A stretch of DNA of 64,000 nt. It comes from a virus. How positions within the stretch are numbered: the first letter of the stretch is position 1; every line of letters begins with the position of its first letter. The stretch is from the IMG/VR virus record IMGVR_UViG_3300042868_003477, positions 1 to 64,000 of that record; one strand, given 5' to 3'. The notes under the pieces were generated by a model. That model was not told the origin of the DNA. It saw only the letters and a program-made list of their open reading frames with translations, and did no database searches. A program made the translations under genes and the position numbers. Positions 1 through 64,000 of the stretch are shown here, one piece after another.

Positions 1-2
1 TT

Positions 3-149
3 GAAGAAATAAGTCTTAGAAATTTTACAATTAAAAAACTAATTAAACAAGCCAAAAAAATAGAAAAAGAGCAGATAATGAATGCACATTATGAAGGTAG
101 TGAAAATTACAAAAGACAATACTACAACGAAACCTTTAAATCAGAATAG
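3..149 (+). CDS. C-terminal end of a small ORF (5' end outside the window)
   Basis: The frame is open from the window edge and ends at a TAG at 147-149. The visible part is lysine-rich and ends in FKSE. I do not recognise it. Internal ATG codons exist (78), but the frame is open upstream, so the start is probably outside the window. The last codons belong to a sequence repeated at the end of the gene at 483..638 (see the repeat entries). Confidence 0.45.
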   Translation, partial: EEISLRNFTIKKLIKQAKKIEKEQIMNAHYEGSENYKRQYYNETFKSE

Positions 150-155
150 AATGGA
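131..155 (+). repeat. Gene-junction repeat, family 1, copy 1
   Basis: The end of one small ORF and the start of the next share TTTAAATCAGAATA (135-148) followed by ATGGA. The same 14-mer with the same following start lies at 624-637. It encodes the FKSE C-terminus and runs into the next start codon. Confidence 0.6.
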
Positions 156-399
156 AAAAATACCAACAGCAGAAGAGTTTTTTAATGATATAAAATATGT
201 TACATATTCTACTGAAGAAAAGCTTATTACATTTGCTAAACTTCATGTAGAAGCTGCATTAAAGGAAGCCATAAATAATGTTAGAATAATTGATGATCCT
301 AATTCATATTGTGGCAACACAGGAAGTGAATACCCACCAGACCAAATTTTAGATACGGATGCAATTCTAAACAGTTATCCACTAGAAAACATAAAGTAG
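151..399 (+). CDS. Small hypothetical phage protein (82 aa)
   Basis: The start is taken at ATG 151, one base after the preceding TAG, giving a protein that begins MEKIPTAEEFF; a longer frame from 82 would overlap the upstream gene. The protein is acidic, has a helical middle (KLHVEAALKEA) and ends in SYPLENIK. Small proteins with this AEEFF...AKLHVEAALKEA...YPLENIK layout are, from memory, frequent in Bacteroidota phages, but no function is known to me. It lies in a run of tightly packed short ORFs. Confidence 0.7.
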   Translation: MEKIPTAEEFFNDIKYVTYSTEEKLITFAKLHVEAALKEAINNVRIIDDPNSYCGNTGSEYPPDQILDTDAILNSYPLENIK

Positions 400-400
400 T

Positions 401-481
401 ATGAGCTGGATATTAGTAATATCACACATAGGATTTGCTTTATGGTTCTATGTTGGTTATCAAATTGGTAAAAGAAAGTAA
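401..481 (+). CDS. Candidate 26-aa single-pass membrane peptide
   Basis: ATG 401 follows the upstream TAG by one base and the frame ends at TAA 479-481, just before the next ATG at 483. Almost the whole peptide is hydrophobic (ILVISHIGFALWFYVGY) with a basic end (GKRK), as expected of a one-helix membrane peptide with its C-terminus in the cytoplasm. It is very short, so coding status rests only on the tight fit between neighbours. Confidence 0.4.
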   Translation: MSWILVISHIGFALWFYVGYQIGKRK

Positions 482-482
482 T

Positions 483-638
483 ATGGAAGAAGAAATCAAA
501 GAAGCTGCTGCTAATTTAGCTGACCCAAATGTAGACAAGACAGATAATTGGATTGCAGGTGCTAAGTGGATGTTAGAAAAGTTACAAGACTTTGACACCT
601 GGAAAGAGTGGAAAGATATAAACTTTAAATCAGAATAA
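483..638 (+). CDS. Small hypothetical protein (51 aa)
   Basis: The start is placed at ATG 483 (MEEEIKEAAANL) because the longer frame from 435 overlaps the 26-aa ORF. It is acidic and tryptophan-rich (WIAGAKWMLEKL...WKEWKDINFKSE). The C-terminal FKSE and the DNA around the stop repeat those of the ORF ending at 149. I do not recognise a function. Confidence 0.6.
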   Translation: MEEEIKEAAANLADPNVDKTDNWIAGAKWMLEKLQDFDTWKEWKDINFKSE

Positions 639-645
639 AATGGAG
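621..645 (+). repeat. Gene-junction repeat, family 1, copy 2
   Basis: The second copy of TTTAAATCAGAATA is at 624-637, again covering the last codons and stop of one small ORF and followed by ATGGA of the next gene. A weaker relative (TTAGAATAAAATGAAG) precedes the start at 1042. Confidence 0.6.
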
Positions 646-807
646 GAAAAAGATGAATGTTGTCCAAACTGTGGTGAATGTGAAAACATTCATGTAAATT
701 ATGATTGGAGTAAAAAAGAAAGACCAGTAGAAGAGTATTTATGTAATGAATGTGGAACTTATTTTAAACCTAAAGAAGATGATAACTCAAATCTGGTGGA
801 GGGATAA
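640..807 (+). CDS. Small zinc-ribbon-like protein (55 aa)
   Basis: ATG 640 follows the previous stop by one base. The protein has two cysteine knuckles, CPNCGEC near residues 8-14 and CNECG at 35-39, which can form a four-Cys zinc ribbon (CxxC...CxxC). The 3' end overlaps the next gene by 29 bases in another frame. Zinc ribbons of this size may bind nucleic acid or protein; no specific role can be assigned. Confidence 0.6.
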   Translation: MEEKDECCPNCGECENIHVNYDWSKKERPVEEYLCNECGTYFKPKEDDNSNLVEG

Positions 808-1027
808 TTTTATAAATGTAAATCCTGATAAAGCACCAGCTGATGAGAGACAATTAATTTCTTTCTTAAGGTATAATAATGCTCCAGCATGTTTTGTAAA
901 AACAGGTAATGCATGGAGAAAAGTTACCAAAGATGGTCAGCTAATTGAAGTATCAAGAACACTCTATCTCCTATCATTTAAAGATTGGTTAAGAATTGCT
1001 CTTGATGATTGTTTTATTAAAAATTAA
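779..1027 (+). CDS. Small hypothetical protein (82 aa)
   Basis: I chose ATG 779 (MITQIWWRDNF) rather than the upstream in-frame ATG at 746, which would extend the overlap with the zinc-ribbon gene. The protein is globular-looking, with WRKVTKDGQLIEV in the middle and an aromatic C-terminal half. No recognisable family. Confidence 0.55.
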   Translation: MITQIWWRDNFINVNPDKAPADERQLISFLRYNNAPACFVKTGNAWRKVTKDGQLIEVSRTLYLLSFKDWLRIALDDCFIKN

Positions 1028-1041
1028 TAAATTAGAATAAA

Positions 1042-1275
1042 ATGAAGACATACAAAGGAAGTTTAGAAACTAAATTCTTATGGTTAATACCATTTGTATT
1101 AGGTGTAAGTAAAAACACCATTGACAGTAAAGCAAAAATATTTGCATTGCATATTACTCCATTTTTGGAGATTGGATTTAATTGGCAAAATAGGGATAAT
1201 CTTAAAAATACAGGTCATGATCCTTTAATGATGAATACTGATGATCCATTAAACTCTGTTATTGATCATTTTTAG
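1042..1275 (+). CDS. Small hypothetical protein (77 aa)
   Basis: It ends with TAG, two bases before the next ATG. The N-terminal half contains hydrophobic stretches (FLWLIPFVLGV and FALHITPFLEIGF) that could be membrane-associated or a buried beta-sheet. No function recognised. Confidence 0.55.
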   Translation: MKTYKGSLETKFLWLIPFVLGVSKNTIDSKAKIFALHITPFLEIGFNWQNRDNLKNTGHDPLMMNTDDPLNSVIDHF

Positions 1276-1277
1276 TT

Positions 1278-1556
1278 ATGTTACTTAGAGATACAGAACT
1301 AATAGGTAAGAAGCTTGTAAAGCATGGGTTTTATAGATCTAGTACTGATCATCAACATTATAGAATTCATACATCTGGAGGAGCTATAGCAATACAGTTT
1401 AGACCATCAGGAAATGTTTGGTGTGCATTAATAGTTCATGATATAGATTCACACACCATAGTTAAATGTGATGGTTATGAAACTGTATTTACTCCAGAAT
1501 GGGTAATAGAAGAACATGAAAAATTACAAGCATTATTTAAATTTGCAAGATTATGA
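1278..1556 (+). CDS. Small hypothetical protein (92 aa)
   Basis: The protein has mixed alpha/beta character with HQHYRIHTSGGAIAIQF and ends WVIEEHEKLQALFKFARL. It overlaps the next gene by 4 bases (ATGA), suggesting coupled translation. Not recognised. Confidence 0.65.
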   Translation: MLLRDTELIGKKLVKHGFYRSSTDHQHYRIHTSGGAIAIQFRPSGNVWCALIVHDIDSHTIVKCDGYETVFTPEWVIEEHEKLQALFKFARL

Positions 1557-1843
1557 CAACTGAAGAAAAATTAGTATCTATAAAAAGATTAGAAGCTTTT
1601 GGTTTTAGAGCATGCGGTGCTAATCCTGATTCTTATTTGTATTATTATAAAGAGATTGAGATTAACTGTAATTACATAAAGCAGAGCAAGTCTGATATAT
1701 GGTATTTAGATATAATACTCTCATTTGAAACTAATTTACAAATGATGTTTACAGATATTTATCGTGAAGATGACATTGATCCAGAAGCTATTTTAAATAG
1801 TGTAAAGAAACTTGAAGCAGCTGTAGAATTTATTGAGCTATGA
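1553..1843 (+). CDS. Small hypothetical protein (96 aa)
   Basis: It starts in an ATGA overlap with the upstream gene and ends in another. It begins MTTEEKLVSIKRLEAFGF and, like the proteins at 2247 and 11983, looks like the short phage family in which a helix is followed by an aromatic beta region (SYLYYYKEIEINCNYI). Function unknown. Confidence 0.65.
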   Translation: MTTEEKLVSIKRLEAFGFRACGANPDSYLYYYKEIEINCNYIKQSKSDIWYLDIILSFETNLQMMFTDIYREDDIDPEAILNSVKKLEAAVEFIEL

Positions 1844-2250
1844 CAAAGAAAGAGAAAAATGATTTAGGTAAATTTTGTAAACAAATCTGTAATGATCATT
1901 ATGAACTTCTAAAAGATACTGATGGTAATATGAGTTATACTTTTAACTTATATGCTAATGGTTCTTATAATGGTCAATACAAGAAATTTATGTTTTATGC
2001 TGAGTTAAAACTTAATAAAGTATTAGGTTTAATTACTGCTGAAGAAGTAGAAAATGCATATAATATGATTATGTCTTCAGATGAAGATAACTTTTATATA
2101 GCTTACCAAATTATAAAACACTTTTTTAAAGAAAGACATAAAAAGTTTGGAGCTATCATGGATTATAAAGGTTATGACTATGCTAGAAATAATTACACAG
2201 AAGAAATCTTAAATCCAGAAGACTTCTTAACTAAATTACTAAACCGATGA
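1840..2250 (+). CDS. Hypothetical protein (136 aa)
   Basis: It is coupled by ATGA overlaps at both ends. The sequence is rich in K, N and Y, with no visible catalytic motif. Not recognised. Confidence 0.65.
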   Translation: MTKKEKNDLGKFCKQICNDHYELLKDTDGNMSYTFNLYANGSYNGQYKKFMFYAELKLNKVLGLITAEEVENAYNMIMSSDEDNFYIAYQIIKHFFKERHKKFGAIMDYKGYDYARNNYTEEILNPEDFLTKLLNR

Positions 2251-2498
2251 CAGAACAAGAATTAATAGAATTAGGCTTTGAAAAAGTATCTGTTACAGAT
2301 GATGAAAGCCAGAATGGATATGATTACTACTACTACCATAAAGAACTTTGTGATAATGTAGTTTTACATAGTGTAGATAGTGCAGAAGTTAAAGATGATG
2401 ACTGGTATTTAAGATGTTGGGAGATTCCGGCAATAAGAATACATAGTAAATTACATTATGCTGATTTTCTTGAGGTATTAAATAACATAACTTGTTAA
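2247..2498 (+). CDS. Small hypothetical protein (83 aa)
   Basis: It begins MTEQELIELGFEKV and has a run of aromatic residues (YDYYYYHKEL). It resembles the small 'ELIELGFEK...YYKEL...' proteins common in Bacteroidota phages, as recalled rather than checked. No function known. Confidence 0.65.
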   Translation: MTEQELIELGFEKVSVTDDESQNGYDYYYYHKELCDNVVLHSVDSAEVKDDDWYLRCWEIPAIRIHSKLHYADFLEVLNNITC

Positions 2499-2499
2499 T

Positions 2500-2853
2500 A
2501 TGCTATCAATTAAACTAATAAAAAAAGATGGTAAGCTAGGTTATTTAGATGAGAAATCTAGATTAGCTTATATGGTCTATGCTGATAAATTAGTAGAAGG
2601 TCAAGTAATAGAAATGTATTTAGATTTTGCAGACGCAGATCACAGTAAAGCACAACTTGCAAAAGTACATGCTTGTATAAGAGAGTTAGCCAAAGAGTCT
2701 GGCTATACTTTTGATGAAATGAAATTAGTAATAAAACAAGCTTCAGGGCTTGAAAATAAATCTTTTGCTGACTGTAGTAAAGATGAATTAATGCTAGCTA
2801 TTCAAGCTTGCATACAAATTGGTAAAGAAAATTATAATTTTAATCTAGGGTAG
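2500..2853 (+). CDS. Conserved phage protein, possibly recombination-associated (117 aa)
   Basis: The protein has an N-terminal beta region (LIKKDGKLGYLDEKSRLAY) and a helical half containing HSKAQLAKVHACIRELAKES and a terminal SKDELMLAIQACIQIG. The overall shape recalls NinB-type phage recombination proteins, but this is a weak resemblance. Its 3' end overlaps the 3' end of the opposing gene at 2840..3151 by 14 bases. Calling it a conserved hypothetical is the safer choice. Confidence 0.6.
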   Translation: MLSIKLIKKDGKLGYLDEKSRLAYMVYADKLVEGQVIEMYLDFADADHSKAQLAKVHACIRELAKESGYTFDEMKLVIKQASGLENKSFADCSKDELMLAIQACIQIGKENYNFNLG

Positions 2854-3151
2854 GAGCAACATATCCTTCATCTCCTGGTTGAAGAATTTCTTTTTCTTGA
2901 AATAGATTATTACTTTTGGCTTCTTTTTCAATTTCAGCTAATAAAAGTCCAATAGTATAGAAAGATCTTTGACCTTCATCAAGATCTTTATATTCTTTAG
3001 TCATAACTTCTTTTAGATACTGTTCTTTATCTGTACTATCAATTGTTTTAAACAAATGTAATAATACAGCTTTAGTCATTAGATAATATGACTTATTTAC
3101 TTTGATGTCTATGATAGCATCATCTTTTAGTTCTTTTACTGTAATTGGCAT
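2840..3151 (-). CDS. Orphan minus-strand small protein (103 aa)
   Basis: This is the only gene on the - strand in the first 24 kb. The sequence looks like a real protein: MPITVKELKDDAIIDIKVNK, a helical core (YYLMTKAVLLHLFKTI), FYTIGLLLAEIEKEA, and an ordered tail KEILQPGDEGYV. It is the strand of the late virion block, so it may be a displaced late gene. It is convergent with and overlaps the gene at 2500 and is divergent from the uracil-DNA glycosylase gene, with only about 32 bases between start codons. Function unknown. Confidence 0.7.
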   Translation of the reverse strand: MPITVKELKDDAIIDIKVNKSYYLMTKAVLLHLFKTIDSTDKEQYLKEVMTKEYKDLDEGQRSFYTIGLLLAEIEKEAKSNNLFQEKEILQPGDEGYVAPTLD

Positions 3152-3183
3152 TGTTATTAATTTTTAACAAAAATAGAAAAAAT

Positions 3184-3426
3184 ATGAATCAAAAAATAGA
3201 TCTTGAAGAGATTAAACAAAAATTGTTTACTATTTTAGAAGCTTCTGGTTGGAGTGCAATTCTTAAACCTTTTATATTTAGCGGAGACTTTGATAATATC
3301 TTAATAGAATTAGTAAAGCTATCTAATGAAGGTAAAAGATTTACTCCACCTTTAAAACAAGTCTTTAGAGCATTTCAAGAATGTCCTTATGATGAACTTA
3401 AAGTAGTTGTAATGGGTCAGGATTAA
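3184..3426 (+). CDS. ung: Uracil-DNA glycosylase, exon 1
   Basis: Family 1 uracil-DNA glycosylase removes uracil from DNA. This N-terminal exon (from ATG 3184, 80 codons to 3423) ends in LKVVVMGQD, the first half of the water-activating loop GQDPY; the in-frame TAA at 3424 is intron sequence. Joined to exon 2 at 4223 the reading becomes GQD-PYPQINVADG, restoring the loop exactly, with the catalytic Asp as the last codon of exon 1. The spliced product is 237 aa, normal for the family. The start at 3184 is preferred over the frame from 3145, which would overlap the divergent gene's start. Confidence 0.88.
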   Translation: MNQKIDLEEIKQKLFTILEASGWSAILKPFIFSGDFDNILIELVKLSNEGKRFTPPLKQVFRAFQECPYDELKVVVMGQD

Positions 3427-4222
3427 AAATAAATTTTGATTATTAAAAAATAAGTTATACCTTAGACCATAAATACATGGTATATGGAACCTAGAAAAGC
3501 ACCTTTAAGAAATTATAATTCAAAAAATAACACAAGACAATGTAAAAAATGTAATAACTGGTTAGATTTATCTTTATTTAGTAGTAGAATTAGAATACCT
3601 AGTCCTTCTACAAAAGATGAATCTAAAAAAGTACCTACATTATATTACAGATCAGAATGTAAAAAATGTTCTTTATTAACTATAAATATTGAAAAGTATT
3701 GTAGTCCTGAAAAAAAGAAAAGTTTACATAGAAAAGATCCAAGAACAATAATGTTACAACATGCTAGAAAAAGAGCTTTAAAAAAAGGTTTAGCATTTAA
3801 TATAGATAAATCTGATATAATAATACCAGATCTTTGTCCATTATTAAATATTCCATTGTTTGTTAATAATCAACATGTTGGTCCAAATAGTCCATCAATT
3901 GATAGAATTATATGTGAAAAAGGTTATGTAAAGGGTAATGTAATGGTAATTTCTGCAAAAGCTAATACAGCTAAGGGAAATTTATCATTTGAGGAATTAA
4001 ACTTATTAATTAATAATTTAAAAAGGGTCCTGAATAAAGAGGAAGAATTGCTGGAAAGCTAAGTCAGAAATGATATGTCAATCAGCAGCCGAGCCTTGGG
4101 GAAGATCAAGGAAGGTTCAGAGACTAGGGACACTAAGGTGAGCCCAGAGCATCCTCCGCTTATAATAAAAATAAGTGATGATATAGTCCGATCCTCATGG
4201 AAACATGAGAAAATGTGGGTAG
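3424..4222 (+). ncRNA. Group I self-splicing intron in the uracil-DNA glycosylase gene
   Basis: The boundaries come from joining GQD to PYP in frame. The 5' exon ends in T and the intron ends in G, as group I introns require. The guide sequence GTCCTGA (4027-4033) pairs fully with exon TCAGGAT (3417-3423), including the T-G wobble at the splice site, and AAGG just before it (4023-4026) pairs with CCTT of exon 2 (P10). The core shows the P7 strands GACTA (4122-4126) and TAGTC (4184-4188) in the usual ...TCAGAGACTA... and ...GATATAGTCC... contexts. An HNH endonuclease gene fills the P1 loop. Confidence 0.88.
3484..4062 (+). CDS. Intron-encoded HNH-type homing endonuclease (192 aa)
   Basis: It probably cuts the intronless glycosylase gene to drive intron homing. 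The N-terminal half has two Cys pairs (CKKCNNW and CKKCS), a likely zinc-binding region. The C-terminal half has CPLLNIPL, then SIDRI and GYVKGNVMVISAKANTAKGN-like features of HNH phage nucleases. The last codons overlap the intron guide sequence (4027-4033), so the same bases serve protein and ribozyme. Start ATG 3484 lies just after a small inverted repeat, ATACC/GGTAT. Confidence 0.82.
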   Translation: MEPRKAPLRNYNSKNNTRQCKKCNNWLDLSLFSSRIRIPSPSTKDESKKVPTLYYRSECKKCSLLTINIEKYCSPEKKKSLHRKDPRTIMLQHARKRALKKGLAFNIDKSDIIIPDLCPLLNIPLFVNNQHVGPNSPSIDRIICEKGYVKGNVMVISAKANTAKGNLSFEELNLLINNLKRVLNKEEELLES

Positions 4223-4696
4223 CCTTACCCTCAAATTAATGTAGCAGATGGTATTGCTTTTAGTTGTGGTAATACAAAAGAACTACAGCCTAGTCTAAGT
4301 TATATGCTTGAAGAAATAAACAGAACAGTCTATAGTGGACATCCTGGAAGTTTAGATCCAGATCTAACTAGATGGTCTAATCAAGGTATACTTTTGCTTA
4401 ATACAGCTTTAACTACTGAAGTAGGAAAAGTAGGTCAGCATTATGATATCTGGAAACCGTTTTTAGCATATTTATTAGATCATCTAAATTGCAAACAATC
4501 AGGTCTTGTGTATATTTATATGGGAAAACAAGCTCAAGAATGGGCTGATTCAACAAATGAAAATAATTTTAAGTTTATGATTAGTCATCCAGCAAGTGCT
4601 GCTTATAGAAAAGAAGCAAGATGGAATTCTGATAATGTATTTGTAAAAACTAAAGAAGTAGTAGATAAACAGTTTAATTATTCAATACATTGGTAA
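4223..4696 (+). CDS. ung: Uracil-DNA glycosylase, exon 2
   Basis: The exon begins CCTTACCCTCAA (PYPQ) right after the intron's terminal G. It carries the rest of the fold: NVADGIAFSCGN, the hydrophobic LLLNTALT segment, and the active-site HPxS-like loop SHPASAAY near the C-terminus. 157 residues follow to a TAA, with the next gene's ATG immediately after. The visible ATG-initiated frame at 4304 is only the internal part of this exon. Confidence 0.88.
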   Translation, partial: PYPQINVADGIAFSCGNTKELQPSLSYMLEEINRTVYSGHPGSLDPDLTRWSNQGILLLNTALTTEVGKVGQHYDIWKPFLAYLLDHLNCKQSGLVYIYMGKQAQEWADSTNENNFKFMISHPASAAYRKEARWNSDNVFVKTKEVVDKQFNYSIHW

Positions 4697-5287
4697 ATGA
4701 CAGAAATATTTAATAAACTTACAGAAGCAGATTTAACTCCAAATACATACTATGTATTACATTGTATTAAGGAGAAACTAATTCCGGCTCCTTTTGTAAA
4801 TAAAGAGCTTGAATGTAAAAGATTACAAACAGGTGGTTGGTTAAAAGATAACTTGCAACTTACTACAAAAAGTTTTATCTTTATACAAGAAATCAACAGT
4901 TTCTTTAAGAAAACCAAGCCTAAAACAGCAACAGATTTAATGGGTCAAAACTTTAGTGATAAAATACAGGAGTATGTAGAAATATTTCCTAATAGGAAAC
5001 TACCCTCTGGAAAATATGCAAGAGTTAATCCAAAAAATCTTGAACCTGGTTTTAAATGGTTTTTTGAAATTTATGATTATGACTGGGATACTATCATAGC
5101 AGCTACTGAAAAGTATGTTGATGAGTTTAGTATTGCAAACTATAAATACATGAGAAATTCACAATATTTTATTAGAAAACAGAACATTGATAAGTCAATT
5201 GAGTCTGATTTAGCTACATACTGTGAATTACTTAAATCAAATCCTGATGGGGAAGGAATGTCTTATTTTAAAGAAAGAGTAGTATGA
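4697..5287 (+). CDS. crAss-like conserved protein, possible helicase loader or winged-helix protein (196 aa)
   Basis: The N-terminus (LTPNTYYVLHCIKEK ... LQTGGWL) looks like a winged-helix DNA-binding domain. The C-terminal half contains GFKWFFEIYDYDWDTIIAAT and YKYMRNSQYFIRKQ, resembling segments of phage replication-initiation or helicase-loading proteins. It sits directly after the glycosylase and two short steps upstream of the replicative helicase, which supports a replication role. The loader role is inference from position. Confidence 0.65.
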   Translation: MTEIFNKLTEADLTPNTYYVLHCIKEKLIPAPFVNKELECKRLQTGGWLKDNLQLTTKSFIFIQEINSFFKKTKPKTATDLMGQNFSDKIQEYVEIFPNRKLPSGKYARVNPKNLEPGFKWFFEIYDYDWDTIIAATEKYVDEFSIANYKYMRNSQYFIRKQNIDKSIESDLATYCELLKSNPDGEGMSYFKERVV

Positions 5288-5457
5288 AAGGATTGTTAAT
5301 GATAATTGCCATAATTGGTAGTTTATTCGGGTATACAGTAGTGGATATGTTCATTATAGAAATGCCTATTGGTAAATTTTTACTAATTGAATTGATAATT
5401 AGTCTTTTGCATTTGTTGTATAACCATGCAAAAAGTAAAATAATTTTAAATCTATAA
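5284..5457 (+). CDS. Small two-helix membrane protein (57 aa)
   Basis: It starts in an ATGA overlap with the previous gene and ends three bases before the helicase ATG. Two hydrophobic segments are visible, LLMIIAIIGSLFGYTVV and FLLIELIISLLHLL, followed by a basic tail (YNHAKSK). It may anchor replication or alter the membrane; there is no direct evidence. Confidence 0.55.
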   Translation: MKGLLMIIAIIGSLFGYTVVDMFIIEMPIGKFLLIELIISLLHLLYNHAKSKIILNL

Positions 5458-5460
5458 CAA

Positions 5461-6462
5461 ATGTCAGAATTATTTAATGGTGCCAGACCTTTATTACCTG
5501 TAAGTGAGAGAGATGCTTTAAGAAAAGCAATTCTAAAAATAAAAGCAAGAAGACAAGGAGAACTAAAGGCATTAGTCAGTGGATGGCCCAAATTTAATGA
5601 TGCTTTTTGTGACGGATTAGAATGGAGAACTATCACCATAGTAGGTGCTAGACCGGGAACTGGTAAAACTTTATTCATGGAACAGTTGATTAGTGATATT
5701 ATAGATCACAATCCTGAACAAGAATTTAGAATACTTAAGTTTCAGATGGAAATGGTTGATGAAACCAGCGGGGTAAGAAAATTAAGTCTGAATACAAGTT
5801 CTGATTACAATACATTAATGAGCAAGGGTGGAAATCTTGTTGACAAGGGTATTTATGACAAGTGTGTGGATTACTATAATAAATCATCTAACAATGATTT
5901 TATTAATGTAGTTTATGATGCCTGTACAGTAGATGAAATGTGTGCCACAATCCATTATGAAATGGAAAGATACAAAAAAGAAGATGGCACTTACACTAAT
6001 ATACTTGTAGGTATTGATCACTCAGCTCTGTTTAGAGTAGGTAGAGGACAAAAGGATAAATTTGAGATGCTTAATGCTTTAGGTGAAGCTCTCACTATGA
6101 TGAAAAAGAAATATCCTGTAGCTTTTATAGTGCTAAGCCAACTAAACAGAAACATAGATGCTCCTGATAGACAAAGAGATGGAGAGTATGGAAATTATGT
6201 ATTAGATTCTGATATATATGGGTCTGATGCTTTATTGCAACATGCTGATGTAGTTATGGGTATTAATAAACCTTCTATTAGAAAGATTAGACAGTATGGA
6301 CCAGAAAGATTTTTAATAAATGATGAAGATATTTTAGTATTTCACTTTTTAAAATCTAGAAATGGTACCACAAGGATAAGTTTCTTTAAACTTGATAGAA
6401 CAACTATGAGGATTGTTGAAATAGACACACCAGCTCAAGCAACAAAAAAAATATCAATTTAA
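5461..6462 (+). CDS. DnaB-type replicative helicase (SF4) (333 aa)
   Basis: It unwinds DNA at the phage replication fork. It has Walker A GARPGTGKT (residues about 62-70), Walker B ILVGIDH near 180, the SQLNR motif and the GSDALLQHADVVM arginine-finger region near the C-terminus, all typical of the RecA-like domain of DnaB/SF4 helicases. At 333 aa it lacks the full DnaB N-terminal domain, as in many phage versions. It is followed by a recombination/SSB-type set, forming one replication operon. Confidence 0.85.
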   Translation: MSELFNGARPLLPVSERDALRKAILKIKARRQGELKALVSGWPKFNDAFCDGLEWRTITIVGARPGTGKTLFMEQLISDIIDHNPEQEFRILKFQMEMVDETSGVRKLSLNTSSDYNTLMSKGGNLVDKGIYDKCVDYYNKSSNNDFINVVYDACTVDEMCATIHYEMERYKKEDGTYTNILVGIDHSALFRVGRGQKDKFEMLNALGEALTMMKKKYPVAFIVLSQLNRNIDAPDRQRDGEYGNYVLDSDIYGSDALLQHADVVMGINKPSIRKIRQYGPERFLINDEDILVFHFLKSRNGTTRISFFKLDRTTMRIVEIDTPAQATKKISI

Positions 6463-6471
6463 AGTAAAAAC

Positions 6472-7158
6472 ATGAACCTTAGAAAAGAAAAAGAAAAGGA
6501 GTTTTTCATGCATCAAATGCCTACATTTTTAAAATTAGGTATAGCAGATCCACTCTTTATTATTAAGACTGCTTTTTTCCAGAAAGGAAAATATGGTAGA
6601 CAAGTTCAATTTTTTGAGTCTGAAATTGGTAAAGGAGAAGATATTTATCTTGAATTCTATGACAATGTAAATGATCAGTTAGGTAAACTAGTTGATATTA
6701 AACCATTTACAGAGGACAGACAATTATTTAAGTATAAGTATAATCCTTTTTACAATGAAGAATTAGAAACAAAAGAAGGAACTACAAGTAAAGGTGAGCC
6801 TTATACATTGTATACGGTTCCTGTATCAGAGTTAACTGCTATCTTACCTAATGGTAGTGAAGTTACCTATGCTGCTTATGAAAAAATGAAAGAGAATTCT
6901 CAACTAGAGATTCCAAAAGAACAGAGCTCATTATTTCCTGACTTTGAAAGACAGTATCCAAAAACATTAGAAGATTCTGTACCTAGTTTTAAAGTAAGTG
7001 AAACTATAGCTCCTGTTAAACATGTAAGTGCAGATCCTATGGATACTACACTTAATGACATTACTCTTAGAGATTTAGCAGCAATGTTATTCTTAACTCC
7101 TATTAGTAAAAATGCTGAGTTAAATGAATTAATAATCAAAGCAAAATCTAACTTATGA
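6472..7158 (+). CDS. Conserved phage protein of unknown function (228 aa)
   Basis: The N-terminal half is basic/aromatic and beta-rich (KYGRQVQFFESEIG, EDIYLEFYDNV), and there is a Pro/Ser-rich linker (FPDFERQYPKTLEDSVPSF). It overlaps the next gene by 4 bases. Between helicase and Sak4-like ATPase it is probably a replication accessory factor; its fold is not recognisable to me. Confidence 0.6.
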   Translation: MNLRKEKEKEFFMHQMPTFLKLGIADPLFIIKTAFFQKGKYGRQVQFFESEIGKGEDIYLEFYDNVNDQLGKLVDIKPFTEDRQLFKYKYNPFYNEELETKEGTTSKGEPYTLYTVPVSELTAILPNGSEVTYAAYEKMKENSQLEIPKEQSSLFPDFERQYPKTLEDSVPSFKVSETIAPVKHVSADPMDTTLNDITLRDLAAMLFLTPISKNAELNELIIKAKSNL

Positions 7159-7880
7159 GTTTTGTACTTCCAACAACAAAAATAAAAGCAGAATTGGTAA
7201 ATCCCAAGAGAATTGTGATTTATTCCAAACCAAAGACTGGTAAAACATCAGCTTATGCTGGTCTTGATGATAATCTAATTATAGATTTAGAAAATGGTAC
7301 TGATTATGTAGATGCTATGAAGATAAAAGTTAGTTCTTTACAAGAATTACTTGATGCTGGTAAAGCTATTAAAGCTGCTGGTAAACCTTACAAGTATGTA
7401 ACTATTGATACCGTAACAGCATTAGAAGATATGATTATGCCACTTGCAGTAAAACTTTACAAAGCTACAAGCATGGGTAAAAACTTTGATGGTGATAATG
7501 TAACTACTCTAGCTAATGGTGCTGGATATTTATATATCCGTCAAGCATTTTTTCAGGTATTAGATTTTATTGATACTTTAGCACCCACAATTATTTTATC
7601 AGGTCATATTAAAGACAAAGTGGTAGATGATAAAGGTGAAATGGTTATGGCAGCAAACATTGATTTGACTGGCAAAATTAAATCTCTTATCTGTGCTCAA
7701 GCTGATGCAATTGGCTACATGTATAGAAAAGGTAATAAAACTATTTTGAGTTTCAAAACTACAGATGAGGTCACTTGCGGTGCAAGACCTGTACATCTTA
7801 GAAATGAAGAAGTAGTAGTAAGTGAAATGGTTGATGGAGTCCTTGCAGTAAACTGGGACAAAGTTTTTGTAAACAATTAA
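7155..7880 (+). CDS. RecA-fold ATPase, Sak4-like (241 aa)
   Basis: The protein has Walker A SKPKTGKTS (residues about 24-32), a Walker-B-like YVTIDTVTALEDM near residue 76, and IILSGH further on. This matches the short RecA-like AAA_24/Sak4 ATPases of phages, which act in single-strand annealing or homologous recombination, usually next to an SSB. The neighbour downstream is an SSB-like protein, fitting that pairing. Confidence 0.72.
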   Translation: MSFVLPTTKIKAELVNPKRIVIYSKPKTGKTSAYAGLDDNLIIDLENGTDYVDAMKIKVSSLQELLDAGKAIKAAGKPYKYVTIDTVTALEDMIMPLAVKLYKATSMGKNFDGDNVTTLANGAGYLYIRQAFFQVLDFIDTLAPTIILSGHIKDKVVDDKGEMVMAANIDLTGKIKSLICAQADAIGYMYRKGNKTILSFKTTDEVTCGARPVHLRNEEVVVSEMVDGVLAVNWDKVFVNN

Positions 7881-7892
7881 AAATAAAATAAA

Positions 7893-8570
7893 ATGTCATT
7901 AAGTACAAAAGATTTAGCAACTGGTAATGGATTACCAAAAACAATTTCTCCAGGAAATATTAAATTAAAAATCAATAGCTTAGAGCTTGAGGATTTTTCT
8001 TTCATTCCTGGTGCAATGCACTTACTATTACATACTGAAACAGAACCAATTGAAGGTTTTGATGGATTTATGATTGATAAAGATGATGCAAGCAAAGGTA
8101 ATTATGCTGGTCAAATTGGTAAAGTAAAAGCAAGTCAATATGCTTATGCAGATGGTGAAACTAAATCTGGCATTAAAATTCAAAGAGATAAATCTTTATT
8201 GATTTTCTTGAAAACATTATCTAGTAACTTAGGAATCAGTGAATGGTTTGAAGGACAAGATGGTAAACATGAGACAATTGAAGATTTTGTTGCTGCTTTT
8301 AACAAGACAGCTCCATTTAAAGATATCTATCTTGAATTTTGTATTGCAGGTAAAGAATATGTTGGTAAAACAGGTTATACAAACTATGACATGTATTTAC
8401 CTAAAGCTGACAAAGGTAAGTATGCTTTTGGAAAAGATTCTTCTAAAGTTATTACTTATGTTGAAGCATTACATGTAAAAAAGACAGAAGTAAAAGAAGT
8501 TAAAAACTTTGGTGATGATGATGATTTATCTGTACCAGGTAAAACTTCTACTGATTTTAGCTTAGACTAA
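7893..8570 (+). CDS. Probable single-stranded DNA-binding protein (225 aa)
   Basis: A globular, Lys/Gly-rich body (YAGQIGKVKASQYAYADGET) is followed by an acidic tail (NFGDDDDLSVPG ... DFSLD). Phage SSBs use such tails to recruit replication partners. Its place after the Sak4-like ATPase and before a primase supports the call. There is no sequence signature that proves an OB fold, so this is a context-based assignment. Confidence 0.55.
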   Translation: MSLSTKDLATGNGLPKTISPGNIKLKINSLELEDFSFIPGAMHLLLHTETEPIEGFDGFMIDKDDASKGNYAGQIGKVKASQYAYADGETKSGIKIQRDKSLLIFLKTLSSNLGISEWFEGQDGKHETIEDFVAAFNKTAPFKDIYLEFCIAGKEYVGKTGYTNYDMYLPKADKGKYAFGKDSSKVITYVEALHVKKTEVKEVKNFGDDDDLSVPGKTSTDFSLD

Positions 8571-8585
8571 TATTTATAGTCCAAG

Positions 8586-8616
8586 GGAGTCAGATATCAT
8601 GTCTGACTCCTTTTTT
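8586..8616 (+). terminator. Intrinsic terminator-like hairpin
   Basis: A perfect 9-bp stem, GGAGTCAGA (8586-8594) with TCTGACTCC (8602-8610), has a 7-nt loop and is followed by six T. It lies after the SSB-like gene and only 12 bases before the primase start at 8629, leaving no room for a separate promoter between them. Confidence 0.85.
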
Positions 8617-8628
8617 AATTCTAAGATT

Positions 8629-9609
8629 ATGATTTCAACTAAAAACATAGTTAATGATTTAAACTGTATACCTAGAGAATGGGTGTTTGAATATTATCTG
8701 AATCTAAAAGAAAGACTATCTGGTCAAAATATTAAGATGTTGTCAGCATTTAATTCTAGTGATAAAGCACCATCAATGTTTATATATTATGATGCTGTAG
8801 CAAAATATTATAAGTTTAAAGACTTCTCATCAGGTTATAGTGGAGATCAAATTAGGTTAGTAGAACTCATGTTTAATTTATCTAGATCTCATGCTGTAGT
8901 TAAAGTTATGAAAGATTATGAGGACTATGTAAACTTAAATGGTAATGTTAAACTACCTGAGTTTAAAATACATGATAAGTATAAAGTTACTGATTTTGAA
9001 ATGAGAACTTGGAACACTCTAGATGAAAAATACTGGTTTAGTTATAAAATTGGTTCTAAAATTCTAGAGAAATATAATGTAGTACCACTTAAGTTTTTTA
9101 CTATGTCTAAAGAAGATTTAGATGGTAGTATAGCTTCATTTACTTTTAATAATCCATATACTTATGGTTACTTCAGAAATGATGGTAGTTTATATAAAAT
9201 ATATACACCAAAAAATACTGAAAAAAAGTTTATTAAAGTTGAGAATTACATTCAAGGTTTAGAACAGTTAAATTATGATTGCAAGTATCTGATGATTACA
9301 TCTTCTCTTAAGGATCTAATGAGTTTTGTTAAGCTATCTATTAGTAATATTGAATGTATTGCTCCAGACAGTGAAAACACTATGATTACTTCTGCAGTAT
9401 TGAAAGACTTAAAAGCAAAATATGCTAAGATTATTTTATTATTTGATAATGATGATCCAGGTATTAATGCTGCTAAGAAATACAAAGACTTGTATGACTT
9501 TAATTATGTAGTTCTACCTTTAGAGAAAGATCTTTCTGATTCAGTTAAAATGCATGGTATAGATAAAGTTAGAGAAGTATTATTTCCATTATTAAAACAA
9601 ACATTATGA
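8629..9609 (+). CDS. DnaG-like primase with Toprim domain (326 aa)
   Basis: It is predicted to synthesise RNA primers. The start at ATG 8629 (MISTKNIVNDLN) is preferred because the upstream in-frame ATG at 8599 lies inside the terminator hairpin. The C-terminal half has a Toprim core: YLMITSSLKDLMS near residue 220, with the canonical Glu of motif 1 replaced by Ser, and the acidic motif ILLFDNDDPG near 270, followed by LSDSVKMHG. There is no N-terminal zinc finger. It is coupled to the next ORF by an ATGA overlap. Confidence 0.78.
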   Translation: MISTKNIVNDLNCIPREWVFEYYLNLKERLSGQNIKMLSAFNSSDKAPSMFIYYDAVAKYYKFKDFSSGYSGDQIRLVELMFNLSRSHAVVKVMKDYEDYVNLNGNVKLPEFKIHDKYKVTDFEMRTWNTLDEKYWFSYKIGSKILEKYNVVPLKFFTMSKEDLDGSIASFTFNNPYTYGYFRNDGSLYKIYTPKNTEKKFIKVENYIQGLEQLNYDCKYLMITSSLKDLMSFVKLSISNIECIAPDSENTMITSAVLKDLKAKYAKIILLFDNDDPGINAAKKYKDLYDFNYVVLPLEKDLSDSVKMHGIDKVREVLFPLLKQTL

Positions 9610-9761
9610 AAAATCCTATGTATGATTATGTTTTTAGACATAGAATAACAAAAGCAAGATTAAGTTTTGAAAGTAGATCTATAGAAGAAGCAACAATAAT
9701 ACTTGCAAGAATGGTAAATAGTGTTGCAGATTGGGACATGAAAAGATATAGACACAAATGA
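9606..9761 (+). CDS. Small basic protein (51 aa)
   Basis: It starts in an ATGA overlap with the primase gene and ends in another with the next gene. It is Arg/Lys-rich (YVFRHRITKARL ... MKRYRHK), compatible with nucleic-acid binding. Not recognised. Confidence 0.55.
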   Translation: MKNPMYDYVFRHRITKARLSFESRSIEEATIILARMVNSVADWDMKRYRHK

Positions 9762-10183
9762 GTTGGATATATCAAGGTAAAGAGTTTAATGAATTGTGTA
9801 TACCAGGACACGGTATTGGGTTTATCTACATTATGACTGCTATTATAGAAGGGAAATCTGTTGCCTATATTGGTAAGAAGAATTTCTTTAGTAATAAAAA
9901 GAAACCTATGGGTAAGAAAGCTTTAGCATTAACTACAGATAAAAGACTGAAGAAATATACTAGAGAATTAAAACCTGACTTCATGAACTATTACAGTAGT
10001 AATAAGATTCTAAAGGAAGCTCACAAAGCTAATATTGTAATTAAAAGGGAAATCCTAATGATTTGTTATTCTGCAATGGAATTAACTTATCAAGAGGTAA
10101 AGCACCAGTTTAAATATGAAGTGCTTGAGAAAGAAGAGTATCTAAATGGAAATATACTTGGCCGCTTCTTTAAAATAAAATAA
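9758..10183 (+). CDS. GIY-YIG-like free-standing endonuclease (141 aa)
   Basis: The region GFIYIMTAIIEGKSVAYIGKK matches the GIY-YIG nuclease core with its two strands, and the tail YQEVKHQFKYEVLEKEEYLN resembles the Seg-like phage endonucleases. It lies in the primase operon without an intron, so it may be a free-standing mobile gene or a domesticated nuclease. It is coupled upstream through ATGA. Confidence 0.6.
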   Translation: MSWIYQGKEFNELCIPGHGIGFIYIMTAIIEGKSVAYIGKKNFFSNKKKPMGKKALALTTDKRLKKYTRELKPDFMNYYSSNKILKEAHKANIVIKREILMICYSAMELTYQEVKHQFKYEVLEKEEYLNGNILGRFFKIK

Positions 10184-10184
10184 T

Positions 10185-10376
10185 ATGAGTAATGACAGAC
10201 ATATCTGGGAAGGTTGGACTGTAAATGATTTTATCAATGAGTTGGAAATAACATTTCCGTACCAAAATTTTAAGACAAAGGATGATGTTAAACAATGGTG
10301 TAAGTCTGAACAACCTTACTACAAAAAACACATTCCTGAAGTAGCAAAATATTTTATTCAAAAAGCAAAATTATGA
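10185..10376 (+). CDS. Small conserved phage protein (63 aa)
   Basis: It begins MSNDRHIWEGWTVNDFINEL and has WCKSEQPYYKKHIPEVAKYF near the end, a layout I recall from many Bacteroidota phage small proteins. Function unknown. It overlaps the next gene by ATGA. Confidence 0.65.
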   Translation: MSNDRHIWEGWTVNDFINELEITFPYQNFKTKDDVKQWCKSEQPYYKKHIPEVAKYFIQKAKL

Positions 10377-10780
10377 CAGAAAATGAAATGACAGGCCTTC
10401 TTCTTAAGTTGGCTGATCTTGGTATTACTGGTGTTAAAGTACATTATGATGGTGGAGGAGACTCCGGTTCCATAGAAAGAATTGGATATACTAGAGTAAA
10501 GTGTGATACTCCAGAAGATGTAGATGATGAAGTAGATACTTGGGATGTAGAATCAAATTTAGCTGATTTAGATTCAAGTGCTTATTCTTTAATTGAAGAT
10601 TTTGCACAAGAAACTATTCTTAATGATATAGAAGACTGGTGGAATAATGAAGGTGGTTTTGGAGATTTATCTATATGTGTTCCTTCAGGAAAATACATTA
10701 TTAATAATCATATAAATATTACTCACACTGAAGATTATACTCATGAAGGTAGTTTATTAAATAAAACAGAAAATGACTGA
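10373..10780 (+). CDS. Conserved hypothetical protein, possibly DUF6878-like (135 aa)
   Basis: Features are the helical N-terminus, VHYDGGGDSGSIE, then an acidic stretch, DWWNNEGGFGDLSI and PSGKYIINNHINIT. This combination recalls a widespread phage/plasmid family (DUF6878, from memory). The biochemical role is unknown. It overlaps the next gene by 8 bases. Confidence 0.65.
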   Translation: MTENEMTGLLLKLADLGITGVKVHYDGGGDSGSIERIGYTRVKCDTPEDVDDEVDTWDVESNLADLDSSAYSLIEDFAQETILNDIEDWWNNEGGFGDLSICVPSGKYIINNHINITHTEDYTHEGSLLNKTEND

Positions 10781-10958
10781 AGAAAAAAAAGCTGATGAAC
10801 TGTATAATTATGCACGTGTTCTACATGGAACTGAAAAAGCTAAAGAAGAAGCTTTAAACACAGCTAAAGCAACTTATGCTTTAGCACCATTTAGAGATGG
10901 TAGAATGAAAGCTAGAAGTTACTGGGAAAGAGTTATTGAATATTTAAAAAAGAAGTAA
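10773..10958 (+). CDS. Small helical protein (61 aa)
   Basis: A Lys/Ala/Glu-rich helical protein, with RVLHGTEKAKEEALNTAKAT and RSYWERVIEYLKKK. It shares the A of its stop with the next gene's ATG (TAATG). Not recognised. Confidence 0.6.
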   Translation: MTEEKKADELYNYARVLHGTEKAKEEALNTAKATYALAPFRDGRMKARSYWERVIEYLKKK

Positions 10959-11125
10959 TGGAAGATTTTGAAGATTGGTTAGAGGACTTAGAGACTCAAA
11001 CATTAACAGATGAATTAAAAAGAGAAATACTTGAAAAAGTAGAAATTTTATATGAAGATTCTTATGGTTTAGGTTATGCTGAAGCAAATCATGAGATTAT
11101 TGACCTTTTAACATCCAGGTTGTAA
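10958..11125 (+). CDS. Small acidic protein (55 aa)
   Basis: It starts in a TAATG overlap (ATG 10958) and ends in another at 11125. The protein is acidic and helical (MEDFEDWLEDLETQTL ... EANHEIIDLLTSRL). Probably a small accessory protein; no family recognised. Confidence 0.55.
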   Translation: MEDFEDWLEDLETQTLTDELKREILEKVEILYEDSYGLGYAEANHEIIDLLTSRL

Positions 11126-11472
11126 TGGCACATCCTTTAGAACATTGTAAAACATCAGTAAGAAAATGGAAAGGTCAAGTATCTGATTATCAGGCTATTC
11201 ATGAATGGTTAGATGAAACTAAAGCCTGGATTGGCCATAGTATGCATAGAATGTTCCGTCACCATAGTGAAGGTATATTTGAATGTGAAAGAGTATTTGG
11301 AAAGAGTTTCATAAATGCTGATGGTAAAACTGTATACACAAGATATGTTGCAGAACAGCATGTCAAAGAGGATTGCAACAATTACATTCCAACAGCAAAG
11401 GAATGGGTGGATATGATTGCAAGTGGTAAGCCTGAGAAATGGGCAATTAAAACACTAAAAATTGAAGACTAA
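11125..11472 (+). CDS. Conserved phage protein, DUF6915-like (115 aa)
   Basis: It begins MAHPLEHCKTSVRKWKG and has IHEWLDETKAWIGHSMHRMF, RHHSEGIFECERVFG and EQHVKEDCNNYIPTAKEW, which match a phage and bacterial family of unknown function that I recall as DUF6915. Several conserved His residues (HPLEH, RHH, EQH) suggest metal binding. It ends in KIED at a repeated gene junction. Confidence 0.65.
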   Translation: MAHPLEHCKTSVRKWKGQVSDYQAIHEWLDETKAWIGHSMHRMFRHHSEGIFECERVFGKSFINADGKTVYTRYVAEQHVKEDCNNYIPTAKEWVDMIASGKPEKWAIKTLKIED

Positions 11473-11476
11473 TGGA
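11464..11476 (+). repeat. Gene-junction repeat, family 2, copy 1
   Basis: GAAGACTAATGGA spans the last two codons, stop and next start; the region in front, AAAAATT, is also shared. Copies lie at 11655-11667 and, as AAAGACTAATGGA, at 11975-11987, with a decayed copy at 12283. Confidence 0.6.
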
Positions 11477-11663
11477 TAGAGTAGAACAAATTAAAGAAAA
11501 AGTAGAAGCTTTAGTTAATGAAGCTATAGAGCTGTTAGAAGCTAATTATGATATGGATAGTGCTAAGTTTAATAATCCTGCATACATGACTATGATGGAT
11601 TTAAACAGTGCCTTAATGGAACTAGATTGTTTAGATGATGAAGACTTAAAAATAGAAGACTAA
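11472..11663 (+). CDS. Small acidic helical protein (63 aa)
   Basis: Begins MDRVEQIKEKVEALVNEAIE and ends DDEDLKIED. Short and strongly acidic; starts and stops lie in repeated TAATGGA junctions. Not recognised. Confidence 0.6.
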   Translation: MDRVEQIKEKVEALVNEAIELLEANYDMDSAKFNNPAYMTMMDLNSALMELDCLDDEDLKIED

Positions 11664-11667
11664 TGGA
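11655..11667 (+). repeat. Gene-junction repeat, family 2, copy 2
   Basis: GAAGACTAATGGA is identical to the copy at 11464-11476, preceded by TTAAAAATA. It ends the gene at 11472 and starts the one at 11663. Confidence 0.6.
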
Positions 11668-11983
11668 AAGTGTAAAAATTAATGACCAAAATATTAAAGT
11701 GGTCTTTTCAAATGAAAATGGGTCAGGTGAGTTACCTCTAGAAATGGGACTCCTACTAAGTAAAGAAGGAGATAAGAAAGTAATTACAGTTACTTTAGAT
11801 CCAAAGTTAACTACAACTGAAGATTCTTTTATGGGAGCTGTTTATATGGATACTTTAAATATATTAATGAAAGTAAAAGAATCATTTGATAGTGGTGAGG
11901 GTTATCAAGGATTGCATATATTAACTAGAGCAGAGTATAAAGAATATGTAACAATAGTATTGGGACATAAACTTAAAGACTAA
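11663..11983 (+). CDS. Hypothetical protein (106 aa)
   Basis: A beta-rich N-terminal half (VKINDQNIKVVFSNENGSGE, KKVITVTLDPKL) is followed by a helical part and a tail GHKLKD. It is coupled by 1-base stop/start overlaps. Not recognised. Confidence 0.6.
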   Translation: MESVKINDQNIKVVFSNENGSGELPLEMGLLLSKEGDKKVITVTLDPKLTTTEDSFMGAVYMDTLNILMKVKESFDSGEGYQGLHILTRAEYKEYVTIVLGHKLKD

Positions 11984-11987
11984 TGGA
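11975..11987 (+). repeat. Gene-junction repeat, family 2, copy 3
   Basis: AAAGACTAATGGA differs by one base from the first two copies and again joins a stop to the next start. Confidence 0.5.
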
Positions 11988-12279
11988 AGACATAATACAA
12001 ATAACACATGAAAGTTTGTTAGAAAATGACTGGAAATCTGATGATATAAAAAATCAGAAGTATAACCATGCTTTTTATCCAAATATAATATTATTTCTGA
12101 CTAAGGATTATGGTATTGATAATAATTATATGATAAAGTTATTGTCAACACCGGATCGTGGAGAAACTGTAAGTTTAAATATAAACTGTATAACTATCAA
12201 TGATTTAGCAGGACTTGCCCATTTATTTCATAAAGTAAGTGCTGTGGGTTTAATTAAAAGACTATTGATAAATTATTAA
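11983..12279 (+). CDS. Hypothetical protein with a shortened C-terminus (98 aa)
   Basis: The N-terminus (MEDIIQITHESLLENDWKS) and later ITINDLAGLAHLF resemble a small Bacteroidota-phage family. The protein stops at TAA 12277-12279, and the next in-frame codons read ATA GAA GAC TGA, i.e. the IED-stop tail that ends neighbours, with the TGA overlapping the next ATG. This suggests a recent point mutation from Lys AAA to TAA. Function unknown. Confidence 0.6.
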   Translation: MEDIIQITHESLLENDWKSDDIKNQKYNHAFYPNIILFLTKDYGIDNNYMIKLLSTPDRGETVSLNINCITINDLAGLAHLFHKVSAVGLIKRLLINY

Positions 12280-12290
12280 ATAGAAGACTG

Positions 12291-12692
12291 ATGAGTAAAT
12301 TAAAATTTGACAAAGAAGAAACAAAGAATTTATTAAACATGCTAAAGTCAAGTGATTCTGAGAATCATACTATAGCATTCCAAGCATTGAATAATGCTGA
12401 TCTTAAAAATTATAAAGGTGAGCTACTTGTATTATACAAGTTCTCTAAGTTAGGAAAAACAACTTGGGAAAAAGAAGCTCCTAAAGCATACAAAACACTT
12501 AGTAAAGATTCTATCTTCAGTGAAGAGGGATTAACTAGTGGTAAGTGTTTATCACTTATGACTTCAAATAACTCTAGTAAAGATTCAATAGAATTGTTTT
12601 TAGAGAATTTTGTAGTAGACATGGTTGGATTCTTAGGACAACTAGGATACCCAGCTGATAAATTTGACATAAATATTAAACTAAAAAACTAA
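12291..12692 (+). CDS. Hypothetical protein (133 aa)
   Basis: A helical protein with LLNMLKSSDSENHTIAFQAL, a HEAT-like alternation, and LGYPADKFDINIKLKN at the end. It directly precedes the VWA metallopeptidase with a 1-base overlap, so it might be its partner or substrate adapter. That link is only positional. Confidence 0.6.
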   Translation: MSKLKFDKEETKNLLNMLKSSDSENHTIAFQALNNADLKNYKGELLVLYKFSKLGKTTWEKEAPKAYKTLSKDSIFSEEGLTSGKCLSLMTSNNSSKDSIELFLENFVVDMVGFLGQLGYPADKFDINIKLKN

Positions 12693-13996
12693 TGGACAAA
12701 GTTCAGAGTTTAAGTAAAGCAAGCAAAGACTTAATGTTGAAGGAGCCCTATTACGGGTTCTTTCTCATTATGTTGAATAAGCTTTGGGACAATAAGAGAG
12801 TACCAACAGCAGGAGTTAGTAAGAATGGTATTAATTATCAGCTTGCTATTAATTCTGATTTTTGGGAAGAACTTAATGATGACCAAAGACTTGGAATTTT
12901 AAAACATGAATTGCTTCATATTGCATTTGGACATCTTACTACTTTCTTTAAGTTTAGTGATAGAAGATTAGCAAATGTTGCAATGGACATGGAGATTAAT
13001 CAGTATATTGAAAGTTCTTGGCTTCCAGGAGGGGAATATTCTGCAGAAGAATATAAAACTATTAAAGAAGCTGTAGAAACTGAAATAGCAGAAGCTAGAG
13101 AAAGAGATGCTCCTCAAGAAGAATTACTAGAGATTAGTAAAAAGCTTCCGGGTAGAGGTATTTTCATTGAGGACTATGAAGATATGAATCTAGATCTTAA
13201 AGCTGGTTGTAGATATTACTATGATAAACTTAAAGAGTTTAAAGATCAGAAAGACCAAAAGGGTACTTGTGGTAATGATGCAATGGATGAATTACTAGAT
13301 AATATAGATTCTGGTAATGTTCCTGATCATAGTACTTGGGAAGACTTTGAAGATCTTACTGAAGCTGAGCAAAAATTAATTGAAAAACAGTTACAGAAAG
13401 TATTATCTGATGCTAAAGAACAAACTGTTAAAAAGCGCGGTAATGTTCCTGGAGAGATAGAAGGAGTAATTGTTATTGAAGAAATAGTAGCACCTAAATT
13501 TGACTGGAGAGGCTTCATTAGAAGATTTACTGGTGTAAGTACTAAAGTATTTACTAAGAAGATCAGAAGAAAGGAAAACAAGAGATTTGATGCTAATCCT
13601 GGTCTTAAAGTAAAGATGAGACAACATATGTTGTTGGCTATTGATACTTCAGGTTCTGTAAGTGATAATGAGCTTAGAGAATTTATGGGAGAGATGCATC
13701 ATATTTATAAATGCGGTGTTGATATTACTGTTGTACAATGTGATACAAGTATCAGATCAATTGAACCTTACAAAGGTAAATTTGAGATGTCTGTATTAGG
13801 CCGTGGAGGAACGGAATTTGATCCTGTCCTAGAATATTTTAATGAAAACCTGAAGAAATATACTAGTCTTGTATATTTTACTGATGGTGAATGTAGTACA
13901 TCTGTAAGACCAAAAGGAAATATCCTATGGGTTTTGTCAGAACAATCTTATATGAATGAAAGTTTACCCGGTAAAGTAATTAAATTAGAACTATAA
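12692..13996 (+). CDS. Metallopeptidase-like protein with VWA domain, DUF2201-type (434 aa)
   Basis: The N-terminal domain has a zinc-peptidase HExxH motif, KHELLHIAFGHL (His72, Glu73, His76), and a following ANVAMDMEIN segment where the third ligand is expected. An acidic linker leads to a von Willebrand A domain with MIDAS motif AIDTSGSVSDNEL (near residue 316), GRGGTEFDPVL and YFTDGE. This matches the DUF2201 metallopeptidase/VWA-like family. It is followed 11 bases later by a MoxR-type ATPase, the standard partner for VWA proteins. Substrate unknown. Confidence 0.82.
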   Translation: MDKVQSLSKASKDLMLKEPYYGFFLIMLNKLWDNKRVPTAGVSKNGINYQLAINSDFWEELNDDQRLGILKHELLHIAFGHLTTFFKFSDRRLANVAMDMEINQYIESSWLPGGEYSAEEYKTIKEAVETEIAEARERDAPQEELLEISKKLPGRGIFIEDYEDMNLDLKAGCRYYYDKLKEFKDQKDQKGTCGNDAMDELLDNIDSGNVPDHSTWEDFEDLTEAEQKLIEKQLQKVLSDAKEQTVKKRGNVPGEIEGVIVIEEIVAPKFDWRGFIRRFTGVSTKVFTKKIRRKENKRFDANPGLKVKMRQHMLLAIDTSGSVSDNELREFMGEMHHIYKCGVDITVVQCDTSIRSIEPYKGKFEMSVLGRGGTEFDPVLEYFNENLKKYTSLVYFTDGECSTSVRPKGNILWVLSEQSYMNESLPGKVIKLEL

Positions 13997-14007
13997 AAAA
14001 GAAAAAG

Positions 14008-14430
14008 ATGAGTCAAGTACAATTAAATGTAGAAGAGTTAAAGAATTTTATTAAGCACATGGTTGCTAATAACCAACACATCCAAGCTGAAGGTAAAGTT
14101 CCTGTAGCTGTAAATATTGAAGGTGATGCTGGTTTGGGTAAAACTTCTGCTATCATGCAGTTGGGTAAAGAAATGAATATGGAAGTTGTAAAACTGAATT
14201 TATCTCAGTTAGAAGAATTAGGTGACTTAGTAGGTTTTCCTGTAAAAGAATTTCAGATATCAAATGCAGATGGTAAAACTACTTGGATTAATGAATCTCA
14301 GATATCTGCAGCAAGTGCTAAAGGATACAAAGTTGTAGCAAAGAGAATGTCACATGCTGCTCCTGAATGGATTCAAGGTAAAGGTGAAGGTGGTTTCTTA
14401 ATCTTAGATGACTATACTCGTGCGGATTAA
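14008..14430 (+). CDS. MoxR-type AAA+ ATPase, exon 1
   Basis: The N-terminal part (140 codons, 14008-14427, before the intronic TAA) has Walker A GDAGLGKTS and Walker B FLILDDYTRAD. MoxR ATPases remodel or activate partner proteins, often VWA proteins such as the one encoded just upstream. The exon ends right after the Walker B RAD, and exon 2 resumes at 15476 with QRFMQATMEI; the spacing from RA to the following helix then matches MoxR proteins. Spliced length is about 389 aa. Confidence 0.83.
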   Translation: MSQVQLNVEELKNFIKHMVANNQHIQAEGKVPVAVNIEGDAGLGKTSAIMQLGKEMNMEVVKLNLSQLEELGDLVGFPVKEFQISNADGKTTWINESQISAASAKGYKVVAKRMSHAAPEWIQGKGEGGFLILDDYTRAD

Positions 14431-15475
14431 CAAAATATGCAGTCTAGTAGTGTTAGTGTGAATAATTTAAGTATCTTTGTGATATGGAAAAATTAAACAC
14501 ACAAACTCTTAAGACAGCATTAAAGAGTATAGGAATCTATAAAATTAAAATTAATGATAAAGAGTACATTGGTAGCTCTTGTAATATTGGTCATAGATTA
14601 AAACACCACTTGTGGTCTCTTGAAAATTTAAAACATCATAATAGAACAATGCAAAACTTATACAATAAGTATGGTAAAGAAGAAATTTACTTTACTATTG
14701 TAGAAACATGTTCTGATGATATTTTAATAGAAAGAGAAGCTTATTATATTAGTACAATTAATCCTTATATAAATCACATATTAGATCCTCAAACTTTAGT
14801 TAGAGATAATGTGTATAAACAAAGGATAAGTGTAGCTAAGAAAAAAGCTTATGCAAATGGTTTAAAACCTCATAATCTTAAAGCAGTACATAAATATTCA
14901 CTTGACAAAGGTGAGTATTTAGAAAGTTTTGAATCTTTTACAGCTGCTGCTAAATCTATTAATGCTAAAAGTATTAACGGTATAAAAGCAGTTTGTAAAG
15001 GTAAAACAACTTCTGCAGGAGGATTTATATGGAACTTTAACTTATATGAATATGTTCCTTATAGAATGAAAAAGTATAAGTTAGAACCAGTATTACAATA
15101 TACTAATGATAATATTTTTATCAAAGAATGGGAGTCTATAACTGAAGCAAGTAATGAACTTGGTATCTCTAATATTAATAGAGCAATATCTAAGAAATTA
15201 ACTGCTGGAGGTTATAGATGGAAAAAAGCATAAAGCGGATGGTCCGCAATAAATTCCGTGAATTCAGGGAAACTCCAGAGATGGACAATCCTGAGCCAAG
15301 CCTTATAGGAATATAAGGAAGGTGCAACGACTAGTGTATGGAGTCTAGAACAGACAGTAAAACACCAAGAGCGCGGAACACATAGAAATATGTGATGATA
15401 TAGTCTGACCTGTAGATATAATCTAAAAGAAACTACAGAATCATAGGATAAAGAGCCTATGAGTTAACAATAATG
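14428..15475 (+). ncRNA. Group I self-splicing intron in the MoxR-type ATPase gene
   Basis: Exon 1 ends in T (14427) and the intron ends in G (15475). The guide GTCCGC (15242-15247) pairs with exon GCGGAT (14422-14427) including the T-G wobble. P7 strands are GACTA (15329-15333) and TAGTC (15401-15405), in CAACGACTA and GATATAGTCTGACC contexts. The 3' boundary is chosen among in-frame sites after a G because it gives RAD-QRFMQA, the length seen in MoxR proteins; an alternative at 15463/15464 would add four residues. The GIY-YIG gene lies in the P1 loop. Confidence 0.8.
14484..15233 (+). CDS. Intron-encoded GIY-YIG homing endonuclease with NUMOD-type repeats (249 aa)
   Basis: The N-terminal GIY-YIG core is GIYKI...KEYIGSSCNIGHRL, with the family Glu in IEREAYYI. 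The C-terminal half has two DNA-binding repeats of NUMOD type, each with a SxTEAS/FTAAAK element and an AGGFIW or AGGYRW end. It should cut the intronless ATPase gene and spread the intron. It is preceded by TATCTTTG (14472-14479), a match to the Bacteroides -7 box, but too close to the start for an ordinary leader. Confidence 0.85.
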   Translation: MEKLNTQTLKTALKSIGIYKIKINDKEYIGSSCNIGHRLKHHLWSLENLKHHNRTMQNLYNKYGKEEIYFTIVETCSDDILIEREAYYISTINPYINHILDPQTLVRDNVYKQRISVAKKKAYANGLKPHNLKAVHKYSLDKGEYLESFESFTAAAKSINAKSINGIKAVCKGKTTSAGGFIWNFNLYEYVPYRMKKYKLEPVLQYTNDNIFIKEWESITEASNELGISNINRAISKKLTAGGYRWKKA

Positions 15476-16225
15476 CAACGCTTTATGCAAGCAACAATGG
15501 AAATCTTAGATAGACAAGAATATGTATCATGGAAACTACCTAAGAACTGGCATGTTATCTTAACTACTAATCCAGACAATGGTGATTACAATGTAACTTC
15601 TTTGGATGTTGCTCAGAAGACAAGATTTATCTCTGTTGAGTTAAAATATGATTCTGATGTATGGGCTAAGTGGGCAGAGAAAGCACAGATTGATGGTAGA
15701 TGTATCAACTTTATGTTAATGCATCCAGAACTTGTAACTCAAAGAGTAAATCCAAGATCTATTACTACATTCTTTAATGGTATTAGTTCTATTCCTAAGT
15801 TTGAAGATAGCTTACCTCTAATTCAAATGATTGGTGAGGGTTCTGTTGGTGTAGACTTTAGTTCTATGTTTACTATGTTCATTAACAACAAGTTAGACAA
15901 GATTATCTCACCTGAAGATACACTTACTAAAGATGAAGCATATGTAATGGGAGCTTTATCCAATGCTGTAGGTAGAGATGATGACTTTAGAGCTGACATA
16001 TCTAGTGTAATTGCAACAAGATTAATTAATTATTCATTAGTATTTGCAAACACTAAACCTGTTCCTGCAGCTATGACTCAAAGATTAATCAAACTTACAA
16101 CAGACTGTGATGCATTTACAGATGACCTTAGATATTATATTATCAAAGAGATTGTTAATGGAAACAAAGTTAAGTTTGCTCCATTGATGCAGAACAAAGA
16201 CGTGGTGAAGATGGCTGTTAAGTAA
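15476..16225 (+). CDS. MoxR-type AAA+ ATPase, exon 2
   Basis: The exon contains the rest of the AAA+ module: QRFMQATMEILDRQEY, KLPKNWHVILTTNPDNG (sensor 1 region), VAQKTRFISVEL, the sensor-2/lid part VNPRSITTF, then a helical C-terminal domain. It starts right after the intron's final G; a frame from ATG 15473 includes one intronic codon. It ends at TAA, followed by a hairpin. Confidence 0.82.
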   Translation, partial: QRFMQATMEILDRQEYVSWKLPKNWHVILTTNPDNGDYNVTSLDVAQKTRFISVELKYDSDVWAKWAEKAQIDGRCINFMLMHPELVTQRVNPRSITTFFNGISSIPKFEDSLPLIQMIGEGSVGVDFSSMFTMFINNKLDKIISPEDTLTKDEAYVMGALSNAVGRDDDFRADISSVIATRLINYSLVFANTKPVPAAMTQRLIKLTTDCDAFTDDLRYYIIKEIVNGNKVKFAPLMQNKDVVKMAVK

Positions 16226-16244
16226 TTTAAGTATAAACAAATAT

Positions 16245-16269
16245 AAGGGGGGATAATACTCCCCTTTTT
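16245..16269 (+). terminator. Intrinsic terminator-like hairpin
   Basis: AAGGGG (16245-16250) pairs with CCCCTT (16261-16266), loop GGATAATACT, followed by a T-run. It closes the MoxR/VWA operon, 12 bases before the next start codon at 16282. Confidence 0.75.
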
Positions 16270-16281
16270 AAATTTTATTCT

Positions 16282-17571
16282 ATGAAAATGTATTTAAAAC
16301 TTGAAGTTGATGCACATTCAACAGAGGTAGTTTTTAAATTAGAACCAATGTTTTGTTTAGATGATAGAAATGAACTATTATTAGAAAACAGAATTAATGA
16401 GTATTTACCAGCAAAAGGAGATAAACTTTATTTCTTAGATGGTGTAAATGTCCCAAGAATTAAGCTTAAAGATTTAGCTTTACAATATGGTATAAAAACA
16501 GTTAGAGATCTAAAAGATGCAACTCATATATTTGCTAGTAAGAACACACAAGCAAAAATATGTGATGGAAATTGGATGTATTCACTAAGAACAGAAGATT
16601 TTAAAGCTATCTGTGATGATACTAATATCCGTATAGATGATAGATATAGAGAAAATATTAGAGAAGCTTTAGAAAATTATACAGAAGATAGACTTCTATT
16701 TAATTATGAGATGGCTGGTCAAATAAGACATGGTGATAATGATGCATTATGTGAGCATGCTGATAAAATTATCACATCAAATATGTACTATAGTGTTGAT
16801 TCAGACTATATGAAGTTATCTGAAATAATTTCTACTAATGCTATATATGATGAGTCTGCAATCTTAAAACATATTAATGGTGATGATGCTACTATTATAG
16901 ATGAAACTATGTATGAGCAAATACACCAAATGTTTGAAAGTTCTGATAAAGACAATCATATCTTAGCAATGGAGATTATGGCTAATTCTAATTATACTGA
17001 ATCTTTATTATATTTAGAAATGTTGTTTAAAGAACATAGTACTGCTATGGGTAACTGTCATACTAGAAATCATGTAAACTTTAAATCTTTAGTTAACTAT
17101 CTAGGTAAAAACAAAACTTATTTAAGTACTAGTTTAGATGCTGTTGTAAGATCTCTTATTGACAAGCAAGTAATTACAAAAGATATGATGGATGTTTTAA
17201 TGCGAAGATATGCTGATGAAATTGCTGATGGTGGAGATTCAACTTATTTTAAAGTTAAAACTATAACTCTTCATGAAGATTTACTTAAGTCTCTGAATGT
17301 TAATTACACTTATCAACATGTTGAAGAGTTCACTCCAGAAGGTGATACAGAGCTGGTTGATGTGCAAAATGAATCTGCACAGGTAGAAGACATAGCTGAT
17401 GAAGATATAGAAGATGCATTTACAGTAATTGAGAGAAATGAACTCAAGTCAGAGTTAATAGCATTAGAAAAAGCAAATCCAGTTTCCGAATCTGAGTTAA
17501 ATAAAGAATTAGAAGAATCACATAACCATAACATAACACAAACAAATGATACAGACTTTGATTGGTTCTGA
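16282..17571 (+). CDS. Conserved crAss-like protein with acidic tail (429 aa)
   Basis: A globular N-terminal two-thirds is followed by a strongly acidic tail that ends DTDFDWF. This acidic-plus-aromatic end resembles the tip of SSB proteins, which recruit partners. A second in-frame ATG at 16288 is possible. It overlaps the PD-(D/E)XK gene by 26 bases. It is likely a replication or repair accessory, but no catalytic motif is visible. Confidence 0.6.
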   Translation: MKMYLKLEVDAHSTEVVFKLEPMFCLDDRNELLLENRINEYLPAKGDKLYFLDGVNVPRIKLKDLALQYGIKTVRDLKDATHIFASKNTQAKICDGNWMYSLRTEDFKAICDDTNIRIDDRYRENIREALENYTEDRLLFNYEMAGQIRHGDNDALCEHADKIITSNMYYSVDSDYMKLSEIISTNAIYDESAILKHINGDDATIIDETMYEQIHQMFESSDKDNHILAMEIMANSNYTESLLYLEMLFKEHSTAMGNCHTRNHVNFKSLVNYLGKNKTYLSTSLDAVVRSLIDKQVITKDMMDVLMRRYADEIADGGDSTYFKVKTITLHEDLLKSLNVNYTYQHVEEFTPEGDTELVDVQNESAQVEDIADEDIEDAFTVIERNELKSELIALEKANPVSESELNKELEESHNHNITQTNDTDFDWF

Positions 17572-18550
17572 TGAACTAGAGTTGTTTTATAAGAAGAAGT
17601 TTTATTTTAGTTATAGTGGTATTAATAAACTCTTGTTTTCACCAGGGTTATTTTATAATCATTATATCTTAAATAATAGAGAAGATAGTACTGATACTCA
17701 CTTAGTTGCAGGTAGAGTATTACACTGTCTTTTACTGGAGCCTGATAATTATGATAAGCAATTCATAACTATGCCAGGTAAGTTTCCAACAGATAGTCAG
17801 AAAAAAATTATTGATACCCTTTTCAAACAACATTTAGTTATTGGAAATGATACATTAGATTTATCTGATTACTCTAATGATATACTTACACAGTTAGTTA
17901 CTAATAACTTATATCAAACACTTAAGACAGATCAGCAAAGACTAGACAAAGTTCTTACAGAAGAAAACAAAGAATATTTTGAATTTCTTAAGAAAAGTTT
18001 AAATAAAACTGTAGTAGATCAGACAATATTGGATGGCTGCAATATTTCAGTTGAAATACTACGGCAGAATATTCAAGTAAGAGCTTTGTTACAATTAGAT
18101 CCTGATGACCAAGATGATTCAGTAAAGGTTTATAATGAGTTGCATCTAAAAACTGATACTGAAACATTACCATTTGGTTTTCACGGAGTATTAGATAATG
18201 TAGTTGTTGATCACAATTCAAAAACTATCTTTATTAATGACTTAAAGACACTAGGTAAGTCAATACAAGATTTTCCAGATTCTGTTGAGTATTATAAATA
18301 CTGGATTCAAGCAGTAATTTATGTTATGTTAGCAAAAAAAGAATTTGCAATTGACAAAGATTGGGCTGTTCAAGTTACTTTTATAGTAATTGATAAATAC
18401 AATTTAGTTTACCCTTACCAAGTGTCTAAAGCAACACTAACTCAATGGGAGTCAAATTTTGAAGAAGTAGTAAAAACTATTAAGTGGCACTATGAAAACA
18501 AAAGATATGACTTACCATATGAATTAGCATTAGGTAATGTAAAACTGTAA
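17546..18550 (+). CDS. PD-(D/E)XK superfamily nuclease, Cas4/RecB-like (334 aa)
   Basis: The C-terminal half has GFHGVLDNVVV, then IFINDLKT, then YWIQAVIYVML: the G-x-LD, (D/E)-x-K and Q of the PD-(D/E)XK nuclease fold (residues about 213-250). The N-terminal part (YSGINKLLFSPGLFY) is the usual start of this family. It probably acts as an exonuclease in recombination or DNA processing. Phages use it with Sak-type recombinases such as the one at 7155. Confidence 0.78.
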   Translation: MIQTLIGSDELELFYKKKFYFSYSGINKLLFSPGLFYNHYILNNREDSTDTHLVAGRVLHCLLLEPDNYDKQFITMPGKFPTDSQKKIIDTLFKQHLVIGNDTLDLSDYSNDILTQLVTNNLYQTLKTDQQRLDKVLTEENKEYFEFLKKSLNKTVVDQTILDGCNISVEILRQNIQVRALLQLDPDDQDDSVKVYNELHLKTDTETLPFGFHGVLDNVVVDHNSKTIFINDLKTLGKSIQDFPDSVEYYKYWIQAVIYVMLAKKEFAIDKDWAVQVTFIVIDKYNLVYPYQVSKATLTQWESNFEEVVKTIKWHYENKRYDLPYELALGNVKL

Positions 18551-18554
18551 AATT

Positions 18555-19130
18555 ATGGGTTTAAACGCGCTTTATACAAAGTACTTTCAAAAGTCTAAGA
18601 TATTTTTATATCCTGTCTTAGATATTAAAAAGGGAACTAATGTTGTACCTTCTGAAACTTATTTCAGTTGGAGTACAAGATATACTCCCGAGGATATGAA
18701 GCTAGTATGTGTTTATAATACACCTAATACACCAACCTTTTTGCATTTTGAGAAACAAATTCTCTTAAAGCATAACAGGTTGTGTGACTATTATAAGGTA
18801 GATAGTACAACTAGCATATATGTATTTGATTTTTCTGATTTAAAATCTGATTGGCACCATGTATTAAATGGTGCTTATAGTAAAATCAATAGTAATCTAA
18901 AGCGCACAATACTAAGTTATTTCAAAGATAATACAGCAAATGTAATTTATATAACTAGCTATTTACATCCTGAAAAGTATTTTTCTGATTATGCAGATAT
19001 ATTGGCTGTAGATATAAAACTCCTTCAAGAAGTAGGAGAATTATGTAATAAACCTGATATGGAAAAAGAAAAATTATTAATTGATGTGGAAAATCTTGAG
19101 TCAATTCAAGATTCTAAATTATCTTTGTAA
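18555..19130 (+). CDS. Conserved crAss-like protein (191 aa)
   Basis: Features are KYFQKSKIFLYPVLDI, WSTRYTPEDMKLVCVY, YVFDFSDLKSDW and SYLHPEKYF. It has alternating beta/alpha character but no catalytic motif that I recognise. It sits in the nuclease operon. Confidence 0.6.
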   Translation: MGLNALYTKYFQKSKIFLYPVLDIKKGTNVVPSETYFSWSTRYTPEDMKLVCVYNTPNTPTFLHFEKQILLKHNRLCDYYKVDSTTSIYVFDFSDLKSDWHHVLNGAYSKINSNLKRTILSYFKDNTANVIYITSYLHPEKYFSDYADILAVDIKLLQEVGELCNKPDMEKEKLLIDVENLESIQDSKLSL

Positions 19131-19142
19131 AAAAATCCAACA

Positions 19143-19532
19143 ATGAGTGAAAACACAATGATGCTTGTTCAAGCTACATGGCAAGAAAAGCAAACTTTTA
19201 GAATGATTCCAATTGCGGATTCATGTCCTTATGTAGAATGTATCTTTGACCCTGAAACTAAGGTCTTTGTCATCATTTCTAAGCAAACCAAACAGTCTTT
19301 GCATATGTTACCTAAGTTAGATGACAATGGTGATCCAATGCAGATTAAAACTCCAAGACCTAATGGTAGAACTTTTAGAGAAGAAAGACACAAGATTGAA
19401 GTATTTCAAGAATTTTATGTAGAAGATAAATCTGCAGTAGAAGAACTGATTAAACTTTTTGCAGTTAATGTTAAAAAGTTTGATTATAAACAATTCTTGG
19501 GTTTACCAAGTAAAGAAGCTGCTAGTGAGTAG
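19143..19532 (+). CDS. Conserved crAss-like protein (129 aa)
   Basis: It begins MSENTMMLVQATWQEKQTF and has VIISKQTKQSLHMLPKL and EVFQEFYVEDK. Small and compact, likely a replication-module accessory. It is the last gene before a terminator. Function unknown. Confidence 0.6.
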   Translation: MSENTMMLVQATWQEKQTFRMIPIADSCPYVECIFDPETKVFVIISKQTKQSLHMLPKLDDNGDPMQIKTPRPNGRTFREERHKIEVFQEFYVEDKSAVEELIKLFAVNVKKFDYKQFLGLPSKEAASE

Positions 19533-19550
19533 TTTTTAAATTAAACAGGA

Positions 19551-19583
19551 AAAGGGTAAGTAGAAATATTTACCCTTTTTTTT
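19551..19583 (+). terminator. Intrinsic terminator-like hairpin
   Basis: AAAGGGTAA (19551-19559) pairs with TTACCCTTT (19570-19578), followed by a T-run. It separates the nuclease operon from the polymerase operon; the next start is 40 bases on. Confidence 0.8.
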
Positions 19584-19623
19584 ATTAACTTAAATAGGGG
19601 GAACAGCTTAACTGAACTATATT

Positions 19624-19818
19624 ATGGATATAAATAGTAAAGAATACCGTTTACATAAATTTAAATTTGGTAAATATAAAGGTTCAAGAATTAGTGAATT
19701 TTATGGTTTACAATATCTTGAATGGTTATATGAAAGTACTAAGTTAGATGATCAGACTAGACAAGTAATTGGACTTAGAATTTATCAGTTAAGTAATCCT
19801 AAAAGTTATAAAATATGA
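19624..19818 (+). CDS. Small DUF3820 / ExoX C-terminal-like protein (64 aa)
   Basis: The motif HKFKFGKYKGSRISEF...YLEWLY matches the short FGKYKG...YLxWL module found alone (DUF3820) or at the C-terminus of exodeoxyribonuclease X-like proteins. It is coupled by an ATGA overlap to the DNA polymerase, so it may be a polymerase accessory. The match is short. Confidence 0.55.
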   Translation: MDINSKEYRLHKFKFGKYKGSRISEFYGLQYLEWLYESTKLDDQTRQVIGLRIYQLSNPKSYKI

Positions 19819-21713
19819 AAACACATTATGTGATGGATTATGAAACTTTATCTAATTGCTTTTTAGGTGTGTTTGAAAGTATCAAGTCTGAAGAAAGAAA
19901 GATATTTGTTATACATGAGTCTAGAAATGACTTAGAAATTTTTCTTGAGTTTTTAGCACACAACATTCAGAACAATGAATGGCATGTTAGCTTCAATGGT
20001 CTTGGTTTTGACAGTCAAATTACTGAACATATACTTAGAAATGCTGGTATGCTTTCATTTATGTCTAGTGAAGAGGTTGCTGAATGGATTTATGAAAAAG
20101 CTCAGGATGTAATTGATAGACAAAACAGAAGAGAATTCTTAGAGTTTAGTCCTAAAGATTTACAGATACAACAAATTGATGTATTCAAACTAAATCATTG
20201 GGATAATCCTGCTAAAAGATCTAGTCTTAAATGGATACAGTATACTATGGATTGGAAGAATATCATAGATATGCCAATTCAACATTTTACTAAAATAACA
20301 GAAAGCCAGGTACCAGAAATTATTAATTATTGTATTAATGATGTTAGGTCTACTAAAGCTATTATGTTTCTAAGTAAGTCTCAAATTGAACTTAGAAGAA
20401 CTCTTACTGAAGAATATGGTATTAATTTATTCTCAGCTTCTGAACCAAGAATATCTAAAGAACTCTTTTTACATTTCCTAAGTAAACATACTGGTATTAG
20501 AAAATATGATCTCAAGAATATGAGAACTCATAGACCTAAGATAGTTGTTAAAGATATCATACTACCTTATATTGAATTTAAGACAGCACCATTTCAACAT
20601 TTGCTATCTAAGTTTAATGATGTAGTTATATATCCGGGAGAAACTAAAGGTGGTTTTAAGTATTCTGTACAATATAAAGGAGTAAAAACAGACTATGGTT
20701 TAGGTGGTATTCATGGTGCACGTCCTTCTAGAGTTTATAATTCTGATAAAGACATGGTTATAATGACTAGTGATGTTACTAGTTTTTATCCTAATCTAGC
20801 AATTAGAAATAAATGGGCTCCAGGACATCTTCCACAAAAAGCATTTTGTGATTTGTATGAATGGTTCTTTGAAGAAAGAAAGAAGATACCTAAGAAGGAT
20901 CCTAAGAACTATGTATACAAGATTATCTTAAACTCAACCTATGGGTTAAGTAATGATGAGAATAGTTTCTTATATGATCCTGAGTTTACTATGAGAATTA
21001 CTATCAATGGTCAGCTAAGTCTTAGTATGTTATATGAGATGATTTGTGAAGAGATTCCTGGATCTATACCATTAATGCAGAATACAGATGGTCTTGAGAC
21101 TTTAATTCCAAGAGAGTATGTAGAACAGTATATGGAAATTTGTGCACGGTGGGAAAAGATAACTAATCTACAGCTTGAGCATGACAAATATTCTAAGATA
21201 GTTCTTGGTGATGTAAACAACTATATAGCTGTTACTGAAGATGGTAAGTCTAAATGTAAAGGTAGATTTGAGTTTAAGGACTTAGCTCTTCATAAAAATA
21301 AGAGTTTTTTAATTATACCTAAAGCTTTACATGCATATTTTGTTGAAGGAATTCAACCTGAAGATTTTCTTAAAGCTAACACAAATATCTTTGATTATTG
21401 TGGTGGTGTTAAAATTAAAGGTGATTGGAAATTTGTAGAACATAAAATAGAAAAGGGTGATCATATTACAAAGAATTTACAACATACTTTAAGATATTAT
21501 ATTTCTAAATCAGGAAGTAAAATACTTAAGGTTAATAGAAATGACAATAGACAAATTCAAATTGAGGCAGGTCCTTGGATGCAGACTTTGTATATTGATC
21601 ATGAAGAAAAAAATATCTCTGAATATACTATCAACTATGATTATTATTTACAAAACATAAGAAAAGAAATAGAAGGTTTAGAACCTAACTCACAACAATT
21701 AAAATTATTTTAA
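19815..21713 (+). CDS. Family B DNA polymerase (632 aa)
   Basis: The replicative polymerase has 3'-5' exonuclease motifs MDYET (Asp8, Glu10), SFNGLGFD and YCINDVRSTK, and polymerase motifs A DVTSFYPNL (Asp320), B KIILNSTYG (Lys369, Asn373) and C LMQNTDGLE (Asn423-Thr-Asp425). Motif C has Asn instead of the first Asp of DTD but keeps the catalytic second Asp. At 632 aa it is short for family B. The C-terminus ends QQLKLF, resembling a bacterial sliding-clamp-binding motif. The next gene starts directly after the stop. Confidence 0.88.
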   Translation: MKTHYVMDYETLSNCFLGVFESIKSEERKIFVIHESRNDLEIFLEFLAHNIQNNEWHVSFNGLGFDSQITEHILRNAGMLSFMSSEEVAEWIYEKAQDVIDRQNRREFLEFSPKDLQIQQIDVFKLNHWDNPAKRSSLKWIQYTMDWKNIIDMPIQHFTKITESQVPEIINYCINDVRSTKAIMFLSKSQIELRRTLTEEYGINLFSASEPRISKELFLHFLSKHTGIRKYDLKNMRTHRPKIVVKDIILPYIEFKTAPFQHLLSKFNDVVIYPGETKGGFKYSVQYKGVKTDYGLGGIHGARPSRVYNSDKDMVIMTSDVTSFYPNLAIRNKWAPGHLPQKAFCDLYEWFFEERKKIPKKDPKNYVYKIILNSTYGLSNDENSFLYDPEFTMRITINGQLSLSMLYEMICEEIPGSIPLMQNTDGLETLIPREYVEQYMEICARWEKITNLQLEHDKYSKIVLGDVNNYIAVTEDGKSKCKGRFEFKDLALHKNKSFLIIPKALHAYFVEGIQPEDFLKANTNIFDYCGGVKIKGDWKFVEHKIEKGDHITKNLQHTLRYYISKSGSKILKVNRNDNRQIQIEAGPWMQTLYIDHEEKNISEYTINYDYYLQNIRKEIEGLEPNSQQLKLF

Positions 21714-23060
21714 ATGCCAAAGAAAATACAAAACACAACAAAGGCCACTTTAATTAGTGTGCCTTTACCAAATCATGCTGCTACTTACACTGTAATTAGC
21801 CACCAATTTGTAATAGATTATGCATTCCAATCTCTTGCTGCTGCAGGATTTGGAATTGTAGAAGAGGAGTACAGATGTACTGCTGATGGACAAATAGCTC
21901 AAGGAATTTATAAATTAAATTTTAATTCTGATCCTGAGTTGTCAATGATGTTTGCTTGGACAAACAGTTATAATAAACAAGTAAAGTTTAAATGTGTAAT
22001 TGGTGCTTATATAAATGAAACAGGATCAGTAATGATTTCTGGTAATATAGGTAACTGGGTTAGAAAACACACTGGAACTGCAGATACTGAAGTAAAAGAT
22101 ACTATAGACCAATATGTGTCTAATGCACACATGTACTATACTCAATTATGTTCTGATAAAGTTTCTATGGAAGCAATAATCTTAAATAAAAGAAGACAAG
22201 CTCAACTTTTAGGAGTATTATTTGCAGAGTATGAGATTCTTACTACTGAACAAGCTAGTATTATTAGAGAGCAAATGAAGAAACCAAAACAAGTATTTGC
22301 TAATACAGATAGTTTGTGGGCATTTTATAATTTTGTAACTAATGCGTTACAATATTCTCATCCTAAAACATGGTTAGAAGATCAAAGAATTTTACATTAC
22401 TTTATTGGTACTATCTGTAATTTAAGTGCACCACCTCAACCCGTTAGTACACCAGTTCCAGATTTAAGTACACCACCTGAAGATTTAAGTGCACCAGTAG
22501 AAGAAGTAGATCCTTTATATGTTATTCCTAATCAGACTAATATCTTAGATCAGATTGCAGATTTAGAAGCAGATGAAATAGATGAAGATATTAGATATGC
22601 TGAAAATGATGACACCTATGATGACACCTATGATCAAAATGATGACACCTCTAAGAATGATGACAATGAAGGTCCTTTTGATACAGGTATAGATTATGAA
22701 GAAGATTCAATAGTTGATCCATCTGACATAACTTTTCCAGAAGTTACTGTAGAAGATGATTTACCTTTACCTAATGATACAGTTGTAACTTTTGAAGATG
22801 CTTTTGGTAATACATTTGAAGCTCCAATAGTTCCACATTGTGCTGGTCATGATGCTGAGACAGAAAAAGAAGAGTTCTTATCACTTACTCCTACAATAGC
22901 AGATATTGAAGAGTATGAAGAAGAACAAAAAAGAGAATTTATGGAACCTAGTGAAGCTAATTTAGATATTACTACTGAAGAAGTAGAAGATGACTTTGAT
23001 TTAGATTTTACTAGTAATGAAACTGAAGAAGATAAGGATAATACTCCTGACTTTTTCTAA
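21714..23060 (+). CDS. Conserved phage protein with long acidic tail (448 aa)
   Basis: An ordered N-terminal half (YTVISHQFVIDYAFQSLAAA, GFGIVEEEYR) faintly recalls DUF932-like phage proteins. It is followed by a Pro/Ser-rich linker (VSTPVPDLSTPP) and about 180 highly acidic residues ending KDNTPDFF. The tail contains a DNA tandem repeat. It lies next to the polymerase; the DFF end resembles SSB-type recruiting tips. The exact role is unknown. Confidence 0.55.
   Translation: MPKKIQNTTKATLISVPLPNHAATYTVISHQFVIDYAFQSLAAAGFGIVEEEYRCTADGQIAQGIYKLNFNSDPELSMMFAWTNSYNKQVKFKCVIGAYINETGSVMISGNIGNWVRKHTGTADTEVKDTIDQYVSNAHMYYTQLCSDKVSMEAIILNKRRQAQLLGVLFAEYEILTTEQASIIREQMKKPKQVFANTDSLWAFYNFVTNALQYSHPKTWLEDQRILHYFIGTICNLSAPPQPVSTPVPDLSTPPEDLSAPVEEVDPLYVIPNQTNILDQIADLEADEIDEDIRYAENDDTYDDTYDQNDDTSKNDDNEGPFDTGIDYEEDSIVDPSDITFPEVTVEDDLPLPNDTVVTFEDAFGNTFEAPIVPHCAGHDAETEKEEFLSLTPTIADIEEYEEEQKREFMEPSEANLDITTEEVEDDFDLDFTSNETEEDKDNTPDFF
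22608..22650 (+). repeat. 12-bp tandem repeat inside the acidic-tail gene
   Basis: GATGACACCTAT occurs at 22608-22619 and 22620-22631, with a third GATGACACCT at 22641-22650. It encodes repeated acidic Asp-Asp-Thr units and is a likely slippage site. Confidence 0.7.
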
Positions 23061-23102
23061 AGATCCTTGCTTGAATAGGCTGGGTTAAACAAATAATCAA
23101 TT

Positions 23103-23133
23103 AAGGGATGCAGAAATGTATCCCTTTTTTTTT
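23103..23133 (+). terminator. Intrinsic terminator-like hairpin
   Basis: AAGGGAT (23103-23109) pairs with ATCCCTT (23120-23126), loop GCAGAAATGT, followed by a T-run. It lies 11 bases before the MazG-like gene's start codon. Confidence 0.75.
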
Positions 23134-23144
23134 AATTTTACAAC

Positions 23145-23552
23145 ATGGAAAAACAATTAAAGCAAGTTGAACAATTTCACACAGCATTTGGACAGAAAAA
23201 TGGCACATGGCCTAAAAACTTAAATGCAGATGGATATGAACTTAGACATAGACTTATGTCTGAAGAGAATGATGAATACTTAGATGCATGTGATGAAAAT
23301 TCACTAGTAGAAATTGCTGATGCACTTGGTGATCAGTTATATATCTTATGTGGTACTATTCTTAAACACGGTATGCAGCATATTATAGAAGAGGTATTTG
23401 ATGAAATACAAGCAAGTAATATGAGTAAACTTGGTGAAGATGGTAAGCCTTTATTAAGAGAAGACGGTAAGATACTTAAAGGACCTGGATTTTTCAAACC
23501 AGATTTAACTAAGTTTATTAAAGTTGACACAGATGAATCCAATAGCATTTAA
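23145..23552 (+). CDS. MazG-like nucleotide pyrophosphohydrolase (135 aa)
   Basis: The helical NTP-PPase core is visible: SEENDEYLDA (EExxE) and EIADALGDQLY (ExxDxxxD), the metal-binding motifs of the MazG/PRA-PH superfamily. It would hydrolyse (d)NTPs or related nucleotides, possibly protecting against incorporation errors or starvation signalling. Its C-terminal extension (KPLLREDGKILKGPGFFKP) is typical of phage versions. It is followed by an overlapping small gene. Confidence 0.78.
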   Translation: MEKQLKQVEQFHTAFGQKNGTWPKNLNADGYELRHRLMSEENDEYLDACDENSLVEIADALGDQLYILCGTILKHGMQHIIEEVFDEIQASNMSKLGEDGKPLLREDGKILKGPGFFKPDLTKFIKVDTDESNSI

Positions 23553-23712
23553 GAAAGCAATGCTTGAAGCATACATGTCTGGAGCAGAAAGCATGTATTG
23601 TGGTTGTTATGAAAGACCAACAAAAGCAACAGCTAGAGATTGGTTTGATAATGAGTATGGACAACAAGAGTCAGAAGAATGTGACTGTTGTGAAGAAGAT
23701 GAAGAAGAATGA
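23533..23712 (+). CDS. Small Cys- and Glu-rich protein (59 aa)
   Basis: The start is taken at ATG 23533 (MNPIAFKKAMLEAYMSG), overlapping the MazG-like gene by 20 bases; a TTG upstream (23524) is an alternative. The C-terminus is ECDCCEEDEEE, a cluster of Cys and acidic residues that might bind metal. Function unknown. Confidence 0.55.
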   Translation: MNPIAFKKAMLEAYMSGAESMYCGCYERPTKATARDWFDNEYGQQESEECDCCEEDEEE

Positions 23713-24044
23713 AATGGTATGTAATTAGAAATCCTCAATGGAAATATAATAATGAAGTTTCTGTATTAAAAAGAGGTTGGGGAAATGGTTATGTTGCTGT
23801 ATCACCTACTCATCCTGCTTATAAAATGGACTATGATACATTATTGTATCCAATAGAGGTACATGGGGGATTAACTTATACTCAATTTGGAAATGGTGAA
23901 AATGCACCAAAAGATTGGTGGGTATTTGGATTTGATACAAGTCATTTTCAAGATAATTTAGAAAACTGGCCTAAAGAAGCTGTAGAAGCTGAAACAAAAA
24001 GATTATTCTGTCAATTACTTGACATAGAATTGGGAGAACTTTAA
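23709..24044 (+). CDS. Conserved phage protein (111 aa)
   Basis: Features are GYVAVSPTHPAYKMDYD, VHGGLTYTQFG and WWVFGFDTSHFQD, which I recall in many phage and plasmid small proteins of unknown function. It is the last + strand gene, ending inside a hairpin and only 17 bases from the end of the convergent giant gene. Confidence 0.65.
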   Translation: MKWYVIRNPQWKYNNEVSVLKRGWGNGYVAVSPTHPAYKMDYDTLLYPIEVHGGLTYTQFGNGENAPKDWWVFGFDTSHFQDNLENWPKEAVEAETKRLFCQLLDIELGEL

Positions 24045-24063
24045 AAGGTTCTCCCTTTTTTTT
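24032..24063 (+). terminator. Terminator at the convergence of early and late blocks
   Basis: GGGAGAAC (24032-24039) pairs with GTTCTCCC (24048-24055), followed by an eight-T run. For + strand transcripts this is a good intrinsic terminator. On the - strand the stem is not followed by a U-run, so it probably stops only the early block. Confidence 0.85.
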
Positions 24064-27000
24064 ATCTTAAGTTCTCAAAAATCTCTGCTTTTTTGATAGC
24101 CCATATAGGACCTGATTCCCATTCACCTGCAGGAGGTATAACATTTTTACCAGATAAGCCAAATATATTACCAATGTGATTCCATATTTTATAGCTACCT
24201 TCTTTTTGCCATGAATAAGGACCTACTTCTTGTTTATATATAGCTTTATCACTACCTGTTACTATAAGACCTAAATCTGTAACAATCTTAGAATATAAAC
24301 TTAAAGTTGGACCTACTACAATAGATGATGTTTCTGTAAAATCTAACCATTCATCCATACCTACACCTGGAATAGGAATAAAAGATTGATTTTCTCTTTG
24401 TACCATCATAAGCTGATATAATGCATGATTTGCTAACCAACCACCAGCACCATATCTTTCTTGTCTCATTCTCATTTTTTCAAATCTGTCTTCATCTCCT
24501 GGATCATAGTCAAATAAATAAGTAACAAGTAAACCTGTAAAAAATAACATCATGCCTTCTGTAACTACCTCATAAACTTGACCTTTTTCTTCTTTAGTCA
24601 TTATTGGCCAGTAGTTTCTAGCATCTGTAATTAAATTTTTAGTTGTAGCTAAAAACTGTATATACTTACCTCTGTTAGCTTCATTTAAATCCCAATCCCA
24701 AACTTCACCGAATCTATTCTCTTTAGACATGTCAGCTTGATATCTAGATAAGAACATACCTGTACCAAATTTTCTAGAAAAAGTAAATACATCATATAAC
24801 AAATATTTTTCTCCAATAGGACTATCTATTTTAGCCATAGTACCATTTAGTTTTTTATTTGCTGAAGCCATTCTTCTTTTCATTTCATTAAACTTAGTGT
24901 TTCTTGAAATTACTAATGAGTCTCCTACATTTATTTGAGCACTAGGTTTTAAATTATTTTTTTTAGCTAACTCATCCACAGACATATTGTATCTTTTTGC
25001 TAAAGTAGCAAGAGTGTCTCCAGCTTCAATAGTATGATCTAAGTTCTTAATACCATATTCTGGATTAATTCCATCTTTTAGTTTTAATAAACCTTCTTTA
25101 TCTGTTTCAAAAGCTTCAGCATATCTAATTTCTTTTGGTGTGCCATCTGGTTGTATTTGTTCAACTGTTTGAAACTCTAATAAACTAAATCCTATATCTA
25201 AAGATCCTTGTAATTCAGTTAATTTTCTATCTGAATATAACCAAGCAGCATTTAATAAATCTTTAACAGCAGTTCTTGATGCTGAATCTGTTGAATTTTT
25301 TTCTGCTTTACCTGGAGACATATCAAAAGCATCCATAACTTGTAAGTTAAGACTTTTTACACCTTTAGCATAAGCTCCTGTAGCAGCATATTCCATAACA
25401 GTTTTTGCAGAAGTAATTGTACCTCTAGCCATTGATGAAAAACTTATATGTTTACCTCCTGCTGCATAAATAAGCTTTTGAAAATCCATACCAAGTTTAT
25501 TCTTTAATGTTGATACAGGATTCAATGAATAGAATGAAAATCTAGCATTAGACATTAAACCTCTAATTACTTTACTAATTTTTACATTATCTTGTTCCCA
25601 TTCACTTACATTTTTACCATAGAAAGTTCTATCAATGTAGTCCTTAGCAAGTTGTAGTCTTTGATTATTACTTCTTTTTAAAAACATTGAAGCTCCATCC
25701 TTAGCTTTAGCAAGTACAGAACTTGCTACATCTAATCTATCTAAAGCATTATTAGGATCAGCCAAAGTATTTAAGTAAGCATTAGCAATAGGCTCATATT
25801 CAATAAGAGCATTTTGTTTATCAAGAGAATAACCATAAGTCAATAATGATCTAAGAATATCTGGAGATACATCATTTACATTCATTTTATATAAACCTCT
25901 TACAGGTACCCTTGATATTGGATTACCTTGTAAATCAGTTTTAATATATAGGTGTTTAGTATCAAAGTTAAGACCTCTTTCAGCATCATCATTAGCACTC
26001 ATTACCCATGACTTTACATTACTTAAAATATCACTAGACTTGTCCTTAATGTCTTTCTTTAAATTAGTTGTAGCTAAATATTCTAAATTATCTTGTTTTC
26101 TGAATCTAGGAAAATCTAAATACATTCTTGAAGAATATGGTGATTCTTCTTGCATAGATAAAGTATCTTTCTTTAATTTTTCTAATAACTTAAACTGAGC
26201 ATTATTGGAAGCTTTTAATTGATAATATTTTTCATTCATATATTTACCATTAGCGGAGCCTACAGCAAATTCTTTAGGTAAAAAATTACCTTTATTATCT
26301 ATATGAACACCAACTTCTAACTCAACCTTTTGAGTTTTAGGATTGTATCCGGTTTTATATTGATCTTTTATTTTTGTATATGAATACTTAGCAATGGGTA
26401 CTCCAGCTCTTTTAAACACTTCACCAGTTGAAGGATCTTTAATTTCTGTAGTTTTATAATGTTCTGGATTTGTTGGTTTTGATACACTCCATACTTTTAA
26501 TCTATAGTATTTAGATATATAACCACCAACACTAACATCATAGATTTCTCTTGAGTAATGATTTCTATCAAACCATTCAGCAAATCTTGAGTTTTTAGCT
26601 TTAGCCTCTAGTAAGTTAGAAGAATTAATCCAAGACTCAGCATTATCAACATTAACTTCTTCTATTTTAAGATCACCTAAAGCTTTTGTAAAAGAAGTAA
26701 TATAATAATCAGTAGCACTAGTTTCTGTTAAATCAGCTAACATTCTGTATAAGTTTCTAAGATAACTTATTTCTTCAGCTGCCATACCAAAAGCTTTTTT
26801 ATTAGCTATTAATCCGCTATACTCAGCTTTTTCTTCAGGAGTCATCTCATTGAACTTGTTTTGAGCTATAATAGATTCCTCATAGTATCTTAACTTTTTA
26901 GCTTCTTCTTTTGTTAGTCCTGTCTTTTTATCAAATTGTTCTTGAGCATCTACTATTTCTAGTTCTATTTGCTTTAATCTTTTAATAGTATCTATACCTA

Positions 27001-29938
27001 GTTCAAGACCATTAGGTTCTCCATCTTTATCAGTTACCCTATTAACAATATTATATCTTTGCTCATATAGGTCTACTAGTTTTTTTGAGGTTTCAGATTC
27101 TTTTCCTTTTTCATTTATCTTTTTTATCTCTTCTAGTATTCCCTTTTTACTTTGATAATATTCATCTGTATAAGCAATTTTTAGATTTTTATTAAAAAAC
27201 TTTTCTAACTCTGCTTCATACTGATCCGGTGTTGCATCTTTAGTGACTCCTTTACCAGCTAATTCTACATTAATAAAGTGATCAAAATCTTGTTGGAATT
27301 TTTCATCATTAGTTATAGACTCATTAAACTTTCTTGATTGTTCTCTATGATATCTTCTTACTAATACTTTTTCTAATTCTACTCCTTGCTTGTATTTGCC
27401 ATCATTGTCATAAAGATTATACAATTCATTATACTTAGTCTTAACATTTTCTGATGCAGTAAACTCTAGTAAATCATCTAACTCTGTAAACTCACTTGAT
27501 GAGTTATAAGTTCTTAAGTCATCTAATGCAGATTTTCTCTCCATATAAGCTTCAAAAGCTATGTCTTTTGAAATAACTACATCTTTTTTTAATAATGGAT
27601 TGTATACAGTATTGTCTTTTTTCCAAATATCTTGTACATCATATACTTCATCAGTAAATCTACGGTTCATATACACTTTGTTAAAAGTATTTAATTCATC
27701 CATAGCTACTTTTATAGCATCTTTATCATTATTATCCTTAGCTTTTTTAAGATTAAATTCTAATTTATCTTTATCAGCTCTCCAGTCTTTAAATTTATCT
27801 AGAAAAGAATATATTTCATATTCTTTAAACTCTCCATTCTCATCAACTTCACCAACTTTATCTACAAATAAAACCATTTCAGCTAATTGATTTGGACTAT
27901 TAGCATTATACCCAACTGCATTTAAACTAGATTTTAAATTTTCAACTAGTTTCATTTGTTTCTGAAGTGTTGTAACTTCTTGATCAGAAAGTTTATCTCT
28001 CATAAACTGAGAGAAAGCTCCAAATAAGTCATTAACATTACCCATAGGGTTCAACATAGCACCAGCTGCAGAAACATCTCTTACATGTCCTCTTAGATAA
28101 GCATCTACTGAAGCTTCAGTAATCTTATTAGCTTGATAATTTTTTATTGCATTATCTAGATATTTTTTTGTAGGTAAGGGTTTTGATAATAGATCATTAA
28201 CATTTATATATTTTGTATCTTCTACATCTAATTTATCAAATAAAGCATTTGTAAATGTTTCTATCTCTTGTTCTGTATAACCTGATGATTTAAGTATTGT
28301 ATTTATTTGTTCTTCTAGTTTTGACTTTACATTTTTTTGCATTGGTTCTCCAACTTTTACAAAAAACTTTTTCATAAAGTCTGCAGTCATATCAGCAGCT
28401 GTTTCAATATTATTTTCAATAACTGCTTTTATAGATAATATTTTTTTACTTAACTCATTTGCTGGATCTAAACCTAAAATCTTACTAATATCTTTTAAGA
28501 ATTTACTTTCTCTTTCCATAAACTCTTTAAAGTACTGGATTTTTTGGTTACCTTCTTCTGTTAAATGCTTGTTTGTTTTCTGTAACTCATTAAAAATGTT
28601 ATTGATTTTTCTTGCAAACAATTCTAATTCACTAAGACTATTTATAAAAGATAAAGATCTTAATTTTAAATCTTGTTCATTAAGTTGTAAAGCTTCAACT
28701 AACTTATCTAGCTCTTCATCTGTAAGTTCATCATTATTATTTTTATAACTACCAACATAATCTTTTATGTTTTTGATTATATTAATACCATCTTTACCTA
28801 ATTCTTCTCTTAACTTTTTTGGTGATGTTCTTAACTGTCCTAATTGGAAAGTCATTTCATCATGAAATCTATTAATAGCATTAACTAAATTTTTTGGCTC
28901 AATAGATTTAAGTTCTTTTAAAAAGTCATCAGTATCTTTTTTAAAATCAGCAAACAAACTTGCTTGATAACTAAGATCTTCAATGACAAAGTCTTCATTT
29001 AACATCATATCTACTAATTCTTCTCTAGTAGTAGTAGTATCAAGCTTACTAAGATTTACTTTATTTGTCAGAGCTTTAATTACTTTTTTTATTGCATATA
29101 ATAAATTTTGTATAAACTTCTGAAATAAACTATCATCATCTTTAATACCTTTAAGTTTGTTATCAGCATCAATTTCCATTGCTGTTACAATAGCTTCCTC
29201 CATAAATCTAGGAGTACCTTCTTCTAACTCAGGATATCTTTCTTTTACAATAGCAATTGCATTTTGTCCAGTAGTAGAACTAATCAATTGATCATATAAA
29301 TTATTAAACAACTTAGGGTTTTGATAAGAAATACCCTTAATTAAGGGATGGGCAAACTCATGCATTACATTGTTAGCTGTAAATCTACCAGATACAAAAT
29401 AAACTTTATTCCCATAATAGAATGCAGATACATTAGGCGCATATGGTGTTGGACTATTTTGTAATAGCACAGCAGCTTCAGACGGTGTAATTATTTGATA
29501 ATCTACCTTAAAAGCTTTTTTAAACTTCTCACCTAGTCTATTAGCAATCTCAATATCTCTAGATTTATTTAACTGTTCTTTAGTAAAAAACATTTTAGTA
29601 CCATTACTGTCAAATAAATATTCATCAGTATATTCTTCACCAGCTCTTTTAGCATCTTCTTTTTGAATCTCTTTTGCCTCATTCTCAGCCATTTGCATTT
29701 CTCTCAACTCTATCATGAGTTCACTCTCATAGTAATTATCTACTAATGTCTGTGGTATATAGATATCATAATCAGGAGTATCTCCTCTTTCTAAATATAT
29801 AACAGTATCTTCACCATACTTTTCATTTAAAGATTTTATATAGTTTCTAGCTTGTTCAGGATTCATAGATAAAGCTTTTCTAGCTTCATTATTAATCATC
29901 TCACTTAGAAAATCTTTAATAGCAATTTGACAAGGCAT
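24062..29938 (-). CDS. Giant virion-type protein with metallopeptidase motif and LysM domain (1958 aa)
   Basis: The N-terminal part has a zinc-peptidase motif VMHEFAHPLIKG (His193, Glu194, His197), with FMEEAIVTAM about 50 residues on as a possible third ligand. A long coiled-coil-rich middle is followed by a LysM domain near residues 1630-1675 (HTIEAGDTLATLAKRYN, VGDSLVIS), which binds peptidoglycan in other proteins. The C-terminus has hydrophobic segments (VTEGMMLFFTGLLVTYLF). It is probably an ejected or capsid-packaged protein processed or acting at cell entry. It is the last gene of the late block. Confidence 0.75.
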   Translation of the reverse strand: MPCQIAIKDFLSEMINNEARKALSMNPEQARNYIKSLNEKYGEDTVIYLERGDTPDYDIYIPQTLVDNYYESELMIELREMQMAENEAKEIQKEDAKRAGEEYTDEYLFDSNGTKMFFTKEQLNKSRDIEIANRLGEKFKKAFKVDYQIITPSEAAVLLQNSPTPYAPNVSAFYYGNKVYFVSGRFTANNVMHEFAHPLIKGISYQNPKLFNNLYDQLISSTTGQNAIAIVKERYPELEEGTPRFMEEAIVTAMEIDADNKLKGIKDDDSLFQKFIQNLLYAIKKVIKALTNKVNLSKLDTTTTREELVDMMLNEDFVIEDLSYQASLFADFKKDTDDFLKELKSIEPKNLVNAINRFHDEMTFQLGQLRTSPKKLREELGKDGINIIKNIKDYVGSYKNNNDELTDEELDKLVEALQLNEQDLKLRSLSFINSLSELELFARKINNIFNELQKTNKHLTEEGNQKIQYFKEFMERESKFLKDISKILGLDPANELSKKILSIKAVIENNIETAADMTADFMKKFFVKVGEPMQKNVKSKLEEQINTILKSSGYTEQEIETFTNALFDKLDVEDTKYINVNDLLSKPLPTKKYLDNAIKNYQANKITEASVDAYLRGHVRDVSAAGAMLNPMGNVNDLFGAFSQFMRDKLSDQEVTTLQKQMKLVENLKSSLNAVGYNANSPNQLAEMVLFVDKVGEVDENGEFKEYEIYSFLDKFKDWRADKDKLEFNLKKAKDNNDKDAIKVAMDELNTFNKVYMNRRFTDEVYDVQDIWKKDNTVYNPLLKKDVVISKDIAFEAYMERKSALDDLRTYNSSSEFTELDDLLEFTASENVKTKYNELYNLYDNDGKYKQGVELEKVLVRRYHREQSRKFNESITNDEKFQQDFDHFINVELAGKGVTKDATPDQYEAELEKFFNKNLKIAYTDEYYQSKKGILEEIKKINEKGKESETSKKLVDLYEQRYNIVNRVTDKDGEPNGLELGIDTIKRLKQIELEIVDAQEQFDKKTGLTKEEAKKLRYYEESIIAQNKFNEMTPEEKAEYSGLIANKKAFGMAAEEISYLRNLYRMLADLTETSATDYYITSFTKALGDLKIEEVNVDNAESWINSSNLLEAKAKNSRFAEWFDRNHYSREIYDVSVGGYISKYYRLKVWSVSKPTNPEHYKTTEIKDPSTGEVFKRAGVPIAKYSYTKIKDQYKTGYNPKTQKVELEVGVHIDNKGNFLPKEFAVGSANGKYMNEKYYQLKASNNAQFKLLEKLKKDTLSMQEESPYSSRMYLDFPRFRKQDNLEYLATTNLKKDIKDKSSDILSNVKSWVMSANDDAERGLNFDTKHLYIKTDLQGNPISRVPVRGLYKMNVNDVSPDILRSLLTYGYSLDKQNALIEYEPIANAYLNTLADPNNALDRLDVASSVLAKAKDGASMFLKRSNNQRLQLAKDYIDRTFYGKNVSEWEQDNVKISKVIRGLMSNARFSFYSLNPVSTLKNKLGMDFQKLIYAAGGKHISFSSMARGTITSAKTVMEYAATGAYAKGVKSLNLQVMDAFDMSPGKAEKNSTDSASRTAVKDLLNAAWLYSDRKLTELQGSLDIGFSLLEFQTVEQIQPDGTPKEIRYAEAFETDKEGLLKLKDGINPEYGIKNLDHTIEAGDTLATLAKRYNMSVDELAKKNNLKPSAQINVGDSLVISRNTKFNEMKRRMASANKKLNGTMAKIDSPIGEKYLLYDVFTFSRKFGTGMFLSRYQADMSKENRFGEVWDWDLNEANRGKYIQFLATTKNLITDARNYWPIMTKEEKGQVYEVVTEGMMLFFTGLLVTYLFDYDPGDEDRFEKMRMRQERYGAGGWLANHALYQLMMVQRENQSFIPIPGVGMDEWLDFTETSSIVVGPTLSLYSKIVTDLGLIVTGSDKAIYKQEVGPYSWQKEGSYKIWNHIGNIFGLSGKNVIPPAGEWESGPIWAIKKAEIFENLR

Positions 29939-29967
29939 AATATTCTTTTATTTAAATATACTAATTT

Positions 29968-32900
29968 TTATTTACAACTAGATGAAGATCTTGGAATTCC
30001 TGGTAAACCTTCTGGTTTATTTTCATCAGATACTTCAGGTTGTATAGGCTCATCTCTTTTCATTTCTGGTGTCTCTGGTTCAGTCGGATCAGTTTCAGTT
30101 TCTTCAGAAGTTTCTTCAGCAAGAGGTCCTCCTGGAACTAAAGCTAATAATGCTTGAATTTCTGGTGAATCTGCTGCTAATATTTCTGGAACTAATTCTT
30201 CTGATTGAACTCTTGATAAACCATTTCTATATAAAGTAGGTTCAGATACATAATTTTTAAATGCACCTTTTGAATCTATAAGTCTTTTATATATTAAATC
30301 TAAGGTAGCTCCATTTAAATTATTTGTCTTAAATATATCTGCAGCATTCTGCATTACGCCTATATAATCTTCATAAGGCAATGCTTCAACAAAACCATAC
30401 TTACTATAGCCAATACCATGTTGATAAATCATCATGTTTGGTAATAGACTGAATAATTTACTTATTCTTTTATTATCTTCCTTGTCAGTTGATTTTACTA
30501 CATCAATATTTGCAAGATCTTTAATGTTAGTATAGTAAACTTCTGCTAACTGTGGATCCTTTAACATCTTGATATCATTAAGACTTAGTACAGATTCACC
30601 TGATTTAACTTTTGGTTTAGTTAATTGAGCAAGTATTGGATATTTGTTTTTTAAATTAGGAAATTCTTCTATCATATTAAGTACCATATCTGTATAGGAA
30701 TTGTTTGGTAATCCCATTATGGCTTGTCTGTTAAAACTATTTATTAAAGCTCTTTGATTCAGGTATTTTTCATAAGCTACTTTATTAGCTTGTTCTGGAT
30801 CTTTATTATATTTTTTAGTAAGACTGACAAATTTTAAATAATCTTTGTTTGTTTCTAAAGATTCTATTGGATACAAAAATCTTTGATACTCTCTTTCAAT
30901 AGAATATTTAAAATACATTGACTCATTAGCAAAGAGGTTGTCTTGTGCTCTAAAGCCTTGTAAACCAATTTGATTGTAAGCAGAAGAGTCTGTATTATCT
31001 CTTAGGTATAAACCTTCACTATATTCTTTACTTAATCTTTCTTTATCTATAAGTATACTATCTGCAGTTACTTCAACACCATTTTTAACCCCAGTTTTTT
31101 CAATTACTTTTTTCTCTTTATATTCTGAAGGCATGCTTGTTACTTGACCATTTTCATCAAGCATATTTGTCATGTAATTCTGGAATATATAATTTGGTAT
31201 AGCATTTTTAAATTCAGTAATAAATCTTCTTGCACCATCTTGACCAGAACCAAACTTAGATGTAATACTAGCTTGTCTAGTTTTTATAGCATTGATAATA
31301 TAATTAGTAACTGTAGCATTATTTCTTAATGGGAAAACAGGTACAATCATATCATTAATTAACTGATTATCAAAGAAAGGTCCTAATATAGATTCCATTA
31401 CTTTATCAACTAAACCTTTTGGTAATTTAGACATCTCTTTAGTTTCTTCTAAAGATAAGTTTCTATTGATTATTTCTTGTAAAGTTTTAGATGTTTTTGT
31501 GTCAGGATTAGACTGCATTTTTAATGTTGTAAATCCTTTAGACATTTTTTCTAGTTCAATAAAATGCAAGAACATAGCTTTAGCATATTCTCTATTTTCA
31601 GGATTAGATAAATTTCTGTCTTTAATTACAGCCATCATCTTATCATAATCAAAATTACCATCTTTTTCTAGTATACCACTATTAACTACAGTTGTAGTAA
31701 CAGCATTATAATAACCAGAATTAGATACAAGACTTTTCTTACCTTTTTTTAGACCAAATTTATTTAAAGTATTTTCAGCAGCTTGCCATTTAGTTGCTGT
31801 TTCTTTAAAATCTTGTGGTATTTTTTTAGTTAATTTAGCATAAGCACTACCAATTAACCTTTGTTCTTTTGTATAATCTCTTACAAGAGGATTTGATACA
31901 AAAGCAATTGCTAATTCTTTTGGTACACCTGCTTTAAGTAAAAATGTAATCATAGGTACTGTTTCATAGTTACCCTGAATAAAAGATATCCAAGCGTCTT
32001 TTTCAACATCCACGGCACCATTCATAAACTGAGAATATAAGTCTGCAATTTTATCTACACCAAAGACATCATCTGTACCTGAAAGAGAAACAGCACCTTC
32101 TGTTGTTTCATTATGTGGTAAAAACAATCTTACATTATAATCTTCATCAGTATCTACATATCTATTTAATTGGTCATCAAAAGTTGAAGCCTTATAAGTC
32201 TTTGGTAAAGAAGCACCTACTGAATTAAATATTGGGTGCAAAGAGTTTTCTACTGCTAACATACCTAATACATTTTTACCAACCATATTTACATCATGTT
32301 TATGTAAATTGTAAGCTGCTTCAAGTATTCTACTAGGACTAATAACCTTTTGTCCTTTTAAACCTTTTTTAGTATTCTTATCATGTGTGTTTTTAAATCT
32401 GTTGTACTCAATTACATCATCCTGTAATTCATCAGCAAGATCATCTTTTAATAAGTATGTATCATTTGGTCTAACTAAGTTAGCATAGTTATCTGGTAAC
32501 TCTAATATACCTTTGATAGATTGAATTAATTCATTCTCTAAGGCAGCTTTTTGAGTTTTGATAATATTTACTGCTGTTTTTTTTCCGGCTTCAGTTTGAT
32601 TAAGCTCTTTTACTTTAGTTGCTACAGCTTGGTTTGACATACCAGATTCTACAAACTTACCAAAACTATCAATAGTAGGCATGAATGTAGTTAATTTATC
32701 AACGTCAAAGTCACCCCCTGATTTTGCAACAATCTCTGTAGGAGGAATAATAATATTACCTGCAGCAGGATCTAGAAATTCATATACTTCCATAAACTCC
32801 ATTGAGTTTAATCCTTGTACTGGAATCCTTACAGCTGATAGAGTAACAGATTTTCTATGGTTACCTTTATCTAACCATACATCATCTTTAATCATATCAT

Positions 32901-35900
32901 TAAGTCTAGCTCTTGTACCAATTACTTCACCATCATTATGTTTAAGTTTTAGTAAGTTATAGAAATCTCCTTGTAAAGCAATAGCTATTTTCATAGCACT
33001 AGTCTTACCGTCTGTTGTTTCATTATTATAAAAAGGTAAGTTATTAGTACCCATGTATTTTCTAACATCAGCTTCTGTAGAATTCTTAAACTTACGATCC
33101 CATAAACCATTAGACATAGTACTAGATACTTGTACTAAAGCTTCACCTTTTACTTTTTGTTTAATTAATCTTTTCTCAACAAGAGAAACCAAGATCTTTT
33201 CAATTTCATCAGCTTTTAAATGTAAAGACAAGTCTGTTTTTAAAGACTTATCTCTATTTAAACCAACTAGTTGAATTAAGTGTTCAGGTAAATCTTTTCT
33301 ATCTAGTTCAGCTTGTACTACATCCAAGAAATTATCTAAGTTACCAGAATACTTTTTAGTTTCTGGATTATACTCATAACCAATTTCATTTAGTAATTCA
33401 AGTTTAAGAATATTACTATAGCCTTTTACAGCTGTTTCATATCTTTTAACTGCAGGCTCATTCTTAGAATTAATAATCTCACCATTACGGTACATATCCC
33501 CAAGAATCAACTTTCTTAACTGAGTAGCAAATACAGTTTTACCTTTATATTTATTAGGTACACTAGTAACATTCTTAAGATATTCTAAATGAACAACATT
33601 TGGAGTAAATTTAATATCTTTCTTAAGTGACTTTTGTTCTGAGTCATCATAAATTTTATCTGGTTTACCATTAGATGTAACACTACCTACTTTAGAACCT
33701 GTTTGAAAAGTAACATATTGAACTCCTGATTTCATCATTTGTTCATGTAAAGATTGTAAATCTGAATCTCTAACTACAGATGGAATAAGTGGAGCTAATG
33801 CAAATTTATGCATTGCTGTTATTGGTAAACCTGTTAATCTAGTTTCACCAATTTTACTAGCTAATGGACCAAAGTTTTGTGCTTTTAATACAGGAAACAT
33901 TTCTGTAACATCTCCTGCAGAAATATCTAAACCTTCTACTACTTTTTGAAATAATATTTCTTGAGCATTAGACCAATTGTTTTGTAAAATATTTAATGTA
34001 CGGTATCCATCAAAAGTGATAAAGCCTTGACCATCACCTTCTTCCATACCAGTAAATTTTTTAACTTCTTTTGCTACTCTTCTATCAATTTCTGCTTTAG
34101 ATACGTTAGTCTTAGCATATCTTTTTTCATAGTCAGCTCTAAGACCTTTTTCAATCTGATTTACATATACAGAGTCTCTTTCAATATCTTGAAGTATAGC
34201 TGTAGTGTAAGTACCATCATAACTAATAGGTTGAATATCATCATTTTTTAATGAAGCTGCATAAGATGTATTTGCTACATAATCATTGATAAATCTTTGA
34301 GCATCTTTATCTGTTCTATAACCAGGACCTCCAGAAGTAGAACCTGTATTTCTTTTATGCATCTCTTCTTTATCATGGTTATACTGTACAAAGTCTCCAT
34401 AAAATAAAATACCCATTTCAAAATTATGAATCCATGCATTGTAAGTATAAGCTTCAATAAGAGTTTTTTCTATTTCTTCTTCAGTTTTATCTGATTTTTT
34501 AAATCTTTCATATAAATCTGGACTTAAGTATTTTGATTCTGAAAATAAACTATAGTTTAATTCAGTTTGATCTTTAAAAGATTCTTTAACATTTGCTCTA
34601 ATTCTATCCATTATTCCTTTTGGATTAGTAGAAACAAAAGTTTTTAAATCAAAATTTGTTTTTTCTTCAATAGCTTTGTCTATAGCAGCATATATTTCTT
34701 CTTTAACAGAGCTTGATAATAAGTCATCAAATATTGTAAAGACTTCACCAGCCATTTTACCATCTCCTATCTTTCTATTATAGCCTGCATAGTTTTTATA
34801 CTCATCTTTATTCTGTCTAAATCTAAATATTCTATCAGCTTCTCCTTCCATATAAGGAAGTATATGTGCTTTTAATGCATATTCTCCAGCAGTATTTTTG
34901 TCAAACATATCAATGTCAACCCATAACTGATTATCATCACCTTTCTTTCCAGGTTGTGGAACAACACCACCATCAACATAAGCACCAAATGAAGATGACT
35001 TAGATGCATGTCTCATGAATTCTTGAACACCACCCTTAAGCATAGTGTTTATTTCTTGAAGCATTTTACTATTAACATCTAAAGAAGTTGTATTTTTTCC
35101 TTCAGCAGAAATGTTTGCATCATATTGAGTACCAGAATCCATAAATAACTTTAAAGACTTGTTTTGTCTTTTTAGTTGTTGTGAACTATTAACATCAAAT
35201 AGTGATCTTATAACACCAAGCTTTTTAGTATATGAATTAATAGTAGGATCTAAATAAGACATGTAACTTAGTGAGTCATCTGTCCATAAATCAGAAAGTT
35301 TTTTTGCAGCATTTAAACCATACACTTGTTTACTAATTGAATGATTATCAATATGTTCAAATACTAAATTTCTTTCTGCATTAAATACTCCAAAGTTAGA
35401 ACCTTCAGAACCATATCTTACTTGTAATTCAGCAAGGTTGTTAAGTTGTGTCTTTTGGTTTATTACACCCTTACCAGCTATTCCTTCTGGAATACCTTTT
35501 ATAAACATACCAACAGGATCTGTTTTAAATTCATTAATTACAGTTCTAACATTATATGGTGTAGTACTTAATTTTTCTTTTGAATGCATTTCACTAATAG
35601 CATCAAATAGATAAGGTAAACCAAATTTCTCAATAGCTTTAGTATCTTTTTTAAGAACAGACTTGATAATAGGATTATCATCTAGACTTATACCTATAGC
35701 TCTAGCAAAATCAAAAGATTGAGCCTCATCTAAAGTGCCCTTAGTGTTTGAAAAGGTTGATACTACTTTTTCTAAATTTAAAGTAGGAATATTATCCTTA
35801 CCAATTCTATCTACAAATGTATTTTTAGTATCTCCTTTAAACTTATCTTGAAAAGTTTTTATAGCATTGCTTGCATCTATTGAAGCATCTGTTACTGCTA

Positions 35901-38900
35901 CACTAAAATCATATACTGGAGTATCTGATTCTGTAACAACAGGTATTGGATTACCATTCTTATCTAATTGGTTACTCATTTGAGGAGTACCAAATATAGT
36001 TAACTGTATATATGGTACACGCGGTTTGTTAAAGTCTTGCCAAAAAGAAGTAGTTATCTTAAATTCAAAAATATTATTACTTGTATTTGGATTAGGCAAC
36101 TTACTTAATAGTTGTTTAAATACAGGGACAGATACACTTTCTTCAATAATAGCATCATACATGTCTTTTGGATCTTGTAGACCACTCAGTGTTCTTACTG
36201 TGTTATTCCAAGTACTTCTAAAATCAGCAAGTTTTTTGAAACCTAACTCATTATATTCAAACTGACCTTTATCATTTACAGCATGTAAACTTTTTAAAAG
36301 ATATAAAGTTTCTTTACCAGCAAGTTCAATTAAAGACTTATCTCCTACTTTCTTATCACCATATCTTTCAGTTTCTGTACCAGCAGATGGATTAAATAAA
36401 TTACCTTCTTCATCTAATTCTAGATTAATATACTTCTGACGGATTAAATCAAAAGAACTATTTAGTACATGATATGCTACAGTACCACTATCAGTATTAC
36501 CATAGTTATCAATACCTGCTTGTAATATTCTTATTCTATTGTTTAATAAATCTTTTTTTATTTCAGTCTCTTCTGTTTCTTCTGTATTTTCTAATTTATT
36601 TAAATCTTCTTTGAGTGACTTTAACTTAGCTGTAAGTTTAATTTTTATAAATTTATATAGAGGTTCTCTATTTCTAGAATCAAGTAATATACCTAATGAT
36701 TTAGATTTATCATTACTAACACTATTCTGTTCATCAACAAGATCTGATATTAAAGAGTCCATACTTTCCTTAAGTAAGTTAGAGTCTTGTCTATTTAATA
36801 CTTGTACATCTTGTGTTCCTGGTTCAACAATACCTGAATTTCTTTCAAGAACATCAAACATTACATTATCCACAAGAGGTGTATAGTTATTTAAGTCTTT
36901 ACCTAAGTATAACTTATCAAACATTTCAGCAACAGTTCCTATCTCAGTTACATCAGTAACAGAACCTTTACCAAATAGTGATTTAATAAAGTTTAATATT
37001 CTTCTGAATAAACTATTTTGTTTAGGGCTATTTTTTTTTGCTTTTGGATTTTTAGCATAAGTTCTAAAATCTTCAGCTAGTATTTCTTCTATCTCAAAGA
37101 ATGTTTTATTACCACCAAGTCTACCTTGTACTTCTTTATACAAAGCTTTTTTCTCTGCTTTAGTTAAGAATAACTGTGTGAATCCGTGCCAAGCTTCATG
37201 ATATACATCAACCATTGAACCTTTCTTAGCTAACTCAATTGTACCTAAGTTACCATTAAGAACGGAACCATGTTTTATAAACCTAGCATATGCATTAGAG
37301 TTGACTATGTTTGCTACTTGTTTTAAATCAATGTATTTATTTAAAGGAGAATTACCCCACCATTTCTTAGCTTCATCAATTTGTTCTTGACTAACATCTG
37401 ATGGTAAGTTTTCAGATCTATAAAAGAATATATCTCCAGCTCCATCCTCTTCAGGAGAAGGTGTATTGTCTGGAGCAATAATATTATTTATTTCTGCTTC
37501 AATTTCTTCTATAGATTTTTTAACAACTGGTTTTGTAGTAAAGTCTTTTGTAGCTCTAACATAACCAATATTCTTATTTCCTATTCTTACTTGAACTGGA
37601 TCTTTAAATACATCTCCTTGTTCTGTTATGATATTTGGTACTAAATGTAAAGTAGCTTCTTGTGTTAAATCTTCTTCAGTTATATTTTGTTCTTTATTAT
37701 AAAACTCTACTACGTTACCTTTTTTAGTAGTCAGTTCCCATCTTGTTCTTGAACTAGCAGGTTTTGAAATAATTCCTTTTAAAGGATAACCTTCTTTTAA
37801 AAGTTCAACAACTCTTTCTTTTGTTTCAATAACTCCTAAAGTAGGAGATTGCTCATCTTCTGGTACCTGGTTTTCAAAAAAGTCATCTCTTATAATTTCT
37901 GTTTCATCTTCCTCAGCTTCATTAATCTGCTTAGTTATTTCATTTGGTAAAGCAAAATACATATAACTATTAAAACTTCTACTTTTAACATCTAGATTAA
38001 TAAACAGCTTAGTATTAGGTAGTGTGCTTAACAAAATAGAATAAGAAGAATAAAAATCATCAATAGTATTAGTATCAAGATTATAATCTTGGTATTGCAT
38101 ATTCTTTAACAAAGCTGCATTATAAGTCATCTTAGCAGAAAAGTATTTACCATCTTTACCTGATGCATTTTTTAATGCATTATATATTTCTTCTTGAGCA
38201 GTTGATGATTCTAAATTAACAGTAGTAAATTTACTAGCATAACCTTCTTGATATGAAGTTGGTGAATATGAAAATACTAGTGTATCTGTATTAGGTAAAT
38301 ATGACAACACATGTTTTCTTGTTGCATCTGATGCTTTCTCTGATAAAAACTGTGTAACAAAATCATATCTATCATTCTTAGATATATTAGGATTTACTAA
38401 AACAGCAGCAATTTTTTTAATTAAATCATCTGTTAAATTAGGTCTATCAATTTTATATTCAGAACCTTTTAATTGTATAACAGCTTCACCTTTAGAAAAA
38501 CTAGAACGTCCAGACTTAATAGTAGTTATAGTTGACATAACATATTCTGGATTATCTACTATCTCTGAAAGTGTAGATAGATTAATAGCTTTTGGAGCAT
38601 ACTCACTAATTCCATTACTTATATCAGTAATGTTTACTAATGGAGTTTCACCTTTTAATAAACTTTGTTTAAAATCATATAACTCTTTAAACTCTTGTTG
38701 TTGTGTTTTATAAATATCTTTTACTAGTTCTTCATATGCCTCTTTTGATAATTCATTTTTTCTATTAATAGCATCTGCAATAGCACGGGGACTTAATATA
38801 GTATCAGTTTTACCATATATATCAGTTACTCTATATCCTTTACTGTCTTTTCTTACTTCTCTTAAAAATTGGTAAACTAATTTACCACCATCTTCCATAG

Positions 38901-39717
38901 TAGAAATATCTCCATTTTCTGAAAAATAAACTGGCTGACCACCTTGATCAGTCATTATCATTAAGAATAACTCATCAGGAGTAGTAACATTAGCTTGAGC
39001 TTTATTTATTTTATTTAAATACAAAGCTCTATTTAATAACCTAGCTGTAGATTTATCTAACATCTCTGCTGGAATATCTGACAATCTAATTGGTTTTAGA
39101 TTAAGCTTTTTATTTTGATACATAATACTTTTTAAAGAAGCATTATTATCCATATTAGCTTTAATAGCTTTTAAAGTATTATATATAACTTTTCTACTAC
39201 TGTCTAATGTTTCTAATTGTTCAGCATTGTTAGGATCTACTTGTAAAAATTCTTGAAAAGTTGTAGATATAGCTGAGTAAGGTTTATAGTCTAAAGGATC
39301 TTTTACTATATCATCTCCTGTCTTCTCTTCAATAACAAATGCTTTTTCTTCAGTCTTTGCAATTAACTCTGCTTTAACTGCAGGATTAGAAATAGGATCA
39401 AAATATTTAACTACATTATTTAAACCTTGATCTTCATTTTTAAAAGATTTAATTAAAGGTCTTAAATTATCTGTTTTAATATCTAAATCTCCAAGAGAAG
39501 GTCTGAATGAAGCTGTACCAATTAAAGTAGGAATTTGTTGTAAAAACTTAGCTGCTGTGTCGGCATCTTTTGCTCCAGCTATTTTATTAAATAGATCTGT
39601 CATATAAGTTTTAGTGTCAAACTCAACACCTTTTTTTATACTATCAATCATGTGACCATACACATGAGCATATAATTTTTCAATCTGAGATTGGCTTAAA
39701 GCACAAGTAATTTTCAT
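29968..39717 (-). CDS. Giant virion RNA polymerase-type protein (3249 aa)
   Basis: It contains the multi-Asp signature GGDFDVDKL (Asp2336, Asp2338, Asp2340) preceded by a proline/aromatic strand run (RIPVQGLNS ... IIPPTE), the arrangement of the catalytic double-psi barrel of multi-subunit-type RNA polymerases and of the virion RNA polymerase of crAss-like phages (phi14:2 gp66 has the related DFDID, established). It would transcribe early genes after ejection. Near residue 840 lies a second motif, YHEAWHGF (HExxH), with EEILAEDF about 35 residues on. The rest is mostly helical and unassigned. Size exceeds the 2,180 aa of phi14:2 gp66. Confidence 0.85.
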   Translation of the reverse strand: MKITCALSQSQIEKLYAHVYGHMIDSIKKGVEFDTKTYMTDLFNKIAGAKDADTAAKFLQQIPTLIGTASFRPSLGDLDIKTDNLRPLIKSFKNEDQGLNNVVKYFDPISNPAVKAELIAKTEEKAFVIEEKTGDDIVKDPLDYKPYSAISTTFQEFLQVDPNNAEQLETLDSSRKVIYNTLKAIKANMDNNASLKSIMYQNKKLNLKPIRLSDIPAEMLDKSTARLLNRALYLNKINKAQANVTTPDELFLMIMTDQGGQPVYFSENGDISTMEDGGKLVYQFLREVRKDSKGYRVTDIYGKTDTILSPRAIADAINRKNELSKEAYEELVKDIYKTQQQEFKELYDFKQSLLKGETPLVNITDISNGISEYAPKAINLSTLSEIVDNPEYVMSTITTIKSGRSSFSKGEAVIQLKGSEYKIDRPNLTDDLIKKIAAVLVNPNISKNDRYDFVTQFLSEKASDATRKHVLSYLPNTDTLVFSYSPTSYQEGYASKFTTVNLESSTAQEEIYNALKNASGKDGKYFSAKMTYNAALLKNMQYQDYNLDTNTIDDFYSSYSILLSTLPNTKLFINLDVKSRSFNSYMYFALPNEITKQINEAEEDETEIIRDDFFENQVPEDEQSPTLGVIETKERVVELLKEGYPLKGIISKPASSRTRWELTTKKGNVVEFYNKEQNITEEDLTQEATLHLVPNIITEQGDVFKDPVQVRIGNKNIGYVRATKDFTTKPVVKKSIEEIEAEINNIIAPDNTPSPEEDGAGDIFFYRSENLPSDVSQEQIDEAKKWWGNSPLNKYIDLKQVANIVNSNAYARFIKHGSVLNGNLGTIELAKKGSMVDVYHEAWHGFTQLFLTKAEKKALYKEVQGRLGGNKTFFEIEEILAEDFRTYAKNPKAKKNSPKQNSLFRRILNFIKSLFGKGSVTDVTEIGTVAEMFDKLYLGKDLNNYTPLVDNVMFDVLERNSGIVEPGTQDVQVLNRQDSNLLKESMDSLISDLVDEQNSVSNDKSKSLGILLDSRNREPLYKFIKIKLTAKLKSLKEDLNKLENTEETEETEIKKDLLNNRIRILQAGIDNYGNTDSGTVAYHVLNSSFDLIRQKYINLELDEEGNLFNPSAGTETERYGDKKVGDKSLIELAGKETLYLLKSLHAVNDKGQFEYNELGFKKLADFRSTWNNTVRTLSGLQDPKDMYDAIIEESVSVPVFKQLLSKLPNPNTSNNIFEFKITTSFWQDFNKPRVPYIQLTIFGTPQMSNQLDKNGNPIPVVTESDTPVYDFSVAVTDASIDASNAIKTFQDKFKGDTKNTFVDRIGKDNIPTLNLEKVVSTFSNTKGTLDEAQSFDFARAIGISLDDNPIIKSVLKKDTKAIEKFGLPYLFDAISEMHSKEKLSTTPYNVRTVINEFKTDPVGMFIKGIPEGIAGKGVINQKTQLNNLAELQVRYGSEGSNFGVFNAERNLVFEHIDNHSISKQVYGLNAAKKLSDLWTDDSLSYMSYLDPTINSYTKKLGVIRSLFDVNSSQQLKRQNKSLKLFMDSGTQYDANISAEGKNTTSLDVNSKMLQEINTMLKGGVQEFMRHASKSSSFGAYVDGGVVPQPGKKGDDNQLWVDIDMFDKNTAGEYALKAHILPYMEGEADRIFRFRQNKDEYKNYAGYNRKIGDGKMAGEVFTIFDDLLSSSVKEEIYAAIDKAIEEKTNFDLKTFVSTNPKGIMDRIRANVKESFKDQTELNYSLFSESKYLSPDLYERFKKSDKTEEEIEKTLIEAYTYNAWIHNFEMGILFYGDFVQYNHDKEEMHKRNTGSTSGGPGYRTDKDAQRFINDYVANTSYAASLKNDDIQPISYDGTYTTAILQDIERDSVYVNQIEKGLRADYEKRYAKTNVSKAEIDRRVAKEVKKFTGMEEGDGQGFITFDGYRTLNILQNNWSNAQEILFQKVVEGLDISAGDVTEMFPVLKAQNFGPLASKIGETRLTGLPITAMHKFALAPLIPSVVRDSDLQSLHEQMMKSGVQYVTFQTGSKVGSVTSNGKPDKIYDDSEQKSLKKDIKFTPNVVHLEYLKNVTSVPNKYKGKTVFATQLRKLILGDMYRNGEIINSKNEPAVKRYETAVKGYSNILKLELLNEIGYEYNPETKKYSGNLDNFLDVVQAELDRKDLPEHLIQLVGLNRDKSLKTDLSLHLKADEIEKILVSLVEKRLIKQKVKGEALVQVSSTMSNGLWDRKFKNSTEADVRKYMGTNNLPFYNNETTDGKTSAMKIAIALQGDFYNLLKLKHNDGEVIGTRARLNDMIKDDVWLDKGNHRKSVTLSAVRIPVQGLNSMEFMEVYEFLDPAAGNIIIPPTEIVAKSGGDFDVDKLTTFMPTIDSFGKFVESGMSNQAVATKVKELNQTEAGKKTAVNIIKTQKAALENELIQSIKGILELPDNYANLVRPNDTYLLKDDLADELQDDVIEYNRFKNTHDKNTKKGLKGQKVISPSRILEAAYNLHKHDVNMVGKNVLGMLAVENSLHPIFNSVGASLPKTYKASTFDDQLNRYVDTDEDYNVRLFLPHNETTEGAVSLSGTDDVFGVDKIADLYSQFMNGAVDVEKDAWISFIQGNYETVPMITFLLKAGVPKELAIAFVSNPLVRDYTKEQRLIGSAYAKLTKKIPQDFKETATKWQAAENTLNKFGLKKGKKSLVSNSGYYNAVTTTVVNSGILEKDGNFDYDKMMAVIKDRNLSNPENREYAKAMFLHFIELEKMSKGFTTLKMQSNPDTKTSKTLQEIINRNLSLEETKEMSKLPKGLVDKVMESILGPFFDNQLINDMIVPVFPLRNNATVTNYIINAIKTRQASITSKFGSGQDGARRFITEFKNAIPNYIFQNYMTNMLDENGQVTSMPSEYKEKKVIEKTGVKNGVEVTADSILIDKERLSKEYSEGLYLRDNTDSSAYNQIGLQGFRAQDNLFANESMYFKYSIEREYQRFLYPIESLETNKDYLKFVSLTKKYNKDPEQANKVAYEKYLNQRALINSFNRQAIMGLPNNSYTDMVLNMIEEFPNLKNKYPILAQLTKPKVKSGESVLSLNDIKMLKDPQLAEVYYTNIKDLANIDVVKSTDKEDNKRISKLFSLLPNMMIYQHGIGYSKYGFVEALPYEDYIGVMQNAADIFKTNNLNGATLDLIYKRLIDSKGAFKNYVSEPTLYRNGLSRVQSEELVPEILAADSPEIQALLALVPGGPLAEETSEETETDPTEPETPEMKRDEPIQPEVSDENKPEGLPGIPRSSSSCK

Positions 39718-39720
39718 ATC

Positions 39721-42700
39721 TTAACAATCTAAATCATCTAATAATTCTTTATCTAAGGTATCTGTTGTTTTGTTCATAGATGCCTTTTCAATTCTATCTA
39801 ACTCTCCGTCTTTATTTTGTATTAAGCCTTCAATAAGATCTATTGATTTATCTACCATAGATTTTTCTGCTGATGTGGTAGGTGTTTCTGTTGGATTAGT
39901 TGCTCCCATTATTACTTCTTTAAGATTAAATAAAAGATTTAAATTATTAAAACTTATTTCTTGTTTTGCAGAAGTACCTAGATTAGAGACAGTTACAGTT
40001 TTTGCAACTTCATTTATTGACTCTATAATTACTGTATCATTTTCCTTAGCAAATACTTCATTTGTAGGTGTAAAGATAGTAGTTTTTGCAACAAATTGAG
40101 AATCCTTTTGTAAAGATGTTGGTACAATTTTTATAGCATTGTTATCAATGTCTTGTTTTTTAGCCATCATCAATTCAGACATTTTCTCTAAATTATCAAA
40201 AGCAATATTTCCTTCAATTACCTTACTCTCTAATAAGTCTTTAAGAGCTAATAAGCCATCCATGTCATTGACTTTATCTAATTCTTTTTGGAAATCAGTT
40301 AAATCAAATTCAGTTTCTGGACTAATATAAGCATTGTCTATATCAGGACTTTCTGTTGGAGAAGCAGTATCATCAGAAGACTCTGCATCAGTAGGTACTA
40401 CTGAAGCTGGTTCTACTACTATAGAACTTAATGGTGCATTAGGCATTGGTATAATAGAGTTAATTCTATCTTGTACATCAGCTTTACTTAATGCAATTAA
40501 GAAATCAGAAGATAACAAAGTTGGACTAGTTGGTTTACCAGCAGATGTTATTCTACCTGTTTCTTTTTCTCTTGTCATTTGAACTGGTAATAAAGCTATG
40601 TTAGGATTAACACCAATCATTCTATTTAATAGATTAGCATATGCAGTTTGTTGTAACTGATAATCCTCCATCTTAGAATTAGCATTGTTCTTTTTCTTAA
40701 AGTTATCCCACTTAGATTTCTCACCAGTCTTAACATCCACAATAGTAATGTTACCTGAAGTATCAGCTACAAGTAAATCTATTTCTCCTGCAATCTTTAA
40801 TTCTTTGTCAAATACTCTAATACCTTGAGAAACAACATATATCTCACCATTGTCAACTCTTTTCTTAAGAGCTGTTAAGAAACCTTTTTCTCCAAATAAA
40901 TCATCAAATGCTTCTTGCGTAATATTTTTTTCATTGAATTCAATTGGTTTATCTCCTTCAAATAATCTTTTGATTTGCTCATCTATGTAGTTACCAGAGA
41001 TTCTAGACTCTTCATAAGTTTTTTCAGATACTACTTGCTGTATTTTGTTTAGTAAATCTTCACTTGTTAGCTTAGATTCTGTTGTATATAATTCATCAGT
41101 AAGTTCTTGTTGTAACTCATTATATGTAAACTCACTAAAGCCAGATAAACTTCTACTTCTAAGTTCTTGAATGAACTCATTAATATTAATTCCTGTTAAA
41201 GGAGTACTACCAATAGTTAAGTAAAAAGCAGTAGCTACATCTTTAGCATTAGTATATTCATACTTATCTCCTTTTAACTCTTGGATTACTCTTGTTACTC
41301 TTTTATAGACTTCACCATCAATCATATAACCAGCAGGAGATTGTTCAATTTCTCCTTGCTTATCTTTTAATTCTTGTATCTTGTTAATAGCTTCCTGTAG
41401 CTCAGGAGTCATTCCTTTTTTAGCTCTGGTTGCAATTAACTTTTCTAGATCATTAACAACTATAGTATAGTTATTTTTGTTGGCAATGTCTTCTGCTGTA
41501 GGTTCTTTAATAGCATTAATATCTTTGATTAATGTATTTAACCTTCTTTGGAATACTCTTAATTGAGGTAAACTTTTAGTACTAGTGTCAATTTGTTTAC
41601 CTTGATAAACAAACTTAAAATCTTCTTTTTCACCTAGTTCTTTGGTTGTCTCTTCTAGTTTTAAAGATTTATTGTAATCTTCAATTATTTGTTTAGCTTC
41701 TCTATCTGATTGTAAAAACTTAATGAATACATTCCTCATCTTTTCAGCATCAAAACCTAGTTCTATATCTTCTTCCTCTGTAAGTTTTGATAAATATTTT
41801 TTATCAAATAACTCATAGAGTTTATTATATAGTACTGGATCCATATCTTCTGGTGCAGTATCACTAGATACTATAACAGGTTCTTTAGATGTAGGTGCTT
41901 CTGCTTTTCTATTATTAAAATCATTAATTATTTGCTCTCTATATCTTTCAAACTTTTCTTCTATAGGTTTAACTAACTCTGGATCTGGTTCTTCTCTTAA
42001 TGTGTATACTCTTGCTTTAGTAAATTCTATTGCAGCTGTAGTAGGATCAAATTCAGCACCTTCTTTTGAGTCTAATCTAAGAGTGCCGTCCGTATCCATA
42101 TAAAATATTAATGGAAATTCTCCACCATATTCTACTTCAGCAAAAGAATCAGGTACCATAATCTCTGGTAACTTAGTAAATGGAATATCTAAACCATCTT
42201 TAGATTCTAAAGTATCAATAGTTTTTTCTACTTCTTTTTTAGGTAAAGCATCAAGAGCTTCTTGTTTTTGTTCTTCAAGTTTATCTAATAGTCTTTTTAA
42301 TTCAGCATCTAAACTCTCAGGTAAATTAGTAGTAGGCTCATCTTTTATTTCAGAAGCTTGTTCAAACAACATATAATACTCTTCATACTGTTCTGTTCCT
42401 TCAGGAATAATCATTTTTGATTCATGATCATAGAACTCAGAAGGTGGGGTACCATCTTTTTTCCAAGCTTCAAAGTCTTCTAAGCTAATATAAATACCTT
42501 TGTTTGCAAGAGCATTTAACAAAGCATTATCAACTACAATTCCAAATTCATCTTTAACTATTTTTTCATAGATAGAACCTCTTCTAGCATACAAATCCTT
42601 CATCCATTTTCTATTTCTATCTACTAAGTCTAAAAATCCTCCTGGATCATGTAAAAGATTTACATATTTCATTATCTGTTTAGCTTCTGAATCTAGTTTT

Positions 42701-45561
42701 TGATGGTCAGCTAATAAATTAAAAGACTCATCTAAATTTTTATCAAATACAAAGTCATCACTAAGACCTGCAATAGTTTTTAAATAATCTCTGTAAGCTC
42801 CTTCATATTCAGAAAACTTTTCTATTTTGTTATCTTCTGTAAAGTCTCCAAAAAATTTATTTAATACTTCATCTACTTCTTCATCAGTTACAGGAACATC
42901 ACCTTTTTCTTTTTGCAATTCTTCTTTTACAAGACCTGCTTTTTCATATCTATTAAAAAAGTTTCTGTACTTAGCTGTAGACTCTGCCAATTTTTCTAAA
43001 GCTCCTAGTTTTCTTTTTTTCTTTTCAAGATCTTCTCTAGTTCTTTCATCAAGTTCTAAACCATCAATTACCTTTACTTGATCTTTTAATAAAGCTATTT
43101 CATTTTTTAACTTACCATAATCAAATAACACTTCTGCATCTGATTGAGTCATGTTTTTAAATGGTTTTTTTGTTATGAAATTTTGTAATACATCTGCTTT
43201 TCTCTGCATAGTATAGTCAAAAGTCTCTCCAAAATAAACAGCATTTTCTGTAGCTTTATTCCAAGCATGATGTAATGCTACAGCATCTTCATACTCAGGT
43301 GTATTTTTTGGAGGTAAATTTTCTTGAGTAATGGGATTAGGAAATTTTTCATTATAAAAATTATATCTTTTCTCAATACTTTTAGTTTTGTTTATTACAT
43401 CATCTATCTTAGTAAGATATTTTTCTCCTTCACCTTTTGGTATGTTTGGAATATTTTCTTCTAACTCAGCAGGTGTTAATTGTTTCAAGTCTTCTAACTT
43501 AACTCTAAACATATCTAAGCCACCTTTTTGAATTAAGGTATCCATTTGTTTTAGAAAAGCTTCATCTGTAGCATCTATTGCTTCTTTTTTACTGCCTGTT
43601 TCTTTAACTCCAGCTACTAAGTCTTGAACACCATAATTAAAAGGTCTAGCATTTAAGAATTCATTTATATCAATAGAATTTAGATTACTAACTAAATTCT
43701 CCATTATAGCCGTTTTTTGTTGTTTAAACTCTCTGTAACCTTCTTTGTTAAACAGTTTATTATAACCTGTTGATAAAAACTCTACACTGTTATTAATAGG
43801 AGAAGCTATAGCCCCCATTGCAAAACCAGAAGCAAATGTTTCAAAACCTCTACCAGTTAACTGATTTCTTGCTTCTTCTTTAAAAAAATCTAATTTAGAT
43901 TTATTAGCTAAGCTGTCTACAGCTTTAGAATATATATTTGATTTAAGAGCTGGACTATCAAATGTATCTGTATAATATTTTTCATTAGCTCCTGATACAA
44001 TTTCTTGCATACTTTCTTGAACACCTTCAGAGAAGTTTCCTTTAAAGTAGCCAACAGTATTTTTAGCAGATTTATATATAGGTTGTCTACCCCAATCTTT
44101 TACATAATTAATAAAATTATTTTTCTTAAAATTAAATTCTTTTTTACCTTGATCATATACTACAGAACCTAGTTTACCAAATTTACCACTAGATACTTGT
44201 TGAAGTTCTTTAGCTGTATTTCTCATAAAGCTAGGTATACCACCTTTAGGACCAACTATATTTGGAAATGTAATTGCATTACTTGCATATATTAAAGCTG
44301 TATTCCATTTAAGTGTACTTAATGATGCTTCTTTAGATTGTTTAAACATATCATATTGAACATCATTATCAGGAGCTTTACCGTTATCTCTATAGTATTT
44401 ATTATAAAGGTTATCATATACTTGATTTTCATTCATCCCGGCTTCTAGTCTAGCCTCAGATAGAGCCATGTTTATACTTCTTACATCTTTATAAAAACCT
44501 CCTGCTGTTTTATAAGCTTTAGCAAGGTTTGTTAAATTATATAATTGATCACCTTTTTTTACAGTTTCACCAAGACCTTTTACAGCATAAGCTGTATTTT
44601 GAAAAGGACTTAAAGAACCTGTACCAGTTCTTTTAGCTGCTTCCCAAAACTTTCTAGCATTAGACACACTTTCTACACTTTTTAAAGTTGTGTTTACAGC
44701 CTTATAACCATCTACAGCCATGTCAATTCCTTTAACGGCTCTAGCTGTATTTTTTAAGAAATTAGCTGATGTTAAAAAGAAACTTCCTCCTAATGTTTCA
44801 GGGGCAAGTAATACACCAAGTGCTTCTTCAGTAATAGCTTCTGCCATAATACCTGCAGAATAACCAAAGTTCATTACTAAATTATTTGTAAATCCAAAGA
44901 CTCCTCCTTTACTAGATTGACCAATAGCTGCTGCACTAGTATAAGCTTCAGCATCTTCAAGATCACTAGAAGTAAAGTCTCCTTGAAGCATTTTACCCAT
45001 ACTTTTCCAACCACTTCCAAAACCTCTACCAAATAAAGGTATGAAAGAATGTTTCATCATTCTAGAAAAGTCATCTACTTTACTAGTTCTAGAGTTAAAT
45101 AAAGCTTCATTATCTCTTAGTGGTGAGAAACCTATCTTATCAAAAGCTTCTTGTCCATATGCATTATATCTTTTATAAAAAGCATTACCATCAGGACCAG
45201 CATCATAAGAATATATTTTTGCATAACTATTAGTATCCTGATTACTTTGTACCTTAGCTTGGATATCACTACGCAAAGCATTCTTAATATCTTGAAAATT
45301 AGCATTTTTAGGTACTCCTGTTTTATTAGGAGGTTGCTGTACTAATGTTTTTCTTACATTTTGTTGAGGCTGACTTAAACTATCTAAGCCAGGTAATGTA
45401 GGAAAAAATCTATCTTGTGAAGGAAAGTTTATTTTAGGTGTAGAAATCTTATCTCCTTCAAAAGCTGCTAAACCTTTACTATCAATTGTAGGAGCATTAA
45501 TTCTACCATACTCTGGTCCTAAAGGATCTAAAGAATTAAAACCATCATTAGTACTTGCCAT
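39721..45561 (-). CDS. Large virion-type protein with embedded PD-(D/E)XK nuclease (about 1946 aa)
   Basis: I take the start at 45561 (MASTNDGFNSLDPLG); a longer frame begins at 45612. The N-terminal region is Pro/Gln-rich and then Gly/Ala-rich with helical segments (AGIMAEAITEEALGVLLAP), suited to membrane contact. A nuclease core is seen near residue 1600: IAGEIDLLVAD then ITIVDVKTGE then YQLQQTAYANLL, the PD-(D/E)XK pattern. Packaged beside the polymerase, it may cut host DNA or process phage DNA on entry; that role is inferred. Confidence 0.75.
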   Translation of the reverse strand: MASTNDGFNSLDPLGPEYGRINAPTIDSKGLAAFEGDKISTPKINFPSQDRFFPTLPGLDSLSQPQQNVRKTLVQQPPNKTGVPKNANFQDIKNALRSDIQAKVQSNQDTNSYAKIYSYDAGPDGNAFYKRYNAYGQEAFDKIGFSPLRDNEALFNSRTSKVDDFSRMMKHSFIPLFGRGFGSGWKSMGKMLQGDFTSSDLEDAEAYTSAAAIGQSSKGGVFGFTNNLVMNFGYSAGIMAEAITEEALGVLLAPETLGGSFFLTSANFLKNTARAVKGIDMAVDGYKAVNTTLKSVESVSNARKFWEAAKRTGTGSLSPFQNTAYAVKGLGETVKKGDQLYNLTNLAKAYKTAGGFYKDVRSINMALSEARLEAGMNENQVYDNLYNKYYRDNGKAPDNDVQYDMFKQSKEASLSTLKWNTALIYASNAITFPNIVGPKGGIPSFMRNTAKELQQVSSGKFGKLGSVVYDQGKKEFNFKKNNFINYVKDWGRQPIYKSAKNTVGYFKGNFSEGVQESMQEIVSGANEKYYTDTFDSPALKSNIYSKAVDSLANKSKLDFFKEEARNQLTGRGFETFASGFAMGAIASPINNSVEFLSTGYNKLFNKEGYREFKQQKTAIMENLVSNLNSIDINEFLNARPFNYGVQDLVAGVKETGSKKEAIDATDEAFLKQMDTLIQKGGLDMFRVKLEDLKQLTPAELEENIPNIPKGEGEKYLTKIDDVINKTKSIEKRYNFYNEKFPNPITQENLPPKNTPEYEDAVALHHAWNKATENAVYFGETFDYTMQRKADVLQNFITKKPFKNMTQSDAEVLFDYGKLKNEIALLKDQVKVIDGLELDERTREDLEKKKRKLGALEKLAESTAKYRNFFNRYEKAGLVKEELQKEKGDVPVTDEEVDEVLNKFFGDFTEDNKIEKFSEYEGAYRDYLKTIAGLSDDFVFDKNLDESFNLLADHQKLDSEAKQIMKYVNLLHDPGGFLDLVDRNRKWMKDLYARRGSIYEKIVKDEFGIVVDNALLNALANKGIYISLEDFEAWKKDGTPPSEFYDHESKMIIPEGTEQYEEYYMLFEQASEIKDEPTTNLPESLDAELKRLLDKLEEQKQEALDALPKKEVEKTIDTLESKDGLDIPFTKLPEIMVPDSFAEVEYGGEFPLIFYMDTDGTLRLDSKEGAEFDPTTAAIEFTKARVYTLREEPDPELVKPIEEKFERYREQIINDFNNRKAEAPTSKEPVIVSSDTAPEDMDPVLYNKLYELFDKKYLSKLTEEEDIELGFDAEKMRNVFIKFLQSDREAKQIIEDYNKSLKLEETTKELGEKEDFKFVYQGKQIDTSTKSLPQLRVFQRRLNTLIKDINAIKEPTAEDIANKNNYTIVVNDLEKLIATRAKKGMTPELQEAINKIQELKDKQGEIEQSPAGYMIDGEVYKRVTRVIQELKGDKYEYTNAKDVATAFYLTIGSTPLTGININEFIQELRSRSLSGFSEFTYNELQQELTDELYTTESKLTSEDLLNKIQQVVSEKTYEESRISGNYIDEQIKRLFEGDKPIEFNEKNITQEAFDDLFGEKGFLTALKKRVDNGEIYVVSQGIRVFDKELKIAGEIDLLVADTSGNITIVDVKTGEKSKWDNFKKKNNANSKMEDYQLQQTAYANLLNRMIGVNPNIALLPVQMTREKETGRITSAGKPTSPTLLSSDFLIALSKADVQDRINSIIPMPNAPLSSIVVEPASVVPTDAESSDDTASPTESPDIDNAYISPETEFDLTDFQKELDKVNDMDGLLALKDLLESKVIEGNIAFDNLEKMSELMMAKKQDIDNNAIKIVPTSLQKDSQFVAKTTIFTPTNEVFAKENDTVIIESINEVAKTVTVSNLGTSAKQEISFNNLNLLFNLKEVIMGATNPTETPTTSAEKSMVDKSIDLIEGLIQNKDGELDRIEKASMNKTTDTLDKELLDDLDC

Positions 45562-48500
45562 TTTGTAATTGTGTATTAAGGTTATTAATTTTTGGAGTAT
45601 AATCTGTAGCAAATTCTTTTCTGATTCTTTCTAAATTATTGCCATGATAAGTAGTATTGTTATAATCTGTTATCATTTCATATTTACCTTCTTCAGGATT
45701 CCATAAAGGATAATTCATAGAGACATTATAATCACCGGTTCCAATTTTATTTTTTTCAATTTGTAATTTATAATTTGGATTAGCTGGATCACTATAAGTA
45801 TAAGAACCATAATAATCTACATAAGATGCTAATGGTGAATTGAAAGAACTAGTATATAAATCATTAGATAATTCTTTAGAATCTGCAATATATGATATAC
45901 CATTTTTCATAATAAGGTTATATTGTTCTGTTGATATTATACCAGGTGTGGTAAGATCACCATCTTTATTTTTATTATAAACATAACCTTTTAACCATTC
46001 AGAATCAGGATAAATTATCATAGCAGCTTTATTTACACTACCACCAGCTATAGGTGCTACCCCAATTTTAAAGTTACCCATCTTAGTTTTAGGTTTCATC
46101 ATCTCAGCTCTAATAGCATTTAATATAGAAATACCAGCATCATTTCTAAAACCTTCTTCAGCTCTTTTATCAAAAGCTGTTTTACTAATACCATCAAATG
46201 TAACACGGTTTTTATTTGTGCTACCCCAATCTATTTTTTCAATATCTCTAACTAATTGACCAAACTGAATATTTCCTTTTGTATGTACTGCTTTAGGATT
46301 AACAAATGTACCTGTGACACCTGATGTAAATAATCCAGTACCAGTCATTTCACCTAGTTGATCTAAACCTGGTAAAGGATTAGATGTTTTTGATACTTTA
46401 TTTGAAGAATAAACTTTACCAGCTTCTCTAACCATTTCATCATAATCTCTTGCAACAGAATTTATTTCAACTAAATTAGTACCACCAATTGCTTTTTGAA
46501 TGTCTCTCTTTTTTTCTAATAATTCTTGTACTCTTGGGTCTGACTTAGCTCTTTTTGTAGCAGCAGCATATTCTACTAAATTTTTTGAAGTACCAGTCAT
46601 ATACTCATCATAGATATTACTTAATTTGCTACTAACATCTTTTAATTGAATAAGCTTAATATTTCTATCAGATGATTTGCTTTTATTTGCGCCTTTTGTT
46701 AAAGAGTTTACATATTCTTCTTTAGTATTTAAATTACCATCAGTATCATATAAGTGTCTAGCTTTTTCACCAAACTTTCTTACAACTTCATTTTCTACAA
46801 TTTTACCAGATTCTTTTAAAAAATCTTTATTTGCTTTTAAGTAATTAGTATAGTCTGAAAAGTTTATTGCAGATTGTTTATAATTATCATATTCTTGACC
46901 TTGAAAACCACTTAGTTGACCATTTTGACTAATCCAAGTACTCATTTTATTTCTAATCTGTGCTAAGTCTTTAGTACCAATTTCAGATGTAATAAAACCA
47001 TAACTATTAGAACCATTTAATTTTTCAGAGAATTTATCTAAACTAATATTTTTAAATCTACTATAACCTAAAATCTCAGTAGCCTGAGCTTTAGTCATAG
47101 TACCTTGTTTCATAAATTTTTGAATCAAAGCAACTGTGTTTGATAAATAAGGAGTTGCATATTGATCAGTTCTCATTCTTGCAATTTTGGAACTAACTTC
47201 TTTTAGATTTAATCTATCTGTTGATGTACCTTTATCATTAGGTATTACAAAAGTATCATTCAAACCTTCAATAGGAATTACTTGTCCATTTTCATCAATA
47301 CGGTGAGTACCTGCTTCAAGTCTAGCTTTGTTAATCATATTTTTTTCATCACCTGCATTTCTAATTCTTGCAGCTCTTTCTAAACCAGCATTTCTTGCAG
47401 ATATTTGTTGCATACTATACTTATGTTTATCAGCAAGTACAGCATAAGGATTTGCATCAATGTCTTGTTTAGCATCTTTGTAAGCAAATATATTGGCAGC
47501 TTCATCTAAATCTTTCTGCATTAGCATACTAGCCATACCATTATCTACTTTATATCTTAAAGATTTAATATCTCCATAAGGATTTTGAAAACCAGTTGAA
47601 GTAGTAACAGTTTTTGATTGATCACCATTGATCATTTCATTATCTTGCTCTGCTCTACTTAGTACTTTATCATTAATACCTTTATTAGTAGTATAAGCTT
47701 TTAGTAAATCATCTATTTCTTTAGTGCCTTTACCTTCTTCTTTTTGTTTTTCTAAGTCTTTTATTTTTTTATCATAAGCTGTAGAAACATCTTTTAACTG
47801 ATTATATCTTTGTACAGCTCTATCTTTTAATACAGTAAAACTATCTTCTAGATACTTCATTTCAGCTTTTTCTTTGTCACCGCCAAACTGAGCTGCATTA
47901 CTATAAGCATAATCTTTTCTATTTACAAAAGACTGAGTTTTATATACAGCTTGTATACCTGGATCAGAACCTAATTGAGATTCAAATAGTTTTTGTAAAG
48001 GTTCAATTAATTGTTCACCATTTTTAGTCTTAACAATCCATTTACCTTCTTGTGCACCACCTTCATGACTAAAGTCTACTGTTTCAATTGATAAGCCTGC
48101 ATCTTTAGCTAATTTTTGTGCTTCTTTTATAGTATTAACATAAGGAGTATATTGAACATTACCAAAAGACATAGCATCTGAAGAAGAAGCAGTTTTAAAT
48201 TCATCCTTCATGTAATCCATTTCTCTTAAACCAACATCCCAATACTTAGCTCTTTGCTTATCATCATAAGCTCCTTTATAGGATTGAGCCATCCCATATT
48301 GATTGTTAAAGTTTTTAGTCCAAGCCATATCTTTCATTAATCCTTTATCTTCATAAAAAGGTTTAAAGATTTGTGTAGCTTGAGTAACATTTTGCTCTAA
48401 TGATAAATCTAATTGAGATACTCTTTTAAGTTGAAACTCAACATTATTTAAATAATCATCTTTCTTTTTAATATTATCATCTCTAGTAAGATCAGCATTA

Positions 48501-48652
48501 AAGTACTGACCATACATTTTATTTAAAGCCTTCCAGTTAGTATCATATTGCGTTTGTTTAGTCTGCAATACATTACCATAAAAATTTAAATCTGGTTGAA
48601 AAGGTTGCAACTGAGGTATAAAGTCTGTCACATTTTGTAAATACGTGGCCAT
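45548..48652 (-). CDS. Large virion/ejection protein (1034 aa)
   Basis: It begins MATYLQNVTDFIPQLQPFQP, with a Phe/Pro-rich N-terminus and helical coiled regions (KDRAVQRYNQLKDV, KIKDLEKQKEEG). No enzyme motif is visible. Position in front of the nuclease/polymerase giants suggests a packaged scaffold or ejection protein. Its 3' end overlaps the next gene's start by 14 bases. Confidence 0.65.
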   Translation of the reverse strand: MATYLQNVTDFIPQLQPFQPDLNFYGNVLQTKQTQYDTNWKALNKMYGQYFNADLTRDDNIKKKDDYLNNVEFQLKRVSQLDLSLEQNVTQATQIFKPFYEDKGLMKDMAWTKNFNNQYGMAQSYKGAYDDKQRAKYWDVGLREMDYMKDEFKTASSSDAMSFGNVQYTPYVNTIKEAQKLAKDAGLSIETVDFSHEGGAQEGKWIVKTKNGEQLIEPLQKLFESQLGSDPGIQAVYKTQSFVNRKDYAYSNAAQFGGDKEKAEMKYLEDSFTVLKDRAVQRYNQLKDVSTAYDKKIKDLEKQKEEGKGTKEIDDLLKAYTTNKGINDKVLSRAEQDNEMINGDQSKTVTTSTGFQNPYGDIKSLRYKVDNGMASMLMQKDLDEAANIFAYKDAKQDIDANPYAVLADKHKYSMQQISARNAGLERAARIRNAGDEKNMINKARLEAGTHRIDENGQVIPIEGLNDTFVIPNDKGTSTDRLNLKEVSSKIARMRTDQYATPYLSNTVALIQKFMKQGTMTKAQATEILGYSRFKNISLDKFSEKLNGSNSYGFITSEIGTKDLAQIRNKMSTWISQNGQLSGFQGQEYDNYKQSAINFSDYTNYLKANKDFLKESGKIVENEVVRKFGEKARHLYDTDGNLNTKEEYVNSLTKGANKSKSSDRNIKLIQLKDVSSKLSNIYDEYMTGTSKNLVEYAAATKRAKSDPRVQELLEKKRDIQKAIGGTNLVEINSVARDYDEMVREAGKVYSSNKVSKTSNPLPGLDQLGEMTGTGLFTSGVTGTFVNPKAVHTKGNIQFGQLVRDIEKIDWGSTNKNRVTFDGISKTAFDKRAEEGFRNDAGISILNAIRAEMMKPKTKMGNFKIGVAPIAGGSVNKAAMIIYPDSEWLKGYVYNKNKDGDLTTPGIISTEQYNLIMKNGISYIADSKELSNDLYTSSFNSPLASYVDYYGSYTYSDPANPNYKLQIEKNKIGTGDYNVSMNYPLWNPEEGKYEMITDYNNTTYHGNNLERIRKEFATDYTPKINNLNTQLQNGKY

Positions 48653-48654
48653 GA

Positions 48655-49149
48655 TTATTTAAAATTTAAATTTGCATATATTCCTACATATAATGCTGCA
48701 GCTGCATCATATGCTTTTGCTGCCTCAATTTCTGTAATATATCTTTTAGTTAATACTCTTTTACCATTTACCATTAGTTGAGCATTCCATTTATTTCTTG
48801 CTTTATCATAAGTAACCCCTAAGTATTTAGATGAACTGTTTTTGTGAGAAGAAGTATTTCTATTATTTTCTGCTTTAGTACAAATTCTTAAATTACTTTT
48901 TTGATTGTTTAAAGAATTACCATCTATATGATCTACAACTAAATTAGAATCATTACATCTCATAATTACTCTATGTAAAAAAACTTCATATTTTACTCCT
49001 GATTTTAATATACTTTTCTTTTTAGATCTTTTTACATAAAATTTATTTTTAATAAATACAGCATTCCAATTCCATTGGCTTAACCAATAATAATCTTCAT
49101 CATCTACTGTTGTATAAATGTTATTACCTAAATATAAATCCTTTGCCAT
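48655..49149 (-). CDS. Free-standing HNH endonuclease with AP2 DNA-binding domain (164 aa)
   Basis: The HNH core is FLHRVIMRC...VVDHIDGNSLNNQKSNLRIC, and the C-terminal AP2 domain is SSKYLGVTYDKARNKWNAQL...KRYITEIEAAKAYDAAA. This is a homing endonuclease of the HNH-AP2 type, here in the late virion block with its stop only 2 bases before the next gene, without intron signs. It can be a mobile gene that inserted between structural genes. Confidence 0.85.
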   Translation of the reverse strand: MAKDLYLGNNIYTTVDDEDYYWLSQWNWNAVFIKNKFYVKRSKKKSILKSGVKYEVFLHRVIMRCNDSNLVVDHIDGNSLNNQKSNLRICTKAENNRNTSSHKNSSSKYLGVTYDKARNKWNAQLMVNGKRVLTKRYITEIEAAKAYDAAAALYVGIYANLNFK

Positions 49150-49187
49150 GTATTATTTCTTATTGTTGTAAAACTATTAAAATTTTA

Positions 49188-49204
49188 TAAGTTTATTAAA
49201 CTTA
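49188..49204 (-). other. 17-nt palindromic hairpin in a late intergenic gap
   Basis: TAAGTTT-ATT-AAACTTA, a perfect 7-bp stem with a 3-nt loop, lies between the 727-aa gene (3' end at 49211) and the HNH-AP2 gene. A near-mirror hairpin (TAAACTT-GAT-AAGTTTA) lies at 56004-56020. No U-run follows, so it may be a processing or 3'-end element rather than a terminator. Confidence 0.45.
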
Positions 49205-49210
49205 AAATGT

Positions 49211-51394
49211 TTAGAGTAAGTATGGAAAAATATTATCAGTATATACAAAGCCTCCATTTGCAAAGATTGCTCCTCCTAATTTTTTACCAAATTTAATATC
49301 TAAAAGTTTTTGCTGGATTTTTGGATCATAACCAGAGATGCTATCTACATATTCTTCTGCTGTCATTTCATCTTCACCTGGTGTAACTGTTTTATCAGTT
49401 GGTGTATATGCTACCATACCACCTGTACTAGGATCAACTTGATAATTAGGATACATTTGATTCATAGCATCAGTCTTAGCTCTGTTAGTTAAAGCAGTAT
49501 TATATGCTTGACGCATATTAGCTCTACCAGCTGTTTTAGCATTTTGAAACTGTTGATTAGCAATTGTATTTTTATCATAAACTCTATTAGCCATTTGTTG
49601 GTTCAGCATCTGTTCTTGATTTCTTATACCAACTTGTTGTCCTTCAAACTGATTAGCAATGTTAACATTTTGATTGTTAATATTAGATAATGTATTAGCA
49701 GCACTTTCAGCACCTTGTCCTTGTATAGCAGATAATCTAGCATTTAAAGCTTGTGGTCCAGCAAATTGTGCAGCTGCATCAGAAGCAATGCTTGCTTGTT
49801 CTGATTGTGCAGCAAGTTCTCTTGTAGGATCTAAGAATGTAGGTCTTGGTTCTTCAAGATCAACTCTTGCTTCCCAAGGCATTTCTTTTTGAACACCCAT
49901 AAGTTCTCCAAAAGCACCCATAGTATTTACAGTATCTTGTAACCACCACTTAGGATTTTGTCTAGGAGGTGCACCAGCAACTTGTTCATTAACTATTTCA
50001 TCTTCACCACACATACAATCTTCATCAGTCTCAATTTCAAATACAGATACTTCACCTGTTTCAGGATCTGTACATTCACATTTCTTTTTACCTGGAATTG
50101 TTTCTTCTACTGGTTTTTCTTTTAATTCAAATGCTTCAAGTGTATCATCTCCTGATTTAGCAATATTTTCACAACCTGTAAATTTACTTATAGCTGAAGC
50201 ATGTATATGACCTGCTGTTGCTACTTCTGCAGCTGTATAACCTTTAAGATCTCCGTTTTTCATTCTGTTACAAATACCTTTTTCTACAGCAGCAGCATTT
50301 GAGGGATCATAAGGATGTGTTCTGTGAGCTTTTTTTAATGCGGCTTTTTGAGCAGCTTCAGCTGCACTACCTCTTAATCCAATCTTCTTACCATCTCTTT
50401 CAACTACAATTACATCATCATCAAACTTGTCTACTTGCTTAGCTTTATGTTTAGTAGGATCATATTCTTTTTCAAGCTGTTCTTTAGATTTCTTTTTTCT
50501 TGGTGTTTCACCTGCTTTGGCATATGTTGGAATACCACCATACTTCATTTCATTTGGATCATTATAGAAAGGCATATCATAACCACCCATTTCCATACCA
50601 TACATAGCCATTGGAGAAGCACCCATTTCTTCAGGCATCTCTTCAGACATTTCTTGTGGTTGTGCAACTGGTTCACCGTTAGGCATGTTCATTGGCATTT
50701 CTTCAGAAGGACCTTCTGCTTCTTCACCTTGTGACATTTGTTCTTCAGGATTGCTTTGTTCTGGTGCTTCTTCTTTTGGTATAAGATCTTCTTCTGCTAT
50801 ACCCATAGCTTCCATATAAGGTTTAGCTATAACTGGAATACCTTGAGGAAATCCTTTTTTACTTTCTTGAGCTAAAGCTAAGGCTCCTAATTTAATAGTG
50901 TAATTCTTAATCATCATCTCAGCAGTTTTTCTTGCTAACTTATCTGAGTTAGGATCTTGAAGAAGTGCTCTATATTTATTTAAGTCATACTTTTTAGAAA
51001 GCTCTGCTGGTGTATAAGATTTATTATTCTTTACACCAAACATTTTAAGTATAGAAGGGTCTTTAATAATCATAGATTTAGTATCACTGAATATGAAACT
51101 ATCATCTGGAAGATTAAGTGGAACTCCACCATTGGTATGTCTAGGTCCTTTTATATCATAGAAAGAAGGCATGCTACTACCATCAATATTACCTATTACA
51201 GTTTCACCACCTTCAGCCTCCAAGTTAGCTTCTTCTCTAGGAACAGCTTTTAAAGTTTTAGAAACTTTCATATTAGGCTCACCTATATATGCATTGTAGT
51301 CAGCACCACCCATTGATGGAACATCATTTACTAAACCACCTCTAACTTGGTAACCTGTTCTAGCTTGTGGCAATTTTTTAATTCTTACTTTCAT
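49211..51394 (-). CDS. Virion-type protein with GG motifs (727 aa)
   Basis: The N-terminus (MKVRIKKLPQARTGYQVRGG) is basic. EAEGGETVIGNIDG and GPRHTNGGVPLNLPDDSFI are typical of crAss-like structural proteins as I recall. A Glu/Met/Pro-rich middle, a CEC...CMC cysteine pair and a long Gln/Asn-rich C-terminal helix follow. GG dipeptides after [KY]x recur (KYGG, KLGG, ANGG). Likely a tail or internal-virion component. Confidence 0.6.
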   Translation of the reverse strand: MKVRIKKLPQARTGYQVRGGLVNDVPSMGGADYNAYIGEPNMKVSKTLKAVPREEANLEAEGGETVIGNIDGSSMPSFYDIKGPRHTNGGVPLNLPDDSFIFSDTKSMIIKDPSILKMFGVKNNKSYTPAELSKKYDLNKYRALLQDPNSDKLARKTAEMMIKNYTIKLGALALAQESKKGFPQGIPVIAKPYMEAMGIAEEDLIPKEEAPEQSNPEEQMSQGEEAEGPSEEMPMNMPNGEPVAQPQEMSEEMPEEMGASPMAMYGMEMGGYDMPFYNDPNEMKYGGIPTYAKAGETPRKKKSKEQLEKEYDPTKHKAKQVDKFDDDVIVVERDGKKIGLRGSAAEAAQKAALKKAHRTHPYDPSNAAAVEKGICNRMKNGDLKGYTAAEVATAGHIHASAISKFTGCENIAKSGDDTLEAFELKEKPVEETIPGKKKCECTDPETGEVSVFEIETDEDCMCGEDEIVNEQVAGAPPRQNPKWWLQDTVNTMGAFGELMGVQKEMPWEARVDLEEPRPTFLDPTRELAAQSEQASIASDAAAQFAGPQALNARLSAIQGQGAESAANTLSNINNQNVNIANQFEGQQVGIRNQEQMLNQQMANRVYDKNTIANQQFQNAKTAGRANMRQAYNTALTNRAKTDAMNQMYPNYQVDPSTGGMVAYTPTDKTVTPGEDEMTAEEYVDSISGYDPKIQQKLLDIKFGKKLGGAIFANGGFVYTDNIFPYLL

Positions 51395-51403
51395 GGTTTC
51401 TTA

Positions 51404-54400
51404 TTATAAATATTCTACTTCACCTCCATTAGCAAGGAAATCTGCTAACTCTTCTTCTGTCATGTCAACTTCTTCATCTTCATAGTAGTCATTCATAGCA
51501 CCACCATATTGAGCAGATCTACTTCCCCAGGTTTGACCTTGATCATTTGGTCTATATAATCCTGTATTAGTATCATAATCACCACGGTCTCTGCTTGGAT
51601 CTGAAGCATACAGATTATCAGCTGTAAGATTTTCAAATCTTTTACTATTTTGTTTATTATTTGTAAATCTGTTTAACATTCCAGTAGCTCCTCTTACTCC
51701 AGCATTTAGTGTAGCTAATGATCCTTCAGGATCTATTTCCCACATGTTTTTAGTTTTAAAATCCATAGAGAAATTACCTGGAGTAGCTTGGTATTCTTTC
51801 TTAGCTTGATCACTAGAGAGCTGTGCTTTATCCATTTTAATTTCTTCAGGTTGTTTCTGAGTATTAACAGGAACTTTTTCATTAAAGCTTTGTTGATCAT
51901 TCCAAAAGTTAGTAGGTTGTAAACCTTGTATACCTTCATTAAGAGTAAGCATATCTACATTAGACATACCTACTAATGCAGGATTATCTGTATATGTAAC
52001 TGGAGAATTTCCACCACCTGTAAATCTACTAAGATCACCACCCATTTGTTTAAAAGGATTTTTAAAAGGATTTTGTGTAAGTGTTCCTACTGGATTTTTA
52101 GCAAGATTTTCTAATCTCTTTTTCTTTTCTGCTTTTCTTTCTTGTAAAGCATCCCATTGCCAAGTTTCAGGATTTCTTTCTTTTTGATTGGCATTAAAAC
52201 CTATTGCATCATAATATTCTTGTTTTTGTTTATCATAACCAGCTTCTATTTTTTCTATATTAGCCATTTCTTTATCAAATGAAGCTTGATCAATTTTACC
52301 TTCTTGTAGTAATTTTGTAATCATACCTCTATTTTCTCTTAAAGCATTTCTAGGTTTGTCAAAATTTTCAACTGTATATGTATTCCTCATATCAGCTACT
52401 TCTTTATCAGTAGGATTAAGATTAACATTATTACCTCTTTGTTCTCTTTCTTTTATTGTTTTTTCTCTAGAAATTTTTTGATTATTTAAAGCTTCATCTA
52501 ATCTTCTTTGAGCTTCTTCAGAAGTAGCTCTTTGAACAGGTTGATTCTTTTGAACAGATTGTCTATTAGTATTTACTTGTCTATTATTTTGTCTATTATT
52601 TTGTCTGTTATTTCTATTAGTTTTTATTTGATCTGCCCATTCTCCCCATTTAGAATACATACCACCTTTACCATCTCTACCAGTTAAGACTTCTTCACCT
52701 GGTATAACATCATCTTCTGGTTGATATTCTTCTGGTACACTAAATAACTTTCTAGGATCATTATAAGAATCATAATCTTCATTTTTAGTAAAAGAATTTT
52801 CAATAGGTTCTTCAGTAGTATTATCAGGATTATCCATCATACTTGTAGCAAAAGGTCTTTGACCTAATTCATTTTGAGGAGAACTCTGTAATATTTTTTG
52901 AGACTTTTGTTCTTCAATCATTTTATTATAAGCTTCTTGCTCAGAAGTTAAAGCATTTCCAATTGGATCTTTAAAGGCACTTGGTACATTTGAACCATCA
53001 AGCTCTTGTTTAGCTGGTGCTGATACAAATGGACTTAATGCTTCTAATGAAGAAGGTGACTTTTGAGAAGGTTTAAGATAATCTTTAACAGAATTAGTTT
53101 CTAGTTTTTCTTCATCTCTAATTGGATGATCTAATGGGAAACCTGCATAAGGATCTAAGTTAGCATCAGATGCACTTAAGTTTTGTTTTTCTCCTCTAGC
53201 TAATTCTCTAGCAGTTCTTCTTTCACCTCTTCTGATAGCACCAGTTGCACCAGCACCTAACCCTTCAGTATTAGAAAAAGTTTTTCCAGCACCAGTTGTT
53301 TGAGCACCAGGTGTAGTACCTTGACCAGGTAATGTAATCAAGTTTTGTTTTCTTGGATCCATTTGCTGGTTACCATAGTTAATGGTATACTTCTTAGGTC
53401 TACCAAACATACCTGACTTAGTAACATCAATTGATTGTACTTGTGTATTAGGTCCAAAACCCATACCAGGTATATTAGCTCCACTTAGTTTATCATAAGG
53501 ACCTCTTCTCATTTGAGCCCATGAACCTCTATTGGTTGCTATGTTAGCGGGAAACAAACTACCAAAAGCATTGAATCCATTATAACCTACATTAGCATAA
53601 GGGTTATATTGTTGATTTTGCTTTTGCATATACTCTTTTTCCCATTTTTCTTTTTCTTTAGCAAGTTTAGCTTCATAATCTTCCGTTTGATTACCAAATT
53701 TAACACCAGATTTTTCACCCATGGACCATACATCTGCACTAGGTAAATCATCTCTTAATGACATACTGTTTGCATCTCCTACTCTTTTTTTATAATCATC
53801 AAAAAGTGATTTAGAATAAAAACCTTTATTTGTATTTTCATCAGTTTCACCTTTATCTGCATAAGTAGTTAATCCACCATATTGAAAATATGGATCAGAA
53901 GTATCTTTAGAATATACATCATCTATGTCAGCTTGATCTATGTCATTACCACCATAAATAAACTTGTATAAATCTGGATTTTCAGAATCTACAAAACCAC
54001 CAAATGGATAATTAGAGTCTCCACCATATTGTTTTTTATTTTTATCTATATATTTTTTTACAGATGAATTATTAAAACTTGGTAAGTCTGGTAAGTAATT
54101 ATAAAGTTCTGATAAATTTTCAGCAGCATTTTGTCTATTTTCAGAAGCAGATCTATTAAATACATTTTTTTCTACAGGAGCATTAGGAAATTCTAACCAA
54201 TCACCAAGACCACCAGTTTCTTTATCTACAGGAGCAACTGTATTTTTTTCTAGATTATTAAAAGGTATTGTATTCTTTTTAGTTATTTTACCTACAGGTT
54301 GCGTTTGAGCAGTATGATTTTTAGGATCTCCTTTAAATTTTATATAAGAACCATCATTAGCTTTTCTATAATAGTAACCTTTATTATTTGGTAAAGTGAC

Positions 54401-55960
54401 ATATTCAGAACTTTTATTTTCTCCAGCTTCTAATCTAGCAAGGTTACCTTCATTACCTACATTAAAATATTGTTCTTTTTTAGGATCAAAATACCTCCAT
54501 TTATCATTTGTTCTTTGATATGTATATGAAGAACCTGGTAAACCTTGTAAATAAAGATCATTTTGTTTTTTCTTTTCTCTTGTAGCTTCACTATTATTTA
54601 CTACAGCATCTGTAGCTTCATCATTTACTTGTGTTGCTTTTCTTTCACCATTAGATCCAGTGTTTTCTTGAACATTACTAGCTGTACTTCCAGGTGTAGT
54701 ATTTGAAGCTGCAGCATCACTAGATTTATTAGTAGCTGTATTACCCGGAGTATTAGCTGCTACTTCTTTAGTAGCTTCATTATTAACTACTTTAGCTACT
54801 TCTTCTGTAATAATTCTACCTTTTGTTTTACCTCCTTTTTTAGTTGTTTGACCATAACCATAAAAACCAGCACCCATACCAGGAAAGCCCATACCAGGCA
54901 TAACACTTGGCATACCAAATTCCATAGAGTATTCTTTAGGTCTACCAAATAAACCAGATCTTCTTACATCCATTTTAGTAACAGGAGGCATACCATTTCC
55001 AAAGCCAAAACCTCTAGGCATTTTAGGTCTTCCAAATAACCCTCTTCTCATAGGTATTTGAGCACCCATTTGAGCTTGATTAATTTGATTTTGATCTTGA
55101 TCAAATATGTTACCTGTAGATTGAGAAAACAATGCTAAGTGATGCATTGGATTTTCAAAATCTTGTCCTTGGTAAATATTTGGATCTCCACCTTGTTGAG
55201 CCATAGGATACTGTTGCATCTGTTGTTGCTGTTGCATCATTTGATCAAACTGTTGTTCAGCTTGTTCTTTAGCTTTAGCTTGTGCAGAAGTATTTTGTAA
55301 TGTACCAATAAAAGCTTGTAACTTATTTTTTCTAAAATCAGCTCCTATAGGATCACTGTCATTAGTTTTTGCTTGCTCAGTACCACCTGCTTGTTTTTTA
55401 ATTAAAGATACCTTTTGTTTAACAAAAGCATTTTTAGCTTTTTTATAAGAACCTCCATGTCTCATAACTAAATCAGAAGCAAAGGCATCTTCATCACTAT
55501 AGTCTTCTTCTTCATCTTCTGCAACTACATCATTAGCAATATCATTATTTACATCATCACCATAAAAGTCTTCTTCTATTTCTTGTACTGGCTCTGATTC
55601 TTCACCTGTATATTGATCTTCAGTTTCATCTTCTTCAACTTCATCTTCTGCTTCTGCATCTCTTTGACTTTCTAATGAAGAATATATTTGCTCATAAAAT
55701 TGATCAATAGACATAGGATCTAAACCTGAACTGTTAGCTATTTTCATAACAGTTTCTTCTTTAGGTCTTCCATTTGAAATGTCACTAATTATCATTTGAG
55801 ATAATTGATCTTCATTAGACTCTTCTGTTTCTTGAGGATAACCCATTACATTAGGATCAGGCATACCACCTTCTTGAGCTTTTTGTATAAAGCTGCTTAG
55901 TTTATTTATAACTTTCCCTTGACCGTCTGGTGCTTTATAAATTCTGACTTTCTTTTTCAT
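51404..55960 (-). CDS. Long low-complexity virion-type protein with internal repeats (1518 aa)
   Basis: It begins MKKKVRIYKAPDGQGK, then a long acidic stretch. Three copies of a LFGRPK/FGRPK-containing motif (RRGLFGRPKMPRG, RRSGLFGRPKEYS, TKSGMFGRPKKYT) are present. Gln-rich and Asn/Arg-rich (NRQN) runs and many xQxGG sites follow, and the C-terminus is a T[DE]EE module (VDMTEEELADFLANGGEVEYL region). The composition suggests a flexible virion-internal or tail-fibre-like protein. No enzymatic motif. Confidence 0.6.
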   Translation of the reverse strand: MKKKVRIYKAPDGQGKVINKLSSFIQKAQEGGMPDPNVMGYPQETEESNEDQLSQMIISDISNGRPKEETVMKIANSSGLDPMSIDQFYEQIYSSLESQRDAEAEDEVEEDETEDQYTGEESEPVQEIEEDFYGDDVNNDIANDVVAEDEEEDYSDEDAFASDLVMRHGGSYKKAKNAFVKQKVSLIKKQAGGTEQAKTNDSDPIGADFRKNKLQAFIGTLQNTSAQAKAKEQAEQQFDQMMQQQQQMQQYPMAQQGGDPNIYQGQDFENPMHHLALFSQSTGNIFDQDQNQINQAQMGAQIPMRRGLFGRPKMPRGFGFGNGMPPVTKMDVRRSGLFGRPKEYSMEFGMPSVMPGMGFPGMGAGFYGYGQTTKKGGKTKGRIITEEVAKVVNNEATKEVAANTPGNTATNKSSDAAASNTTPGSTASNVQENTGSNGERKATQVNDEATDAVVNNSEATREKKKQNDLYLQGLPGSSYTYQRTNDKWRYFDPKKEQYFNVGNEGNLARLEAGENKSSEYVTLPNNKGYYYRKANDGSYIKFKGDPKNHTAQTQPVGKITKKNTIPFNNLEKNTVAPVDKETGGLGDWLEFPNAPVEKNVFNRSASENRQNAAENLSELYNYLPDLPSFNNSSVKKYIDKNKKQYGGDSNYPFGGFVDSENPDLYKFIYGGNDIDQADIDDVYSKDTSDPYFQYGGLTTYADKGETDENTNKGFYSKSLFDDYKKRVGDANSMSLRDDLPSADVWSMGEKSGVKFGNQTEDYEAKLAKEKEKWEKEYMQKQNQQYNPYANVGYNGFNAFGSLFPANIATNRGSWAQMRRGPYDKLSGANIPGMGFGPNTQVQSIDVTKSGMFGRPKKYTINYGNQQMDPRKQNLITLPGQGTTPGAQTTGAGKTFSNTEGLGAGATGAIRRGERRTARELARGEKQNLSASDANLDPYAGFPLDHPIRDEEKLETNSVKDYLKPSQKSPSSLEALSPFVSAPAKQELDGSNVPSAFKDPIGNALTSEQEAYNKMIEEQKSQKILQSSPQNELGQRPFATSMMDNPDNTTEEPIENSFTKNEDYDSYNDPRKLFSVPEEYQPEDDVIPGEEVLTGRDGKGGMYSKWGEWADQIKTNRNNRQNNRQNNRQVNTNRQSVQKNQPVQRATSEEAQRRLDEALNNQKISREKTIKEREQRGNNVNLNPTDKEVADMRNTYTVENFDKPRNALRENRGMITKLLQEGKIDQASFDKEMANIEKIEAGYDKQKQEYYDAIGFNANQKERNPETWQWDALQERKAEKKKRLENLAKNPVGTLTQNPFKNPFKQMGGDLSRFTGGGNSPVTYTDNPALVGMSNVDMLTLNEGIQGLQPTNFWNDQQSFNEKVPVNTQKQPEEIKMDKAQLSSDQAKKEYQATPGNFSMDFKTKNMWEIDPEGSLATLNAGVRGATGMLNRFTNNKQNSKRFENLTADNLYASDPSRDRGDYDTNTGLYRPNDQGQTWGSRSAQYGGAMNDYYEDEEVDMTEEELADFLANGGEVEYL

Positions 55961-56003
55961 ATAAATAGTTATATTATAATATACTAAATTTTAAATTAAT
56001 ACC

Positions 56004-56020
56004 TAAACTTGATAAGTTTA
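56004..56020 (-). other. 17-nt palindromic hairpin at a gene end
   Basis: TAAACTT-GAT-AAGTTTA has a perfect 7-bp stem and a 3-nt loop, overlapping the 3' end of the 600-aa gene by 3 bases. It resembles the hairpin at 49188-49204. The gap 55961-56017 is otherwise AT-rich with no other feature I can see. Confidence 0.45.
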
Positions 56021-57820
56021 TATTAATTCAATTACATAGCCTTGTTTTCTTAATTGTTCAATTTCCTTATCTGTTAACTCTGTTTCCATTACATTAGGTT
56101 GACCACCTAATTTTTTATTAATAGGTATATTTCTTAATAAATTTACAGCATCAATTGTTTTAGATGCTTTTAAAGGATTGTCAACATACTGTTTTTCTTT
56201 ATCCATTAACCCTTGCATAGATTTACTTAGCCAGAATGGATTTTCAATTCTATTTAATACATTGCTAACGGTCCGAGAACTTGAAGGTATCTTTGTATAA
56301 GGTATAAGGTCCATACCTGTAGTTACTGTTTTATCTAAAAAGTTTGCAGCATTTTCTCTTGTTGGATTATTTTTTAAAGTATTAAATTTATCATACAAGG
56401 CAGGAGTACTTAAAACAGCTGCAGCAGCAGCTTTTGATTTTAAAATATTATTAAGAGTTAAGTTTTTAGCAGCTGCCTGAAGTAAAGGATTACTTTGTTG
56501 TGTAGCATTTACTAAAGCAGCATTAGGTGCATCTAAAGCTTGATTAAAAGCTTTTAAAAAAGATTTAGAATCTTTTGTTACTTGTTTTACTTTAGGCATT
56601 AAATACTGAGCACCTTTAATAAACATTTTACTTCTACCCATACCAGTCATGTCTTCAGCTAATCCAGGAGTACCTGCTACGGGAGCAGGTAAAAATTCAT
56701 TATATGGATTACCTCTATCTGTAATACCTATATCATAAGCAAGTGTCCTACCTATTTTTTCTAAAAAGTTTTTCTTATCCCAATCTTGTTTAGCTTTTCT
56801 ATACTCAGCTACAGTTTCTCTAGGTGCATCTTTATTCATCTTAGGAGCTATTTGATTATCAGGCTTATTATCAAAAGCTTTATTCATTTCTTTTGTAGTT
56901 AAATCTTCTACAGCAGATTCCCATTCACCATCATCATAGTCTCCATAGTTATCTCTTTGACTAGCTAACTTCTTTAAGTTTTCTTGTACTTTATCTTTAT
57001 ATTTAGTATAATTATCTTTACCTTCTACTCCAAAGTTTTTATCAAAGTTTTCTTGTCTTTTTTTATCTTCTGGAGATAATTTTTTTACAGTAGTATTTTG
57101 ATTAGTATTTTGATAATTTAAATTTGGAGCTTCATCATTAGCTCTTCTCCAATCAGAATTATCTTTTTTTACTTTTGCTGATTCAACTATTTTCTTTTGA
57201 GTTGTTCTCATAATTTTTTTCCAAGGATCATCACTACTGGCTCCTCCTTTTTGATATTCTAAAGTAGGTATAGAAATATCTTCAACTATGTATCCACCAT
57301 CTTTATATGCTTGGATTTCTTCATCAGTTAATTCTGTTTCAATATAGTCTTCATCTTGTTCACCACCATCTTGATAATACTTAGCTTTTGGATCAAATAC
57401 TTTTCTTCTTTTATCCTTTGGTTTTTTAAATAGATAATTCTCAGTAAATAATCTATTAGTGGCATCTAAACTTCTAGAGTATGCTTTAGATGCTAAACCT
57501 TTATTACTAGGTTTTGGCATAGGAACTAATCCTTTCATATAACCTCCTCTTTTCATTTGTGGATATTCATCTACATAGTCTGCTTCTGGAAAGTTATATT
57601 CTTGACCTGGTTGCATCATCTGTGGTTGACCTACGTTAGGTTGAGCCCATACAGGATAAGGAACACCTTGCATAGTAATATCATTACCTGGTATTCTTGT
57701 ATTTTGTCCTGGATGTGCCCATTGACCCATAGGATCATAAATGATGTCTCTAGACTTAGAAGGAGCTTTTGCTTTGTTAAGCCCTCTTGTAGCTTGGGAT
57801 AAAACTTTTTTATTACTCAT
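56018..57820 (-). CDS. Virion-type protein with two copies of a T-E-L-T-D-[EK]-E module (600 aa)
   Basis: The N-terminus is Pro/Gln-rich and contains YQDGG and YQKGG sites. The module ETELTDEEIQAYKDGGYIVE lies near residues 160-180 and again at the extreme C-terminus as METELTDKEIEQLRKQGYVI, each after a GG site. The middle is helical (AAAAAVLSTPALYDKF). Likely a virion-internal component. Its start overlaps the stop of the upstream tail gene. Confidence 0.6.
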   Translation of the reverse strand: MSNKKVLSQATRGLNKAKAPSKSRDIIYDPMGQWAHPGQNTRIPGNDITMQGVPYPVWAQPNVGQPQMMQPGQEYNFPEADYVDEYPQMKRGGYMKGLVPMPKPSNKGLASKAYSRSLDATNRLFTENYLFKKPKDKRRKVFDPKAKYYQDGGEQDEDYIETELTDEEIQAYKDGGYIVEDISIPTLEYQKGGASSDDPWKKIMRTTQKKIVESAKVKKDNSDWRRANDEAPNLNYQNTNQNTTVKKLSPEDKKRQENFDKNFGVEGKDNYTKYKDKVQENLKKLASQRDNYGDYDDGEWESAVEDLTTKEMNKAFDNKPDNQIAPKMNKDAPRETVAEYRKAKQDWDKKNFLEKIGRTLAYDIGITDRGNPYNEFLPAPVAGTPGLAEDMTGMGRSKMFIKGAQYLMPKVKQVTKDSKSFLKAFNQALDAPNAALVNATQQSNPLLQAAAKNLTLNNILKSKAAAAAVLSTPALYDKFNTLKNNPTRENAANFLDKTVTTGMDLIPYTKIPSSSRTVSNVLNRIENPFWLSKSMQGLMDKEKQYVDNPLKASKTIDAVNLLRNIPINKKLGGQPNVMETELTDKEIEQLRKQGYVIELI

Positions 57821-60800
57821 TATCTAAGAGATATTTGATTTTTAGAATTAATTAATTTTAGTATCATGTTTATATTACCTGATATATCTTTTCTTAAATA
57901 TAAGAAATTTAAATAATTTCTGAATTTTTTTCTTTGCAATTGAACTTTTACAGCATCTAAGTTATTAGGATTAAGAATTTTAACATAACCATTAGGTTCT
58001 GTATTCCATAAATATTCTTGAGTATAATTACCTAGTAATTCAGTAGTACCTGGTACAAGCGGTCCTGTAGGAGGATAAGTAGAACCAATAGGAAATTCTC
58101 CACGGTCTTTAGTAATATCCCAGAACTGATTGAATCTATATTTATTCTCTTCTTTAGAAAATAAAATATCAAAACCAACAGATGCAGGTAAGTTAGGTTC
58201 AACAATAATTGAGTTGTTTAATTTAGGGTACTGTAGACTTAAAGTAATATTATTTTTTGGAAAGATGTTTAAGTTTAAATATCCAGAAACTTGTTCCATA
58301 TTATAAACCACAGCTTTATCAAAATTAAAATCTAATACTTGAAATTGATCTACACAGTTATTAGGACTTCTTTTATAACATTCTAAAATGTATTCTACAG
58401 ATTTTAATGTTGTAACACTTTGTCCGGTTGCAACTGGTACTTCAACTTCAAAAGGATAATTTTTACCATAGTAATTACAATAAGCATCACATGCATAGTT
58501 ATGTTTCCAGCCTGTATTATTTTTTGTAGTTAAAAAATATCCTTTAGTAGGTATAACAAGATCAGGATGCCAGTCATGGAAACTAATCCAGAATTCATTC
58601 TTGGGGTCATAACTTATTGTCCAAGAAGCATCTTTAAATACAGCATTCTCTTCTAGCTTATATCTAGCACTCATGTTAATAGAACCATCTGGATTCTTAA
58701 TAACAAAGAAGTCTCCTTGACCTTTTCTTAAAGTTACACCATTTACAATAGTTTTTCCCACTGTAACTAATGGTATGTATTCTAATTTACCTATATACTC
58801 TTCTCTTACTTCATAATCTTTTTTAGCAAAATATAATATAGAGTTTGTATTATCATATACAGTTTGAATACCTATACCTGCTACTGGATTATCTTGCCAA
58901 GGATAGTCTGGAAAGTGTACTGTAAATTTATAAGATAAGAATAAATTAAACCACCATTTTAAACCTATTTGTGAAATTTCTTTTAAACCTTCACCATAAC
59001 TAAATATTTTACCTTGATTCTCAGACACATAGAATAATCCTGCAGGAGTATTAGATATAGATAATCTATTTTGAGATGAACCATACTCATAAGGTTTATC
59101 AGCATTACTTACTGATTGACCTGGTTGAGAAAATAATCCACCATCTCCAATAGTAATCTTAGTAGCTAAATCTGTCTGAAGTGTATCAACACCTTGGAAC
59201 ATCTGTGGACTATCGTTCTTAAATGTTATAAATAAACCTGACTTGTTAATTGATTTAACACCAGATATTTGAGATTTAAACTCTCTATAGTTATTAGCCA
59301 AATATATAAACCAAGAATCTTTAAATGACTCATCTTGTTGTTGTAAAGAATAATATATTCTATCTGGATAATAAGTATAACATAACTTAGCAACTTCAGG
59401 ATCATAATATCTAGATTGTAAATTACCTGATGAAAAATATTGATTATATAACTTACTGATACTTAATGAGTAATCATATCTATACCAGTTACCTCTTGTA
59501 ATATTTTCAGGATCTATATCAAACATTCTTGTTAAAGAAGTATAGTTATATGGGTTATAGTTCTTTTCCCATTCATAGTCTCCAGCAATTCTAAAATCTA
59601 CAAGTACATCAGACTCTACAAAGAAGTCTCTTACTGAAGAACATGCTAAATAGAAATTAGCTTCTTTTGCTCTAAATACTCCTGGATAATTTACTTGATT
59701 AGGTTCTGTTTCATAATCATATTGATCATAATCTAGTCTATAAAATCTAGAAGGTAACACACCAGCACCTGGTGTAGGATTTGAAAAGTTAGAAGGAGCT
59801 AACTCTGATATATCAAATGCTTTTGAATTAACAAAGAATCTTGGTCTTGGTATCATTTGATGAGTTTGATAGTTAAATTCAAAACCATCTGGTTGACCAA
59901 ACAACCAATCATAAAAATAGAACATTGAATTTTTTTCAGTATATCTATTTACAAAAGTGTCACCGCCAAATAATATAGGAGTGGACTTAATTTTTTTAAT
60001 CTTTATGTAAGTATTATCACAAGGAACATTTGATTGAAAAGATAAAGTATCATAATCAAATTTTTGTTCACAAGGTGTTATTGTAATTTGTTTAATACCT
60101 TTTAATTGACCATATTGATTTCTTATTCTAACTTTAAGACCTGCATAGTGACTAGCAATAGGCATATCAAAATTAACATCTACTTGATCAAAAGTTGGAG
60201 CATCTACTCCTGAAGTAGTAATTATATTTAAAGAACTAGAATTTACTAAACCATTTTGAACTATATGACCAAGTGTTGTTAATGATTGATCTACATAACT
60301 TACACCAGTTGGTTCAGTAATATAGTTTGGACCTATCACTCCATTTTGATAAAAGCTTTGGGGAACATTTGGTCCACCAGAAGTTCTTACTACTACAGTA
60401 TCTGATCTTTTAAGATTATTAATACTATAATTAAAAAAACCTGTATTTTGAATGTTTTGATAAGAAGGTACTTGTTGTATATTATCTCTTATGTAAAAAC
60501 TATCATTAATCTTAAATCTATACAAACCATTAGTTGCATTATTCTTTCTCATATCTCCATAGAAGCCATGTGCTATCATTTGTAATGCAAATTGATCAAA
60601 TGGTATTAAAGCTCTAATTAAATCAATTGTTACATTGGCCCCTTCTGAAAAATAATATAGTAATTGATTAGCTGCTTGTGCAAAACCAATAGGTCCTAAG
60701 TATGCAAAATCAGGAACTGTTTGTGTATAAGAATCACCCGATACACTTGCACCACCTACTGAAATTGGATACGTCATAAAACCTGCTAGTGTATTATTTA

Positions 60801-63399
60801 TAGTAGTTAAATTAGGTGTAAGACCAGTAAAAGCTGAAGCTAATGCATCAACAAAAGAAGCACCTGAATTAAAGTAAGAATTTAATGCTCCATTATAACC
60901 TACTGCAAAAGGTATTGGTGGTATAATTGGTGCAGGTAAAACAAAAGGGAATGTTGTATATGCTTGTTGTGCAAGTCCAGCACCTGTTAATTGAGCAAGA
61001 TAACCAGGGTCTGTTGGAGAAGGACCTCCAGCAGCGTAACCAGGAGAAGTATAATTAGGAGAATTAATTGAGATCTTACCACTCATAGATATTATGGCTT
61101 CTATTAGACCACCTAAGAAAGCTGGTATTAAAGCTAAGTCAGCAATTAACTTAAACTGAGGATGTTTGTTAGGTTCTATAAATTGTTGATTACTAGTACC
61201 TCTTAAGTATCCATATAGTTTTAATTCAGTAGATGATAAGAATGGTGTATTAAACATAGTATCCGGAGAATGGAAACTTACCATATCTAATGGAACTCTT
61301 TGATCTAATACTTTATCATTGTATTTAACACCATCATCTGTATCTGGTATTCTAATATAAGGATCCATAAATGGTCTATTATGATCATTTCCGGTACCTG
61401 TATTATAAAAACCATTAATAGTATTAAAAGGATAGTTAGCATACAAGCCTGTAGTACGAGCTGTATTATTTTGTACTTGTCCTTGTACTTCATATGTTCT
61501 AAAGTTATTTAACATACCTTTAGCAATAATAGACTTGTTCCCTTCTCGGGAACCTCTTAATATTTCATAACCTACTATACCTGGAATATCATTACCATCA
61601 TTATCTTTTGGATATGAAATATTTTCAAAGTATACTCCCATTAATCTAATCTTTAATTCATTAGGTTTATAAGCAGAAGCAGTTTTAAAATGATTAGTAA
61701 CTGACGGAACAACTGTATTTCCTGGATCTGTCATATTATCTGGAAACTTATGATGTCTAATATTTAAACCACATAAATCATATTCATATGAAGATTTAGG
61801 TAATCCTGTTATAGGATCAATAGGAACTCCTGTCCAACAATAATTACTAGAATTCCATATATCAGGTCTATTATCTGGATATTCTTCAGTAGATTGCCAA
61901 TAGGCCATATCACCAACCCCAACAATTTTACCTCCATCATTAAGTATAGTATTTACTAAAGGATTTGGTACAAGATCAACTGAAGCTGTATTAGTTACTT
62001 CAAATATTTTATCATCTATTGTTAATGCATTAGTAGTTGTATCTTGAGAATATTCCCAAGTAGTACTATTAATTTGTTTAGGAGCTCTTCCTGGAATATG
62101 ATATGATGCAGACTTATCCCCTGTATCATAAACCCAACGGATAAAGAAGGTATATACTTCATCTCTTAAATAATTTCCTTTACCGCCTCCTTTTACATAA
62201 TAATCTGCAGGATATTCTACTGAAGCCCACTTAGCTTTAATAAGATTAGCTAATGGTTGATAATTAAAATCAAACTTAGATGTAGGACCTACTCTTAACA
62301 AGTAATTGTTTACTTCAGTCATTTGATCTGATTTTTCAATAACAGGAGTTTGTATTGGTAAAAATCTTAAAGGAACAGATACAGTATCTTCTTTAATTTG
62401 ATCAAGAGCAATTCTATTTGTTTTTGTAGAATAAATTCCTATTTGTTTTGCTACAGTACCTTGATTAATATTTTGTACTACTACTAATACAAACTCTTCA
62501 AAGTTTGAATCATCAGCTTCTATATCAATTGTTAATGATCCTTGTAAATCATTTGGATACCAAATAGGTTGTGTATTGCTTGGAGAAAAATAGTCAGTTA
62601 CTTTTTGTCCTTTAATTGTATAAGCAATTGTAGCAAAGTAAGTACCATTTCTTAAAGTACCTCCTTGATTACCTAAAGACATTTTAAGACATGGTGTTTT
62701 TACTAGTCTTGCTAATCTTGTATGATCACAATCTAAAATATTTAAAAGAGATGTAAAAACACAGTCTGTACTATTTGAAACTTTTTCTTTCCATTGAACA
62801 CCTGGCCATAGTAGTTGTTGTGTACCATTAGAATAGAAGTTCATTGTAGTTGAACCTCCTCCTAACCAAGTATAATCTGAAGTAGGCCAAGTTTGCGGAT
62901 CCCCTACATTTAAATATCTATCTGGATTTAAACCATCAGCCCAATATACTTGCCATGTGCAATCTTCTTTTTCTCTTGATGCTCCTGATATAAGATATCT
63001 TTTGTCAAAACCTAAACAGGCATCTTGTACAATAGGTCTATATGTACATTGATTTTCTTCAAATAAACCTATCTCAGACATTCTAGGTTGTCCAGAAATA
63101 TTATGACCTGCTGTAAATATTAACCATTTATCTGAAAACATTTGAATAGCACCCATTATATGTCTAGTAACAACAGCATTAACACCAGTAGTTGGCATAG
63201 TACTTCCTGTAGTAAAACATAAAAAGTTAGCAGCTTCATTAGATAATGTACCTAAGTCTCCTTCAAATGTATTATTTACTGCATTACGAGCATGTGACCA
63301 CATACCTTCTTGTACATAAGAAGGATCTGAATCTTTATTAAGGCCTTTTATAAAACTGTTGTTAACAGTTTGACCCGTGTTTTGAATATCCTTTGCCAT
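57820..63399 (-). CDS. Large tail protein, probable stabilization/muzzle-type (1859 aa)
   Basis: It begins MAKDIQNTGQTVNNSFIKGLNKDSDP, followed by WSHARNAVNNTFEGDLGTL and a beta-rich, aromatic, Asn/Gly/Pro-rich body typical of tail-associated proteins. Crassvirales genomes have one such protein in this place, often linked to P22 gp10-like tail stabilization or called muzzle protein; I assign it from layout and N-terminal pattern. Overlaps the upstream gene by one base. Confidence 0.6.
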   Translation of the reverse strand: MAKDIQNTGQTVNNSFIKGLNKDSDPSYVQEGMWSHARNAVNNTFEGDLGTLSNEAANFLCFTTGSTMPTTGVNAVVTRHIMGAIQMFSDKWLIFTAGHNISGQPRMSEIGLFEENQCTYRPIVQDACLGFDKRYLISGASREKEDCTWQVYWADGLNPDRYLNVGDPQTWPTSDYTWLGGGSTTMNFYSNGTQQLLWPGVQWKEKVSNSTDCVFTSLLNILDCDHTRLARLVKTPCLKMSLGNQGGTLRNGTYFATIAYTIKGQKVTDYFSPSNTQPIWYPNDLQGSLTIDIEADDSNFEEFVLVVVQNINQGTVAKQIGIYSTKTNRIALDQIKEDTVSVPLRFLPIQTPVIEKSDQMTEVNNYLLRVGPTSKFDFNYQPLANLIKAKWASVEYPADYYVKGGGKGNYLRDEVYTFFIRWVYDTGDKSASYHIPGRAPKQINSTTWEYSQDTTTNALTIDDKIFEVTNTASVDLVPNPLVNTILNDGGKIVGVGDMAYWQSTEEYPDNRPDIWNSSNYCWTGVPIDPITGLPKSSYEYDLCGLNIRHHKFPDNMTDPGNTVVPSVTNHFKTASAYKPNELKIRLMGVYFENISYPKDNDGNDIPGIVGYEILRGSREGNKSIIAKGMLNNFRTYEVQGQVQNNTARTTGLYANYPFNTINGFYNTGTGNDHNRPFMDPYIRIPDTDDGVKYNDKVLDQRVPLDMVSFHSPDTMFNTPFLSSTELKLYGYLRGTSNQQFIEPNKHPQFKLIADLALIPAFLGGLIEAIISMSGKISINSPNYTSPGYAAGGPSPTDPGYLAQLTGAGLAQQAYTTFPFVLPAPIIPPIPFAVGYNGALNSYFNSGASFVDALASAFTGLTPNLTTINNTLAGFMTYPISVGGASVSGDSYTQTVPDFAYLGPIGFAQAANQLLYYFSEGANVTIDLIRALIPFDQFALQMIAHGFYGDMRKNNATNGLYRFKINDSFYIRDNIQQVPSYQNIQNTGFFNYSINNLKRSDTVVVRTSGGPNVPQSFYQNGVIGPNYITEPTGVSYVDQSLTTLGHIVQNGLVNSSSLNIITTSGVDAPTFDQVDVNFDMPIASHYAGLKVRIRNQYGQLKGIKQITITPCEQKFDYDTLSFQSNVPCDNTYIKIKKIKSTPILFGGDTFVNRYTEKNSMFYFYDWLFGQPDGFEFNYQTHQMIPRPRFFVNSKAFDISELAPSNFSNPTPGAGVLPSRFYRLDYDQYDYETEPNQVNYPGVFRAKEANFYLACSSVRDFFVESDVLVDFRIAGDYEWEKNYNPYNYTSLTRMFDIDPENITRGNWYRYDYSLSISKLYNQYFSSGNLQSRYYDPEVAKLCYTYYPDRIYYSLQQQDESFKDSWFIYLANNYREFKSQISGVKSINKSGLFITFKNDSPQMFQGVDTLQTDLATKITIGDGGLFSQPGQSVSNADKPYEYGSSQNRLSISNTPAGLFYVSENQGKIFSYGEGLKEISQIGLKWWFNLFLSYKFTVHFPDYPWQDNPVAGIGIQTVYDNTNSILYFAKKDYEVREEYIGKLEYIPLVTVGKTIVNGVTLRKGQGDFFVIKNPDGSINMSARYKLEENAVFKDASWTISYDPKNEFWISFHDWHPDLVIPTKGYFLTTKNNTGWKHNYACDAYCNYYGKNYPFEVEVPVATGQSVTTLKSVEYILECYKRSPNNCVDQFQVLDFNFDKAVVYNMEQVSGYLNLNIFPKNNITLSLQYPKLNNSIIVEPNLPASVGFDILFSKEENKYRFNQFWDITKDRGEFPIGSTYPPTGPLVPGTTELLGNYTQEYLWNTEPNGYVKILNPNNLDAVKVQLQRKKFRNYLNFLYLRKDISGNINMILKLINSKNQISLR

Positions 63400-64000
63400 T
63401 ATCTTACATTAGTATTTGACATTGCTCTGTATAAACTATTGTTAGGAGAATAACTTTTAAACATGTCATAGTATTTACTATACTGTGCTCTTCTATTAGT
63501 CCACCATAGTTTTTCCATTTCTTTAAAGTTTGGAGTATTAACCAAACTTAATGCATTATTTCTTGCAGTTTTAGTTCTTTGTTCTACTAGTTGCATTCTT
63601 TGAGCTACATCTTCACCATTTAAAAATAGGTTTTCCATAATTCTTTGTTTTAATGCATACTCATAATATTCATTAAGAAGATCATGATCTGGAACAAGTA
63701 GTTCTCCATTCTCATTAGTCATTTCTCCTTGATAGTTTAAGTATACACGACCTGTTTCAAAATTAGTAAAAAGAAAACCTCCTTTAAGCCAACCTTCATC
63801 TCTAGTATTATAGTGTATATTTGGACAGTCACAATGTATTTCTTGTGATTGTCTCATTCTTAAAGGTCTAAGATTTCTAAAAGTTCTTGTAGCACCTGTT
63901 CTTACTATTTGAATTAACTCATACTTATCTCCTTTACAGTTCATAAATACTCTTGGTCTAATACAAGTATCTCCATAAGGACTGTTAGGATCAAATTCTG
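63399..64000 (-). CDS. Tail/virion protein cut by the window edge
   Basis: An ATG at 63944 exists, but the frame stays open to the edge (it continues upstream with EFDPNSPYGDTCIRPRVF), so the gene starts outside. The protein has CDCP with a preceding His and a helical C-terminal half (LLNEYYEYALKQRIMENLF). It may be a tail ring or connector protein; the identity is not certain. Confidence 0.55.
   Translation of the reverse strand, partial: EFDPNSPYGDTCIRPRVFMNCKGDKYELIQIVRTGATRTFRNLRPLRMRQSQEIHCDCPNIHYNTRDEGWLKGGFLFTNFETGRVYLNYQGEMTNENGELLVPDHDLLNEYYEYALKQRIMENLFLNGEDVAQRMQLVEQRTKTARNNALSLVNTPNFKEMEKLWWTNRRAQYSKYYDMFKSYSPNNSLYRAMSNTNVR

Follow-up and report, generated by a model that had tools for sequence, protein, structure and literature searches.

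How several giant folded proteins of crassviruses pass through a narrow tail, and in which order, is an open question, and the locus described here suggests a concrete answer in the form of a rule about cysteines at protein ends. The locus lies in the first 64,000 nucleotides (hereafter, the window) of a virus record of 65,457 bases (IMG/VR IMGVR_UViG_3300042868_003477). A preliminary description of the window had reported a 3,249-aa open reading frame (ORF), without naming its strand, as a giant protein carrying the RNA-polymerase signature DFDVD. The ORF is real and is encoded on the minus strand; we refer to its product as protein B and to its giant upstream and downstream neighbours as A and C (Table 1). 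Transcription at the locus runs from a gene for a 1,034-aa protein through A and B to C, and the phage replication genes of the window lie on the opposite strand.

Table 1. Features of the A–B–C locus, with positions in the window and residue numbers of the encoded proteins.
Feature	Position	Strand	Basis or remark
A, giant upstream protein with PD-(D/E)XK nuclease domain	39721–45564	minus	sole Cys is the last residue (39724–39726)
B, 3,249-aa RNA polymerase (virion location inferred) with N-terminal block and zincin	29968–39717	minus	profile, fold, conservation
Cys5 of B, N-terminal junction cysteine	39703–39705	minus	alignment, Cys counts
Zincin-like metallopeptidase domain of B, aa ~780–960 (activity inferred)	36838–37380	minus	invariant in 39 sequences; profile match to the C-terminal part of gp47 in crAss001
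HEAWH of the zincin, aa 840–844	37186–37200	minus	third-ligand candidates E877/E878/E882
Beta-like double-psi barrel region of B, aa ~1890–2060	33538–34050	minus	profile, fold, conservation; invariant K1971 and K2009
Beta'-like double-psi barrel region of B, aa ~2290–2420	32458–32850	minus	profile, fold, conservation
DFDVD catalytic motif of B, aa 2336–2340	32698–32712	minus	conservation
Cys3248 of B, C-terminal junction cysteine	29974–29976	minus	sole invariant column in C-terminal alignment
C, giant downstream protein, 1,958 aa	24062–29938	minus	sole Cys is Cys3 (29930–29932); LysM aa 1635–1677; HEFAH aa 193
Exchangeable C-terminal domains of the polymerase ORF			L009, L011, L021, L028, L031, L033, L036, L038, L059

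Is B a polymerase at all? The alternative, that DFDVD is a chance occurrence in a non-polymerase structural protein, draws on the searches with B as a single sequence, which returned no polymerase match in Pfam, PHROGs or PDB and missed 6vr4, the structure of the phi14:2 virion polymerase. That structure was reached solely by profiles and by fold. A four-sequence profile of B matched PDB 6vr4_A (E = 3.5e-23) with both barrels colinear, the three main stretches being the lysine-bearing beta-like barrel, the barrel that holds DxDxD and a region downstream. An AlphaFold model of the core (aa 1640–2700; alignment of 40 sequences from the window and IMG/VR; pLDDT 82.8, pTM 0.80) retrieved the same entry in Foldseek (E = 2e-28, probability 1.00, TM 0.63 by query length), and every later match, with PhiKZ, AR9, E. 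coli and Pol II polymerases among them, had E ≥ 0.8. By tblastn against 50,697 phage records, the core found the phi14:2 polymerase (8e-7), crAss001 gp50 (8e-9) and cr108_1 (6e-20). K1971 (in HK), K2009 (in GSK), D2336, D2338, D2340 and K2341 are invariant in the 40 sequences, and the best-conserved block of B is aa 2301–2350, where 41 of 50 positions are identical in the first four relatives. The high conservation around DFDVD, together with the invariant residues of HEAWH, indicates that neither motif is due to chance, and the profile and fold matches and the invariant catalytic residues all but exclude a non-polymerase protein. B was also considered as an N4-like virion polymerase and rejected, as it has the two-barrel fold of the phi14:2 enzyme and not the T7-like single-subunit fold.

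B therefore adds a new and longer protein to a polymerase family already known. Very probably it belongs to the crAss-like virion RNA polymerases of the phi14:2 gp66 type; its family and fold are shown, and its packaging and transcription activity are inferred. The preliminary description held in its central claim of a polymerase with a double-psi barrel, and also in naming DFDVD the only DxDxD candidate, provided that the hydrophobic pattern D-hydrophobic-D-hydrophobic-D is meant; DFDVD is its sole instance in B, and the other D.D.D, DTDED (aa 2522), does not fit. The structure prediction yields two barrels matching 6vr4, although the geometry of the aspartates and metal is not part of this support. 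Lack of a second barrel with lysines would have refuted the claim, but a beta-like barrel is present in the same polypeptide, with K1971 and K2009 at the expected place in the alignment to 6vr4. What failed were the marks of distinction. The valine variant is common, DFDVD being found in 29 of 66 IMG/VR relatives (DFDID in 25, DYDVD in 8, DFDGD and DYDID in 2 each) and in crAss001 gp50. The ~1,000 additional residues exist and are N-terminal, but they are not unique, as relatives of more than 3,000 aa are common in the clade and the longest exceed 5,300 aa.

The additional residues make up a block at the N-terminus that includes a conserved zincin, whose HEAWH is the single HExxH of B. Across 39 sequences H840, E841, H844, E877, E878 and E882 are invariant, and the model places the HExxH helix at residues 835–850 and a helix with the downstream glutamates (EExxAE) at 873–889. 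On this motif conservation and these modelled helices we assign a zincin-like metallopeptidase; its peptidase activity is inferred. No match of the region to a known zincin family or structure was obtained in Pfam or PDB, where a zincin profile gave a single chance-level match to PDB. The zincin profile did find the C-terminal part of crAss001 gp47 (E = 5.8e-12) and fused giant proteins of Suoliviridae, and gp45 of Carjivirus (p-crAssphage) is annotated as 'RNAP associated protein fused to zincin protease'. The gp47 match and the gp45 annotation indicate that the phages share one domain order, from nuclease through zincin to barrel 1 and barrel 2. Between these phages, gene starts and ends differ and the domain order does not; in the window, the A|B boundary is shifted so that the zincin joins the polymerase. 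The fused HExxH domain of the preliminary description is thus real, but what is new about it is no more than a shifted gene boundary, the zincin itself being known from crAss phages. Every N4-like virion polymerase likewise has a fused zincin, although its polymerase fold is unrelated to that of B (Iyer et al. 2017, PMC5512222), and we regard this as an independent parallel. A model of the N-terminal 1,010 aa (pTM 0.37) had no PDB match; compared with viral models, its three best matches (E ≤ 0.001) included two named crAss-like proteins, and the block is therefore likely to be a module common to crAss-like phages, with its function undetermined. The zincin would probably process cargo or work in the host. 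Separately, C also contains an HExxH, the second of the locus, in addition to its LysM; this HEFAH is kept in relatives L009–L011.

The cysteines of these proteins follow a striking distribution. In the window, A has one (the last residue), B two (5 and 3248) and C one (3). In phi14:2 the cysteines are C1797, the last, in gp78, C3 and C2179 in gp77, and C3 in gp76; in crAss001 they are C2339 in gp47, C5, C1334 and C2404 in gp50, and C5 in gp49. Together with phi17:2 and Lbo-JY46, these are the genomes in which the pattern was inspected as support. Over 52 IMG/VR loci, A ends with a cysteine in 45 of 48 cases (0.28 expected by composition), B begins with one in 44 of 48 and ends with one in 46 of 47 (0.13 expected), and C begins with one in 40 of 41, whereas internal cysteines of B number 9 per 187,946 aa. 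Of the four B N-termini that miss, two (L040, L036) resemble start miscalls and two (L071, L081) belong to broken ORFs. In 18 Crassvirales genomes, the rule is met at 83 of 84 ends (log10 p = −101 under uniform placement, without correction for kinship). The end-cysteine rule is a pattern across Crassvirales: the first protein of the chain lacks the N-terminal cysteine, the last lacks the C-terminal one, and the position is loose, from −1 to about −9. Exceptions are the fused AB proteins of cr10_1 (Cys at −11) and cr273_1 (final Cys 50 residues short of the C-terminus). End cysteines are not mentioned in the literature searched; the phi14:2 structure paper lay outside that search, so prior notice is not excluded. 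The 3,500-aa injected polymerase of N4 has no cysteine, and cysteine poverty, as opposed to the end rule, may be general among injected proteins.

Three further observations concern individual genomes. The p-crAss protein gp47 (L094, 23141–25714) has a single cysteine at −2 (C856) and no evident partner, which makes it another exception to the end rule. In L071 (1734–14884), the polymerase gene is in several ORFs, of which the apparent N- and C-terminal fragments still carry the end cysteines. In phi17:2 (L016, 27090–28643, 517 aa) and csAssE-Sib (L018, 27650–29908, 752 aa), a small middle protein has a cysteine at both ends.

Natural changes in gene boundaries show how the cysteines behave. 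Where A and B are fused (Suoliviridae, FPSV-S29, cr108_1), the fusion protein lacks the N-terminal cysteine and has the C-terminal one, and the next protein begins with a cysteine. For the fusion of B and C (p-crAss, analysed as BK010471, cr3_1 and cr271_1) the pattern was predicted ahead of computing: A ends in a cysteine, BC begins with one, and none lies near the C-terminus of BC. With either fusion, the cysteine pair of that junction is missing. Conversely, where a fourth protein of 242–655 aa stands between B and C (L024, L031, L034, L036), it has Cys3 and a cysteine as its last residue, and L063 has the same small inserted protein with a cysteine at both ends. Relative to the zincin, the A|B boundary differs in place: the domain belongs to A in crAss001 and to B in the window, and in both genomes the cysteine pair sits where the two proteins meet. 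The two sides of a junction gain and lose their cysteines together.

These data bear on two other explanations. In the first, B is an ordinary member of the crAss virion polymerases and its terminal cysteines are a functionless relic of the lineage. The unambiguous polymerase homology favours it. Against it, the cysteine adjoining the C-terminus (C3248 in the window) is the sole invariant column in an alignment of 34 polymerase tails that are otherwise unalignable, and new ends, both of the inserted proteins and at the shifted boundary, gained cysteines; already strained by the counts over the 52 loci and the 84 ends, this explanation is very unlikely. In the second, a DNA-level constraint such as a coupling signal at the junction incidentally encodes cysteine, in keeping with most junctions being a few bases apart. 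However, the junction cysteines are encoded by both TGT and TGC and vary in position, and in crAss001 the gene for A lies on the strand opposite to B and C with the pattern kept, which shows that gene adjacency is not its cause. We consider a DNA-level constraint all but excluded.

We favour, by a modest margin, the view that cargo proteins synthesised one by one become linked head to tail through disulfides at their junctions and are released in the host; the disulfide is inferred. A, B and C would be packaged and injected, as inferred by homology to phi14:2 and crAss001. The C-terminal cysteine of A would pair with the N-terminal one of B, and the C-terminal one of B with the N-terminal one of C, a disulfide taking the place of the peptide bond wherever members of the convoy are separate proteins. 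Such bonds would form in the oxidising virion, the oxidised chain would travel through the narrow tail with its members in sequence, and the reducing host cytoplasm would cleave it, freeing B to transcribe early genes. Disulfides do occur in crAss001 virions, in the tail and at the portal vertex, and partial unfolding has been proposed for the cargo, which has to pass constrictions of less than 50 Å (PMC10172136). A thioredoxin is encoded near the block in some crass-like phages, which is only suggestive; none was seen by eye among the small ORFs of the window, where the record is a fragment. A virion disulfide between A, B and C is not reported in the literature searched, and a point against it is that the producing cytoplasm is reducing, so that the bonds could arise only once packaging or lysis has taken place. 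Joining by native chemical ligation or by an intein was rejected as a route, the N-terminal cysteine being at position 3–5 and not 1.

The main rival to the disulfide chain is binding to a common third partner, in which the end cysteines are assembly tags that, at each junction, are bound by or bonded to a metal or a further virion protein and no direct A–B or B–C bond exists. That the rule concerns ends, that paired gain and loss would also suit a shared adaptor, and that placement from −1 to about −9 implies loose geometry all speak for it. On the other hand, an end tag does not predict the absence of cysteine at the first N-terminus and the last C-terminus, and the other putative cargo proteins of the window contain no cysteine, which leaves no evident partner. 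On balance we lean away from assembly tags.

Returning to the disulfide chain, we judge the explanation as a whole (polymerase, zincin and disulfide-linked convoy) likely. A bolder reading, which we would neither back nor dismiss, sees a disulfide code by which a convoy of ~7,000 residues would traverse the tail as a single chain and be uncoupled by host reduction; in the course of evolution its members would fuse, split and be inserted, and the polymerase tail would accommodate counter-defence domains that can be exchanged. If true, this would be protein concatenation of a kind that, to our knowledge, has no counterpart in any other virus.

The polymerase tail does vary in content. In the window it is a short acidic linker. 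Behind the core of 34 relatives we found AlkB-like 2OG-Fe(II) oxygenase (6), circularly permuted YpsA SLOG (4), NADAR (3), helicase-type AAA_30 (2), AAA_33 kinase (2) and RNase H (1) domains, and the cr126_1 polymerase is annotated with DUF1768, the older name of NADAR. One cassette occurs in the polymerase of L050, as a separate protein in L031 and in C of L056 (69% identity to L031), which indicates that modules move between members of the block. If the bolder reading is true, the virion polymerase would be a vehicle that brings further enzymes (AlkB-like, NADAR, SLOG, helicase, RNase H) into the host. Crassviruses rank among the most abundant groups of human gut viruses, and such cargo would suggest that they counter host defences early.

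Interrupted genes were observed in the window and in related genomes. In cr108_1 (L013, 15503–15794) and bajarodcaudo virus 1 (L091, 22998–26685), the polymerase gene is interrupted within the DxDxD motif, with an endonuclease gene between the halves in bajarodcaudo virus 1; this is as expected of a homing intron at a catalytic motif, a possibility we raise tentatively. In the window, a uracil-DNA glycosylase-like gene (3184–4696) is apparently split (3184–3426 and 4304–4696) by an ORF at 3484–4062 with two CxxC, likely an intron with an HNH-type endonuclease. An ATPase gene (14008–16225) is apparently split by a GIY-YIG homing endonuclease (14484–15233), and an HNH endonuclease ORF (48655–49149) is flanked by two virion genes.

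Among known systems, the phi14:2 polymerase (g066 in RefSeq, gp077 in GenBank; PDB 6vr4) resembles B in that a single polypeptide holds both barrels, with DFD(I/V)D and the barrel lysines, in that its gene lies between those of two giant virion proteins, and in having a cysteine near each end and no other. It differs in its length of 2,180 aa, its lack of the N-terminal zincin block and an identity of only ~23%. The A–B–C order opposite the replication genes is the same in phi14:2, where gp76–78 are all annotated from virion MS/MS. In crAss001, gp47, gp50 and gp49 are the counterparts of A, B and C (virion cargo, RNAP-associated) and were found in virions; gp50 has DFDVD and the cysteine end rule is the same, but gp47, and not the polymerase, carries the zincin, at its C-terminal end, and is encoded on the opposite strand. 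p-crAssphage gp44 and gp45 likewise comprise an RNAP catalytic subunit and a zincin-fused RNAP-associated protein, with A ending and B beginning in cysteine, but B and C form one 4,070-aa protein without a C-terminal cysteine and the zincin is in A. The N4-like virion polymerases of Schitoviridae share with B the great size (~3,500 aa), injection and a fused zincin MPTase (Iyer 2017, PMC5512222); unlike B, they have no DxDxD barrel and, being devoid of cysteine, no end rule. Polyvalent proteins (same study) are likewise injected giants with a zincin hub and exchangeable effector domains. In the text searched of that study the terms 'crAss', NADAR, AlkB and SLOG were not found, and crAss-like polymerases are not discussed there; these differ from polyvalent proteins in their fixed polymerase core and cysteine-bearing ends.
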